Source of the DNA: Nemophila menziesii
Lineage: Eukaryota > Streptophyta > Magnoliopsida > Boraginales > Hydrophyllaceae
Assembly: GCA_029959085.1 (NCBI GenBank)
Contig: JARWIR010000093.1
Span: forward strand, 434,001-498,000
Length of the DNA: 64,000 nt
Direction of reading: 5' to 3'
Under the pieces are notes generated by a model that was not told the origin of the DNA, searched no databases, and saw nothing but the letters and a program-made list of their open reading frames with translations. A program made the position numbers and the translations under genes. Positions 1-64,000 of this stretch are shown here, piece by piece (position 1 is the first letter of the stretch; each line of letters begins with the position of its first letter).

Positions 1-1795
1 AGTACTGTTCTTCCTTATGCTAAACCCATTCATCCTAGCGTAGAAGTTATAGAAACTATACGCTTACTCATCAGTTTTGAATCTCAAACTCAATAACTCA
101 TCCTTCGTAATATGATGCAATGAGTCGATTAAATCGGCAAAACCATTCATTTTACCTATATTCCAAAATAAATATATTACTTGTTTTATATTTCTTCTAA
201 TGCTATTTATCTATATTTCCCATGATAATAACATTCTATTACATATCTACTATCTTGAAGAGATAATTTTGTATGCTACTCTTAAATTTTTATTTGCAAT
301 GATAAATACAAAAATATTTTTTAATTTAGTTCATTAAAATATATCTATTTTATTTTCGAAAGTTACATAAAATAAAATAAAAACCATACAATTAATTTAC
401 TCATATACCTTTAATGCTAATACAATTTATATTTTATAAAATTGAAATTAATATTTATATAACGTTTTAAATTTTTTAAATACGATTAAATTTATTCATT
501 ACTAAATTAAAAAATTAGTAAACTTATTTCATAAATTTTATTCCAAAATAACAATAATTAGTTTTTTAAAATATTAATATTACTTGAAGTAATAGTAATT
601 TGTTTTCGATAATTAAAGACATTTTTCTTTTCCATTAATAATATGCTCAAATATATTTACTTTTTAACTATAATTGTTTATGTTAGTAATACACGTTATT
701 AAAATTGCTATTCTTATAATAAGCTAACATTTTTCTTTTTTATTCTATTTATTAAAATTTCGTTAATACCGTTTTAAATAAATAATACATAACCTTTTAA
801 TAATTTATTCATTACAAAATTCAATCTATTTTTCCCCCTCGTAAATATCATCTAAATAAGGATATTAAATTTCTTTGATAATATAATTTCATTTACAATA
901 ATCATTAGGTTAAAAAATATTAATCTTTTAGTTAAAAATACTTCCATTATCTACTAAATATTTTCCTAACACATTATTCTCCAAAATAATTATCCTAACA
1001 ATTTCGTAAATCTTCAACAAACATAATATAATCCCAATAAATTTTTTTCTATACATACAATCTTATTATTTTCCTACAACAAATCTCGATTCTTTATATA
1101 TACATTATATCTATCATTACTATAATTCCTACAAATAAAAATCATTACTATTAATATATTAAACAATTACCTTGCTTATATTTTATAAAATAAAATACGA
1201 AAATAAGTAAAATGTAAATAAACACTCAAGAATTGATAAGAAGACATACCTTGATAGATTGCTACTCCTTGAACATATATATAAATTAGAAAATGATGTA
1301 ATTATTTGTAATGAAATATTTATATCTAGGAAATATTTATAAATTAGGAGACATACCTTGGGATATTTGCATATGTTTCAAACTAATATATATAGCCAAA
1401 TTCTAGAAATGGTTGTTGAAATTAGAATTAATTTTCATTAATGTTGTTATTTAATCTCAACCACTACAAATTTTAATATTTTTCCAACTAAAATGCTAAT
1501 TAAAAAATTAATTTTCGCAAAGACACGTTTTTTATATTGCAATTAGAAAATTTAAATTAGGTTTAATACAAAATATACATTTGCAAATTAATTTTTTCAT
1601 TAATTTAATTACAAATTTACATTTACATATACTTCATTGATAAACGAAATTATCACCTACTTAAAATTAATTATTAAATTATTTATTAGTATAAAAATAT
1701 TATTTAGTAAAAAAAAAATTATGCACCAATTAAAACAGTTTAATTAAAATAAATAGCTAATTATTTAATACATAATCTATTTAATTATTATTATT
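1..1795. other. AT-rich non-coding stretch
   Basis: Very AT-rich sequence with stop codons in all frames and many short A/T runs. I see no open reading frame, RNA gene, terminal inverted repeat or LTR boundary here. It may be decayed transposon or intergenic DNA. Confidence 0.6.
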
Positions 1796-2111
1796 ACTCT
1801 ACGAGAATAAGCCTATAAGGGACTTAAAGTGCAATTAATTCGGTTAGGTGGCCACGTGGCAACACCCCATTGAATTCGCGTGCCACTTTTCGCCTTCTGA
1901 TTGGTCCGCCGTCAACTTTATGAGAATATGCCTCGCAGGGGTAGTTGAGTAAATGCATTAAATGGGGTGGTTGGTAATAAATGAAACTTGGCCACGTGTC
2001 GAAATCGGAACGGTGGGCTGGTCATTTTCTTCCACGTGTCGTCATCCTGTTGGTCAACGCGTCACATCCACTTTATGAGAATATGCCTATTACCGCATGG
2101 AAGATAAATCC
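1796..2111 (+). repeat. Imperfect direct repeats with G-box motifs
   Basis: The motif GAGAATAWGCCT occurs three times in the same orientation, near 1801, 1922 and 2077. The last two copies share a longer core, ACTTTATGAGAATATGCCT. Between them lie several CACGTG G-box cores (near 1853, 1993 and 2032) in GCCACGTGTCG-like contexts. The block ends exactly where BTAF1 homology begins (about 2112). It resembles the subterminal repeats of a Mutator-like element end, but no partner end was found, so its class is unproven. Confidence 0.5.
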
Positions 2112-2435
2112 GTTTATGTAGCTCAGCGATGATGTTAGCACCACTAGGGAAATATTCAGACAAAACATGCGAAAGTGATTCCGGAACCTTCTCACCAACT
2201 ACTAGTAAAGGATGACTACATAGTTTTAGCAAGTATTGTAGCGCCTATTTATAAAAAATTTAACCAGAAATCAGACATAAATTAATGAAAATAGCAACGA
2301 AAAATTAAAAAAACACGCTTTACCTGGAAAACATGAGAAGATGCATTTTTTGGAGTACGATTTTCACCTGAATCAGGTTCGTTTAATTTAACAATGTTTG
2401 AAATTTCTTGTCTAGCGTGTGAGCCCGAGAATTGT
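2112..2435 (-). pseudogene. BTAF1/MOT1 gene fragment, downstream part
   Basis: On the minus strand this continues the Snf2-type ATPase fragment found at 19719-20996. Joined across the MULE insertion, the exon reads QLKLYEQFSGSHARQEIS and ends near 2324 in HVFQ followed by a GT donor. After a short intron the next exon starts near 2244 with ALQYLLKLCSHPLLVVGEKV and runs to ...AELHK near 2112. The order and motifs match the region after the Snf2 helicase domain of plant BTAF1 (Mot1), which uses ATP to remove TATA-binding protein from DNA. Homology stops abruptly at about 2112, so the gene has no proper 3' end here. The piece has no stop codon of its own in the exons. It is a pseudogene because it is truncated and split by 17 kb. 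Confidence 0.85.
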
Positions 2436-2444
2436 TCGTAAAGT
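2436..2444. repeat. 9-bp target-site duplication, left copy (MULE)
   Basis: TCGTAAAGT directly precedes the left terminal inverted repeat and is repeated exactly at 19719-19727. Nine-bp duplications are the hallmark of Mutator superfamily insertion. Removing one copy restores the BTAF1 reading frame. Confidence 0.95.
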
Positions 2445-2480
2445 GAGTCTGTCTTGCGTACATTTCGTGTAGGTACGCGG
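2445..2480 (+). repeat. MULE left terminal inverted repeat
   Basis: Starts GAGTCTGTCTTGCG and ends GTAGGTACGCGG. It pairs with the reverse complement of 19683-19718 at 30 of 36 positions, including an 11-base identical block CGTGTAGGTAC. Confidence 0.93.
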
Positions 2481-2701
2481 AAGGGAGATGAAGACACGTG
2501 GCAGCGGATCGATGAGGTGGCGAAATCTCGGCCACCAAAATTATAATATTATTTAATTAGTTTGACAAATGACCAAAACACCCCTCTGCAAGTAATCATT
2601 ACGTATTGTCACGTCAATGAACAGTATTTTTTTTATTTTTTTATTCGATGAATAGTAAATATATTATTATTTAATGTAAAAATATTATTATTTTATTAAT
2701 G

Positions 2702-2965
2702 TTTTTGTTCCGACATTGTTCTGTAATGGCGGCGGGTGTGTATATTTTTGTTCCAAAAAATACGGCGCGGCATAATTTTTGTTCCGTAATGTCAAACGTC
2801 CGACCAAAAATAATAAAAAAAAGAATTACACGTGTCAAGCTGTAATTAAATTGTAATATTTTAATACGTCACATCGAAGCAAGTGGATCGGCATTTTTGA
2901 ATTAATTTTCTTAGTGTATTTTTTCGTTCCAAGATAGGTAGATGTAGTGTAATTTTTTGTTCCTT
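2702..2965 (+). repeat. Left subterminal repeats of the MULE
   Basis: The motif TTTTTGTTCC (or TTTTCGTTCC) recurs about five times (near 2702, 2746, 2777, 2920 and 2953), with ACACGTGTCAAGC at 2828-2840. The right end of the element carries the same motifs in inverted orientation. They may be transposase-binding or promoter elements; that role is inferred. Confidence 0.6.
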
Positions 2966-3405
2966 TGCTCTTTATTTTTTTTGTTTGTCGTTTAGTGAAG
3001 ATATTTCTTTAGGATTTACGTAATTAGTTTGCGATCGGGTCGGATTAAACCTTTGCTTAGGTTCGTTTTTTTCTTAGGATCTAGTTGTTTTTTATTTGCA
3101 ATTTAAAATTGCATATATTGGATTTGTTGTTGACGTTTTTTTTAATTTTTTTTAGATATTATGTATATTAAATATGAAGGGATATTTATGTATTATGTTA
3201 ATTGTTTAATTAAAAAATGTATATTAGTAGTGGTGTGGTGTTGTTGTAATTTGTATTACTTTTCTAGGTAGTAAATATAGTACGGGTGACGGGATGTTGA
3301 CGGGATGGGTGATTGTGATTTGGTAGGTAGATAATGTAGTGGATATAGAGTGACCTTTCAACCACCGAAGAGGTGTTTTAGTGAGTGAAGGATGTATAAT
3401 TTGCC

Positions 3406-3414
3406 TATAAAAGG
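3406..3414 (+). promoter_or_regulatory. TATA box of the transposase gene
   Basis: TATAAAAGG lies about 960 bp inside the left end of the MULE and about 760 bp before the first in-frame ATG of the transposase. A leader and possibly a 5' intron would fill that gap: an acceptor-like CTAAC...CCCTAG lies at 4063-4080. Confidence 0.5.
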
Positions 3415-4164
3415 AAGAGTGGTGAGGGGTTAGGGAAAACCATCCAAAAGTTCTATCATATTACTTGAAGTTTCGAGATTATCATAGTGTAGGAGTTTTT
3501 AACCGGTTGAGAAACCAGCAAGAGGAATGTCTTTAAACGGTTAGTGGTTGCATTTAATTTATTATTTTTTAGGGTTGGAGTATCGTATTTACTATATTAT
3601 AGTTTTTGTGCTTTTAATATTTTAAATCAATTGTAGATCGATAATATTTACCCATTGTATATTGTTTATAGAATATTATGTACGTAAAAATTGTTAAAAA
3701 TTTCATCTTGCCGTATAAAATTTATATATTGTTGATATATTTGATATTTTTTCCCTTTATTAAAATTTATATCAAACATCGGCAATAATTGTTGTAAAAG
3801 TTAACGTAGTAGTTATGTAAATTGGAAAATCAACATAATGTAGTTGTTTTAAGTAAATCCTTAATTTTTTTTCCATCCCAGACATTAAATAATATTTTTT
3901 TCATTTAGTTCACGAAAGAGTTAGATTTATGTAGTCAAAATTAATAATACTATCATAAACGTATTTACGGATGTATTTGATTCGGTGGTCTTCTATGTTA
4001 CTTTTTTTAATGTAAGGAGATATCTAATTACACGGATTTGCTATATTTTCGAATTTCATATTCTAACATGCAAACCCTAGTACTTGCGTCCTAATCCTGT
4101 GCCAGTTGTAGGCCTTGCAGGTAGCAGTTCCGTAAACGTTGTTGCCCAACCGATTGGTGATGAC

Positions 4165-6303
4165 ATGGTAACATCTCTGACCCATGAAGATGTGATGCGG
4201 ATGCGGTTCAATAACGAGGAAGAAGCGTACGTGTTTTATAACACTTACGCTCGTGCAATGGGGTTTAGTGTTCGGAAGGATCGGTTGGATAGGGCGGCGG
4301 GCAAGGGTAGCCAAGTCGTTGGTAGGCTGTTCCTTTGTTCGTGTGCTGGCTTTCGTCTAAAAGAGTATGTCGATATGAAAGAAAGAGTTCGAGGTCACAG
4401 GGTCGAGACAAGGTGTGGATGTAAGGCTCGTCTACAGATAAAATACGAGAAATCATTTGGATGCTTCGTTGTGATTCGATTTGTGTATGAGCACAATCAC
4501 GATTTATCTCCATCAGCTAGCTGTCACCACCTGCGGTCCCACAGGCGCATTGACGAAGGCCATCTCGATCAAGCCAAATCGTTGAGAGCTTCGGGTGTTC
4601 CTACAACTAAGATAATGGACGTGTTAGTTAGGGAGGCTGGGTCATATCAAAACGTGGGTTTCTTGAGGAAAGACCTCTACAACGCTCTAGGTAGGATTAG
4701 GTCGGGCGAGGTTAGCGCTGGGGATGTTAACGCGACACTGGCCTACCTGGATGCACGTTGTGAGACCGATCCGTTGTTTTTTTTTAAATACACGTTAGAC
4801 GGAGAGAACCGTTTGGAAAGGATGTTCTTTTGCGATGGGAGGTCCAGGAGAGAGTTCGCGCTATTCGGAGACGTCCTCGTTTTTTACGCCACCTATAAGA
4901 CCAACGCCTATTGTTTCCCGGTCGTTGTGTTGGCGGGGGTCAACAACCACCGTAAGACATTTATATTCGATATCGCGTTGCTTAAGTACGAGACAACGGA
5001 ATCGTATGTTTGGGTCCTAGAGACACTGACTGAGTCAATGCACGGGAAGAAACCGATTTTCGTTGTAACGGACGGCGATAGATCAATGTCTGCGGCAATC
5101 GAACTAGTTTACCCCCGCGTAGGCCACCGTTTATGTTCCTGGCATCTGACTCGCAACGCCGTTACAAACGTAAAAGTTGAGGGATTTGGTAGTATCTTCA
5201 AGAAGCTCATGCGGCTTCCAGTTACGATCGAGTTGTTTGAAGAAGCCTGGTGGCAGATGGTTACTGAGAACGGTCTACTAGATGACAAATGGGTACGTGA
5301 GACTTACGCGAAGCATACCATGTGGGCTGAGGCATATTTACGGGGTAATTTTTTTGGTTTTGTCAAGTCAACGCAGCGCTGTGAAGGTATGAACGCTTAC
5401 ATTAACAGGTTCTTAAACAAGCAGCTCAGGTTTATAGAATTTGTAAAACTGTTTCTGAACGGAATGGTCACTATTAGGGAAAACACCACCAAAGAAGAAT
5501 ACCTCACGAACCAAACTACTCCCGTGCCCACGACTTTGTTGCATGAGATCGAAGTTAAAGCCAATAAGCAATTCACCCGGGCTCTTTTTTTAAAAGTTAA
5601 AAAGGAAATTGTCAACCAAGGAGACCTATCTCATTCAACAGCGTCACAGATATGCGGAAGTCGCACCTTTGTTGTCACGTCGTACCAAAACCCCAGGCTT
5701 GTCAGGAAAGTTTGTATCTCCTCTGACGGGTGCACTCTTAGGTTGGCTTGCAATTGCCTCCTGTTTGAGTCACGTGGAATACCATGCAGACATATGTTCT
5801 ACGTGATGAAGATCGAGTGGATTAGACAGATCCCAGATAGTTGTGTTATGTTCAGATGGACCCCTAACAGCAGCCTTACAATAAAAGACAAGTGTTTAGC
5901 CGATTTCAGACCATCAGATAAAGAGTTAGGCAGGTTGGGTTACCTAAATGCAAAGTGGAAGGACGTGCGGTACCACGCGGCCCGTAGCGATAGGGGTTAC
6001 AACGATACACTAGAAGCGTTCACCAACTTGGTCGCTAGGACAAGTAACTTTCCAAACACAGATGGCACGAATTTCGAGATTCCACCTCCTCCAACACAGA
6101 ACCTCGCTAATGACCCGCTCGTTGCAAGACCCAAAGGAACAACCACTGCCCAGCCTCGTCGGTGTAGTCGATGTAGACTACCAGGACACCAGAAGAATAA
6201 CTGCCCGGTCAAACGATCCAGGTTGCAGGACGAGGCTTCCGAGGCCGATATATCTCATTCCGATGTTGTACCAGAAATGTCCCCCCATTTCGTGTTTTAT
6301 TAA
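4165..6303 (+). CDS. FAR1/FRS-type MULE transposase
   Basis: An uninterrupted frame runs from an in-frame stop at 4078 to TAA at 6301-6303; the first ATG is at 4165 (712 aa). An upstream exon cannot be excluded, since CCCTAG at 4075-4080 looks like a splice acceptor. Domains in order: a FAR1 DNA-binding domain with CGC and HNHDLS zinc ligands; the MULE transposase domain with VTDGDRSM, HRLCSWHLTRN and TQRCEGMN; a SWIM zinc finger (CNC...GIPCRHMF); and a C-terminal CCHC knuckle, CSRCRLPGHQKNNC. The second acidic residue (TDGD) and the Glu (RCEGMN) of the DDE triad are present. The first Asp, expected in VF-D-ATYKTN, is Tyr at codon 4885-4887. The gene lies just inside the left TIR, which makes it the element's mudrA-like gene. 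It would act in the nucleus, binding the TIRs and catalysing cut-and-paste transposition. The Tyr suggests this copy is catalytically inactive or repurposed. Confidence 0.93.
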   Translation: MVTSLTHEDVMRMRFNNEEEAYVFYNTYARAMGFSVRKDRLDRAAGKGSQVVGRLFLCSCAGFRLKEYVDMKERVRGHRVETRCGCKARLQIKYEKSFGCFVVIRFVYEHNHDLSPSASCHHLRSHRRIDEGHLDQAKSLRASGVPTTKIMDVLVREAGSYQNVGFLRKDLYNALGRIRSGEVSAGDVNATLAYLDARCETDPLFFFKYTLDGENRLERMFFCDGRSRREFALFGDVLVFYATYKTNAYCFPVVVLAGVNNHRKTFIFDIALLKYETTESYVWVLETLTESMHGKKPIFVVTDGDRSMSAAIELVYPRVGHRLCSWHLTRNAVTNVKVEGFGSIFKKLMRLPVTIELFEEAWWQMVTENGLLDDKWVRETYAKHTMWAEAYLRGNFFGFVKSTQRCEGMNAYINRFLNKQLRFIEFVKLFLNGMVTIRENTTKEEYLTNQTTPVPTTLLHEIEVKANKQFTRALFLKVKKEIVNQGDLSHSTASQICGSRTFVVTSYQNPRLVRKVCISSDGCTLRLACNCLLFESRGIPCRHMFYVMKIEWIRQIPDSCVMFRWTPNSSLTIKDKCLADFRPSDKELGRLGYLNAKWKDVRYHAARSDRGYNDTLEAFTNLVARTSNFPNTDGTNFEIPPPPTQNLANDPLVARPKGTTTAQPRRCSRCRLPGHQKNNCPVKRSRLQDEASEADISHSDVVPEMSPHFVFY

Positions 6304-6436
6304 TGTAGTGTAACGTAAGCTGTTTTGTTTTTTGTATTCCCTATTACGTAATGTAACCTGGCTCCATTAGGTATTATTTTCCCTATTATGTAATGTAATC
6401 TCGCTTCATTTCGTGTTTTATTATTGTATTTTTATA

Positions 6437-7878
6437 AAAACTAGTGTTTCTACCATGAAATAGTCTAAAACAAGTGAAAGTTGACTAACGTTCAAAGTAA
6501 GTTGACTAGTGGTCAAAGTTAGTTGATTAATGGTCAAATCTCACTCTTTTTAGCTAATAACTAGTGATTCTACCATGAAAGAGTCAAGAACAAGTGAAAG
6601 TTGACTATTGGTCAAAGTTAGATGAATAATGGTCAAATCTCACTCTTTTTATCTCATAACTAGTGATTCTACCATGAATGAGTCAAGAACAAGTGAAAGT
6701 TGACTATTGGTCAAAGGTAGATGAATAATGGTCCAATCTCACTCTTTTTAGCTAATAGTAAGTAAGTGAAACTAGTGTTTCTACCATGAAAGAGTCTATA
6801 TCTAGTGAAAGTTGATTTCCGGTCAAAGTAAGTTGACTAGTGGTCAAATCTCACTTTTTTTTTTAAAAACTAGTGTTTCTACCATGAAAGAGTCTATATC
6901 TAGTGAAAGTTGATTTCCGGTCAAAGTAAGTTGACTAGTGGTCAAATCTCACTCTTTTTTTCTAACAACTAGTGTTTCTACCATGATAGAGTCTAAAACT
7001 AGTGAAAGTTGATTTCGGGTCAAAGTAAGTTGACTAGTGGTCAAATCTCACTCTTTTTTTCTAAAAAATAGTGTTTCTACCATGATAGAGTCTAAAACTA
7101 GTGAAAGTTGATTTCCGGTCAAAGTAAGTTGACTAGTGGTCAAATCTCACTCTTTTTTTCTAAAAACTAGTGTTTCTACCATGATAGAGTCTAAAACTAG
7201 TGAAAGTTGATTTCCGGTCAAAGTAAGTTGACTAGTGATCAAATCTCATTCTTTTTTTCTAAAAACTAGTGTTTCTACCATGAAATAGTCTAAAACTAGT
7301 GAAAGTTGATTTCCGGTCAAAGTAAGTTGACTAGTGGTCAAATCTCACTCTTTTTTTCTAACAACTAGTGTTTCTACCATGATAGAGTCAAGAACTAGAG
7401 TCAAGAAAGAGTCAAGAAAGGTAGATGAATAATGGTCCAACCTCACTTTTTTTTTTATAAAAACTAGTGTTACTACCATGAAAGAGTCTATATCTAGTGA
7501 AAGTTGATTTCCGGTCAAAGTAAGTTGACTAGTGGTCAAATCTCACTCTTTTTTTTTTATAAAAACTAGTGTTTCTACCATGAAAGAGTCTATATCTAGT
7601 GAAAGCTGATTTCCGGTCAAAGTAAGTTGACTAGTGGTCAAATCTCACTCTTTTTTTTATAAAATCTAGTGTTTCTACCATGAAAGAATCTATATCTAGT
7701 GAAAGTTGATTTCCGGTCAAAGTAAGTTGACTAGTGGTCAAATCTCACTTTTTTTTATAAAAACTAGTGTTTCTACCATGAAAGAGTCTATATCTAGTGA
7801 AAGTTGATTTCCGGTCAAAGTAAGTTGACTAGTGGTCAAATCTCACTCTTTTTTTTTTATAAAATCTAGTGTTTCAAC
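6437..7878. repeat. ~98-bp minisatellite, about 14 copies, rich in W-box motifs
   Basis: Units start with CTAGTGTTTCTACCATGA and recur about every 98-100 bp (first spacing about 120) from 6441 to 7876. The last unit is cut short. Most units contain TTGACTAGTGGTCAA, an inverted pair of W-box cores (TTGAC), plus another GGTCAA about 20 bp upstream. That gives roughly 40 W-box cores in 1.4 kb. The first two or three units are more divergent than the rest, and the right-hand units share AAAGAGTCTATATCTAG. The array lies between the convergent 3' ends of the transposase and F-box genes, inside the MULE. W-boxes bind WRKY transcription factors; any such role here is inferred. Confidence 0.95.
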
Positions 7879-8029
7879 CACATATTATATAAAATAAGTT
7901 GGCTATATCTACTACTACTTACGAAACCTAGATAAACATTTTCCTAAATAATAAATACCAAACTAGCCTAACATGAAAGATAATTCAACCTAATATTACA
8001 TAAAATAAACAATCTATCTAAGATCTTGT

Positions 8030-9183
8030 TCAAACAGTCGGTTGCTCAACGGAAATCAAACTTTCCTTGTACGGTTGTATGTGTTTGTAGTAAATTCGCA
8101 GACTGCCTATAATTCTTTGGTTAATATCACACGAGACTAGTTCTTCCTCGAATCGGTGGTCCTCGTTGTAGTGGTAGCTCCCGCAAAGCAAAGCTCGGTC
8201 TCGCCAATAGAATAAGCAATGATTGTAACCTAATGGACCAACTCGGTATAGCTGGGCCCATGAATTTTCCACACCGTAAACGGGCATCGACCAAACATCA
8301 ACACACCACGCATGTGCTCCATATAATTTGTTTTCCACTCTTTCAAACACGGCCAGGGATCCGTTTACCAATCCTAAATTGTTGCTGAGAACACCCCTAG
8401 GTAACTCCATTTCTCCAAATTCATTTGTTGTGACATCACAAGTGACGATTGAGTATCTAGAAAGATGAATGTCAGATGGTTCTGTGGGTTGAAACCTACC
8501 ATTTCTCGGTCTAGCCGTCCAATGGAGGACTCCGTTGCATGGCACACCTGTACCGGTTAAGTGGGGGAAATTGTAATCAAGCCTTAACCATGTTCTACTT
8601 GTAAAATTGTACACGCATGTAGTTAAAGTGCGATCAACTTGTACGAATGCGAATATTTTGAACTCGTTAGTTACCGGTGAGCATCCAAGACCAATCGTTC
8701 GTACTGTAGCAAATCCGTTCCATCCTTTGAATCTTTTCGCCTTTCTTGTTACGCCATCAGCTTCAACATAATTTGCCAAATATTGTACTACGTCTGGAAT
8801 CTTGTTGAATGTTCTAGTGGCGGGGTTGCACAAGATGATGTCTGTATAGATAAAAAACCAACTAGTCCATGAGTGGACCAGGACATTGAAGGTGGGAAAT
8901 TAAAAATTCGTGGCCGTACATCTATGACAGAGTGTAACGATAGTGTTTCAGACCGGATGATTGATAATCTTGAAAATGGTTCTTGAAATAAAGGGTGGGT
9001 AGCCAAAAAATATTCACTGTTGTTCCTATTAGCCTGGAAATGCAATCTTACAAAGTAATCAGACTCTATCAAATGGCGCCACCTTTGACTAACACATTTC
9101 ATTCGCATGAGTTGCATGACGGTGTAGTTTAGCAAAATAAGAACAAGAACATGGTCTGGTAAATAAAATTCCATTGGTTGCAT
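8030..9183 (-). pseudogene. F-box protein with FBA domain, one-base frameshift
   Basis: The first ATG is at 9183 (MQPMEFYLPDHVL), and a TGA stop lies at 8030-8032. Residues 5-50 form an F-box (LPDHVL..ILL....LMRMKCVSQRWRHLI). The C-terminal two thirds resemble the F-box-associated interaction domain (LCNPATRTFNKIP, GWNGFATVRTIGLGCSP, GVPCNGVLHW). Such proteins are substrate receptors of SCF ubiquitin ligases. The two halves lie in different frames. The change occurs at a run of six A on the plus strand (8852-8857); one more base there would join GLVGF directly to IYTDIILCNPATR. It is therefore a recent pseudogene or an assembly error at a homopolymer. Full length would be about 384 aa, normal for the family. 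It points toward the transposase across the minisatellite. Confidence 0.85.
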
Positions 9184-9268
9184 GGTGATGCTTGGAGAAT
9201 AAGTTTTCAAGTTTAAGATGTTTAAAGAATGGTTTTTTGTTTAATAAAAACCGTGGGATAATAATGGC

Positions 9269-9276
9269 TTTTTATA
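9269..9276 (-). promoter_or_regulatory. TATA box of the F-box gene
   Basis: The minus strand reads CTATAAAAAG about 85-95 bp upstream of the F-box ATG at 9183, a usual spacing for a plant TATA box plus a short leader. Confidence 0.5.
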
Positions 9277-9854
9277 GAATTTTTGTAACTAAAAATGTAA
9301 TGGGTAAGTTTATTTTGTACGTGGGGAAGTTTTTTTTCTTAGTGGGAAAGATATTCGTGTTATTGTTGAGTGGAGGAGTTATTTGGAGTGATTTATTTTA
9401 ATTTAATATTTTTTTAAATTTACATTCTTGATAAAACGTAGTATTATTGATATGAAGATATTGAATATTTTTAATTGGAGAATTTATATATTAAATAATT
9501 GATTTAGATTTGTATCCTAGGAAGTTGTTATATAGTGGAACATGTGTTATAATTTGGATATATTTTTTAATTGATTAGTTAATATTTTAAGAATCTGATT
9601 ATAAAGTAATCGTGGTTAAAATTTGGATTTGATTTATTAGATTAGATTTATTTAGTTAGATTTATCCGAATTAGGTACCGTAGTTATATTATCTTCTACG
9701 TTAAAGAATTGTGGAAATTTCCTCTGCTTAACATAGTTGATGTAGGCCATATTATATTTGTATATAGCTTGTCATGTAGGAGGTGTAGGCATAGCTCATC
9801 ACACCTATATGGAGCATTTGTCAACACTACCTACACAGGTTTTAGGGTTTGAGT

Positions 9855-9861
9855 ATATAGC
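9855..9861 (+). promoter_or_regulatory. TATA box of coiled-coil gene A
   Basis: TATATAG lies 114 bp before the ATG at 9969. A pyrimidine-rich leader with CTTCATCTTCCTCC follows, typical of plant 5' UTRs. Confidence 0.55.
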
Positions 9862-9968
9862 CACCCTACAGCCTATCTCTATCCCATCACAATAATTCAT
9901 ACACCTCCATCTTCATCTTCCTCCACAAAACATTCCTTTCGAATATCCTCCTTTCCAAAACAAGAGAA

Positions 9969-10799
9969 ATGGGTGATGAAATTTTTGGGTACCCCATAAC
10001 TCCTTTTTTCCTTCAAGAAAGTGACTCAATCAGTGTAGAGCAACAAAACTCCTCCACCGCCATGGATCCACGACAACCAACATTAGATAACACCATCAGG
10101 GACGCGATGTTAAGGTTAACAAGAATCACTCGTGGTGAACGGCTTGTTGAAGGTGGAGACCAGGTATTGTTATTTATTTGTGTAGGAGTCTCTCGTCAAA
10201 GACACGATATATTAATGAATTTATGCTGCTCTAGTGGTAGGTATTTAGGGTTACAAACTTTCTTCGGTCAGGAATATTGTTATTTCGTCCATGTTATCAA
10301 ATTAATTTAGCTACCTAATAATACCTTATACGGATCTACAAACTAATTCCACACTAGTGTTTAAACAGAAGATATATGCAACTAAAATTAAAATGAATCC
10401 TGTTTGATTTGATCTGTTCAACCACGTAGTACAAGATTTAATTTTTAATGAATTTGTAAAGTTGTAATTGTTTAACAAAATTGGTTGAGGTTTTGAATTT
10501 ATTTTTTGTAGAATAATCCGATTTACAACCCACCCAATCGTGGTTACTCAAGGCGGAAACAATTTGTCAATGTGGTGGCGCCTAATTCACCTTGTTCCCC
10601 TTGTCGCATCACGTTCCTTGAACGTCAAATTCTTGATCGTCTACGCATGATGATTCAAAGGAACTTGATGTTAGAGCGTAAGTACGAGGAGTTAAACGAG
10701 CGTATTGCGAATGTGGAAGCTAAACTAATGCGCAGAGAACGTGAAGGAGGTGGTGCTAGTTGTTTAGGGAAAAGAATGAGGGAACTAGATTTCACTTAA
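9969..10799 (+). CDS. Small coiled-coil protein A (two exons), MULE-borne family
   Basis: Exon 1 is 9969-10163 (65 codons, ends GACCAG before GTATTG). Exon 2 is 10512-10799 (after TTTTTTGTAG). The junction is in phase 0 and gives 160 aa. I do not recognise the family from named proteins. Exon 2 begins NNPIYNPPNRGYS and continues to a probable coiled coil, ILDRLRMM, NLMLERKYEELNER, NVEAKL, then a basic tail ending RELDFT. Proteins B (11675-12284) and C (14245-14601) share the pattern N-x2-L-x10-R-x4-E-x-K-[LI] and a short C-terminal aromatic motif. A and B have the same two-exon, phase-0 structure and the same inferred length, so they are paralogues. A TATA box and leader suggest it is expressed. 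The function is unknown. Position inside a MULE and repeated copies suggest an accessory role, which is inference only. Confidence 0.75.
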
Positions 10800-11593
10800 A
10801 GGTCTACAAAATCTACTAGTTCTATGCCAGTCAAGTTTGTTATTGTAATGGTAATTTAAGATTTATGTTATGTGATCACTTCCTGGGATGCTAGGTTGTT
10901 CAATAATTCTGTATGTGTTGTTGTTTATTGAGAAAGTGTAATAATAAACCACATAGATGAGTTGTAATCTAATGGTCTTATGTTGTTTGGTTGAAAACAA
11001 ATTTTATGTAACAATTTCATGCTCTATTCGGTTGTTTATGAGGTTTTTGATTTAGCAAAAAACTTCTACAGTGGTAGTGGCTATGATACTATTTTATACA
11101 CTCATACATTGGTACTTAATTTTCGTTTTTTAAACAAATTCATTGTTGATTTGATACAGCTTATTAAAAAAAATTAATGTTATGGTACTAAACAATTTGT
11201 CGTTAATAATGTCAGCGCATTTATGTTTTAAGGACTAAGACATAAGTGGCAAATATTAATAATTTAGAAATAACCAAATACTCATTAATAAGTGAAAACT
11301 GTATTAGTTATGGTACTTAAGAAGTTTTAACAACCCTTTTTCCGAAATAATGGTTTAGTCAAATTTACATTTTTCCAGGTAAAATTTTTGAAAAAGACTA
11401 AGTCCAAAAAAACTTCAAATAACTTACATTTAATCTGATGGAATTTTTTAACTCTTTTTTTTCCACAATATAAAAAGTAATCCTTCCCAAGTAATAAAAT
11501 TAAATTATGTTACTTAAGTAATCGAGTACTTCCATCTCATATACGGGCCCAAAGCTGTGATCATCCATCACGATTAGCCATGCCACCCAACGC
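10800..11593. other. Intergenic, between coiled-coil genes A and B
   Basis: AT-rich and without a credible reading frame. It contains the 3' UTR of gene A and the promoter of gene B. No repeat structure was seen. Confidence 0.55.
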
Positions 11594-11600
11594 TATATAA
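11594..11600 (+). promoter_or_regulatory. TATA box of coiled-coil gene B
   Basis: TATATAA lies 81 bp before the ATG at 11675 and is followed by a C/T-rich leader. The layout is very like that of gene A. Confidence 0.6.
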
Positions 11601-11674
11601 CCCTTATCATCTAACCCTTTATCTCCCCCACTTCAAACGCCTTTTCTTTTCTCAAAATAAGATTGACAATAACC

Positions 11675-12284
11675 ATGGCAGAAGAAGCATGCCTTAGGAC
11701 ACTAGAACGAGTTTTAGGTAAGAGAAAATTATCTGCCTATGAAACTGATCTCAAAGCACAGCAACAATACAGCCACGCATTCAATCAAAACCACGCTAGG
11801 GATTCAATGAGCAGCCATCATCAAAAATTTAACCTGCTAGAGAGCTTTGAATCGAACCCGAAGGTAAAAGACTATCCAGGTTTTTTTTAATACACACAAC
11901 GCAATCGTATTTTGTACATGCATGTTGTAGTCTTGATAGTTCTTTAGTATTTTTATCGTAATAAATACGGATGTTTTGTTAAATCAGCAGATTCCCACCT
12001 ATAATAACATGCCTACACGTTCATTCTTCCACCCCAACGTCTCTAATCCTTTCAAGGATTTTTTGACAAAGTCCGCCCATTACAACGCTGAAAGATCCTC
12101 GGTTGAATCAGAGAAAATATCAACAACGGCTCTATTGAGGTTAGTCAAGGACCTTACTGAAAAGAACAGGGTTTTAGAGAGGAGAATGTTTGACTTCGAA
12201 TGGCGTATGGTGAACATGGAACAGAAGCTGGAATCAACATCTAGAGGAGCTGTTAATAGGGTGCAAGAACACTCGTTCTTTTGA
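11675..12284 (+). CDS. Small coiled-coil protein B (two exons), paralogue of A
   Basis: Exon 1 is 11675-11863 (63 codons, ends CCGAAG before GTAAAA). Exon 2 is about 11991-12284 (after AATCAGCAG). The junction is phase 0, total about 160 aa, the same as gene A. A NAGNAG acceptor (CAGCAG) allows one extra Gln. The start MAEEACLRTLERVLGKRK is preceded by ACC, a good context. Exon 2 begins IPTYNNMPTRSFF and ends in a coiled coil (LVKDLTEKNRVLERRM, MVNMEQKL) and the tail VQEHSFF. Aligned with A over 24 residues of the coil, about 9 are identical (N, LER, R, N, E, KL). The function is not known. Confidence 0.75.
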
Positions 12285-13489
12285 ACGTTCTTATTTGGGT
12301 GAAGCATTGTTGGGTTGGTGTTTTATTTCAATTCTCAAAAACTGCTCATTTTGTTTGGCTTTAGGTTTGGATTGTCTTCTTTATCAGAGTCAGTAGTTAT
12401 CTTTTCAATGTTATCAATTCAAGGGTCAAAATGTTTTGTATAAACATTATCCTTGTAAGCTAACATTGAATTTTGTGGGATTAAATCTGGCAATGCGTGA
12501 AAAATGTTTTTATTTTAGTTCTGATTTGAATTCTCAAGTACATTTTGTTTTCTTTTTTATACCTGGAATTTAGAACCTGGTTTATGATATCAACATGGTG
12601 TTCTACTTGTTATTGAATAACTCCATTTCTAGTAGGGAGATAGTTTTCTATAACATTCTACCCAATGTTTCAATGAATAAATAAAGAAACACAGATTACC
12701 CACCCAATTTTGTGACTCCTATATGTACCTCGCATTGTTTAAAATACAACCATCAATTGGAGAACCGTAAAATCAAAGGCTATTACCTAATTCATCAAGG
12801 TTTTATATCTCTAAGAATGGAACCTAAAGTTTCGTTCGAAAACAATGTATAAATTACCCATTTTTTTGCCCAACTAAGGATTATTTGAATGTTTACACAG
12901 TGATTATGTTCCTTCCTTTAACTATATAAGATGGTTTATGTGTTTTATAGTATTAATTAAAATGCATGCTCGGTGACTCTGTTTATTGGTTTTAAAAAAA
13001 TGCTTGTTTTTTACACGCATGCAAGTCATTCCTTGCAAAACAAAATTTAATCTATGAATTTATAAATTCAAGGTCATTGTCTAACCATAAACGGTGTGCA
13101 TAATGGTCTTCATGATTGTTATGTTCGTCAAGAACATACGTGGGAAACTAATTATCAAGCTTAAACTCCAAAAATGGAATTGTTTTATATTAAAAAACCG
13201 TCACTTCATAAAGGTCAAAATACCTATACCTATAAACTTAGAGTGTATATTTGGCCAAAATGTCCCTTCCTAGTAGGTAGCTTAGTTGTAGGAGTTGACA
13301 AATCAATAACAGTCCAATCACCACCCTACAATAATGTTTTCTCCCTCCCCCATCCTTCTTTTCTTTAATTAATCCTCCAAAAACAAAAATAGAAAATTAA
13401 GCAACTGAAATTAATATTCGAATCAAAAAGTACAGGAATTACATTTAATTGCAGCTGAGGTAATCTTTTAACGAACCTCTAAATTTAAT
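12285..13489. other. Intergenic, no recognisable gene
   Basis: AT-rich spacer between coiled-coil gene B and the 3' end of the GRF gene. The only frame over 60 codons (13174-13368) shows no family motif and no codon-like composition. I treat it as chance. Confidence 0.5.
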
Positions 13490-13840
13490 TTACTTCAAAA
13501 CAACAATAATTAAGAGAAAAAATAGGATTGCCAACACACATTTCAATGTCTTTATAAAATCTGCAATAGATTGATTTAAATCTGTGGGGTTTATTGCAGA
13601 TATGTCATTATCAATTAGGTTATTTGATGAGGTCTCTCCTACTTCAGAAGTAACGTTTTCTTCTCCAATTTGCCGGCACCATCTCCAAAATCCGCAGCTG
13701 TTGCAGTAGAAGTACAGAGCACCATAGTTCCCAGTGTAGCCTCCTCGTGTTATTATAGGATCAAGCAAGGTTGGTGGATTACAGCGGCAATGGACTGGTG
13801 CTACGAAAATTGTTGCCTTATTTCTCTTCCTTCCAGCCAT
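13490..13840 (-). CDS. GRF-type zinc-finger protein with C-terminal membrane anchor
   Basis: A single exon of 116 aa, starting MAGRKRNK at 13840 and ending TAA at 13490. Residues 18-55 form a GRF-like zinc finger: C18-x-C20, a GNYG turn at 37-40, C46-x2-C49, then FWRWC. The last ~17 residues (VLAILFFLLIIVV) are a hydrophobic helix that would anchor the protein by its tail. Small GRF-finger proteins with such tails are common in plant genomes and mostly uncharacterised; GRF fingers in other proteins bind single-stranded nucleic acid. A TATA-like TATATAAC on the minus strand lies near 13940-13947, about 100 bp upstream. The gene lies between coiled-coil genes B and C inside the MULE, on the opposite strand. 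Confidence 0.8.
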   Translation of the reverse strand: MAGRKRNKATIFVAPVHCRCNPPTLLDPIITRGGYTGNYGALYFYCNSCGFWRWCRQIGEENVTSEVGETSSNNLIDNDISAINPTDLNQSIADFIKTLKCVLAILFFLLIIVVLK

Positions 13841-14244
13841 TAGAGTGTAACACGACTACTTGATGAAGTCCTACCTTTTACCTTTACTCCCCTAATAACA
13901 AGATGTGTTTTATATGGATATTACTCCCTATTAGGTCAGTTATATATGATCTGAAATGAAGATATAGCCGTTACGAAATCAACGGCTTGATTTTTATTAT
14001 TTTAACAATATCTATTAAACGTTTAAAGAATTGGTATCCCACATGTTTAAAAATTATTACTTTAATCACAGTCCCCGAAGTTTTGTAAAAGCCAGTTTGG
14101 TCCTCACATTATATTAGATGTCAAAAACCTACCCAGAAACCAAACCTACCCGGTTTATTAACATTTATCACATACTCTTCTTTTATACTGAGTTGTTGCT
14201 GCTCAACGTTTTTGGTACTTATCTCTTGAAAGAAGGTGAACGCG

Positions 14245-14601
14245 ATGAAACCCAGCTCTCAATCCCAGTTTGTTCCTCGATTTTCAAGAACATACAACGT
14301 GCCTAGGAAACATAGGCGTATTGGGGTGATTAAAAAAACTACACCAGAGAGAAAAATTGATATTGAATCAACAAATTCTAGTCGAGTTGGATCTGCATCA
14401 AGAATAAACGAGGGTGGTAATAAGTACGTGATAGATGGAGAGCGTATTTTACAGGCATTGAACGCTGTCTTGGACTGCAACGCGCGTCTTCAATGTTGTC
14501 TGGATAAAATGGAAGAAAGGTTTAAGAGCCTTGAAGAAAAAATTGCAGAATTACATCCCAAACAACCGAAGACCAGTTTAAAGGAATTCAAGTTCTTTTA
14601 A
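14245..14601 (+). CDS. Small coiled-coil protein C, paralogue of A and B
   Basis: An open frame from the ATG at 14245 to TAA at 14599-14601 gives 118 aa. The frame also opens slightly upstream (GTG at 14236), so a 5' exon like those of A and B may exist but was not identified. The N-terminal half is basic (RKHRRIGVIKK). The C-terminal half is a coiled coil (ERILQALNAVL, NARLQCCLDKMEER, LEEKIAEL) followed by the tail LKEFKFF. The N-x2-L...E-x-R...E-x-K-I pattern and the terminal F-F match genes A and B. It is the most diverged of the three. The function is unknown. Confidence 0.65.
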   Translation: MKPSSQSQFVPRFSRTYNVPRKHRRIGVIKKTTPERKIDIESTNSSRVGSASRINEGGNKYVIDGERILQALNAVLDCNARLQCCLDKMEERFKSLEEKIAELHPKQPKTSLKEFKFF

Positions 14602-15449
14602 CATTGTTTATGTGGGTTATTAAGTTTTGGGATCCTTTGATTGATGAGCCAGATTTAATGACTGACTTTTATTTACTAGTATGTAATACTTATTTACTAT
14701 TTGTGTTCTGTGATTTGATTTTTGCAATGTTTTAGTGTGGTTATGTGTTCTGCAATTCCATGTTTTATGCTCTATTAGAATAGAACTGGTTTTAAGTAAC
14801 CATTAGGCTTTGTTGTTTATGTAAGGTTAAAACTTTTGGTGCAGAAATAAGCTAAATAATCGTACCATTTATAGAGTCATACCAACTAGAAGGGAAATAA
14901 TATCAAAGTAGAGTCATACAAGTTTTACCAAATATTTTGTAGTTGAAATTGTTTACGTTTAACAATTACGCAGAAGTGCTTTTTGGTGGTGAATGTATTG
15001 TCATGAATCCATGACAGCTAAATTGGAACAACCCAGTTACAAAATCATTCAGTGGAAATTGAATCCATAAGGTTCCAAACACACACCTAGTTGCTAACAT
15101 TTTGCATCATTCATTTTAAACACGAATCCACAACTTCAACATTGGAATAAAGACAAACAGTATGTAAATTAGAGTTAAAGTTAAGTTACAACCATACTAT
15201 TAATAGCATTACCACTTGTCTGTGTTACAATACAAACCAAAAGTGCTCACTTAAGGACATCCAGCAGTTAATTAAAACTGATAATTTTGAAACATAATCC
15301 CATCACACAAGAAACCAAAAACTAGTGTTAAATAAACCCTCCATGAATCCGTGAATCTAAAGTTCCACTACATCATAAACCCTACAAACAAGAAATTATA
15401 TTTGTATCCCAAACATAAAACAAACAACTATCTGTCAATCTCTTCAAAA
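14602..15449. other. Intergenic, convergent gene ends
   Basis: AT-rich spacer holding the 3' ends of coiled-coil gene C (+) and the Ulp1-like gene (-). No reading frame or repeat was recognised. Confidence 0.5.
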
Positions 15450-18400
15450 TCAATCCTCAACAGATTCTATGTAATATCTCAAAGAATTGTGCTCTGATCT
15501 GAATAGCATTTTTGCAAGATCAAACCTTCTTTTACTTGACTCTTTGTAACCCCAATTAATCACTAGACCAGGGAACCTCATCATGTTACAAACATGCAAC
15601 GCACAATCAAGAGTACCATTTTGCTTGGGCAACCACTTTGGGTAATTCGGCGGGTCTGTACGAATAGTTGGTAATTTATGATTCTTGTCTATGAGTCCCA
15701 GCCATTCTTCTACTTTTTCCATCTACACCATCAAGAACAACATTTTAAAAATTACCCAGTTGTGATACTTTGGTTTTAAGTGAAATACAAAAGAAAAAAA
15801 CCATACCACACAAAAATACTGTTTGAGAAATGATCTCCTGGGATTCTCACTAGGAAGCGTAGAATCACAAAAATGAACCACCTTCTCGACAAAATCGACA
15901 ACGTAGAGGACCCAATGATTGTCACCCACATTTACCGGCATAAAAATATGCAAACAACCAGCCACACCACCAAAAGAGGATTATAAATCGAGGGCTGGGT
16001 TAAAAACAATACAAATAAATATAAATAATGTTGCCCAATAAAAGGTCCACTCATCCAACATACCCGTTCAACGTCCTTTACGTCTCCGTTACATCTCTTT
16101 GAGCCATAATAAACACGGACATTGTCCTCTGGTGTATGCAATCCACTTACCAATACGGACTACACGGTAATAAGAACCAAAACTAAAATTAAACTCTGAA
16201 TGACCATGTAAATAAAGCTTGAATGGAAACATAACTATCACAGTTACTGAAAAATATGTTGGCATATACCATATTTTGCAAGTTGGATCCCTAGACTTGG
16301 TCTCCTCAACCAACATCTCGCCAACCAAATCAATAACCTAAGAAAACTCAAAGTATGGGGTATATATTAATTTAACTAAATCACTAAATGAAATAAATAT
16401 GAAGTTCAACTATTAATCCAGTTTACGAAATTTATAGTTTTAAGGGACTCACATCAGCAGATACATATTTAGCAGGATTTAGCAGCTGTCTCATGTGTAA
16501 ACGATTTAGGTTATAGCGCGGGAACGATATTACCATCTCACTGTCCAACCAAAGTTATAAATTAAACATAAAAACCCGTACAATCCCTACACTAAAACCT
16601 TTTACGTACCTATCATCCGGTGAAGGGTCACTTAGATACTTCAACAGCAACTTGTCGTCTTTATTTAGCGAAATTGAATAAGAGGACCATCCATGATGAT
16701 CACCCATTTGTATTTTATAGGGAGAAACAGAAACCTTAAGGGGAGTCATACAACCGCTAGACAAGTCTATGACATGTTCTCTTTTAGCCTTTTTAGCTTT
16801 AACATTGTTAGAGGGGGGCTTCATCAGTCCAGATTGTGGAGACTGGGGTTTTTTAGCACTAGACTTTACCACGGGACTTGGTGACTGGAATCCCATCTCC
16901 ACGTCCCTAACAACGGAAGACCCAGTTGGTGAACCAAATAGACTTCGGGTTTCTCCAGCCGCGATATCTACAAAAGCTTTACCTTTTCCGGTAATAGAAC
17001 CGGCTAGACTTTCCACATACCCTCTCAATTCATCTAACTCTCTTCTTCTCACCCACTCCTCCCCGCTACTTTTATCGAATCCACACCGTTTGTTCTTCGC
17101 GCTTGAAGGGGTCGCAAACAACTCTTCCCGGATACCTTTCCTGGGTGCTTTCTTAACATCGACCTTCTCAGCATCACCTTCCTCCTCCTCAGACTCCAAC
17201 TTCCAAAATCTACAGAAACTATAGTTCTTCCCCCCACACCTTTCGAGTTCCTTCACCTTCTTCGAAGCGGTCTCGGTGGACCAATGCTGACAAAACGGCA
17301 AAGCCGTGGGAACAGGTTTAAATTTGTTCATGCGCTGAACATGTTGAAGAAACAAAATCTGCAAAACATTCAATCCATCAGCAATACAATATCAGAACTC
17401 CAACTAAAAAGACTCATTAAACTTTCATTACAAAAATAACAAAATTAGGGTACAATACAACTTCACTAACCTGTAACACATACACGCATCCAGGAAAATA
17501 CTTAGACTTACAACTGGGGTCAGCACCATTAAAAACCTCAATACCTCGAACTATAGTATTGTACACAAGCAGTGACCAATTAAACTGGCCAATCAAATCA
17601 ACATCCGCAACGGAATGAAAAAAGGACATATCTAGTCCATGCACGTTGCCTGGACACAACAGAAAACCAGTTACATACAAAGTAAACAACGCCTTGAACC
17701 CGTCTCCGTGACTGGCGCACCCGAGGAATCGAGTCTCCAAGGCGTTCAAGTGGACAGCACTTTTTTTAACAATGTTGACTTTAAATAAGTCCTCAAGCTC
17801 GCTAACCCTGTCTAAATCCCCACCACTCAGGGGGGGTAATTCTCCGGTCATCGGTATCCAAAGAACCCTATTCACATCCACATAAGAAAAAGACAATCTG
17901 CTGCCATACAGGTTAAATTCGCTATTGACGGGATCGAATATTTCCGCCATTTCTGTACAAATGTCATGCTTCAGAACACTCTTTGGAAGAAGAAGTAAGC
18001 CTCCAAACCCCATTTCATTTACAACCGCCTTCTGTTCCTTGGAAAGGTGCTGGCTTAAAAGGGTAATTTTATTTAATGAAACCTTTGTGGACAGCTGTAC
18101 CTGCATTAACACGTACAAAACACAAGCAATTTAGGGAATTACATATACAATACACATCTATAAAAAGTATAATTGCATACACAAAACTTCAACACATGCA
18201 ATTCACTATTAGAAATTAATATAATTTGAGTAAGACCCATGGATTATTATACTTTAAACAATAAAAATATGCCATACTCATTAGAATTACGTATACTATC
18301 TTACACTATACAAAAACTATACCCAAGTAGTCCCATAATTCAACAAAATAAAATGTAGCCTAAACTTAATACAATCGCGGCTAACTACCTATTAAATTAT

Positions 18401-19168
18401 AAGACTACCAAACACCATGAACTATAGATAACATCTACTAAACCACACCCTTTAGGAAACAAATCCATAATATCCATACTACCTAAAATAGGACACTTGA
18501 ATTGAAGACCAAAATAACTACACAATCAATAATCACTCAGATTGTAAATCAAATGACATATGATGTCGATTAATGTTAAAAAACATAAACATTTTCATAC
18601 AAGTTTTTAATAGCAGACCTACAACAACAGAAAAATAACAAAACAATCCAGAGATTCTTGCCTGATTGCCCTCTGGATTATCCCCACCCATCTCTTTGAC
18701 GCTATCTTCCTTCTCCACTGGTTGAAGCTTGCTCCCGCGAAAGCCATCTTCATAAATAGCCCTCCGATGAGGTGGAAGCGTGTCAAACAATAAGACTTGG
18801 GCATCCCAATCTAAAACGGCATCGGGACAATTAACTAGCGCATCACGCGCTACACTTTGCCTAATTATCATATAATCATACATATACATTAAACAAGAAA
18901 TCAAGTACATAAGCATAAACAATTCTTCAAGAAAGTAAATGAAACCACTTACGCATAGTACTCCGCGGCGTTCTTCGGCGGAGGAAACCCAGCTCGGTCT
19001 CTTCTAGGTGGGGCTCTACTTACACCAAATGTAAAACAATTTAATTAACATCACTAAAATGATCAAATAGAACTTTATTACTAACCCTTTGCTGTTAATC
19101 TTCTTCCCTGTGCTGCGACCCATCCTAGAGTTCGCAATAGACCCGCTTAAATTAGATCGAGATGCCAT
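15450..19168 (-). CDS. Ulp1-like C48 cysteine protease gene of the MULE (about 10 exons)
   Basis: Model on the minus strand: exons 19168-19086, 19015-18953, 18860-18662, 18100-17471, 17358-16610, 16540-16453, 16337-16270, 16145-16064, about 15965-15807, and 15722-15450. Phases agree at every junction except 8/9. There the catalytic frame has a TAA just upstream (about 15984), so a frameshift or an unseen exon is likely. The product is about 795 aa. It has an N-terminal plant-specific domain (LETRFLGCASHGDGFKALF, FNWSLLVYNTIVRGIEVF), a low-complexity middle with KKPQSPQSG, and a C-terminal C48 domain: His in GDNHWVLYVVDF, Asp in VHFCDS, Gln and Cys in KQNGTLDCALHVC. C48 enzymes remove SUMO-like modifiers. 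Intron 3 appears to be GC-AG (CAG/GCAAGA). The gene reads inward from the right TIR, the place of mudrB in MuDR. Ulp1 genes inside plant MULEs are known; this copy may be damaged at exon 9. Confidence 0.82.
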
Positions 19169-19456
19169 TGAATGAAAATCAAAGTTGAAAGAAGGCGGAG
19201 AAGTTAGTGGAGATGGATGGAAAGAACTTAGAAGGATAAAGAGAAGACAAGGACGATGAAGAGTGCAACAATGGAGATGTAAAAGAATGAAGACCTACCT
19301 GCAAGACTCCAAGCAAGGCTAGCTCCTAGGAACGTCAGCGGTGGGTACCTAGGTGGAGAGAGAAGGTGGATGAAACGGCGGAGTGACATGTCCACTTACC
19401 TCGGGACATTCAATTTAATTTTTTTTAAACTCAAAAAGAAATTACATAGTCCGCAT

Positions 19457-19606
19457 GCTTGACACGTGTTAGTAAAAGAACGAAAAGATACACTACCCGA
19501 CAAGATTGAACAAGAAATATAGTACTCGGTGGAACAAAAATTAACACATAAGCGTGAAGGGATGACACAGGAACAAAAATTTGTACATCATACAGAACAA
19601 AAATTT
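19457..19606 (-). repeat. Right subterminal repeats of the MULE
   Basis: GGAACAAAAAT occurs at 19531-19541 and 19570-19580, and a variant AGAACAAAAATTT at 19594-19606. GCTTGACACGTGT lies at 19457-19469. These are the reverse complements of the TTTTTGTTCC and ACACGTGTCAAGC motifs at the left end. Confidence 0.6.
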
Positions 19607-19682
19607 AAAATCTACATCTAGCCCCACAAAATAAAGTACGTTTTAAGGGCATCCTGGTAAATTGCTAAAGTTTTTTTTTAAG

Positions 19683-19718
19683 CCGTGTACCTACACGGAA
19701 TGTACTGAAGACGAACTC
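19683..19718 (-). repeat. MULE right terminal inverted repeat
   Basis: The minus strand reads GAGTTCGTCTTCAG... to GTAGGTACACGG. It matches 2445-2480 at 30 of 36 positions and abuts the duplicated TCGTAAAGT. Confidence 0.93.
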
Positions 19719-19727
19719 TCGTAAAGT
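19719..19727. repeat. 9-bp target-site duplication, right copy (MULE)
   Basis: TCGTAAAGT, identical to 2436-2444. On the BTAF1 coding strand it is ACTTTACGA, part of the codons for K-L-Y-E. Confidence 0.95.
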
Positions 19728-20996
19728 TTAAGCTGTACAGAGCTAAGATCGCAAAATCTGTCTTGAATAATCTTTTCTGGAAGATCATGTAAGACTTCAG
19801 CTTTTGTCCGACGAAGAAGAAACGGCATAACCTGACATCATTAAAAGTTGTAAAATGTGGGCCCCACCTTAACAAGAATTTAAACACTATATAATACCTG
19901 CTTATGTAACGCTTCCATAGCAAGTGCACCTGCTTCAGCATCCTTTGCTGAACATTTCGGATCCCGAGCTGCTATTAATGGTTTTCCATAAGTTGCTTGA
20001 AACTGTTTAAACAACAAAACATCAGTTTATAATTTATTTTTATTTTTAAAAAAAAATAACTTACTTGTCTTTCAGTTCCAAGAAATCCAGGCATTAGAAA
20101 ATCAAATAGTGACCATAAATCCAAGACATTATTCTGTAGATTAAGGTAATTAATTATATAAAAGAAAAATAAAAATACTAAAAAATCGTAAACAAACCTG
20201 GATAGGTGTACCACTTAATATAAGACGATGTTGAGCTTTCAAAAGCTTATGCCATGTTTGGTTTACGAAAACATTTTCTGTTTTCGTTTTCAGAATATGT
20301 TTTCCAAAAATGATTTTCGTTTTCTTTTCAAAATTTTCAGAAAATATGGAAAACGTCGATTTCACGTTCTCCAATATAGCACTGTTTTCATTTAATTTTC
20401 TAGAAAACTGTTTTCATTTTCTCTAACCAAACATGTTTTTATTAGTATTTTGGAAAATATAGAAAATAAAAACAGAAAATACCTATTATTTTCACAAGTA
20501 ATTTTCGATTTATTATTCCTAATAATATGCCCTTCATCTAAAATACAATAATTCCACGATAATTCCGTTAAAGACTCAACATCTTTACGCACAACATCAT
20601 AAGATGTAACAATCACACTATGTTTATCAAATTGTGAACGTAGTAATAATCGATCTTGAGCTGATCCAACGTATTGAAGTGTCGATAATAAAGAAGAATC
20701 AATAAACTTCTCGATTTCATAAACCCAATGTCCCACTAAAGTTAAAGGACATATAATTAAAGAAGGTGAAAGATCGTTAATTTTATTATTAGCTATATGT
20801 TCAGCTATATCAGAAGCCATTATAGCTGAAGATTGAAGAGTTTTACCTAATCCCATATCATCACATAATATTCCATGAAGATTAAATCTTTTCAAAAAAG
20901 CTAACCAGTTAATACCTTCTTGTTGATACCTTCTAAGAGTAACTTTTAAGGGTGAATTACCAAAGGGGTCTTGGGACCATCTTAGAGCCATATAGG
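19728..20996 (-). pseudogene. BTAF1/MOT1 gene fragment, Snf2 ATPase part
   Basis: Minus-strand exons run about 20962-20482, 20246-20198, 20133-20065, 20002-19898 and 19831-19719 (into the target duplication). They encode the N-terminal Snf2 helicase lobe: TLRRYQQEGINWLAF, Walker A DDMGLGKTLQ, ICPLTLVGHW, DEGH box (ILDEGH), LILSGTPIQ, LWSLFDFLMPGF, FLLRRTK, PEKIIQDRF. DEGH rather than DEAH and the motif order identify BTAF1/Mot1, the TATA-binding-protein remover. Most exon borders are canonical GT-AG. The first ~1,400 residues (HEAT repeats) are missing: homology begins near 20960 and the sequence is then cut by a hAT-like element at 20997. A MITE interrupts it near 20253-20435, and the 17-kb MULE cuts the last exon. 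It is a truncated copy, not a working gene. Confidence 0.88.
20253..20435. mobile_element. Small MITE with CATGTTTGGTT ends
   Basis: The sequence begins CATGTTTGGTT and ends AACCAAACATG, an 11-bp perfect inverted repeat. The interior is rich in GAAAAC/GTTTTC. It lies between two BTAF1 exon pieces. These ends resemble PIF/Harbinger-type MITEs, but I cannot see a clear 3-bp duplication. Confidence 0.6.
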
Positions 20997-21903
20997 TAGG
21001 GATGGCAACGGATCAGATTATTGCAAAAAAATACAAAACCATGTCCATATCCATTTAATTTATCAAAAACCAAACCCTAACGGATTTAACCATCAGACTT
21101 ACTTTTCAAAACCATATCCGAATAATTCGGATTCGGTTTTTCTGAACGGTTTATCGGATTTTAACCATAACCCCGCCTCGCACTTGTGACATGCCAAACT
21201 ATAACTCTCTAAATATATTAAAAATGTTGAAACAAGATCACAAATACTTGACAAATCTCCAATATATAAAATAATATGTTGATCTTTAATTAAATAACGT
21301 TTTTGTTACTTCTTTTGTTAATTCTAATATTTGGATTTAGTTTTGAGATATGAAAATACTTTTTTATCTATATTACTATAAAATATACAAAAATAGATGA
21401 TAATAAACGTGTTTTTGGTTATTCGGTCTTATTTTTATCTATCTAAAATTTTAACCTAAAGGATTTAACCATCGGTTATATTTTTCAGAACCATAACCCA
21501 ACGGTTTATCTATCGTTGCATAATCGATTTTTAATTAGTTTAAATTTTCATCGATTTTGATTTTAAACCATAACCATTTCTATCCTTATCTATAGTTAGG
21601 TTGAGACTTTTGGCCTTTTGGTAATTAAAAATCAAAAAATATATAAAAAAGATGGAATTCAAAATATAAAAATACATGGATTTTAGCCTTTAGTAGATAA
21701 AATAAAATCACATATATATATATAACGGATTCTCGGTTTTTCGGGTTTTTTTTAATCTAAAACCATAACCTAACGGTTTTAACCATCGGTTTCACTTTTT
21801 AAAACCAAACCCTAACGGATTTAACCACGGTTACATAATCAGTTTTTATTCGGTTCGGTAATCCGTCGGTTTCGGATTAAAATCGTAACCACTGCCATCC
21901 CTA
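20997..21903. mobile_element. 907-bp non-autonomous hAT-like element
   Basis: An 11-bp perfect terminal inverted repeat (TAGGGATGGCA...TGCCATCCCTA) is flanked by a perfect 8-bp duplication, CATATAGG (20989-20996 and 21904-21911). Eight-bp duplications and TAGGG-type ends are typical of hAT elements. The inside has no coding capacity and repeats AACGGATTTAACCATCGG-like phrases several times. It is inserted at the upstream edge of the BTAF1 fragment. Confidence 0.88.
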
Positions 21904-21955
21904 CATATAGGAACCAAGTGGATTCTCTATTCTACTTAGAGGTCAATTTTTTTTT

Positions 21956-24090
21956 ATGAGCTCAAGAGAACGCCTACTTTCCCTCGTTTACAACGTTTTA
22001 GAGTGGAGAGGGCACTTATACTTACATATCCAAAAACAAGTCCATTCGTCTTCATTAACCATATTTTGGAGGATCTTGAGGAATTGTTGAAAGACACGGC
22101 TAGTTCAACTCTACCTTTCAACTCATTCATTAAGAGGGTGCAAAGTGAGCTTTGTTTCTGGTATTCTGACCTCATAGAAATCTCTAGCAACCCACCATTG
22201 TTTTTAAAGAAGACCATTGAAACAATTACAGAATTGGCATATGATGTGGAGTATGCCCTTGATTGCTTTCTCGTGGGTGATCTTTCTTCTTGGCGCTGCA
22301 TCTGCTGGCTCAACGATATCTTTCTATATTTTCTCAAAATAGAGCAAGAAAGAAGGACAAAGGAAGATTTGAAGGAGGATCTCAAGGGGAAGAAAACAAT
22401 GATAAAAGATATGCTTCTTGGAGGAGATGAGCCACTCAACATTATCACCATTGTTGGTCCGGAAGAAATAGGCAAGAAAGCATTGGCTAAAGAATTGTAC
22501 AATTCTCCTTCTATCATCAGTCACTTCGAGTCTCGTGCATATTGTTCTCGTAGATGGTGTCGTACTCATGATGATATAACAAAGGCATTATTGGAGCTTT
22601 TAGAGGAGCTGGTTGATCTTTCACATGAAATTTGTTCCAAGAATAATGAAGAACTAACTAAACTAGTGTTTGAATGTCTCGAGGGAAAGAGATTCGTTGT
22701 TGTGATTAATACTTATTATATTTTACATATGTGGGATATAATACAAAGATGGTTTCCAGATTCTCACAACGGAAGTAGAATCGTATTAATTACTAGAGAG
22801 GAGGAGTTTGCTTTCACAGCTAAATCTAAGAGCATAGGGGAACCACAATCTCCACAAATCTGGGAGTCATTCTTTCAAATAGTGAGCTGCCCTGAAGAAT
22901 TGTAAGAAGTTGGAATGAAATCGCTAAAAGATGTAAACCGGAATCAAAGACTTTTGTAGTTGCTCTTCTTCGGACCATTCGGAAAACAGTGAACCAGTGG
23001 GAAGAAGTAGCACAAACTTTAGGGTCGCGCGTATATGGCCTAAAAGGTTCACAGGTACATCGCATACTAGATTTGACTTGTATGTATTTACCGGATCATT
23101 TAAAATCATGTTTTTTCTACATGGGAGCATTTTTATCTAGAAAAGGTGCTTTAGTATCAAAAGTGATAAGATTGTGGATAGCAGAGGGATTCGTAAAACA
23201 TACGGCATCCCAGAGCTTAGAGAAGACAGGAAATGATTATTTAGCCGATCTTATTTCAAGAAACCTACTCGGACCTATTGAAGAAGATTACCTTGGCAAG
23301 ACCGTTTGGGTTTATAATGATGCGGTAATTCACTTCCTCAAAAGTAAAGTCATGGAAGATAATTTCTTGCAGATTGAAAAGGATTCTTCTTCTTCACCCA
23401 CAATATATTACCAACGCCGTCTCTGTATTGCTTCAAAATGGGATAAATTTGTTATGTCCTCTGGGCCATTTCTACAATCACTATTTTTACACCTATATAT
23501 GAAGAGAGGAACCATTCATGTGATATTTCTTTCATTTATAACAAATTTAAGTTTCTTAGGATATTGAATATTGAAGATCTGATCATAGATGACTCTTTTA
23601 TAGAGGTTGGTCTTCTTGTTCTGCTAAGATACTTGGCCGTCAGAAGCTCAGTAAAATTTATTCCACCATCCATATCCAATCTTTGGAACCTTGAAACTTT
23701 TCATTTCGAACAATCAAATGATGAAATTGTAAAAGTAGGAGATTGTATATGGGACATAATAAAGCTGAAACACATTCATATAGGTACTTGTTCTTCTTTT
23801 GATTTGGAGCCCTACAGACTTGAGAACTCCTCTTTCATTCTAGATAATCTACAAACCTTTTCGGAACCCATTATTTCTTATGGAGACAATATGGAGAAGA
23901 TGTTGAGAAGGTTATCAAACATTCTGAAACTAAAATGTAGATTTTTAGATTCATGGGATGATGATAAGAAATGCAACCGGTTCCCGAGGCTGGATTTTCT
24001 CAATAAACTAATATCACTCAAGGTGGTTTACATGGGCGCAGGTGAATATCCATGTAAGTTCAATTTCCCTTCCAATCTGAAGAAACTTAC
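21956..24090 (+). pseudogene. R1-like NLR resistance-gene relic, 5' part
   Basis: Homology to coiled-coil NB-LRR proteins of the late-blight R1 type runs across several frames. In order: an N-terminal coil region (FINHILEDLEELLKDT), a degenerate P-loop (IVGPEEIGKKALAKELY in place of GxGGxGKTT), a kinase-2-like VVVIN, and an ARC/MHD region (LPDHLKSCFFYMGAF, VIRLWIAEGFV). LRRs follow (LLRYLAVRSS, ISNLWNLETF). A TAA after SCPEEL near 22903, a frameshift just after it, and another near 23502-23560 disable it. The missing P-loop Lys-Thr pair also argues against function. The LRR part is cut at 24090 by a copia element and resumes at 31775. NLRs are cytoplasmic immune receptors. The start codon is uncertain (ATG at 21956 is in another frame). 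Confidence 0.85.
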
Positions 24091-24526
24091 TGAAAGAAAT
24101 AAATAAAATAAATATTTATTATATTTATTTGATTGTCCGCCAAAAATGTAGTTAATAGTTTTTGTTTTGAATTTAAATATTTAAATTCAAAAATCAAGGG
24201 AAGTTATTTATTTTATAACACCACTTTCCCATTATAAGAGAACGGCCTTATCATTATCTGAAGGGAAGTCAGAAGTTAGACAACTCTTCTATTTACATCT
24301 TCAATTCAACGCTCAATATCTGAATATATACTTTTCTCTTCTCCATAAAAAAAAATACACAAATCAAAAGAATCTGAGGCTCTTAGGTTGTGAACAAAAG
24401 TTCTTCTTCCCTGTAAGAAGATCTGTGATCCAAGCAAAAGAATCTGTGTTTTTTTAATTTCCGCTGCTCTTCAAGAGGTAAACACTTATGAATCCTCTTG
24501 TTTTTTATATCTAATTAATTCTTTCA
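24091..24526 (+). repeat. copia-1 5' LTR
   Basis: 436 bp, TGAAAGAAATAAATAAAATA at the start and CTAATTAATTCTTTCA at the end, immediately followed by the primer binding site. Confidence 0.95.
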
Positions 24527-24528
24527 AT

Positions 24529-24540
24529 TGGTATCAGAGC
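24529..24540 (+). other. copia-1 primer binding site (tRNA-iMet)
   Basis: TGGTATCAGAGC, complementary to the 3' end of plant initiator methionine tRNA, two bases after the 5' LTR. This is the standard copia primer for reverse transcription. Confidence 0.93.
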
Positions 24541-25138
24541 ATGAAAATAAATTAATTAGATAAATTAATTAATGTTATTATTTTGAAAAAAAAAGAATAA
24601 CAATTTTTTTTATCGGAAAAAAAAAGGATTCTGTTCTTTCATGCGCATCAAGTTTTTTTGTCGTCTGTATTAGAACTATGTTACAGTAATGTCATATGAT
24701 TTTTTTTATTGCTTGATTTACATTTGCCAAAAGCATACAGTAATGTCATGTTTATTATTAGTTTGTCATGTTATTGCATGTATGCATGTATTAGTTTGTA
24801 TTACTGGACATCTATTTCTGTAATTATGAGATGCCCAATTTTTATTAATTTTGGAGTGTCTTGTAATTGAATCTTCTGTGTGCATTTAATTGGAGTGTCT
24901 AGTAATTGAATCTTCTATGTGCATTTAATTGGAGTGTCCACTGCATGTTGTCCAAACTGCTCCTGGGGTGATTCAAACCCAGGCAATTCAAACCAGTGAC
25001 ATGTGACTTTACCAAATTCTCTATCTTAGATACTTGTTAATGAATATAGTTCCTGGAAAGTACTTAAATCTGTTTGTTTCTTGTTTCCTAATCGATTGTG
25101 GTGTAATTTTATCGTTCTAATTTTTCTATATGTAGAAA

Positions 25139-25714
25139 ATGATGGTAACACGATCCAGGGGATCACGGGAATCAAGGCTCCGCCTAATGAGAGATTACCG
25201 AATGCTTCATATGAACATGAGAAATCCTAATGGACCACTAAGGGTTCATACACCTCGTCGAGCAAGGACACCTGAACAAAGACAGATTTTGAGGAACAGT
25301 ATCCGAGCACTCCACTATAGGAAGAGACCTAATCACACTTTGGTGCAACATGTAGCAATTGTGAATAGGTTGATTCAAGATGTCATCAATTGGGGTGATA
25401 TAATATGCGAAAATCACAAGGTTGAAGTACTTCGCAGAACTTTGCCGAGAGAGTTGCAAAGGGATCTTGATATCTTATGGGAGTATGAATTTCCGGAGAA
25501 CCATGTTCATGGACGAGATAACACATATGAGTGGCTTGTGTATGCTTTGACTGAGTCTCACTTGTGGAGGCATTTCAATAGCTCAATTAGGCCAGAACAA
25601 TGCAATTGTGGATTGCATTATCCAACCACCGATGTTACTAGATATTTTCCGATTGGAAAATATGAGGAAGTGAGATTTGAGGAGTCAATTCCAAAATTAA
25701 GGTTTTGGATATGA
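25139..25714 (+). CDS. Extra ORF upstream of gag in copia-1, function unknown
   Basis: An uninterrupted 191-codon frame between the primer site and gag, starting ATGATGGTAACACG. It is not part of the normal copia gag-pol. The N-terminal third is basic and Arg-rich (SRGSRESRLRLMRDYRM, TPRRARTPEQRQIL). The rest has a mixed, protein-like composition with a Cys/His patch (CNCGLHYP). I recognise no family. A TATGTAG immediately before the ATG resembles a splice acceptor, so the ORF could be expressed from a spliced RNA. It could be a captured host exon or an accessory retroelement gene. The equivalent part of copia-2 is outside the window. Confidence 0.6.
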   Translation: MMVTRSRGSRESRLRLMRDYRMLHMNMRNPNGPLRVHTPRRARTPEQRQILRNSIRALHYRKRPNHTLVQHVAIVNRLIQDVINWGDIICENHKVEVLRRTLPRELQRDLDILWEYEFPENHVHGRDNTYEWLVYALTESHLWRHFNSSIRPEQCNCGLHYPTTDVTRYFPIGKYEEVRFEESIPKLRFWI

Positions 25715-26160
25715 ATGATGTTTGCTAGTTGAATTTGCAGTAGGTAGTTTGCTTAAGTAGGTTGTTTTCTTCAATTTTTTTTCATTCCATGTTTGTTAGA
25801 AATTACATAAGTTGCTTTTATCCCTTTGATTCAGTATTTTCTTTATTGAACATGTTTTTCTAGTTATGTATGAATTCAACTATTTCCCTTTGCTTTTATG
25901 TTTTAGTTGTTTATTTTTCATACAATATCGCTCTATTTATGTTAGAGTAAGTGGGAGTTCTTGAAGAACTTATTTCGCGGTTAATGATTTTGATTGAATG
26001 ATTAAGACAAACAAAATATAGTGATTCATGATTGGGAACATAGTGAACTTTCTTTATCACTTATTTTGTTATCTTTGTTATTCATTCCATTTGCATTAAT
26101 AGCTTAAAGTTGTTAAATAAATGTATGTTATTAATGGAAATCTCTTACTTTATAGAGAAA

Positions 26161-29100
26161 ATGGCATCGAAAACCATCATTGCTGATCTCAACAAAGGAG
26201 AAAAGATGAACGGTGAGAACTATAACCTTTGGAAGCTCAAGATACACTATGTTCTAGAAGAGCAAGATGTTCTTGAGGCTGTTAACAACATCATGGCTCA
26301 GCCTGAGGAAGGCAACACAGCTCAAAACAGAAGGGACATGGAGGCTTATGAGAAGTGGAAAAAGAAAGATTCCACTGCAAGAGGCATCTTGATAGGCTCC
26401 ATGAATGACGATCTTGTCTATGAATGTCAACGATACCTCACTGCTCACGAGATGTGGAATGCTCTTAATGAGAAGTATGGGGGTACGACTGTGACAAAGT
26501 TGCGTCAATTGACCATTAAGTTTGACACTTGCAAGAAGAAGCCTAATCAAACCATGCAACAACATCTCCGAGAGATGTCTAACATGATTAGGGAACTTAA
26601 GAATGCAGGTCATAACCTTACTGATGAACAACAAGTTCAAGCTGTGATCCGATCTCTTCCAAATAACAGGGAGCATTTGAAGATAAACTTGACTCACAAT
26701 GACAACATCAAAACCTTTGATGATGCTGCTCGTCATGTGACATTGGAAGATGAACGTCTAGATGCAATTAAGCCTTAGGGTCAGGCTTATGTTGCTGAGT
26801 CAAGTTCCCACAAAGTTTCTGGCAATAAGCGCAAGAACAATGGGAAGAAGAACGGAAATGAGCATGTTTCCAAGAAGAACAAAAAAGGTGGTAACAATAA
26901 GGGAAAACGTTTCCGTAAGAAGAAAGACAAGAGTAAGATGAAATGCTTTAACTGTGACAAACTGGGTCACTTCGCTCGCGAGTGTAGCGAGCCCAGAAAG
27001 GTAGCAATGTCATTTACTTCTTGTAATTTTACTTATGTTACCAGTACTGTATTGCTTGCTGATTCTAATCCTTTGTGGACTGTGGACTCAGGAGCGACAG
27101 ACCATGTAACCAAAGACCGAGAGACATATGTAGAGTACCGTCGGATTCCAGAGGGATCAAGGTGGATATATGTAGGAGACAACAATAAGGTTGAAGTCAA
27201 AGGAGTTGGCACTTGCAAATTGAACTTGCGAGGTGGTCAAACCTTGTACCTGCATGATGTACTTTACGCACCTGACATTCGACGGAACTTAGTCTCGGTC
27301 ACTGTTCTTCTAGGATTAGGTTTTAATTTGCATTTTCATAACAAACAAGTAGATATCTATTATGACGCTAAGTATTATGGTTCTGGTTTTATTTCGCATG
27401 GTTTAATTGTACTAGATGATGATAACTCGTTTAATAGTTATTATGTAAGTAGTTGCTTTTCTACTAATACTTCTTCTTCTAGTAATTCAAATGTAGAAGA
27501 AACTGTATGGCATGCTAGATTAGGTCATATTGGACAAGACCGTATGAATTTGTTGGCTAAGGCGAACCTTTTGGGTTCGTTGACTAAAGTCAACTTGCCA
27601 ACTTGTGAAAATTGTCTAGCAGGTAAAGCAAAACGAAAACCATTTGGAAAGGCTAAACGAATCGAGTACCCATTACAAGTAATTCATTCAGTAATATGTG
27701 GCCCAATGAGTGTTCAAACTAGACGTGGGGAACGTTATTTCATCACCTTTATAGATGATTTCACTAGGTTTGGTTATGTTTACCTGATTTCTCACAAATC
27801 TGAAGCATTGAAATGTTTTATGACATTTATCAATGAAGTGGAAAATCAGTTAGAGAGGAAGGTGAAAACCCTAAGAACCGATCGAGGACGTGAATATCTA
27901 TCTGATCAGTTTAAAGAACTGTGTGATGAAAAAGGGATAGTAAGACAACTTACAATTCCTAGAACACCACAACAGAATGGTGTGGCTGAAAGGAGGAATA
28001 TAACACTCCTAGAAATGGTTAGGTCTATGATGGCACAAGCAAATCTTCCAATATCTTATTGGGGAGATGCCTTGCTTACCGCCTGTTATATACTTAACCG
28101 AGTACCCACAAAGACTATTCCATCAACTCCTTATGAACTATGGACAGGTAGGAAACCTAATCTGTCATACTTGCGACCTTGGGGGTCGGCAGGCTATGTT
28201 CATGATCTATCTCATAAGTATGGGAAGTTAGGTCCAAGAGGTAAGAAGTGTATCTTCATTAGATACCCAGATCACTCTAAAGGATATGTGTTTATTGGTG
28301 AACATAATGATGGGGGTCTTACAGAAATTGAGTCACGAGATGTTACATTCTTAGAGAATGATTTTCCTAGCAGAGGTGAGGTTGACATAGATTCCATTTT
28401 ATGTGAATTAAATGAGATTCAGGAAGATGATATGCAAACAAATGTGACACCTGATGAGGTAACACATACTCAAGAAATAGAGACGGACACTCCTCTAAAT
28501 CTTGAGACGGAAGAAACCATTGCATCATCTAGTAATCCTATTTCTCAAGATTCTCAACTTAAGAGAAGTGCTAGAGGTTTAGTTCCTCGTCGCCGATTTG
28601 AAATTGAAGGAGAAGTCTTTATGATAACTCCACAAGACGAAGAAGAACCTTGAACAGTTAATGAAGCACTCTCATGTCCCGCTAAGAATGAATGGAGGAA
28701 AGCAATGGAAGAAGAAATGGAGTCGATGAAGAAAAACCAGGTATGGGAACTGGTTGATCTCCCAAAAGGACGTAAAGCGATTGGGAACAAATGGGTTCTC
28801 AAAATAAAGAGGAAACCTGACAATTCCATTGACAGGTATAAAGCTCGCTTGGTAGCGAAAGGCTATACTCAACGGGAAGGAATAGATTTTGAGGAAACTT
28901 TCTCTCCTGTTGTTAGATTTACCTCAATACGTCTTATTTTAGCTATTGTGGCGCATCTCGATCTGGAGTTGCACCAAATGGATGTTAAAACTGCATTTCT
29001 AAATGGAGATTTAGAAGAGGTAATTTTCATGGAACAACCCTCGGGTTTCGTTGCAAAAGATCAAGAGAATAAAGTATGTAGATTGTTGAAATCAATCTAT

Positions 29101-30210
29101 GGTCTTAAGCAAGCCTCGAGACAGTGGAATTTGAGATTTCATGAAGTCATCTCGTCAAATGGATTTGAGATGATAAGTGAAGACCACTGTGTTTATATTA
29201 AACGTTCCAAGAAAAATTTCGTAATTTTATCTCTATATGTGGATGACATCCTATTAGCTGGGAATGATAAAGAGTTTATTCAAGCTAACAAGGAGTGGCT
29301 AGCTTCTCAATTCGATATGAAAGATATGGGAGAAGCAAATTATATTCTTGGTGTTAAGATTCATAGAGATAGGTCTAGAAGACTATTATCTCTATCTCAA
29401 GAACCTTACATCATGAATGTACTTGAGCGCTTTGGTATGACTACGTGCAATGCCATTGACACTCCTGTAGCAAAGGGAATAAACTTAACTCTCGACATGT
29501 GTCCTAGTACTACAGAAGAAAAACAGAAAATGTCAACAACACCATATTCTAGTGCCATTGGTAGTCTTATGTATGTTATGATGTGTACGAGACCAGATAT
29601 ATGTTATGCAGTAGGTTTAGTTAGTCGTTTTCAATCGAACCCTGGACAAGAGCATTGGAAAGCTGTGAAAAGGATATTGAGATATCTAAAAGGCACTAAA
29701 GATCATGCCTTATGCTTTCGAGGAGATAAATTACGCTTAGAAGGATATACAGATGCCGATTGGGCTGGTGATATAGATGGGCGTAAATCCACTTCAGGTT
29801 ATGTTTTCTTGCTAAATAATTGCGCAATCTCATGGAGTAGCAAGAAACAAACCTGTGTAGCTTTGTCAACGATGGAAGCTGAATTTGTAGCATGCTCAGC
29901 TGCGGTTCAGGAGGCTGTTTGGTTAAAAAGGTTCTTTGAACATTTAGGATTCTCTGGTGATAGTGGGAGTCCAATAACAATATTCTGTGATAGTCAAGCT
30001 GCAATGGCTTATGTGAAAGATCCAAAATATCACAGCAAGACCAAACACATTGATATAAAGTATAACTTCGTTAGAGATATAATTGCACAAAAGAATGTTA
30101 CTTTGCAATATATACCCACACGCAATATGCTTGCCGATCCATTCACAAAAGCTATCCCAAGGGATGTATTCATGGATCATGTTAGATCTGTAGGATTAAG
30201 CAAGATATAA
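26161..30210 (+). pseudogene. copia-1 gag-pol polyprotein, two in-frame stops
   Basis: One frame encodes gag (from MASKTIIADLNKGEKM; a UBN2-like capsid with NYNLWKLKIHYVL and YGGTTVTKLRQLTIKF), a CCHC knuckle (CFNCDKLGHFAREC), protease (WTVDSGATDHV) and integrase (zinc HHCC with HARLGHIGQDRM; core FIDDFTRFGYVY and RTPQQNGVAERRN). Reverse transcriptase (KARLVAKGYTQ, YVDDILLAG) and RNase H (ADWAGDIDGRKSTSGY) follow. It ends TAA near 30208. A TAG at 26776-26778 lies between capsid and knuckle, and a TGA at 28651-28653 lies between integrase and RT. The rest of the frame is open. In copia-2 the second site is CGA, so here it is a C-to-T change at a CpG. The TAG is shared with copia-2. As it stands the element could make full polyprotein only by readthrough, or by help from another copy. 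Confidence 0.93.
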
Positions 30211-31330
30211 TGTATGAATTATTGCTAGTTTATGTGCACTCATGTATATATTTCCATTAGTATGTTTATTTAACTGTTTATTTTAATAATATCATGTTTG
30301 ATATGTATTATATATATATTGCGTGTGATTTTGTAAGTATGTATGTCCTATAGACTGAGATTGGCCCTGTCACACGGGCAATCGCCTTTGGCATAAGAAG
30401 TGCGCAAAGATGAGACTAACTCATAGCAGTGAAGAACCCTTAAGATAAAATGAGTTAAGATAGTCGCCTTAACTGAGTGTTAAGATGAGATCATAAACAT
30501 GGATAAACCATGTTAAGCTTATATTATGATCGAAGTAGAATCCCACTATCTACTTAGTCTATAAAAGCCAGATATGAATTGCTTGATTGATTTCATAGAA
30601 GGGTTGATCGATCGAAGAATTCATCTTAGACAACGAGGCTTGTCTAATTATATATCTGTATGGTATTTGTGAAATTGTGACATACAATTTGAGTTATATG
30701 AATAATACCATAACATGTGTGTCATACCACATGTGCTTTCGACCAAAAGGAAGTGAAGAATTGATCCCTGTTTCTTCACTGTGTGATACCTTTAATTTGT
30801 GCCCTTATTACTTCTGACTATATCTTGATATTTTGATTAGGTGTATGCTACTTTGAACACATTACCAATGATCATGAGTGATTCGGTCTAATGGGGTATG
30901 TTTGGGAAAGCAACCTAATCAATATAAAAAGATATAAGTGTAAAGGGAAGACTAGAATTGTGTATCAAATGTGTGCTTGCAGTTTAACCGATCATGTAAG
31001 ACAATACGGACTATAACATGATAGTGAGACACATAAACGAAATGACAGTGAGCTCTTTTTCACATAGAAGTTGTGATATAAAAGGGGTCAGAGTTACTGT
31101 AATATGATACAACATATTGTTAGTCTGGGGTATTGCAGGATACGTAACAGATGAAACTATTTTGAGCAACTATGTACCCTAATAGGTTATTAGTAACGTA
31201 TGCTCGTATGCTTGCTGGTCGCACGACCTATTTGCCAAGTATGATTATATTTTGATTCAGGTGTGTATATGGGAAGATATGAAGTAATGAGATGTGGATT
31301 CTATGGATAAGATGTAACTTCATTATGGCG
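30211..31330 (+). other. copia-1 3' internal non-coding region
   Basis: About 1.1 kb between the pol stop and the polypurine tract, unusually long for copia and without a frame. Matching sequence is present in copia-2 (about 58720-59870, reverse strand), so it is a conserved part of the family. Confidence 0.8.
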
Positions 31331-31340
31331 AGTGGGAGAA
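31331..31340 (+). other. copia-1 polypurine tract
   Basis: AGTGGGAGAA directly before the 3' LTR, the primer for plus-strand DNA synthesis. The same sequence precedes the copia-2 LTR. Confidence 0.85.
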
Positions 31341-31774
31341 TGAAAGAAATAAATAAAATAAATATTTATTATATTTATTTGATTGTCCGCCAAAAATGTA
31401 GTTAATAGTTTTTGTTTTGAATTTAAATATTTAAATTCAAAAATCAAGGGAAGTTATTTATTTTATAACACCACTTTCCCATTATAAGAGAACGGCCTTA
31501 TCATTATCTGAAGGGAAGTCAGAAGTTAGACAACTCTTCTATTTACATCTTCAATTCAACGCTCAATATCTGAATATATACTTTTCTCTTCTCCATAAAA
31601 AAAATACACAAATCAAAAGAATCTGAGGCTCTTAGGTTGTGAACAAAAGTTCTTCTTCCCTGTAAGAAGATCTGTGATCCAAGCAAAAGAATCTGTGTTT
31701 TTTAATTTCCGCTGCTTTTCAAGAGGTAAACACTTATGAATCCTCTTGTTTTTTATATCTAATTAATTCTTTCA
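31341..31774 (+). repeat. copia-1 3' LTR
   Basis: 434 bp, nearly identical to 24091-24526. Differences seen: an A-run one shorter, a T-run one shorter and one T for C. Confidence 0.95.
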
Positions 31775-32357
31775 CTTACTTTGATGGACTTTCAAATGCC
31801 ATGGAATGCAATGGTACAACTTGCAATGCTAAAGAAACTGGAAGTTCTCAAGTTAAAAAACAATGCATTTGAAGGTGAAAGATGGGATATGGGTGTTCCC
31901 AAAACTCAAATATTTAGAGTTGAAATACATGGAAGATCTGGAATACTGGAATGCCACTCGTAATCACTTTCCAAGCCTCGAAGATCTGGTCGTGTGGGGT
32001 TGCAAGAAGATTGTAGAGATCCCTCAAGATTTTGCATACATTACTAACATATGCAGGATTGTGGTGAAATGGTGCAAACCTTCTGCTGAAAATTCAGCCA
32101 GACTTATTAAAGATCAGCATGTGAAATATTGGGGTCGTGATGAACTCAAAATATCTTTCAAATACAATGATTCTTATGACAGAGAATAATAACCAGGTGT
32201 GTTGTCGCTTCATATTCTTCTAAATTCTACTCCTAAATTTTGTATTCACTATTTAATATGTCCTACTTTAATTGCTAATACTCTAATACAACTTTGTTTG
32301 TCTTAACAGGAATTTGTAGATGATGATCGTGGTGCAGTGGCTGTTACATATGTTTAA
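31775..32357 (+). pseudogene. R1-like NLR relic, 3' part (LRR end)
   Basis: Joined to 24090 with one CTTAC removed, the frame reads SNLKKLTLMDFQMPWNAM, followed by LRR-like LAMLKKLEVLKLKNNAFEG. A frameshift near 31895 then moves the homology to another frame (FPKLKYLELKYMEDLEYWN, FPSLEDLVVWGCKKI). A stop at 32187 is followed by a possible intron (acceptor CTTAACAG near 32310) and a last exon, EFVDDDRGAVAVTYV, ending TAA at 32357. The short acidic final exon is typical of R1-like genes. Together with 21956-24090 this is one dead gene. Confidence 0.8.
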
Positions 32358-33595
32358 TCGGATCAACAATTCTTGTTTTGTTCATTATCTGCGTGTTTCT
32401 TTCTTTTTTTAATGAAGTTATTGTTTGTCTGTAAAATATACATTTGTTTATTTGGTTAAATTTACACTTCTCTTTTTAGATTGTGATAATTATTTTCGGT
32501 TCTCTGCTATGCCTTTGTATAAATTAAGATTTGTTCTCTGGCATGAGAAATAACTGAAACTAAAATTCCCAATCTTTGTTAAGAAAGTTTTCATAGATAT
32601 TGAGTAGTTTTAATTGCCATCTTTATAATGTTTCCTTGAAAAAATTATCTACAACAAACTCAGTTTGTACATTACTACTATACACAAAATGTGTCCCTTA
32701 AACTACACCATTCCCCATTACTTTCTTCAATCTTATTTAAAATGGTGTGGATTCATCTTCTTTTCTTTGGCTTCCTGGGTTTTGCACACTTAATAATTCT
32801 CCACCTCTGATAAAAAGAAAAAAAAAACAAATTTATACTGTAAGAACACAATTTAAGGCTATATTGCAAATCCCCCCTGTTTTTATATTGCAAATCACTG
32901 TATTAGTCTTAACAGTACCAGGATTTACATTATAAAACAGGTTTTGACTAAGCTTCAAATTAGGAAGGGTTAATTGCATGAGTGATCCATGTATTATGTG
33001 AAATAGCAAATGTATTCCTATGGTATTCCAAAACGTAGCAAATATACCTGTCTTATAATTATGCCACAAATTTATCAGTCCTCATGGAAAATAACAGGGG
33101 TTTACTCTCTACTCTTTGGAACACGGGTATATCTGGCTGTTTCACATAACATAGGGACCAATGACACAAATACAAAACTAAAAATGGCTTATTAGCAAAT
33201 TCGATAAAGCGAACGAGTTTCACTTAGCTTCAGATATAAGAAACAGGGGCTATAGTTATGCAATTAATAATTTATTTTGACAAGAAACTTTCTAATGTAA
33301 TGAATAATTGTAACAGTAAAATCCTTTACCGATGCGCCTAGGTAGTTGGATCAAAGTGGTAGAACATAATGTATTTACTCCATCGGTTAAACGTAACTTT
33401 ACTATATCGAATGCTATTCCTATTGCCCAACAGCAGAATGAAGGATGAAATAGGCCTATGCTTATTAAACCTTTCCAGAAACTCTGTTCAGAGGCATCTG
33501 AAGAAGGAGTTCGCAAGAAAAGGTAAATCTTCAATCTCTACTATGGAAATTTCACTCATTGCTCCTATTGATAATGAACCTTATACCCGTGCAGG
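32358..33595. other. No recognisable gene
   Basis: AT-rich sequence. Around 32860-33070 there are phrases of the type GCAAATCCCCCCTG and TGATCCATGTATTATGTG that recur loosely, suggesting a decayed repeat. From about 33400 short frames may be the 5' end of the LINE that continues at 33876, but I cannot place its start. Confidence 0.4.
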
Positions 33596-33875
33596 CACTA
33601 CAAGAAATGGTATCTTTAGCGGCAAAAAAATTAATACTAAAAATCTTAATTTTGCCGCTAATAGTCGTTATTTGTCGTCCCTATAAGTTTGTCACTAGAG
33701 ATACTTTTAGTAGCAAATTATTTGTTTTCGCCTCTATTAACTTTATCTTTAGCGGCAAATATTGCCGCTAAAAATATAATTAGAGGCCATTTTGGTTTTT
33801 AAAAATAGCATTAGAGAGGCCATTTTAGTTGTTGCCGCAATATCTTCGTCCCTAATGCTACCATTTCTTGTAGTG
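33596..33875. mobile_element. 280-bp non-autonomous CACTA element
   Basis: Begins CACTACAAGAAATGGTA and ends TACCATTTCTTGTAGTG, a 17-bp perfect inverted repeat with the diagnostic CACTA terminus. Subterminal AGCGGC/GCCGCT motifs occur in both orientations, as in En/Spm-like elements. The flanking triplets are AGG and AGT, so the 3-bp duplication is not exact. Confidence 0.88.
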
Positions 33876-34929
33876 AGTCCGCTATAAAAATGCTCAGAAA
33901 GGCTGTGATGAACATTTAATTTCCGAGCCTTTAATGGATCCTATTTTAAAAGGTGAGACACTTGAGCGTTCCACGGTTAGACCTTAGACGGTCTCAAGTA
34001 CTTAACGATATTGACAAATGCAACCCGCACCTTATTAAATAAAGTGCGAATAATATTCAAGTTCCTTCCCCCATTTCGAGTGGCTACAAAACAGAAGCTT
34101 TGAGCTCTTTTGTTTCATTTGCTCCTGGCATCTTGGAAGAGAATGTTATGCCTTTTGCGATAGGCTACGCTGGAGTTAATGTTATAGAAATTCGAGTCCC
34201 TTTAAAAGTTTACAGAAAGGATGTGATGAGGTTTTTATCTCTGAGCCTTCAAATGTTTATATTTTAGTTGGTGAAGAGCAACAAGCGCTTTTTTTCGAAT
34301 GAATTATTTTTACTACACAACTAAATGCGAAGGAAATGAATAACACAATTACAACTACTATTCAATCTACTTCTATGTTGGAATATATAGAAGAGGATAT
34401 GTCACTGGACATGATTGATAATTTAACGGTTTCGTCGTCTCTATCTTCATTTCGTTTATTTCATTCAAATATATAGCGTGCCCTACTTCGGCTAGAGCAC
34501 TTGATTTTACAGATACCATAGTCTCTGAAGAGAAGGCTAAAGCCATTGAGGATATGAGCGATACTGAATTTGATGTTGAGATTGAGGAAGCAGATTGTGA
34601 TATGGGTCTTGGAGCTGAAACGGTTTGCGGGATTGTCCTAAAACAATCCCATTGGGGTACATGATCACAGCATGTCGGAACCGTCAAGGGTTTGGTACGC
34701 TTTTGACAACGTCAAGCCTTGTGGATGTCGCTCTGCGTTATAATACTGAGGTAATCTTTCTTTCCGAGACTAAACAAAATACTTATGTTTTACGTTCGGT
34801 TGCAGGTAAATTGAATATGATTAGTTGCCTATGTGGATCCCATCGATAAATCGGGAGAGCTAGCTCTTTTTATTAAAAGTCATATTAACTTGAATATTTT
34901 ATCTTGTTCAAAAAATATAATTAATTGAA
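33876..34929 (+). pseudogene. LINE relic, segment 1 (5' part and endonuclease start)
   Basis: From about 34655 the plus strand encodes the start of a plant L1-type ORF2 endonuclease (ITACRNRQGFGT for the usual CRGLGNP, then VIFLSETKQN). The upstream sequence to 33876 has no clear frame but could be decayed ORF1. The LINE is interrupted here by a foldback element and resumes at 36790. Confidence 0.6.
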
Positions 34930-34938
34930 CTAGTTTAA
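34930..34938. repeat. 9-bp target duplication of the foldback element, left copy
   Basis: CTAGTTTAA, repeated exactly at 36781-36789 on the other side of the palindrome. Confidence 0.85.
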
Positions 34939-36780
34939 GGGGTAATTAGAGATAAATGCCTCCTTAATGATGTCTTTAATTTTTGAGCCAATTGTTGATA
35001 GATGTCTATTAAAAAACTTATTTAGAAAAAGGTGCCTAGAAAAAAATATTTATTGAAAACAGCCCCATCCCAAATTACCCCTATAATTAACAATTAAAAA
35101 ATAAGAAAAAACCTAATAAACACGCGCGCGTCCGCGAATTTTTTTTAAAATCGTCATAACTAATTCAAAAAAAATCAAAAAAATCAAAAAAAATATATTT
35201 GGATAAATCAAATTAATATTTACGTCTATGATTTTTTTCGGAATTTTCTGAATTTTTTGATTTTTTAAATTTTTTTTTCGCAGACACGAAATTTCATGTT
35301 TTAAACATGGAATTTCATGTTTAAAACATCGAATTTCATGTTTAAAACATGGAATTTCATGTTTATTTCACGGTTTAAAACATGGAATTCCGTGTCTGCG
35401 AAAAAAAAATTAAAAAAATTCGAAAAAATTCAGAAAAATAAAAAAAAATCAAAAAAATTCATAGACGTAAATATTAATTAGATTTATTCAAATTTTTTTT
35501 CTTTTTAATTTTTTGATTTTTTTTGAATTAGTTATGACGATTTTAAAAAAATTTCACAGACGCGCGCGTGTGATGGAATTAGTAGGAGTAGGTGGTGGTG
35601 GTGGTGGAGGTGGTGATGGTTGTGGTGGATGTAGTGGTGGTTACATACATGGTGGTTGTGGTGGTGGTGGTGGTGGAGAAAGAAGTACCCTATTATTTGT
35701 TTAATATTTAAAAATTAATATAGCATTAAAATAAAATAATATATTTAATAATAAGGGTAGTAAAAGCATAGAAAATATAAAGGGGGATGTTTTCTATAAA
35801 TATTTACTTCATTAGGCATTTTTTTATAAAATAGATTATTGAAAGCATAAAAGAACAATTAGATAGTTTAATGAGGATGTTATCAACAATAACCTCTTAA
35901 TTTTTTTAAGCCTTTAATTTTCTTATTTAGAGATAAATGCCTAATTAAGCGATTATTTATAGAAAACATCCCATTTATATATTTTATACCTATACTATCC
36001 TTATTATTAAATATATTATTTTATTTTTAATACAATATTTATTTTTAAATCATAAACAAATAATAGGGTATTTCCACCACCACCACCACCACCATCACCG
36101 CCTCCACCATCATAACCACCACCACCACCACTACAGCCACCACAACCATCACCACCTCCACCTCCACCACCACCTACTACTAAGTTCATCGCGCGCGTCC
36201 GTGAAATTTTTTTAAAATCGCCATAACTAATTAAAAAAAAAATCAGAAAAATCGAAAAAAATCATATTTGGATAAATCAAATTAATATTTACGTCTATGA
36301 TTTTTTTCGGAATTTTCTGAATTTTTTGATTTTTTTGATTTTTTTTAGTTTTTTAATTTTTTTAATTCGCAGAACATAGAATTCCATGTTTTAAACAGTG
36401 AATTTCGTGTCTGCGGAAAACAAAATTCCTTATATCAAAACATGGAATTCCATGTTTGATCCGAATTAAAAAATTCAAAAAAATCAAAAAATTCAAAAAA
36501 TTCTGAAAAAAATCATAGACGTAAATATTAATTTGCTTTATCCAAATATATAAATTTTTTATTTTTTTGATTTTTTTAGAATTAGTTATGACGATTTTAA
36601 AAAAAATTTACGGACGCGCGCGTGTGATTATTAGTTTTTGTTTTGTTTTTTTTTAATTTCTTTTTTTTAATTGTTAATTATAAGGGTAGTTTTGGATGAG
36701 GCATTTTTCTATAAAAAATCTTATTCTAACCACCTTTTTCTAAATAAATTTTTTAATAGGCATTAATCTCTAATTGGCTC
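34939..36780. mobile_element. 1.84-kb foldback element: palindrome built of two palindromes
   Basis: The two halves (about 34939-35880 and 35935-36780) are inverted copies around a central ~50-bp loop. The ends read GGGGTAATTAGAGATAAATG and, reversed, GAGCCAATTAGAGATTAATG. Each half contains its own inner palindrome, with CGCGCGCGTCCG-type ends near 35128 and 35565 in the first half and 36191 and 36625 in the second. Each inner palindrome is centred on repeats of CATGGAATTTCATG. Each half also carries a (GGT)n or (CCA)n microsatellite. A perfect 9-bp duplication fits a non-autonomous Mutator-type foldback. No coding capacity; the glycine-rich frame at 35513-35704 is only the microsatellite. 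Confidence 0.85.
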
Positions 36781-36789
36781 CTAGTTTAA
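36781..36789. repeat. 9-bp target duplication of the foldback element, right copy
   Basis: CTAGTTTAA, identical to 34930-34938. Confidence 0.85.
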
Positions 36790-37429
36790 TTACTATTGTA
36801 AGATTGGTCCACGTAACCCTTGTTTATGACCCCCAAAAGAGGGGATAAAAATAGCTTTATTGCTAAGACTGAAAATTGTAAACCGAAATTACCGATTCTT
36901 TGGTGTATTTTAGACGACTTTAATTTATATAGGTTTTCGTCGGAAAAGTTAGGTGACGATGTAGCTAACGGGCATAACATGAATCTTTTTAAATTTATTA
37001 ATAATAATAATCTATCGGACATTCCCTCCAAGGGTTGTAAGTTTTCGTGGTCAAATAGGAGACAAGGTAGCGATCAAGGTTAAGGAAAAATTAAATTGAG
37101 CACTTCTTAACTATGAGTGATTATCCATATTCCCAAGTACCTGGTCTGCCCTCCCTCCAGCTATAGGGTCTGTAATTCGGCTATGATCCTTTTCCTTTCC
37201 AATAGCCTAAAGAAAAACGTTTAAAACAAATACATTTTGATAAAAGCTGGTTGGACGATCCTAGTTTTAAAGTCTTGATAACAAAACAGTGGTGGGCTGT
37301 TCAAATATTATAGACAGAGGAATTACCAAGTTCAAATTAAAACTTATAAACTTAATGGGCACCCTCACCTCTTGGGCTCAAAAGAGAACTTTAAACAATA
37401 AAATCCATATCACTAGATTTATGGATATT
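36790..37429 (+). pseudogene. LINE relic, segment 2 (endonuclease C-terminal part)
   Basis: The frame at 36820-37083 reads PILWCILDDFNLYRFSSEKLG...IPSKGCKFSWSNRRQG. It matches the DFN and GxxFTWxNxR motifs of L1-type endonucleases. Stops and frameshifts follow. The sequence is cut at 37429 by a solo LTR and resumes at about 48858. Confidence 0.78.
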
Positions 37430-38824
37430 TGATGTCTCCCTTTTTGTTATAAATAAATGCCCTTAGCAGACATCATTTTAGAACTGGACTTAGGAGATAG
37501 ATTTTTGAGTATATTTTGCTATATGGCACTTTCTTCCTTCAGAATTATAACATTGTTACTTTTAGAGTTTTTGTGTGTTACTTTGCCTGATTAGTACGAA
37601 GTTCTTAGGTACATGGATGCTAGAAGGCACCAAGATGAAGAGAAGAAGTGAAGTTTATAGAGCAAAACGAAGCTAAGAGAGCAAAAGACACCGCTTTAGT
37701 AAAGGATAAGAAGTTTCCAATTGAGGAAGTTGTCACTTATTGGATTCTCCGAACCCAAACGGTGCAAATTCATACCTGGTGATTCAAATGAAAATGGTGC
37801 ACCTCTGAGTTAGTGTCACATGGGAATTGGAATCATTAGATTTGGAGCAGCGAGTCAAAAGTTATGCCTATTTTACTGATGTGTTTAGCTATGCGGAATT
37901 GTAAAATAGACTTGGGCCCTAATTCATTTAATTAATTCTAAAAGGAGTCCAATCCATTTTAATTTATATGCTTAATTTTATTCCATATTCTTGAAGGTAG
38001 AGGCAAGGGCGGAATTTGGAGAACCTCCTTTCTCCAACCAACAACTCCGATCATTCCTTTAATTGGGCTTTATCTTTTATTTCTATTTTTAGGAAAATGT
38101 ATTTAATTAATTTATTTTATGTTCATAATTCGAATATGAGCTAAACAATTTTATACTTGAGAATCGCGTAATGGGTTAAGCTCTAGTTTAATATATTTAA
38201 TAATTTCGAATTGGGGATTGTGTTTCAATTTATTTCAAGTTAGGTATTTCATACTGACTATTATTGCATGCTTGTTTACTGTTTTTAATATAACGAATTA
38301 AAAAAATAGGTATTAGTAATTAGACTATTCACTAGTGGCGGTGATCATCCGGAAGGGGAGTTTAATTACTGAACTAAATAATAGACGTTTGGTATTTGTC
38401 ATTGATCATGTTTGACTAACCGCGTAGCCAATTGGGTAATTTTATTAATCTTTAGAGTGTAGCTTATATTCCCCCTGAAGGGGTTTGTAATATTGTAGGA
38501 TAGCTTCTAAGTCTACCCTGACAGGAGTTAGGAGATTTTAGAGTCCCGGCTAATATTGAATTATCAACTTAACCGTTAAACAGAAGTATTAGACTTATGA
38601 ACTAAGGTGGATCCCTAGCGAGACTCAAGTATACCTCTCATATTTGCATTACCTTTAGTCTTTACTTCTATTGTCTTTTCATTTAATCGTAGTTAATTTA
38701 CTTCCCTATAATTAGTATTTTCAGAATCAAAAACCAAACAAACATATCTTTGTCTATCTTTTATTTACTTTGCAACACAACTAATTTTATCTATCGTTTA
38801 AACACTTTTGTTTCACCTCGCAAT
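37430..38824 (+). mobile_element. Solo LTR (Athila-like), first part
   Basis: Starts TGATGTCTCC within GATATT and is about 1.4 kb, without coding. Its first ~60 bp resemble the LTR start of the Athila element nested in it (TGATGTCTCC...GACATCATTTT), but in the opposite orientation. It is interrupted at GCAAT (38820-38824) and continues at 48738. No internal region of its own is left, so it is a solo LTR. Confidence 0.65.
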
Positions 38825-40354
38825 TGGTGGTGCCTAGGGTGTGATAAAAATAAGATTAAAATAAGCCAAGAAACTACGCACTCTCACCCTAGACAGGCAC
38901 AGTATTGCAAGTATTACAGGACGTATGCAAGTTTTAGTTAGTAAGTTGAGTTCGTTCTCATGGACTTAAGTGTGTTAATCGCGTGAGTAGAAATAACAAG
39001 TAAAAGTAAATAATTAGAAGACAGAAAATAAAGAGATATGAATTTCGAAATTAAGAATTAAAACTAAGAAAATAAAGACAATAAAATAAAAGATAAGAAA
39101 TATGAGATGAGAAGTATAGCTCAGGTTTTGCTAGTATGCACTAATCCTTCTAATTCTATTTATAGATCTAGTTAATAAGGGAGAATATTAGCTCTTGGTA
39201 TACTTAGTCAGGATTCTAAATTCCCATACCTTAGACCTTGAGAGCGACTAAGGGGGCTACGACACAACCAAGAAGTGATTTCAAATAGGGCTATCAAACG
39301 CTACTAAGGCCCTAAGCAAATACTGCAATCATTGGTGATATGGTGATTAAAACAAACCCTAATGACTATCTAGTTAGAATCATGTTTTGTCAGAACTAAT
39401 ATCGACACTAGACATTATGTGGTGGTTCAATAGTTAAACACCCTGTCAAGGATACCATCTAACTACTATTAAAACAATCCTAAAGTGACCAGTTCTAGGA
39501 AAGACAATAAATCAAAACACATAAACAAATATTAAGTAAGAAGCTAATATCAAATTAAAACATATAATTCCCAAAGAAAGTTAGATAGAAGAATTAGAAT
39601 TCATAGATTATACATTATGCAAAACCCAAGCTATGGGGAGTTTAGTTCATACCTTAAGGAAATAAACTAAAAGAAATTACAAAAGACATCATCTTGCTCT
39701 CTACAATAAACTGGAAGAATAAAACCTTAAGAACTAATTACTATGAGGCAAGGATGATTTACAAGTGATATAAGGGTGTATTTATAGGTGTTTAGAAGAC
39801 CTAATTCGTTTTCTTGAGGAAGAGGTAAGGTATTGGACTTCTAGCCCAACTCAAATTCGTATAGAAATAAAGATAAACACTGCTGAACCGTTTTGAGCAT
39901 ATCTTCTTCGTTATTGGTCGGTTTGAGCTCCATAAGATACCAAAAGAATCGTAACAGAATTATCTTTGTCCCTATGAAAGGAAATTACCAAAATCGGCCT
40001 ATTTCTTGGGTAGAATAGCACATCTTTAGGCGTGTACTGCAGAATCCAAGATTAGGCAGCTTTTCCTTTTCCATCTTTTTAGCTTTTGTTTCCTTATCTC
40101 CAATTACCATGCAAATCTCTTTCCATAAGTTATAGTCTTTGACTTGGACTCTAATTAAGCTCCATAATTATCTTTAAAGCTACACACTAAATAAACAATT
40201 AAACCCAATATGCTCTAAAAATATTATTTTACTAAATCAAGACTCAAAATAGGAAAGTGCACTATTTCTCAAGAAAATCGACTATTATGACTTCTAAATC
40301 ACTAAAAATGATGTCTCATCCTAACATTAATATATCACAAATAAGGAGACATCA
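38825..40354 (-). repeat. Athila element 3' LTR
   Basis: 1530 bp. On the minus strand it starts TGATGTCTCCTTATTTG and is preceded by the polypurine-like TTGAGTTGGGGGTCT (40355-40370). Confidence 0.9.
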
Positions 40355-41941
40355 AGACCCCCAACTCAAAGTTGTATCGTCCCGATACAATAAAGATAAA
40401 AACAAAGGGAAGTCTATAAATACACACTTATAAAATTCTTAACACAATGGGAAAAAGCATAGCAGAATATATAGAATAAACCTAAAGCAACAACTCAGAA
40501 AATTTCATGCAATAATATTCATAAACTACATACTTGTACACTTCTCATATCCACTGTCAATACGGCTTGAATTCAATATCAGATTAGTTTCGCAATGTAA
40601 GAAGGATTGGGACTTTACTCAGTTCCCCAAGAGAGCTATAGATTGTTCATCGATTTTCACTAGTATTCAGAGGTCCACTCAACTAATCTCTAATGGCTTA
40701 ATCACTTCTCAATTACATAGCAAAGAATCAAAAGGTCTTTAAGGTTGTAATGTAGGCTTAGGGACGGTATGATAGTATATTTGGATAATTTGGAGTTAGC
40801 TTTTGGCTCTCTCCTCACTAGCCATCAACGAATCGCCCTAGAGCTTGAGTTACTCTCATAAAACGTTTCTCACTCAACCCAATGAATTCCTTGATGCATA
40901 ATTTAGCATCCCCAATACCCAATTAAAGCTTTAGATGTTCACATAAAAATTCCACTTTGCTGGTCCGAATATATATATATTCTTTTCTTTTCAAATCAAT
41001 TCTTAAGCTATGACTCTCTTTTAATGTTGAGATATCATTCTAATTTCTCATATATATATATTTTTTCTTTTAATGCCCTTGTTGGCAACATTAGCTCGTA
41101 GCTTCTTTTTTATTCACTATTACCCCGGCAAAGGGTTACAATAAAAAACTGTGAATCATCATTAATATAAAGCACAAAGCACAATTAATAAGCTCAAAAA
41201 TCCCAACCCAATAACAATTCCCATAATAGTGGACCAACCACCCCAAACTCAAGCTCTAAAACAACTGTCTATGCATCGCGATTCGAGTGCGGGTCATATG
41301 GAAAAGTCCTATAATCTAAAGGATATGGCTTATAACGTGTTTCAATAAAAAGCTTTTAGAAAGGCTAGAAGGGGCTGAGAAGGATATAGCATATAAATAA
41401 AAAATCACAAGGTGAGAAGGTATAAAAAGGCTTCAAGGGCTTCAAATATGAAAGAACCGCCTTAATCACTTTCTACACTATGTAATTTCGTTATTTTCTT
41501 ACCTTTAGCACTTTCATAAAATGGTTTATCAACTAGCTTGGATCTCACGGCCTACACACTTTCAAGGTTCCCTGAGATCGAACATACTTTCTATCGCCTT
41601 GCTCACTAATCTTTTCTTTACTATCAACGTGTGTTTTCCTGCAAATACTCAAAGCATACAAATACATAGCTCATAAACATATTACTCACTATCATTAATC
41701 TACTGAGCTTATGTTTTCAAGCTATTAAACACACTCTACATCTAATTCCCATGTATCAAAAATTTTAATTTCTACCTAAAAACAGAAAAATGGAGATGAG
41801 AGACAACGAATCCCCACACCCCCAACTCAAAAATGAGCCGTGTCCCCACGACTCGAAAAAGACTCAGAAAACAGAAATTAAAATTAGCAGATAGACATAT
41901 TTACAGAAATGGTAAGGAAGAAAGAGAACATACTCTCGAGG

Positions 41942-43146
41942 CTATTGCCTCGCATCATTGACATCCAAGGTTGGAATTGTTGGACCTTTCGTTAATTGCT
42001 CGAGGAGTTTCATGATGTGCACTTGATTAGCATTGATTTGTGCCACATTATTGACTAAGGAAGTTTGACTTGCTTCGAATTTTGTTAATCGCTCCTCCAT
42101 CTTCTCTTGCCAACTTTGCTCCTTTTCTTCTTTCGTGACTTGCGTAGAACCCGCTCTTCGAAAGATATCCTTGATCCAAGCATTATCAATGTAACTTGCT
42201 TTAAATTCGAGTTTCTCTTCTTCACCCAATACTACATTCGCTTCTCGCACAAGACACGTGATCATAGTAGGAAATTTAACATTATAAACTGATTTAGGAG
42301 AGACCGGAAATCGCATCACCTCCTCATAGATCAACTGTGCCACATCAACTTCTTCTCCTCTCAAAATATAGTCCAAAAGTAGAGCGTACTTCATAGTCAC
42401 ATCCAAAGTTCGTGTGTTTCCAAAGATATTAGGAACAAGGTAATTGTGCCAAATTCTCGCATCTGCTTGAAGATATTTGTAAGGCCAAGGTGCCTTCAAT
42501 TCTACCTTATGTGATTGCACTTTCTCTTTGTCTAATACATGCTCAAAAAGTAATTCCTCATCAAAGATTTTTCGTTTAGCAACCACTTCTTCAAATTTGC
42601 AAAAACCTTTCAATTTCTTAAACTTGAAGTGGTTTCTAATATCCTCAACTGTGAAAGGAACTAGCTTTCCTCTAATCGGAACACAATTACTATCTCGGCT
42701 AAAGAGGCCTAAATAGAATTCCAAAACTAACTCATGACATAATTCAGAACGTCTTACCATGAACGTAGACCAACCCAATTTCTCACCATGCTCTAAGAAT
42801 CTCGCGTATTCTCCTGTACCAACTTCTTCCTTGAATACTTTCTCATAAGCAAAAGGTAGTTCTTCAATTGTTTCTCTGCAGAAGCCTTCAAGGTTTATAA
42901 AGCCTCCTCTTTCTCCTCTTTGGGTGTAGGACCTTGTGGAGGTTGTGTCTTCTCCTTTGCATAAAAGTAAAGCTTTTTACCATTATGATCAAACAAAGGT
43001 ATCCCACTCTTCTCAACTTTATCTTTACCCTTTGATTTAGAACTAGCACCTTTGTCAATTGATTTATTCTTGTTTAAATCCAATCCCTTGTTACTCTTCA
43101 CCTCCCTCTTGTTAGCTAAAATTGTTGTTCTATCAGTCATCTTCAA
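41942..43146 (-). pseudogene. Athila ORF3, putative plant transposon protein
   Basis: The N-terminal piece (43146-42895) is Lys-rich (NKREVKSNKGLDLNKNKS) and ends at a TAA. The homology continues in another frame from FCRETIEELPFAYEKVF through LGWSTFMVRRSELCHELV to 41942, so one frameshift near 42895 breaks the gene. The second part (about 310 aa) has the pattern of the plant transposon-protein/envelope-position ORF of Athila elements (VLEFYLGLF, VPFTVEDIRNHF, ARIWHNYLVPN, MKYALLLDYILRGEEV) and a C-terminal coil. Its role in the element is unknown. Confidence 0.75.
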
Positions 43147-43559
43147 TTAACCCCCAACTCAAAGCTTTAGCAACCCTTGAAATTTGAACTTGTGAATTAA
43201 TGGTTGAACAAACTTGATTTGGCTTAGGATAGGTGAATTGATGATGATTTTCTATGTGGATAAGGTGGATTTGTAATGGGTTGGCTTGGATTTAAGAAAT
43301 TGTAGGATGGATTTTGAAAATTTGGCTCTTTGATTCTTCAATTTGAATGGATTTGGTGAAGATTGGGTGTTTGATTCTCTCTTGTAATGATGTGGAGAAA
43401 AGGTTTGATGTGTTTTTCTTGATGATTGGGTAGTGTTTTTGTGATTGGTGAAGGTTTTGATGAGCTTCAATGGAGTTAGGAGAGTTTTGGAGAAGAGAAA
43501 GAGGCTTTAGGTTTAATAAATTCGGAATAATAAGCTCAATACCTCTTTATAACCTTGAA

Positions 43560-43950
43560 TCCCTTTCTTTTCTCTCTCTGGCGGCTCGTGCGGACCATGG
43601 TGCGGACCATGGGGTATACCGCGGGGTACACCGCGACATCTGATGGTCGAAAATTTTTACCCACTGGATAATACCCGTGGTACGACCCGTGGCACGTGTT
43701 TTTGACTCGCGGACCATGGCGCGGTACACCGCAGGGTACCCCGCGCCTTCTGATGTGTTCTTCGTCAAAATACCTGTGGACCTACCCCGTGCCACGTGTT
43801 TGTGACCTGCGGACCAGGGTGCGGTGCAGGGGGGTAGTCCGCGGGGCCTTTTTCCCTCGGTTTTGGATCAAACCCGCGGTGCAACCCGTGGTACGGGTTT
43901 TTACCCTGCGGACCATACCTGCGGACTAGGGGTAGTTCGCGCAGGTCAAA
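43560..43950. repeat. GC-rich degenerate tandem repeat in the Athila element
   Basis: Three to four units of about 120 bp share TGCGGACCAT/AGGG, CCCGTGGYACG and CCACGTGTTT. GC content is far higher than the AT-rich surroundings. It lies between ORF3 and the pol remnant and shows no coding signature. Confidence 0.7.
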
Positions 43951-44173
43951 AATTCGCTCCGAAAAATTTTCCTCGCGTCCCTAACTCGATTTCTCCAATT
44001 CCTACACACCAAAAATACTAATACCTTTCTCAAATATGCATTATCAACTAAAAACAACTAAATTAAACATAAACTAAAAACGTAAAAAACATAAAAACGA
44101 AAAAAAAACCACGGGTTGTCTCCCGTACAACACTTTTGTTTAACGTCTTTCAAAGTTAGAGGTGTTACCTCTG

Positions 44174-44503
44174 TCAAGATTTGCGAATATAGCCTCCCCA
44201 AAAACGAGTAAGGCTATGAACGTCTACTAATCTGCACTTGACCCCAGTTATGGGGCGAATTTCTATCACCTTGGCTGAAACAACCTTAGTGACAATGAAT
44301 GGTCCCATCCACGAATCTTTGAAACTTCGTGGCCTATTCTCTCGTTTGTGAGCTTTCCATAGAACTTCGTGGCCAACCCCAAACTCAATGTTTGGCTCAG
44401 TATCCACAGGTTTTAAGTGGATATTCTCAGGAGGGACTTTGTGATGTGAAAGGTTGTGGATGACAGGAACGGTGGGATCTAACTTCCTCGGTTTCTTACC
44501 CAA
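44174..44503 (-). pseudogene. Athila pol remnant, integrase C-terminal-like
   Basis: A 109-codon frame with VGHEVLWKAHKRENRPRSFKDSWMGPFIVTKV. It resembles the barrel-like C-terminal part of gypsy integrases, which ends pol. It starts only a few bases from the protease frame, so RT, RNase H and the integrase core have been deleted between them. ENIHLKP just upstream has no counterpart that I recognise. Confidence 0.6.
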
Positions 44504-45492
44504 GACATAGAACGTCTCGGATACATTCTTTGCATAAGGGTGATGGTCCCTTCGTGGAAGTTGATGACACTTTGACTTGTGGCCATGAAAGGCCGTCCAA
44601 GTATGATTGGAACCTGCTTATCTGCATCAAACTCAAGAATAACAAAGTCAGTAGGGATGGCGATATTACCTGCTCGGACTAAGACGTCCTCCACTGTTCC
44701 CCATGTTCTTTTAACTGAGTTATCAGCAAACTGCAACTTCACTGGAGTTTTCTCTGATTTCTGAAGTCCAAGTCTCTCCAACACGGACTTAGGCATAAGA
44801 TTCACACCAGAACCCACATCGTACACCGCTTTCACTTTGAGCATACCATGTAATTGAATAGGAAGGTTGAAACTTCCCGGATCTTTAAGCTTTGTTGGTA
44901 GCTCTCTTTCACTTCTTCTTGAAACCCTCAGGTTCTCTCTTGGGATCTCTACACTTGCCTCTTTCTCAGGAATAACTTGCGTACAAATTTGTTGCGGTGT
45001 AAGTCCTCTCTTCGCAATCTCAAGCATTTGGGCGTTGATATTTTCAGGTTGATACGCCTCTACAAATGTCTTGAGTACAGTGTCATCCTTAGGATTTTTA
45101 TCAGGAATAGTTGATGACACTGGTTGAACAACAGGTGGCGATTCCACCTTCTCTTCTTCTTTCTCTTCTTGCACAGCAGGTGCAACTTCATCTTCTGATT
45201 CCTCCTTTGAGCCTTCTTCCTCTTTCTCTTTAGCCAGCTCAGCTGCATAATCAACAACCGATCGAATTTCCTCTTGCATCTTCCTCAGTAGTTGTATAAA
45301 TTCAGCTTTCTCTTGATCGTCCTCCACATAAACCTCAGAACAGTCAGATTCCACGGGGCTAGACTTGGTTGGTTCTTCTTCGGTACTCGGAACTTCCACG
45401 GCACTAACGGCAGCATGCGGTACTTCCTCTTTTGCTTCTTCAATTTCAAGGCAAATAGCCTTGCAAGCTTTGAAACCCAACATTGTTTTCAC
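44479..45492 (-). pseudogene. Athila protease region
   Basis: The frame has an acidic, Glu-rich linker, then a retropepsin-like segment: LPIQLHGMLKVKAVYDVGSG, VNLMPKSVLERLGL and VPIILGRPFMATSQSVI. The DxGSGVNLMP motif is the Athila form of the aspartic protease active site. It is in a different frame from gag and overlaps its end by 47 bp, so a frameshift separates them. The frame ends shortly after the protease, where RT should begin. Confidence 0.78.
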
Positions 45493-47050
45493 CTCCTTCG
45501 ATTTCCTTTACTTCCTTTTGTTCTACCAAATTTGTTAAAACTTCGTTTAATTGTTTTACTTGAGTACCTAACATCTGAAGTATGGCATCGTGTCCTCGGA
45601 CCTTTTCGTTCTGAGCGTTCATAGTCGTGGTCAAACGGTCTAGAGCTTGTGCTATTTGTTGATTATCCATAGATCCTTCTTGAGGATACTGAGGTAAAGC
45701 TTTCTGATCTAACGAATCGGTATATGCATCTTGAGCAGGTTGTTGAGGGGGAGCAGGTATATTTTGATGTTGATTTTGGTACTGACCTCTCTGTTGGAAA
45801 GAGTTGTTCTGGGGACGCGGTTGATAATGACCAAGATTAGCGGCCCCTTGTGGATTTGAATACTGCATACCCGGATGGTTTCGGTTACCCCATTGATAAC
45901 CTCCGCGATTGGATATAAAGTAAACAGATTGCGGATTTGATTCGCACTCTTCCCATGTATGATTGTTAACCCCACATTGTTGACAACCTCGTGCTTCTTG
46001 TACTACGTTTGCAGTGGCTAAATTCTTTTCCATCGCTATTTTCAGCTCCTTGATTTGATTTTCTAACGCGGATATTTGAGCTGAGTTCGCAGTTTCTGCA
46101 TCTAAACGAAGCGTTCCTCGGGTCTTTGCTACAGAAGCTCGCGTTGAAGGCCAACTTCTTTCTTGTTCCATAATATTTTCTAACACCTCAGAAGCTTCAT
46201 TGTGATTCATGGACACGAAATTACCCTTTCCAATGTTATCCACCTTCTCTCTACCTTTATCATTAAGACCTTCATAGAACATAGCAAGTTGTAGAGCAGG
46301 TGTATAACCATGGAGCGGACATCTAGCTAATTTTTGTTGAAACCTTGTCCATGCTTATCCCACTGTTTCTCCATCTTCTTGGCAAAATCTTGCAAGCTCG
46401 GTTTGATCTTTAAGTCTCATGCTCTTCGGATAAAAACGGTTAAAGAACGCGGCTTGAAGTTCTCTCCAAGAATGAATAGTTCCATGTGGTTGTCTCTCTA
46501 GCCAATCGCTAGCTCTACCGGTCAAGAAGAACGAAAACATATGACAATACAGTTGCTCGCGTGTAATGCCAGGAGTAATGTAGGCATCACAAATATGCAT
46601 GAACTTCTGAATCGATCTAACTGGTTCTTGAATTGTTGTACCAGTGTAGAGTCCGAAACTTTGAAATTGACTGAGCATACCTGGATCGGGTCTAAATTTA
46701 ATATTCGGAATCTCTGGAGGGCGGTAACCGATTGGTTGAACATGAAACGGCACATGAAGACCAGGGAGATCTTGCTGTGCCTGATTCTGTTGATTATTAA
46801 CGTTATTCTGCCCATTACCTCCTCCTACTGGTAGTTGTTGTCCTTCTTGTCCACCAAGTGGTGGATCTTGTTGTTGTCCACCGAGTGGTGGATCTTGAGC
46901 ACCTAGGGGAGGATCTTGTTGAATCCCTCCAAGTGGTGGATTTAGTTGGGCTGCCATTGATCTTCTTAAGGATCTTTCCTCACGAACACGTTTGTTGTAA
47001 ACTCTAAAGCGCCTCTCAGGCTCCGGTAACGGAGGCCAAGAATTAAACAC
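45446..47050 (-). pseudogene. Athila gag, one in-frame stop
   Basis: Starts MFNSWPPLPEPERRFRVYNK. There follow a repeated proline-glycine segment (DPPLGG repeated about four times), the capsid (MLSQFQSFGLYTGTTIQEP, ASDWLERQPHGTIHSWRELQ, FYPKSMRLKDQTELARF), a CCHC knuckle (CQQCGVNNHTWEEC) and a Gln-rich tail. A TAA within ETVG-stop-AWTRF near 46354 interrupts an otherwise open frame of about 535 codons. Gag forms the virus-like particle of the retrotransposon. Confidence 0.85.
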
Positions 47051-47179
47051 TGTGAATCCTGAAAAAGACTAAAGCAAACCACAAGTGTAAATCTGGAAAA
47101 ATAGAAACTACAAACTGAGAAGTAAAAACTAATTAAAAACTACTACTCAAAATAAATAACCCACACGCTAACGAGACAC

Positions 47180-47206
47180 AAGTCCCCGGCAGCAGCGCCA
47201 AAAACT
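47180..47206 (-). other. Athila primer binding site region (tRNA-Asp type)
   Basis: On the minus strand, right after the LTR, the sequence reads AGTTTTTGGCGCTGCTGCCG and continues GGGACT. It closely resembles the TGGCGCCGTTGCCGGGGA primer site complementary to tRNA-Asp used by Athila and Tat elements, with two mismatches. Confidence 0.75.
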
Positions 47207-48737
47207 TGGTGGTGTCTAGGGTGTGATAAAAATAAGATTAAAATAATCCAATAAACTACGCACTCTCACCCTAGACAGGCACAGTACTGCAAGTATTACA
47301 GGACGTATGCAAGTTTTAGTTAGTAAGTTGAGTTCGTTCTCAGGGACTTAAGTGTGTTAATTGCGTGAGTAGAAATAACGAGTAAAAGTAAATAATTAGA
47401 AGACAGAAAATAAAGAGATATGAATTTCGAAATTAAGAATTAAAACTAAGAAAATAAAGACAATAAAATAAAAGATAAGAAATATGAGATGAGAAGTATA
47501 GCTCAGGTTTTGCTAGTATGCACTAATCCTTCTAATTCTATTTATAGATCTAGTTAATAAAGGAGAATATTAGCTCTTGGTATACTTAGTCAGGATTCTA
47601 AATTCCCATACCTTAGACCTTGAGAGCGACTAAAGGGGCTACGACACAACCAAGAAGTGATTTCAAATAGGGTTATCAAACGCTACTAAGGCCCTAAGCA
47701 AATACTGCAATCATTGGTGATATGGTGATTAAAACAAACCCTAATGACTATCTAGTTAGAATCATGTTTTGTCAGAACTAATATCGACACTAGACATTAT
47801 GTGGTGGTTCAATAGTTAAACACCCTGTCAAGGAGACCATCTAACTACTATTAAAACAATCCTAAAGTGATCAGTTCTAGGAAAGACAATAAATCAAAAC
47901 ACATAAACAAATATTAAGTAAGAAGCTAATATCAAATTATAACATATAATTCCCAAATAAACTTAGATAGAAGAATTAGAATTCATAGATTATACATTAT
48001 GCAAAACCCAAGCTATGGGGAGTTTAGTTCATACCTGAAGGAAATAAACTAAAAGAAATTACAAAAGACATCATCTTGCTCTCTCCAATAAACTGGAAGA
48101 ATAAAACCTTAAGAACTAATTACTATGAGGCAAGGATGATTTACAAGTGATATAAGGGTGTATTTATAGGTGTTTAGAAGCCCTAATTCGTTTTCTTGAG
48201 GAAGAGGTAAGGTATTGGACTTCTAGCCCAACTCAAATTCGTATAGAAATAAAGATAAACACTGCTGAACCGTTTTGAGCATATCTTCTTCGTTATTGGT
48301 CGGTTTGAGCTCCATAAGATACCAAAAGAATCGTAACAGAATTATCTTTGTCCCTATGAAAGGAAATTACCAAAATCGGCCTATTTCTTGGGTAGAATAG
48401 CACATCTTTAGGCGTGTACTGCAGAATCCTAGATTAGGCAGCTTTTCCTTTTCCATCTTTTTAGCTTTTGTTTCCTTATCTCCAATTACCATGCAAATCT
48501 CTTTCCATAAGTTATAGTCTTTGACTTTGGACTCTAATTAAGCTCCATAATTATCTTTAAAGCTACACACTAAATAAACAATAAAACCCAATATGCTCTA
48601 AAAATATTATTTTACTAAATCAAGACTCAAAATAGGAAAGTGCACTATTTCTCAAGAAAATCGACTATTATGACTTCTAAATCACTAAAAATGATGTCTC
48701 ATCCTAACATTAATCTATCACAAATGAGGAGACATCA
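47207..48737 (-). repeat. Athila element 5' LTR
   Basis: 1531 bp, nearly identical to 38825-40354 with scattered single differences (for example TGTCTAGGG for TGCCTAGGG and AATCC for AAGCC). Confidence 0.9.
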
Positions 48738-48742
48738 GCAAT

Positions 48743-48857
48743 CCCTTTGGAGACGATTTATCCCGTTTTACTTACTTATGACTTGGGCGACCCGTACACT
48801 TGCGGTAGTCGTTTCTCTTCTTTAATGTTGATTTGTATCACACTTTAGGAGCGACCA
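48743..48857 (+). mobile_element. Solo LTR (Athila-like), second part
   Basis: Continues CACCTCGCAAT from 38824 as CCCTTTGGAGACG...GCGACCCGTACACTTGCGG and ends in CCA near 48857. The CCxTTGGAGACGA and GTACACTTGCGG phrases are typical of the U5 end of plant gypsy LTRs. The flanks ATATT (37425-37429) and ATATC (48858-48862) may be the diverged 5-bp duplication. Confidence 0.6.
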
Positions 48858-51800
48858 ATATCTTAAAGATCTCTCTAATATACAGTACTCTAGAGATACT
48901 TGGGATAGATTCTCCTTCTATTTTAAGAATCTGGAAGAGTATTTGGGAAAGGAGGAGGCCTATTGGGCACATAGATCAAGAAATAACTAGCTTAAACTAG
49001 GTGATCGAAATACAAAATATTTCTTGTCAATTACGAAACCTAGAAGTATCAAAAATAACATTCTACGTCTCATATTATCTGATGGACAATGGTCTGATAA
49101 CCGTGGTTCTATCCGAAAGGATATTGTGGAGCATTTTTCCAACATCTTTCAATTAGTAGGAGATCGAGAAAATTCCAACATTCTTGATTTTATTACTCCA
49201 AAAGTCAATAATGAGATGAATTCTGAACTCCTGAAACCAGCTACTTTGGAGGAAGTAAAGAGAGCGGTATGGAAGGTAAACCTGGATAAAGCTCCAGGAC
49301 CTAATGGCTATGTAGGTTTCTTTTCCCGATTAATCAAGCTAAACATTCTGCGGGTTGTTCAGGACTTTATGATGAACAATAGAAATATTAGTCTAATACA
49401 CCACACTATTATTACTCTAATCCCAAAAGTGGACAATCATGAGAATATTGGTCATCTTAGACACATTAGTTGCGTTAACTTTATTTATTAAAACCTTTGT
49501 TGTAATTTTTTCAGCAAGACTTAACCTATGAATCTCTGCATTCATAAGGCACAGAGTAAAGAGACTCCCTTATTGTTTCTCACATCCTTTTTACCGATGA
49601 AGGTCTTTTTTCTTGAAGCATTATTTATCAGTTTAGGATAGCTTTGGGACAAGTTATTAATTTAAATAAGAGTGGAGTCTTGTTCTAGTGAAAACAATCC
49701 TACTTATAATAGGAGTATTTCATCTAATATTTTGAATATTAGAAATCTAGTGATCTTGGTAAATATCTAGGCCTCCCCTCAGACTAGGGGCGAGCTAAGG
49801 TAATACCCCTTGATTGGCTAGTTGAGAGAGTTAGAAAGAAGATGGAAACTTGGTACAACTCTTTGTTTTCTAAAAGTAGAAAGAAAGTCCTTCTCAAATC
49901 TGTTATTAATGCCATTCCAAACCATATTATGAAAGTTTTCCACATTCCAACACAAGTTGCAAATCATACTGCATCTCTTGTTGCTAATTTTTACCGAGAC
50001 AATAAGAATAAGGCTAGAGTAATTGGTCGTCTTGGGATTGCTCGCTAAACCCAAAGAAGCGGGAGGTCTTGTCCTTAAATACTTCCAACTTTTAAACTTA
50101 GCATTACTAGCCTCTAACGTGTGGAACTTATTCCGCCGCCAAGACTCGCTTCATTTTAAGGGTTTAAAAGGAAAATACTTCCACGACTCTGATTTCTTAG
50201 AAGCTTATGTAGAAAATAATGTGTCATGGGGTTGGAGGAGTCTTCTTAAAGGAAGAGATGTTTCAAAAAAAAATTAAAATGGGTTGCAGAAGATGGTTGT
50301 AATATTCGGATTTGGGAGGATATTCAGGTCCCTAATGGAAAATTACTATCCGATGCTATAAACAGTCATCTTACATTTATTCATGAATTAATCAACGTTG
50401 ATTATAAGGTATGGAATATGGATATCCTTTGAAATATTTTTCGAAACTCTCTTGTGGGAAAAACTTCACTCATACATATCTCATACCATGTAGGGGCTGA
50501 TCGACCTAGTTGGTATATATCCTTTGCGGGTCAAGTCACAGTTAAAGAGATGTACATGATCCTCTCTTTAGCTAAGGAATTAGATAGTTGAAGTAATTCG
50601 AATAATAAAAAAGGAGAAAGTTCTAAATCTATTCCCAAATCCTTTGGAATATAATTTGGGGTTTAAATGTCACCCCCAAAGTTCAAACTTTTTATGGAAG
50701 GAAACGAATAATGCCCTACCAACGTATGTTAATAGAGTTAAATGGATTATAACAACAAGTGTAATATGTGAATTATGCAATGAAGATGAGGAAACCGTTG
50801 AACATCTCATCTTCCAATGTCATAATGCTAGAGCAACATGGATGGATTCTCCCCTAAATATACTTTATCATAATAGAGTGACATCAAGATTTGATGAATG
50901 GCTCAATAGAGTCTACAGTTATGCAAAATATCTTCATGGATCTAAACGAGGTCTGGAATCAATTTGTTTTGCGTTGTTCCTAGTGTGGCCCATTTGGCTA
51001 ACTAGGAACAATGCCACGTTTCATAATTTTCAACCAGATCCTATTGCTTCAGTGAATAATGTTTTTCGTTCCTATAAAGAGTTTTTGAAAGCTCTTTCCA
51101 TTCCGAGTGACAAGGATGAAGACGCTCTTCATAACCTTCAACCTTGTATTAACTATGTTTATCCCCACTCTAATGATAGAAGAGTTAGCTCTCCACGAGT
51201 TTTCTCGAAAGGATTAGAAGTGGCTAAGGAATCTAATTGTCGGGAAAACCTCATGATGTCTATAACGGATACAATAATATTGTTTTAATAAAAACTTGTT
51301 TAAAACCAAGAACTTAATAATTGGGTTACCCGAGTTTATAGCCTTAACTTAAATATTAGTAATACTTTGTTAAGGGGAGTGACAAGAACTCCGACCGTAC
51401 TTGGACCCCAACACGTGCTAATTGCTTTAAAATTAATAGTGATGCATCATGTGATCTTGCAGCTGTAGGTTGCGTTGCTAGGAATGAGGAGGGGATTTTG
51501 ATCGATGGAAAAGCTGGGAAGGTTAGTGTGTGCTCACCATTGGAAGCTAAGGCCCTAGGAGTAGTGTTTGCATGTAAAATGGAGAGTTTCTACCCAAAAG
51601 GCACCATTACCATGGAGAACGATTGCACCAATGTTATCAAAGACATTTTGAATCTAAGCTTAAAATCGATAGTAGAATTTGTAATAACTTAGCTGAGATT
51701 AGAAACTTTAAAAAAACATGTGATATTTCTTTCACTTTTGTGTCTTGAAAGAACAATCAAGTAGCTGATTGGGTGGCAAAACAAAAGCTATACGACTTTT

Positions 51801-51955
51801 TGTTTAGCCAATGGGTTTCTTCTCCCCCATCCCAATCGGCTAAATTACTATTGATCGATGGCGAGCCTATAAGGATCGATTGAACTATATATTGTATGGT
51901 TGCCTTTATGGATAATCTTTTTATCTATGCAATTTTGATTTAAAATAATAATAAT
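48858..51955 (+). pseudogene. LINE relic, segment 3 (RT to RNase H and 3' end)
   Basis: Decayed ORF2 continues with GDRNTKYFLS, FSNIFQ and KAPGPNGYVGFFSR (start of RT). The RT core with its FADD box is lost: LFTDE near 49590 is the only trace. Then come GGLVLKYFQLLNLALLASNVWNL, the zf-RVT domain (FLWKETNNALPT, CELCNEDEETVEHLIFQC) and RNase H (INSDASCD, EAKALGVVFACK). The order is that of plant L1-type LINEs. The 3' end is probably near 51955 at an A/T-rich AAAATAATAATAATAT tail. Many stops and frameshifts make it dead. Confidence 0.82.
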
Positions 51956-53099
51956 ATATTGAAGAAGGGAGTGAAGGCCGATTGGGCCAACATGTTATGG
52001 ATCGTGAGTTTTGGGGCTTGTCGGGCCGACTTGATGGAATAGGTCAATGTTTGGGATAAATTATGGGCCTTCTTGAGTTGTAGATGTGAATGGTAGATTT
52101 GTTTAAGTGACTACTTTTTGTACATGTCAAATTCTCTTATTTGAATATTTCTTTTAAGAAATTCATATCGGGGCGAGAGTTGCAATGAGTGAACTCGTTT
52201 GAACTAATTGAACTATCTATAACAAATTTTATATGATAATTTTAAAATCGATTTGGTTGATTGGAAATGGTTCCATGATAACTTATTAAGAAATGGATTA
52301 AGTGAAGAGACTGATCTAGGATGAATGTTAGAAAGGAAAAAACTAACGTGGTTCGGAACAACAAATTTGATTTTTTTGGGTAATTTCTACTTTCATAAGG
52401 CTTGGGGCGGATATTAGCTTGGGGATGAATATGAGATTTAAGGGACGAAAGTGTATTTTTCATTGGAAAAAAATCAGCATTTTTCACTGTGTCACGGGAC
52501 CAGGGTAGGCGGCATCCACCCCACCCACTCCCAAATCCGCCCTTGATTAAGCTACAATATTTTTAAGGTTGATATAGAGGATAACTTGGAATGGGTTTCT
52601 ACATTCTCTAATAATATAGTGAAAGTTGTTTGGAAAAGAAGTGTGAGGAATCAATGGATTATACATGGCTCAATATATAAGATGTCTAAAATAAATCAAC
52701 AAAATGCTCAATTTGAAATCGTCAGAGCGTGAGGGTGTTGTTTAATTGAAAAGTTTACAAATCCCTAAAATATAAAAGTGTCTTATGTGTCTTTTTGAGA
52801 CTCTTGTAAAGTTTACAGTTGTAGACGGTATTATTAGGAAATCTGAGTTCAATTAGACATTTTTTTCGAACCCGGGAAAAAGGCTAGTACGTATGGAGGT
52901 ATATTGGGTATGTCAAAAAGTAATGTGAATTTAAGTATCTTAACGCTAGATAAATATGTATTTATTGCTTGAATTGATGAAACGGATAATCGTTCTGGTA
53001 TATTGTATGTGTGCATGATCTTGTTGATTTTACGGACCACGTTAATGTTAACTAATTAACTAAGTGCAAAACTTTTCACCTGAAACCTTTGTTAGTTGT
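51956..53099. other. No recognisable gene
   Basis: Mixed AT-rich sequence. Around 52500-52545 a short GC-rich phrase (GGCGGCATCCACCCCACCC) looks like the end of an unidentified repeat. No credible frame on either strand. Confidence 0.4.
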
Positions 53100-53640
53100 G
53101 GGAAAATTTAGCGAAGTTATTAGACTAGCAAAGATATTTCGGTCGTATTAGCATTCAGTTTGACCATGTGACAATTTTCAATGAGTTTATTGATGGCAAA
53201 AAATTGTTCGAATCAAAGAAGGAACAGGAACCTGGTAAAAGAAAATTGGATAGAGTGATGTGTTGTCAAGATTGGTTAAATCTTTACCCCGATACAGTGA
53301 TTTTTGTCCCTGTAAGAATTGGGTTGGATCATTTCCCTTTCATTAACTAGAGGCATAAAAATTTACATGGAAATAATAGGAAATTTAAGTTGGAATCTTT
53401 AAGACTTGATGATCCTACTTCCGGAGTACTTATGGAGAGTGCTTGGGGAGAATCCAACCACACGAATGGTGGAACTATGATATTTCTATCGAACATTGCC
53501 CCAGGAAAATTATATCTTCTACAAAGTTTGATAAACTATAATATGAAAAGGTGTGTCTCCCGAAGACACTTCGACATCGAAATCAGTATTAGGACCAAAC
53601 ATTGAGGAGAGTGTATATGGATTAGTCACGATTGAAATAT
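53100..53640 (+). pseudogene. Second LINE relic, endonuclease part
   Basis: KLDRVMCCQDWLNLYPDTVI followed by VPVRIGLDHFPF matches the end of L1-type endonucleases (RLDR...W...P...RxxSDHxP). KFKLESLRLDDPTSG then matches the linker after it. A TAG at 53348 and frame changes show decay. It may belong with the LINE 3' piece at 55020-56120. Confidence 0.7.
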
Positions 53641-53690
53641 AAAAGGTGTAATAAAATAAGTGATACTTCATTGAGATAATGGCATGGTAT

Positions 53691-54900
53691 TGTTGTCTCC
53701 CAAGACCTAATACAATAATCTAGTACTCCACACCTAGATAGAGCTTACTAATCACAAGTTTGTGGATTGTTGACAAGTAATAAAAAGTAAGTATTAAGAG
53801 TATCATCTCCACAGGGCCTACGATTGCTAATTCTTACGTTGTGTTCTTTTAATGTTACTAGAATGTGTAGCTTACTAAAAGGTAAAAGATAAATATTTTT
53901 TTTGCTTTTGATTATTAAAGACTAAATATGAAATTTAGATAAATTAAATTACTCCCTATGTTCTCAAAAGGTTGTCACATTTGCTTTTGCACACAAACTA
54001 AGAAATGTCATTTATTATCCATGTGATTACTACTAAAATGCAACTTCATAAAATGTCTTGATATCTTAAATATTTATTGGGAACATATATTATAATATTT
54101 TATTAGTGGTAAAATTGGTATAAAGAAAAAAAAGTGTCTTGATTTTCTAAAGTGAATTTTTTTTTGAAACAACTATTTTTAGTATGAGTGACAACCTTTT
54201 AGGAACGGAGGGAGTAAAGATAACAATTAAACTAAAGACTAAAAATATATATAACTAAGAAGATGAGATGAGAGTATAGCTATAGACCCCGCAAGTAATC
54301 CCCACTAGTATTGATTCTATCTTTATTATTTAAAGGGGGAATTGGTAAAACATGCAATAGCCGTGATTCTAACTTCTTCTCGACTCCTGTCAGAGGAGCT
54401 TAGGAAAATACCTTAAAATACTAGAGGACTCTTATGAGGGAACTCTATGCAATGATCAGTAATAAAGTCTCTTACCCTAATAACTATCCAACTAGTCAAA
54501 CTCATCAGGATCATTAACGCACACCAGATGTTCATGTATCGTTTCAGTAACCTGAACCCCCTGTAGGGTGACAATCCAAAATACTAAGGGAATCCCTATA
54601 CATAGCCAGATTAAGGGCTGAATATTGATGTCAAATACATAATAAAAGCATTAAAATTATCAATTCATTAAAATACGCATTATCCCAAATTCAATAAAGT
54701 AGTAAAATCTAAGGTTCATACAATTAAGCGATTCTCAAACTATGAGAATTTAGTTCATACTAAATTAATTAAAAAAGGAAAAATAAAAGTGTCATTTTCA
54801 TGTTCAGAATGAAAAATATAATAAAATTACACTAATAATTACTGAAAGATGATGATGGGTAGAGGTGGAATGCCACTGAATGCTCCCAGTCTTTTGCTAC
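53691..54900 (-). mobile_element. Gypsy-type solo LTR relic (right end approximate)
   Basis: Starts TGTTGTCTCCCAAGAC on the plus strand. About 130 bp inside it has ATCTCCACAGGGCC, which on the minus strand is the GGCCCTGTGGAGAT phrase near the U5 end of Athila-like LTRs. It has no coding capacity and carries a Stowaway MITE at 53952-54214. I cannot fix its other end. Confidence 0.5.
53952..54214. mobile_element. Stowaway-like MITE
   Basis: Begins CTCCCTATGTTCTCAAAAGG and ends CCTTTTAGGAACGGAGGGAG, flanked by TA on both sides. CTCCCTCYGTYCC ends with a TA duplication define Stowaway (Tc1/mariner-derived) MITEs. 263 bp, non-coding. Confidence 0.9.
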
Positions 54901-55019
54901 ATGTGTTTCTTTGCTCCAGACGTGTAAATAATGAACTAATAAGCACTAACTGATTTTTAAAATATGATATATATTCTTTCTAATGGAAATTTCTTTGGTC
55001 ACTTAACCACCCCCCCCAA

Positions 55020-56120
55020 AAAAAAAGTCATAACTTATTATGGAAGGCTTGTAAGAATGCTATTCCTTTAGAATTTTTTATTGTTATTTCTACTTAAAGG
55101 CTACTTGGGTTGCTAGACTTTTTAAATCCCTCTCCTCTGACTACACTACATATAACGTGGATACTTAATTTCGGAATTATCTGACTATTGGGGATCTTCT
55201 TATAAGAACAATAATTTAGGAAAACTGGAACCTCATTTATCTTGGGTTATCTGGAAGGCTGGGAATGCATTCATATTTAACATAATCACTCCAAACCTCT
55301 AAGCTTGTTGACTAGGGCAATAAAATTATATAATTATGATTATCTAGGAGTTTCTAGTCTAGGTATATGGTTATATACCTTGATAATTTTGTGTTAGTTT
55401 GTTATGCCAAAGATATTAATGAGTGATAATATTTTGGGTGCCTCTGGTATGACTAACATGAAACTGAATACCACATCTATACAGGAAAATCTGTAAAATA
55501 AACCACTTATGTGCCCTTCCCATTTCTAGTTATTTTAAAATAAACAGTGATACATCTTAGCTACCTTGAACTAAAAATACTTGTGTTTCTTGTGTTGTCA
55601 AGAATTCCAATGAAGAGTTGATTATTGGAGTAACCATTTCTTTTGAGGTTGAGTCTACCATTGAAGCAAAAACTAAAGGAATTTGGCTTGCGTGTACGGT
55701 TGCGCAATGTTTCCATGTTGCTAGGGTTTTTATTAATAATTATTGTACATGGATCATGTGCAAGGCGGGACTGCCTTATGGAATTTGGGGACCGGACCCC
55801 CCCTCCCTAAATTTCCGAAACCTTTTCCTTGCAAATATAAATTTCTGATTTCGTCACTGATCATGTGAAACCTGACTAAGAAGAAGTTTTCATTTTTTGC
55901 ATGTATTTGTGATATTTTAAAAGTTATCGTTATATATTCCAATTTTATAAGTTACGCCTTTCCTGTATCAGATAGACAGTAGATGTGTACGTGATTGGGT
56001 AATTAAACAAAAAAAAATTAGTGACATTATATTTAGTTTGTGGGTTTATCCCCTCAAACCCAATTAACCAACTTATTGTATCTGAACTATCTATCCTTAA
56101 GGATTGACTGATTATTAATA
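55020..56120 (+). pseudogene. LINE relic, 3' part with RNase H
   Basis: The frame near 55618 gives ELIIGVTISFEVESTIEAKT and KGIWLACTVAQCFHVARV, the RNase H domain of L1-type LINEs. After a 98-bp insertion it goes on to RCVRDWVIKQKK and ends near 56120. Frames are broken and the 5' part is poorly preserved. Confidence 0.7.
55761..55858. mobile_element. 98-bp insertion with 9-bp duplication
   Basis: GATCATGTG occurs at 55752-55760 and again at 55859-55867. The 98 bp between begin CAAGGCGGGACTGCC, contain a run of seven C, and end TTTCGTCACT. No inverted repeat ends are visible. It interrupts the LINE RNase H region, so it is a clean insertion of unknown type. Confidence 0.6.
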
Positions 56121-56129
56121 GTAGAGTGA

Positions 56130-56805
56130 TTTAAATAAGATCCACATGTGGTCTACCTTAATCTTAAAAAAATCCCATGTGGTCTAAAAATTGCAAGAAA
56201 CTCCCTTATGGTCTCACATAATAGGCAAGAAACCTCATTTTGTCAAAGTTTTTTGTTAAAAATGTACGCATATGCATTAACATGATTATTTACTGTATAA
56301 TTTATATTTTAAGGTATTACATGATCAAAAAAACATTAAAATGGATGGTTTTATAAGGTATTGTGATTTTTATTGTATATTTTACCTTTTTACGGTATCG
56401 AATGACCAAAATATATTAAAAAATTAACAATTTTGGAGGATATTTTTTGACTATATAGTACTTCAAATATTAAATATAAAATAAATAGTCACATTAATAT
56501 GCATTTTAAAAAAAATTGACAAATAAGGATTTTGTTCCTATTAATAGAAACCATATAAGAATTTTCTAAAATTTTAGACCAATGAAAATTTTATATAAAA
56601 CAGAAATCACCTTTAATAATATATATTAGTTTTTTTTAAAAATAGTTTTCTAATGCATTTGTTCTTTATAATGAAAGCAGCCAAATAAACTAAAGTTTTC
56701 CTATTTTTTTTTGTCAAATGATAATATATAGGTAAAAAACGGTTACATAGGATAGTTTAACCAATTTCACAAGGATAATTTTCAGTCAAAAGTAAATTAA
56801 ATAAT
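56130..56805. other. No recognisable gene; decayed repeat
   Basis: AT-rich sequence. Near 56150-56240 the phrase CATGTGGTCT or TATGGTCT recurs three to four times with poly-A spacers, which suggests an unclassified repeat. No frame. Confidence 0.4.
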
Positions 56806-56811
56806 TAGGAT

Positions 56812-58121
56812 TTAAGAATAAACCAATACCAAACATAATGTGTCTGATAACGCTTGTTTAGCAACCCAGTCAGCCACCAAATTCTTAGTCTTACTAATGA
56901 GCATAAAAGTGGGTCTAGAGTGTTCAACTAGCACGTAAATGTCTATAACAATATTAAAGATAGTTGGGGAATTATCCGGAATACTAGGAGAGAGATGAGT
57001 CATAATAGAACTAGTTTCATTCTCTACGATAACTTTTCCCACTGGACAGTTCCAACTAATTCTGGTTGCTTTGTGTACACCTAATGTCTCTGTTTCAAGT
57101 GTTGACTCTGTATTAAGCCTCCAAGTATTACTTGAAATCACCTTTATCATTTCTTATAATACAAACTACTGTGACTTCTTTTTCATAAAACATTGCGTCA
57201 CTATTAATTTTACTAAAAGAATGGGAGTGGGGTTCATTCCCTTTATCCTTTTTGTGTGTTCTATGTTGGATTAATTCTTGATTTATTATTTAATTTATTT
57301 CATTATTTTCCCCATTATCAATTGCTTCGTTCTCTATATTTCTATTAGTAATTTCACATTTCTTCTAATTGTTACGTGCTAATTTGTTAGTTTTTTAGGG
57401 TTACGCTCAATGTTATTGTTAACATAATTGTTCATATCCTTTCAAATGTGCTAGATAAGTTTTTTTAGACGAATAAAGGTCTTATATTAAACCAAAATAC
57501 GACATGGGCATTACCCGATACCAGAGGGACTAAGCCCATAAAAGTCAGTACACAAAAGTTTTAACAAATCTGAGGGGATGATTACAAAACCAGTTACAAG
57601 GTAAAGATAAATTAGAAAAAGCTTTCTCTATCCAATCTGCCACAGAGTTAAATTAGGTAACATACTAATTCTAACATACTATCTTCCTTTTTATATATTT
57701 TATCAAAGTTGTTTATTAATTTATTTAGCCAAGTGTCAATTCTATTTGTTGATGAGATACTTGTTTTTAAGCTTAGAGGGGACATGAACCATGTAGGTTT
57801 GGCCAAAGGGTAGCTAAACAAAAGATGTTCTATTGTTTCATCTTCATTATAACAGATTCTACAAGTCTTTTTCCTGGTTGTATGTTTGTTATAAAGATTT
57901 TCTTCTGTTGGTACTAAATTTCTAATTACTTTCCAAATAAAATTCCTAATCTCTGGGGTTGTGTTCATATTCCATATTTTCCCCCATAATCCTTTGCAAG
58001 TATAGTGTGAGGAAAATGGAGTTCTTGAATTATTCCTGACTTTTTCCTCATCTTCATCCTTATTTTTTAGGTAGTGATAAACTTCTTTGACTGTATAATT
58101 TCCTTTTTTCCGATTCTTCAA
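56812..58121 (-). pseudogene. Third LINE relic, minus strand (zf-RVT and RNase H)
   Basis: On the minus strand 58121-57648 gives YTVKEVYHYLKNK, GKIWNMNTTPEIRNFIWKV and CRICYNEDETIEHLLFSYPL, the zf-RVT region. 57150-56812 gives ETETLGVHKATRISW and NLVADWVAKQALSD, the RNase H end. Stops separate them and no RT is present, so this is a 5'-truncated, dead copy. Confidence 0.8.
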
Positions 58122-58278
58122 GTAATTTTGTCATTACTCTCAAATGCAAGGATATGCATTTTTTATGTTTCTCTATAGTTTCCTCATTGTAGGTTATATT
58201 TAGTTTTGTTTCATTTCGGTTGTTTCATTTTCATTGAATTGTTCATTAAGGAATTTTTATTATTGTTTAAGGGTTGAC

Positions 58279-58717
58279 TGAAGGTTTATCAGACAAACCT
58301 TATACGCAGCGGATTGGAATGAAGAGTCCTGAATATTAGCCTTCTTGTAATGATTGAATTGGAATGAATCGCTTCTGCTATCTGGTCGTAAGTTTAATTA
58401 CTAGAACTAAACCTTTTGTTTTCACCACCTAAATGTCTCAGAATAATCTATGGTGTGATATTGATTTGGAGAGAAAAGAAAGGTACGCTTATTAATAAGC
58501 TTTGATTGTGTTGCTGTTGTGTTGTTATTTTGTGAGAAAGAGAGCCTCTATTTATAGAGCTGGAGAGTTGGTTTATTGCCTGTAAATAAACCACTCTCCC
58601 ACTTTCTCCACATTCTCCACCATCTAAGTGGGAAGTTATCTTTGATAACTTCCCTGTACGCTCATGTCTTTCCCATCATGGGTGACATGGGATAAAAATA
58701 ATTTTTTATCTCTTTCA
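58279..58717 (-). repeat. copia-2 3' LTR
   Basis: On the minus strand it starts TGAAAGAGATAAAAAATT and ends ACCTTCA, with AGTGGGAGAA (polypurine tract) just before it. It contains a TATA box (CTCTATAAATAGAGG, near 58548-58562). 439 bp. Confidence 0.85.
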
Positions 58718-59875
58718 TTCTCCCACTCGCACATGATGGAGTTACAATCATTACCTTTAGGTACATGCATTTCAATGCACCATACATCAATATTTCTCAA
58801 ATCTTCTCATATACACATTTCTAGAATATTCATCATACTTGACAAAATAGGTCGTGCGACCGACAAGCATACGAACATACGTTACTAATAACCTGTTAGG
58901 GTACATAGTTGCTCAAATGAAACTTCATTCCTTACGTATCTTGTAGTACCCAGACTAATAATTTATTGTATCATATTCAGTAACTCTGACCCCTTTAAAT
59001 TTATATCACATCGTTTATGTGATCAAAAGAGTTCACTGACATATCTTCATGTGTCTCACTATCATGTTATGGTCCAAATTGACTTACATGATCGGTACCT
59101 GCAAGCACACACTTCGATACAGAATTTTAGTCTTCCCTTTACACTTATATCCTTTTACGTTGATTAGGTTGCTTTCCCAAACATACCGCATTAGACCGAA
59201 TCATTCATGATCATTGGTAGTATGTTCAAAGTAGCATACACCTAATCAAAATATCAAGACATAGTCAAAAGTAATAAGGGCACAATTTTGAAGGTATCAC
59301 ACAATGACGAGACAGGGATCGACTCTTCACTTCCTTCTGGTCGAAAGCACACGTGGTATGACACACGTGTTATGGTATTATTCATATAGCTCCAATTGTA
59401 TGTCACAATTTTATAAATACCATACAGATATATAATTAGACAAGCCTCGTTGCCTAAGATGAATTCTTCGATTGATCAACCCTTCTATGAAATCAATCAA
59501 GCAACTCATATCTGGCTCTTACAGACTAAGTAGATAGTGGGATTCTACTTCGATCATAATATAAGCTTAACATGGTTCATCCATGTTTATGATCTCATCT
59601 TAACACTTAGTTAAGGCGACTATCTTAACTCAAGTTATCTTAAGGGTTCTTCACTACTATGAGTTAGTCTCATCTTTGCGCACTTCTTGTGCCAAAGGCG
59701 ATTGCTCGTGTGATAGGGCCAATCTCAGTCTATAGGACATACATACTTCAAAAATACACGCATTATAATATATATCAAACATGATATTATTAAAAGAAAC
59801 AGTTAAATAAACATACTAATAAAAATATATACATGAATGCACATAAACTCGCAATATTCATACATTATATCTTGC

Positions 59876-62800
59876 TTAATCATATAGATTTAACATATCC
59901 ATAAATATATCCCTTGGGATATCCTTTGTGAATGGATTAGCAAGCATATTGCGTGTGTGTATGTATTGCAAATCAACATCCTTTTGTGCAATAATATCTC
60001 TAACAACGTTATACTTTATATCAATGTGTTTGGTCATACTGTGATACTTAGGAGCTTTCACACAAGCCTTTTCAGCTTGACTATCACAATGTATAATAAC
60101 GGAACTCCCACTATCGCCTGAGAATCCTAAATGTTCATAATAACCTTTTTAACCAAACAGCCTCTGGAACCACAGCTAAGCATGCTACAAACTCAGCTTT
60201 CATTGTGGACAAAAATTATACAGGTTTGTTTCTTGCTACTTCAAGAAATTGCGCAATTATTCAACATGAAAACATCACCTGAGGTAGATTTACCCCCATA
60301 TATATCACTATCCCAAATAGCGTAATATATCCTTCTAGGTGTAATCTATTTCCTCGAAAGCAAAGGCATAATCCATAGTGCCTTTTAGATATCTCAATAT
60401 CTTTTTCACAACTTTCGGATTTTCTTGTCCTGGGTTCAATTAAAATAACTAACTAAATCTACCACATAACATATGTCTGGCCTAATTCACATCATAACAT
60501 ATATAAGACTATCCATGAACTAAAATATGACATTGTATACATTTTCTGTTTCTCTTCTAGAGTACTAGGACACATGTCGAGAGTTAAGTTTATTCCAATA
60601 GCTACAGGAGTGTCAATGGAATTGCACTTATTCATACTAAAGCGCTCAATTATATTCATGATTTAAGGTTCTTGAGACAAAGATAATAGTCCTCAAGACC
60701 TATCTCTACTAATCTTAACACCAAGAATATAATTTGCTTCTCCCATATATTTCATATAACATTGAGAAGCTAGCTATTCCTTATTAGCTTGAATAAACTC
60801 TTTATCATCCCCTGCTAATAGGATGTCATCTACATATAGAGATAAGATCACAACATTTCTTGGAACATAAACACAGTGATTTTCACTTATCATCTCAAAT
60901 CCATTTGATGAAATGACTTCATGAAATCTCAAATTCCACTGTCTCGAGGCTTGCTTAAGATCATATATTGATTTTAACAATCTACATACTTTATTCTCTT
61001 GATCTTTTGCAACGAAACCCGAGGGTTGTTCCATGAAAATAACCTTTTTTAAATCTCCATTTAGAAATGTAGTTTTAACATCCATTTGGTGCAACTCCAG
61101 ATCGAGATGCACCACAAAAGCTAAAATTAAGACGTATTGAGGTAAATCTAACAATAGGAGAAAAAATTTCTTCAAAAAACTATTCCTTCCCATTGAGTAG
61201 AGCCTTTCACTACCAAGCGAGCTTTATACCTATCAATGGAATTTTCAGGTTTTCCTCTTTATTTTGAGAACCCATTTATTCCCAATCGCCTTACGTCTTT
61301 TCGGGAGATTAACCAGTTCCCATACCTGGTTTTTCTTCATCGACTCCATTTCTTCTTCCATTGCTTTCTTCCATTCATTCTTAGTATGACATGAGAATGC
61401 TTCATTAACTGATCGAGGTTCATCTTCGTCTTGTGGAGTTATCGTAAAGACTTCTCCTTCGATTTCAAATCGACGACGAGGAACTAAAACTCTAGCACTT
61501 CTCTTAAGTTGAGAATCCTGAGAAATAGGATTACTAGATGATGCAATGGTTTCTTCCGTCTCAAGATTTAGAGGAGTATCCTTCTCTATTTCTTTAGTAT
61601 GTGTTACCTCATCAGGTGTCACATTTGTTTGCATATCATCTTCCTGAATCTCATTTAATTCACATGAAATGAAAATTCTGTCAACTTAACATCTGTTGGG
61701 AAAATCATTCTCTAAGAATGTAACATCTCGTGACTCAATTTCAGTAAGACCCCCATCGTTATGTTCACCAATAAACACATATCCTTTAGAGTGAGCTGGG
61801 TATCTAATAAAGATACACTTCTTACCTCTTAGACCTAACTTCCCATATTTATGAGATAGATCATGAACATAGTCTGCCGACCCTAGGGTCACAAGTAGTT
61901 CATAAGGAGTTTGATGGAACAGACATTGTGGGTATTTGGTTAAGTATATAACTAGCAGTAGGCAAGGCATCTCCACAGATTAGCTTGTGCCATCATAGAC
62001 TTAACCATTTCTAGGAGAGTTCTCACTTTTTCATCACACAGTTCTTTCAACTGATCCAATAGATATTCACGTGATTAAGGTTTTCATTTTCCTCTCTAAC
62101 TGATTTTCTACTTCATGAAATATATCATAAGAAAATTTCAATGCTACAGATGTATGAAAAATCAGGTAAACATAACCAAAACTAGTGAAATTATCTATAA
62201 AAGTAATAAAATAAAGTCCCCCTGCATATTTTGAACATTCATTGGGTCACAGATATCTACATGAATTACTTGCAATGGGTACTCGACTCGTTTAGCCTTT
62301 TCAAAAAATGGTTTTCCTTTGCTTTATCTGCTAGACAATTTTCATAAGTTGGCAAGTTGACTCTAGTCAATGAACCCAAAAAGTTCGCCTTAGCCAACAA
62401 ATTCATACGGTCTTGTCCAATATGAACTAGTCTAGCATTCCATACTTTTCTTCTACGTTAAAATTACTAGAAGAAGTATTAGTAGAAAAGCAACTACTTA
62501 CATAATAACTATTAAATGAGTTATCATCATCTAGTACTACTAAAACATGAGAAATAAAACCAAAAACTTAACAGTTAGTGTCATAATAGATGTCTACTTG
62601 ATTGTTATGAAAAATGCATATTAAAACTTAATCCTAGAAGAACAATGACCAAGACCATATTCCTTCGAATTTCAAGTGTATAGAGTGCATTATGCAGTTA
62701 TAAGGTTTGATCACCTCGCAAGTTCAACTTGCAAGTGTCAAATCTGTTGACTTCAACCTTGTTGTTGTCTCCTAACTTATATTCATCACATTTCCTCTGA

Positions 62801-63770
62801 AATTAGATGGTACTCTACATATGCCTCTTGGTCTTAGGCTACATGGTATGTCACTTCTGAATCCACAATCCACAAAGGATTAGAATCAACTAGCAAACAG
62901 TATTGGTAACATATGTAAAGTTATATGAAGTAAATGATATTGCTATCTTTATCCTCACTTGCGAGTGAAGTGACCTATCTTGTCACAATTATAGCATTTT
63001 ACTATACTCTCGTATTTCTTAAAAAAAACGTTGTTACCACCATTCTTGTTTTTCTTGGAAGCATGCTCATTTTCGTTTCTCTTCCCATTGTTCTTGCACT
63101 TAATGCAAGAACCTTTGTGGGAACTTGACTCAGCAATATATAAGTCTGATCCTAAGACTTAACTGCACCAAGACGTTTATCTTCCAACGTCACATGACGA
63201 GCAACATTATCAAAAGTTATGATATGGTCATTTTGAGTCAAGTTTATTTTCAAATGCTCCCACTTATTTGAAAGAGATTGGATCACAGCTTGAACCTGAT
63301 GTTCATCAACAAAAAAACTTATGACCTGCAGTCCAAGTTCCCTAATCATATTAGACATCTCTAAATATGCTTGGTTTGATTAGGCTTCCTCTTGTAAGTG
63401 TCAAACTTAATGATCAATTGACTCATCTTAGTCATAGTTGTACCTTTGTACAGTTCATTAAGAGCGTCCCACATCTCGTGAGCGGTGGTGTATTATTGAC
63501 ATTCATGAACAAGATCGTCATACATGGAGCTTATCAAGATGCCTCTTGCAGTGGAATATCTCTTTTTCCACTTCTCATAAGCCTCCATGTCCTTTTTGTT
63601 TTGAGCTGTGATGCCTTCCTTAGGCTGAGCCATGACATTGTTAATAACCTCAAGAATTCTTGTTCCTCTAGAACATAATGTACTTTGAGTTTACCAGGGT
63701 ATAGTTCTCACCATTCATTATGTCTCCTTTGAGATCATCAATGATGGTTGTCATTTTCTTCTTATAAAGT
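59876..63770 (-). pseudogene. copia-2 gag-pol remnants
   Basis: Recognisable pieces on the minus strand: gag (63770-63150, with MSNMIREL and LKINLTQND), protease and knuckle traces (about 63000-62800), integrase (62480-61690, with LSHKYGKLGLRGKKCIFIRY), RT (61634-60774, with MDVKTTFLNGDLKK and LYVDDILLAGDD) and RNase H (about 60330-59876, with KYHSMTKHIDIKYNVVRDII). Frames break many times. A TAG near 63160 stands at the same gag position as the TAG of copia-1. Confidence 0.88.
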
Positions 63771-64000
63771 AAGAGATTTTTCATTAGTATACATACAATT
63801 ATTTAACTACCCAATGCTATTAATGCAAATAGAATGAATAAGAAAGATAACAAAATAAGTGATAAAGAAAGTTCACTATGTTCCCAATCATGAACCACCA
63901 TATTTTGTTTGTCTTAATGATTCAATCAATTTCATTAACTGCAAAAATTAAGTTCTCCAAGAACTCCCACTTACTCTAACATAAATAGAGCGAAAATGTA

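Follow-up and report, generated by a model that had tools for sequence, protein, structure and literature searches.

A seven-gene lineage of Mutator-like transposons with a palindrome-bearing 99-bp array in Nemophila menziesii

The window, by which we mean the whole 64,000-nucleotide stretch analysed here (C355:434001-498000 of the 1.52-Gb Nemophila menziesii assembly), holds a Mutator-like element in which the transposase is accompanied by six other genes. The question that this locus raises is whether such a set was put together by random capture or is instead the common property of a multi-gene lineage and, in the latter case, what the accessory genes might do for the element that carries them.

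The element and its genes in the window

2436..2444, no strand: target-site duplication, left copy, TCGTAAAGT
2445-19718: Mutator-like element, 17,274 bp, with terminal inverted repeats (TIRs) and target-site duplication (TSD)
2445..2480, + strand: left TIR, arm of 36 nt
4084..6303, + strand: transposase frame with FAR1 and MULE domains, start codon position provisional
6478..7880, no strand: 99-bp tandem array, 13.7 copies by TRF (6511-7880), 12 TTGAC-N5-GTCAA palindromes
8030..9210, - strand: F-box gene in two frames (8030-8833 and 8788-9210), F-box Pfam match 3e-7
9969..10799, + strand: coiled-coil gene CC1, predicted exons about 9969-10163 and 10515-10799
11675..12284, + strand: coiled-coil gene CC2, predicted exons about 11675-11863 and 11988-12284
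13490..13840, - strand: GRF-like zinc finger gene with a hydrophobic C-terminal helix, a predicted tail anchor
14245..14601, + strand: coiled-coil gene CC3, one exon
15450..19169, - strand: Ulp1-type (Peptidase_C48) gene, multi-exon, gene model partial
19683..19718, - strand: right TIR, arm of 36 nt
19719..19727, no strand: target-site duplication, right copy, TCGTAAAGT
20392..20991, - strand: host SNF2 (BTAF1-like) open frame adjoining the insertion, SNF2 Pfam E 2.9e-35

The two 36-bp arms, identical at 30/36 positions (83%), and the perfect 9-bp duplication on both sides are as the preliminary description of this DNA had given them, and the TIRs, the 9-bp TSD and the MULE transposase domain together place the element in the MULE superfamily. 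That description had also recommended a search for empty sites: once the element and one TSD copy are removed, the flanks join into 217 nt that align over their full length (217/217) at 97% with two uninterrupted loci of this genome (C346:879217-879433 and C1:1481663-1481879), so that the insertion was precise and its empty state exists. The element interrupts an SNF2/BTAF1-like gene, the name BTAF1 for this SNF2-type host gene being that given in the preliminary description. Beyond the host gene, NB-ARC and LRR-type resistance-gene frames occupy 22003-24106 of the window and are followed by a copia-type element at 26110-30210.

The identities first proposed for the two outermost genes hold. 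The transposase carries an N-terminal FAR1 domain (PF03101, 3.1e-20) and a MULE domain (PF10551, E 6.3e-23), its C-terminal fingers scoring below cut-off (SWIM, 16.4 bits against 19.6; CCHC, 12.5 against 20.8), and the Ulp1-like protease gene, on the strand opposite to the transposase, matches Peptidase_C48 at 1.5e-7, with candidate catalytic residues that are presumably H (NHW), D (FCDS), Q (KQN) and C (DC). For the genes in between, the original assignments stand in part. The F-box gene does contain its domain (3e-7), but in the window, whose element belongs to family A, its frame is broken in two; a family B copy and a family C copy (see below) have it in one frame, of 380 and 384 aa respectively, and the FBA_1 match in the family B protein is weak, below cut-off. 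Three coiled-coil genes are likewise present, but their alleged paralogy is unproven, the pairwise hhalign probabilities being 54, 11 and 56; in aligned sequences the C-termini are kept across families A, B and C (CLGKR.R.L.F in CC1, EH.F in CC2, FF in CC3), and CC3 has in addition a conserved N-terminal FVP....TYN.PRK. As for the GRF-finger gene, the pattern CxC...C..CGFWxWC is invariant in 7/7 aligned sequences, but its identity as a GRF finger is weakly backed: the Pfam match (PF23549 Zn_ribbon_GRF_2, E 0.045) occurs in one of the seven members, a Pfam scan of the window copy yielded no match, and the confident part of its AlphaFold model (mean pLDDT 53) is the C-terminal helix only. When CC3 and the GRF alignment were compared with a plant-containing database, no match was obtained at E 0.01, which, the search being word-based, is weak evidence of absence from other plants; the best transposase match in that database was at 43%.

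Copies, movement and selection across the genome

Chaining gene matches spaced less than 13 kb apart yields at least 39 loci, the window included, that carry all seven genes in one order and orientation, namely transposase (+), F-box (-), CC1 (+), CC2 (+), GRF (-), CC3 (+) and Ulp1 (-). Partial loci in the same genome number at least 15 with six genes, at least 8 with five and at least 23 with four. Across the 39 loci, identity to the window falls as low as 71% in the transposase, 45% in the F-box gene, 56% in CC1, 40% in CC2, 45% in the GRF-like gene, 28% in CC3 and 52% in the Ulp1 exon, reaching up to 100% in both the transposase and CC3. These figures derive from at least 61 transposase places (61 scored of 1971 candidates, one second fragment having been removed from 62), from 112 matches for CC1 (seven second fragments removed from 119), 72 for CC2 and 103 for CC3, and from the best 150 of 229 GRF, 144 of 1078 F-box and 150 of 818 Ulp1 candidates. 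Another gene of the set is found no more than 20 kb away, placed and oriented as expected, for 72/72 CC2, 101/103 CC3 and 108/112 CC1 matches, and for 135 of the 150 GRF matches listed. By the same measure at least 76/144 F-box matches are linked and 68/144 unlinked, the latter including 4 loci in which the F-box gene is merely inverted.

The preliminary description had argued that the presence of the same middle genes in other copies would point to a multi-gene MULE lineage rather than random capture, and that the lack of F-box, coiled-coil or GRF genes in every other copy, or a close intron-bearing host paralogue of each at an unlinked locus, would speak against it. Since the complete set recurs in the same order and orientation at no fewer than 39 loci, and CC1-3 and GRF are rarely unlinked, that argument is upheld and, for the coiled-coil and GRF genes, neither contrary prediction is borne out.

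Two groups of F-box genes stand out. In a sub-lineage of 70-75% F-box identity (C1:136218556, C121:12154068, C1:11649252 and C340:39581807) the strand of the F-box gene is flipped with respect to its CC1, GRF and CC3 neighbours. Elsewhere, some 40 F-box frames, most of them 391-392 aa long and a few shorter, are scattered about at 34-37% identity, mostly without partner genes, 17 of them with the same score (e.g. C110:77794040 and C200:69270986); they possibly represent another recently amplified F-box-bearing element.

The ends of the element are repeated in the genome as well, with 40 matches for the left end (first 116 bp) and 40 places for the right end (last 159 bp, one second fragment removed from 41), the window being included in both counts. 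Setting aside the 5/40 left-TIR places without a right-TIR partner leaves 35 paired A-family ends, of which 29 are flanked by exact 9-mers and 2 by duplications matching at 8/9 in register, while 1 matches at 8/9 out of register and is not counted and 3 have none; the scoring allowed small offsets at both ends, whereby chance matches are slightly raised. Other copies flanked by 9-bp duplications, for which the preliminary description had proposed a search, thus exist. Four of the 29 exact TSDs trace to one insertion with the same flanks, copied along with segments spaced some 97 kb from each other on C96 and C100; this AAGAAGATG insertion, with four occurrences, two per contig (C96 and C100:26.49-26.61 Mb), reflects a segmental duplication, to which a duplicate contig is likely to be added. 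A sub-group of copies (C340, C318 twice, C307) starts with GGGAA instead of GAGTC and shows 9-bp TSDs in 3/4.

The gene order extends to other families. Family B includes a 17,835-bp element (C24:27027816-27045650) that has TIRs, is flanked by the TSD TTTGGTCAT and keeps the full set of seven genes in unchanged order, and family C, in which no TIRs were recognised in the 20 kb read, also has all seven genes ordered as in the window. Further B copies on C1, C35 and C352 differ in their TSDs (9-10 bp) yet agree at all 1001 bases of a mostly intergenic stretch between CC1 and CC2, which contains the predicted CC2 exon 1 and in which the C24 copy differs at 8 positions; whole elements have therefore moved recently. 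The C1 and C352 copies have all seven genes, and the C35 copy is without an F-box match among the matches listed.

For every gene, dN/dS is below 1 in the copies compared. Within family A it ranges from 0.16 to 0.28 in the transposase (4 copies, the 44-Mb copy being omitted because of two stops) and, in 5 copies each, from 0.17 to 0.29 in the F-box gene, 0.12 to 0.31 in CC1, 0.09 to 0.39 in CC2 and 0.06 to 0.24 in Ulp1; the medians are 0.25 for GRF (26 of 30 copies) and 0.46 for CC3 (30 copies), the latter, with values up to 0.80, being the least constrained gene of the set. These pairwise Nei-Gojobori estimates, obtained on single exons or pieces and from non-independent pairs, indicate that the genes of the element are under purifying selection in the copies compared; comparisons of accessory genes with families B and C are mostly saturated at silent sites. 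Distances disagree from gene to gene: for the pair of copies at C307:28.3 Mb and C340:8.1 Mb the F-box gene gives a dS of 0.03 and CC2 one of 1.19, and the C12 copy is at 97-99% to the window in partial transposase and Ulp1 matches and at 63% in CC2, so that elements seem to exchange blocks. That the window element is a discrete unit, bounded by TIRs and TSD, of a seven-gene Mutator-like lineage is the structural part of our explanation, and we regard it as practically certain.

The 99-bp array and what the accessory genes may do

An array of period 99 lies between the transposase and the F-box gene in all three families (TRF, 13.7 copies in A, 28.1 in B and 28.7 in C) and contains the palindrome TTGAC-N5-GTCAA 12, 28 and 28 times, respectively, that is, in most units of the window array and in every unit of the B and C arrays. 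Elsewhere the palindrome is found 0 times in the window and 0 and 1 times in the two stretches fetched for families B and C, and shuffled units contain it by chance in 26-28 of 200,000 cases. The 15-bp core is identical between B and C units; outside the core, ungapped comparison gives no detectable homology between B and C (22/82 positions against 22.5 expected) or between A and B (26/82). A and C units are homologous there (44/82 ungapped, 0/2000 shuffles), and the period of 99 may therefore be inherited rather than selected. The array as a coding repeat (99 = 3 x 33) is ruled out, since every array has at least 17 stops in any of its six reading frames.

Seven copies shorter than 10 kb retain both TIRs, all with exact TSDs (7/7), and the array is kept in 6/7; in the short copy on C121 no array was present in the 2.9 of 6.7 kb read. 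Four of the six array-bearing short copies have none of the seven genes among the matches listed, and those on C220 and at C307:51.95 Mb have two palindromes, 21 bp apart, in most units. A genome search with the A array gave 220 matches, of which those listed fall into 32 loci, 31 of them in elements known by other matches. The remaining locus, C285:19261-23421, is a 99-bp array without a TIR or gene match among the matches listed. In a family D (C1:2492592-2495591, transposase at 65%) the F-box gene is followed by a tandem array of 39 bp with GTCAA cores, and no 99-bp array is present in the 3 kb read.

The explanation that we favour for this seven-gene lineage, tentatively and with somewhat less than even confidence, is that the accessory genes and the 99-bp array form a self-made anti-silencing module which would keep the transposase expressed. 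Such a module is suggested by analogy with the VANC pattern of a conserved transposase, a faster accessory protein and diverging repeats. An element-encoded protein would bind TTGAC-N5-GTCAA in the array, the simplest binder being the transposase through its FAR1 zinc finger or, otherwise, one of the coiled-coil or GRF proteins. FAR1 and WRKY fingers are related to each other (the term WRKY-GCM1 is used in FAR1 papers) and TTGAC[CT] is the core of the W-box, a kinship that, together with the W-box core in the array, makes the transposase the simplest candidate. The Ulp1 protease, by removing SUMO, and the F-box protein, via a host SCF ligase, would then clear silencing proteins of the host from the array or render them unstable, with the coiled-coil and tail-anchored GRF proteins as a putative scaffold, and gene-less short copies could be served in trans because they keep TIRs and array. 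Several observations weigh against this module: VANC-type domains were not found in the pieces scanned, the 99-bp period may be inherited, family D and the short C121 copy show no such array in the 3 kb and 2.9 kb read, constraint is weakest on CC3, and Ulp1 copies of the KI type are held to be improbable SUMO proteases (see below). A bolder formulation, which we consider doubtful, would see here a second, independently built plant-transposon anti-silencing system, with a six-gene kit (SUMO protease, F-box adaptor, tail-anchored zinc finger and three coiled-coil proteins) aimed at the 99-bp-phased palindrome array and gene-less derivatives served in trans. Because the arrays are a concrete DNA target, it becomes directly testable whether transposons disarm host silencing via SUMO or ubiquitin routes.

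The same array lends itself to other explanations. In each palindrome, TTGACTNNTGGTCAA, two cores of the W-box consensus TTGAC[CT] stand in inverted orientation, and the density of these cores per kb is 30.6 in the A array, 20.1 in B and 29.6 in C versus 0.9-1.5 elsewhere, as might suit a W-box-type enhancer that uses host WRKY factors in a stress-activated element whose accessory genes have other roles; we deem this unlikely, given that a WRKY enhancer leaves both the linkage of seven genes and the recurring 99-bp period unexplained. Alternatively, the accessory proteins might serve transposition itself (strand transfer, reinsertion or replication timing) and the array might be an internal site of transposase loading, a notion in keeping with the TIRs, and in 6/7 the arrays, that the short copies maintain and with mudrB, which encodes a second Mutator protein that takes part in reinsertion, as a precedent. 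It appears rather improbable to us, however, as the F-box and Ulp1 genes point to protein turnover and not to transposition itself, and as the short copies on C220 and at C307:51.95 Mb have transposase and Ulp1 alone among the matches listed, yet exact TSDs, even if these copies could have been mobilised in trans. That a single element picked up pieces of host genes at random, as in Pack-MULEs, merits hardly any credence, for although gene capture is frequent in Mutator-like elements, F-box genes are abundant in plants and almost half of the listed F-box matches are unlinked to the set, the shared order, dN/dS values well below 1 and the few unlinked CC1, CC2, CC3 and GRF copies rule it out as an account of the whole set; ancient capture of single ancestors of the set genes is possible.

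Relation to known systems

Pack-MULEs are MULEs with extra genes inside, a trait shared by the present element; here, however, these genes are a conserved set and not fragments, and the Pack-MULE hallmark of captured host fragments that have host paralogues and evolve without selection is not what we find, many unlinked relatives being seen for the F-box gene alone. This gene set is not described in the titles and abstract openings listed from the open-access literature, and the available table rows of a broad MULE survey comprise groups with one or two ORFs (PMC6446971). Compared by domain content with the Jittery-group MULEs as listed in that survey, the window lineage has in common a FAR1 and MULE transposase and TIRs of tens of bp; the listing gives them one ORF and a TSD "not indicated/8 bp", whereas the window lineage has seven genes, a 9-bp TSD and the 99-bp array (PMC6446971).

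With Kaonashi (KI/KIU) and other Ulp1-bearing MULEs, the lineage shares a Ulp1 gene reverse to the transposase, and some grapevine Jittery-like families also bear Ulp1 (PMC13317346, PMC2528002, PMC6117577). Unlike it, KI-MULEs are given as having no TIRs and three genes (PMC13317346), and the portions of these sources available to us make no mention of F-box, GRF or coiled-coil genes in Ulp1-bearing MULEs (PMC13317346, PMC2528002, PMC6117577). KI-type Ulp1 copies are regarded as unlikely to act on SUMO (PMC6117577).

The parallel with the VANDAL elements of Arabidopsis is one of organisation. The window lineage differs from them in its TIRs, its 99-bp period and a palindrome common to families, and VANC-type domains (DUF1985/DUF287) are absent by Pfam from both large exons of the Ulp1 gene, its protease exons when joined, and the other frames scanned. 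As described in the accessible parts of the VANDAL literature, VANC binds to short motifs within non-coding tandem repeats of diverging sequence and strips methylation (PMC5735166, PMC10398659), and both systems combine an accessory protein that evolves faster than the transposase with non-coding tandem repeats that diverge between families (PMC5735166). That a MULE lineage has kept seven genes together while CC3 diverged to 28% identity illustrates how complex an accessory programme a DNA transposon is able to maintain.
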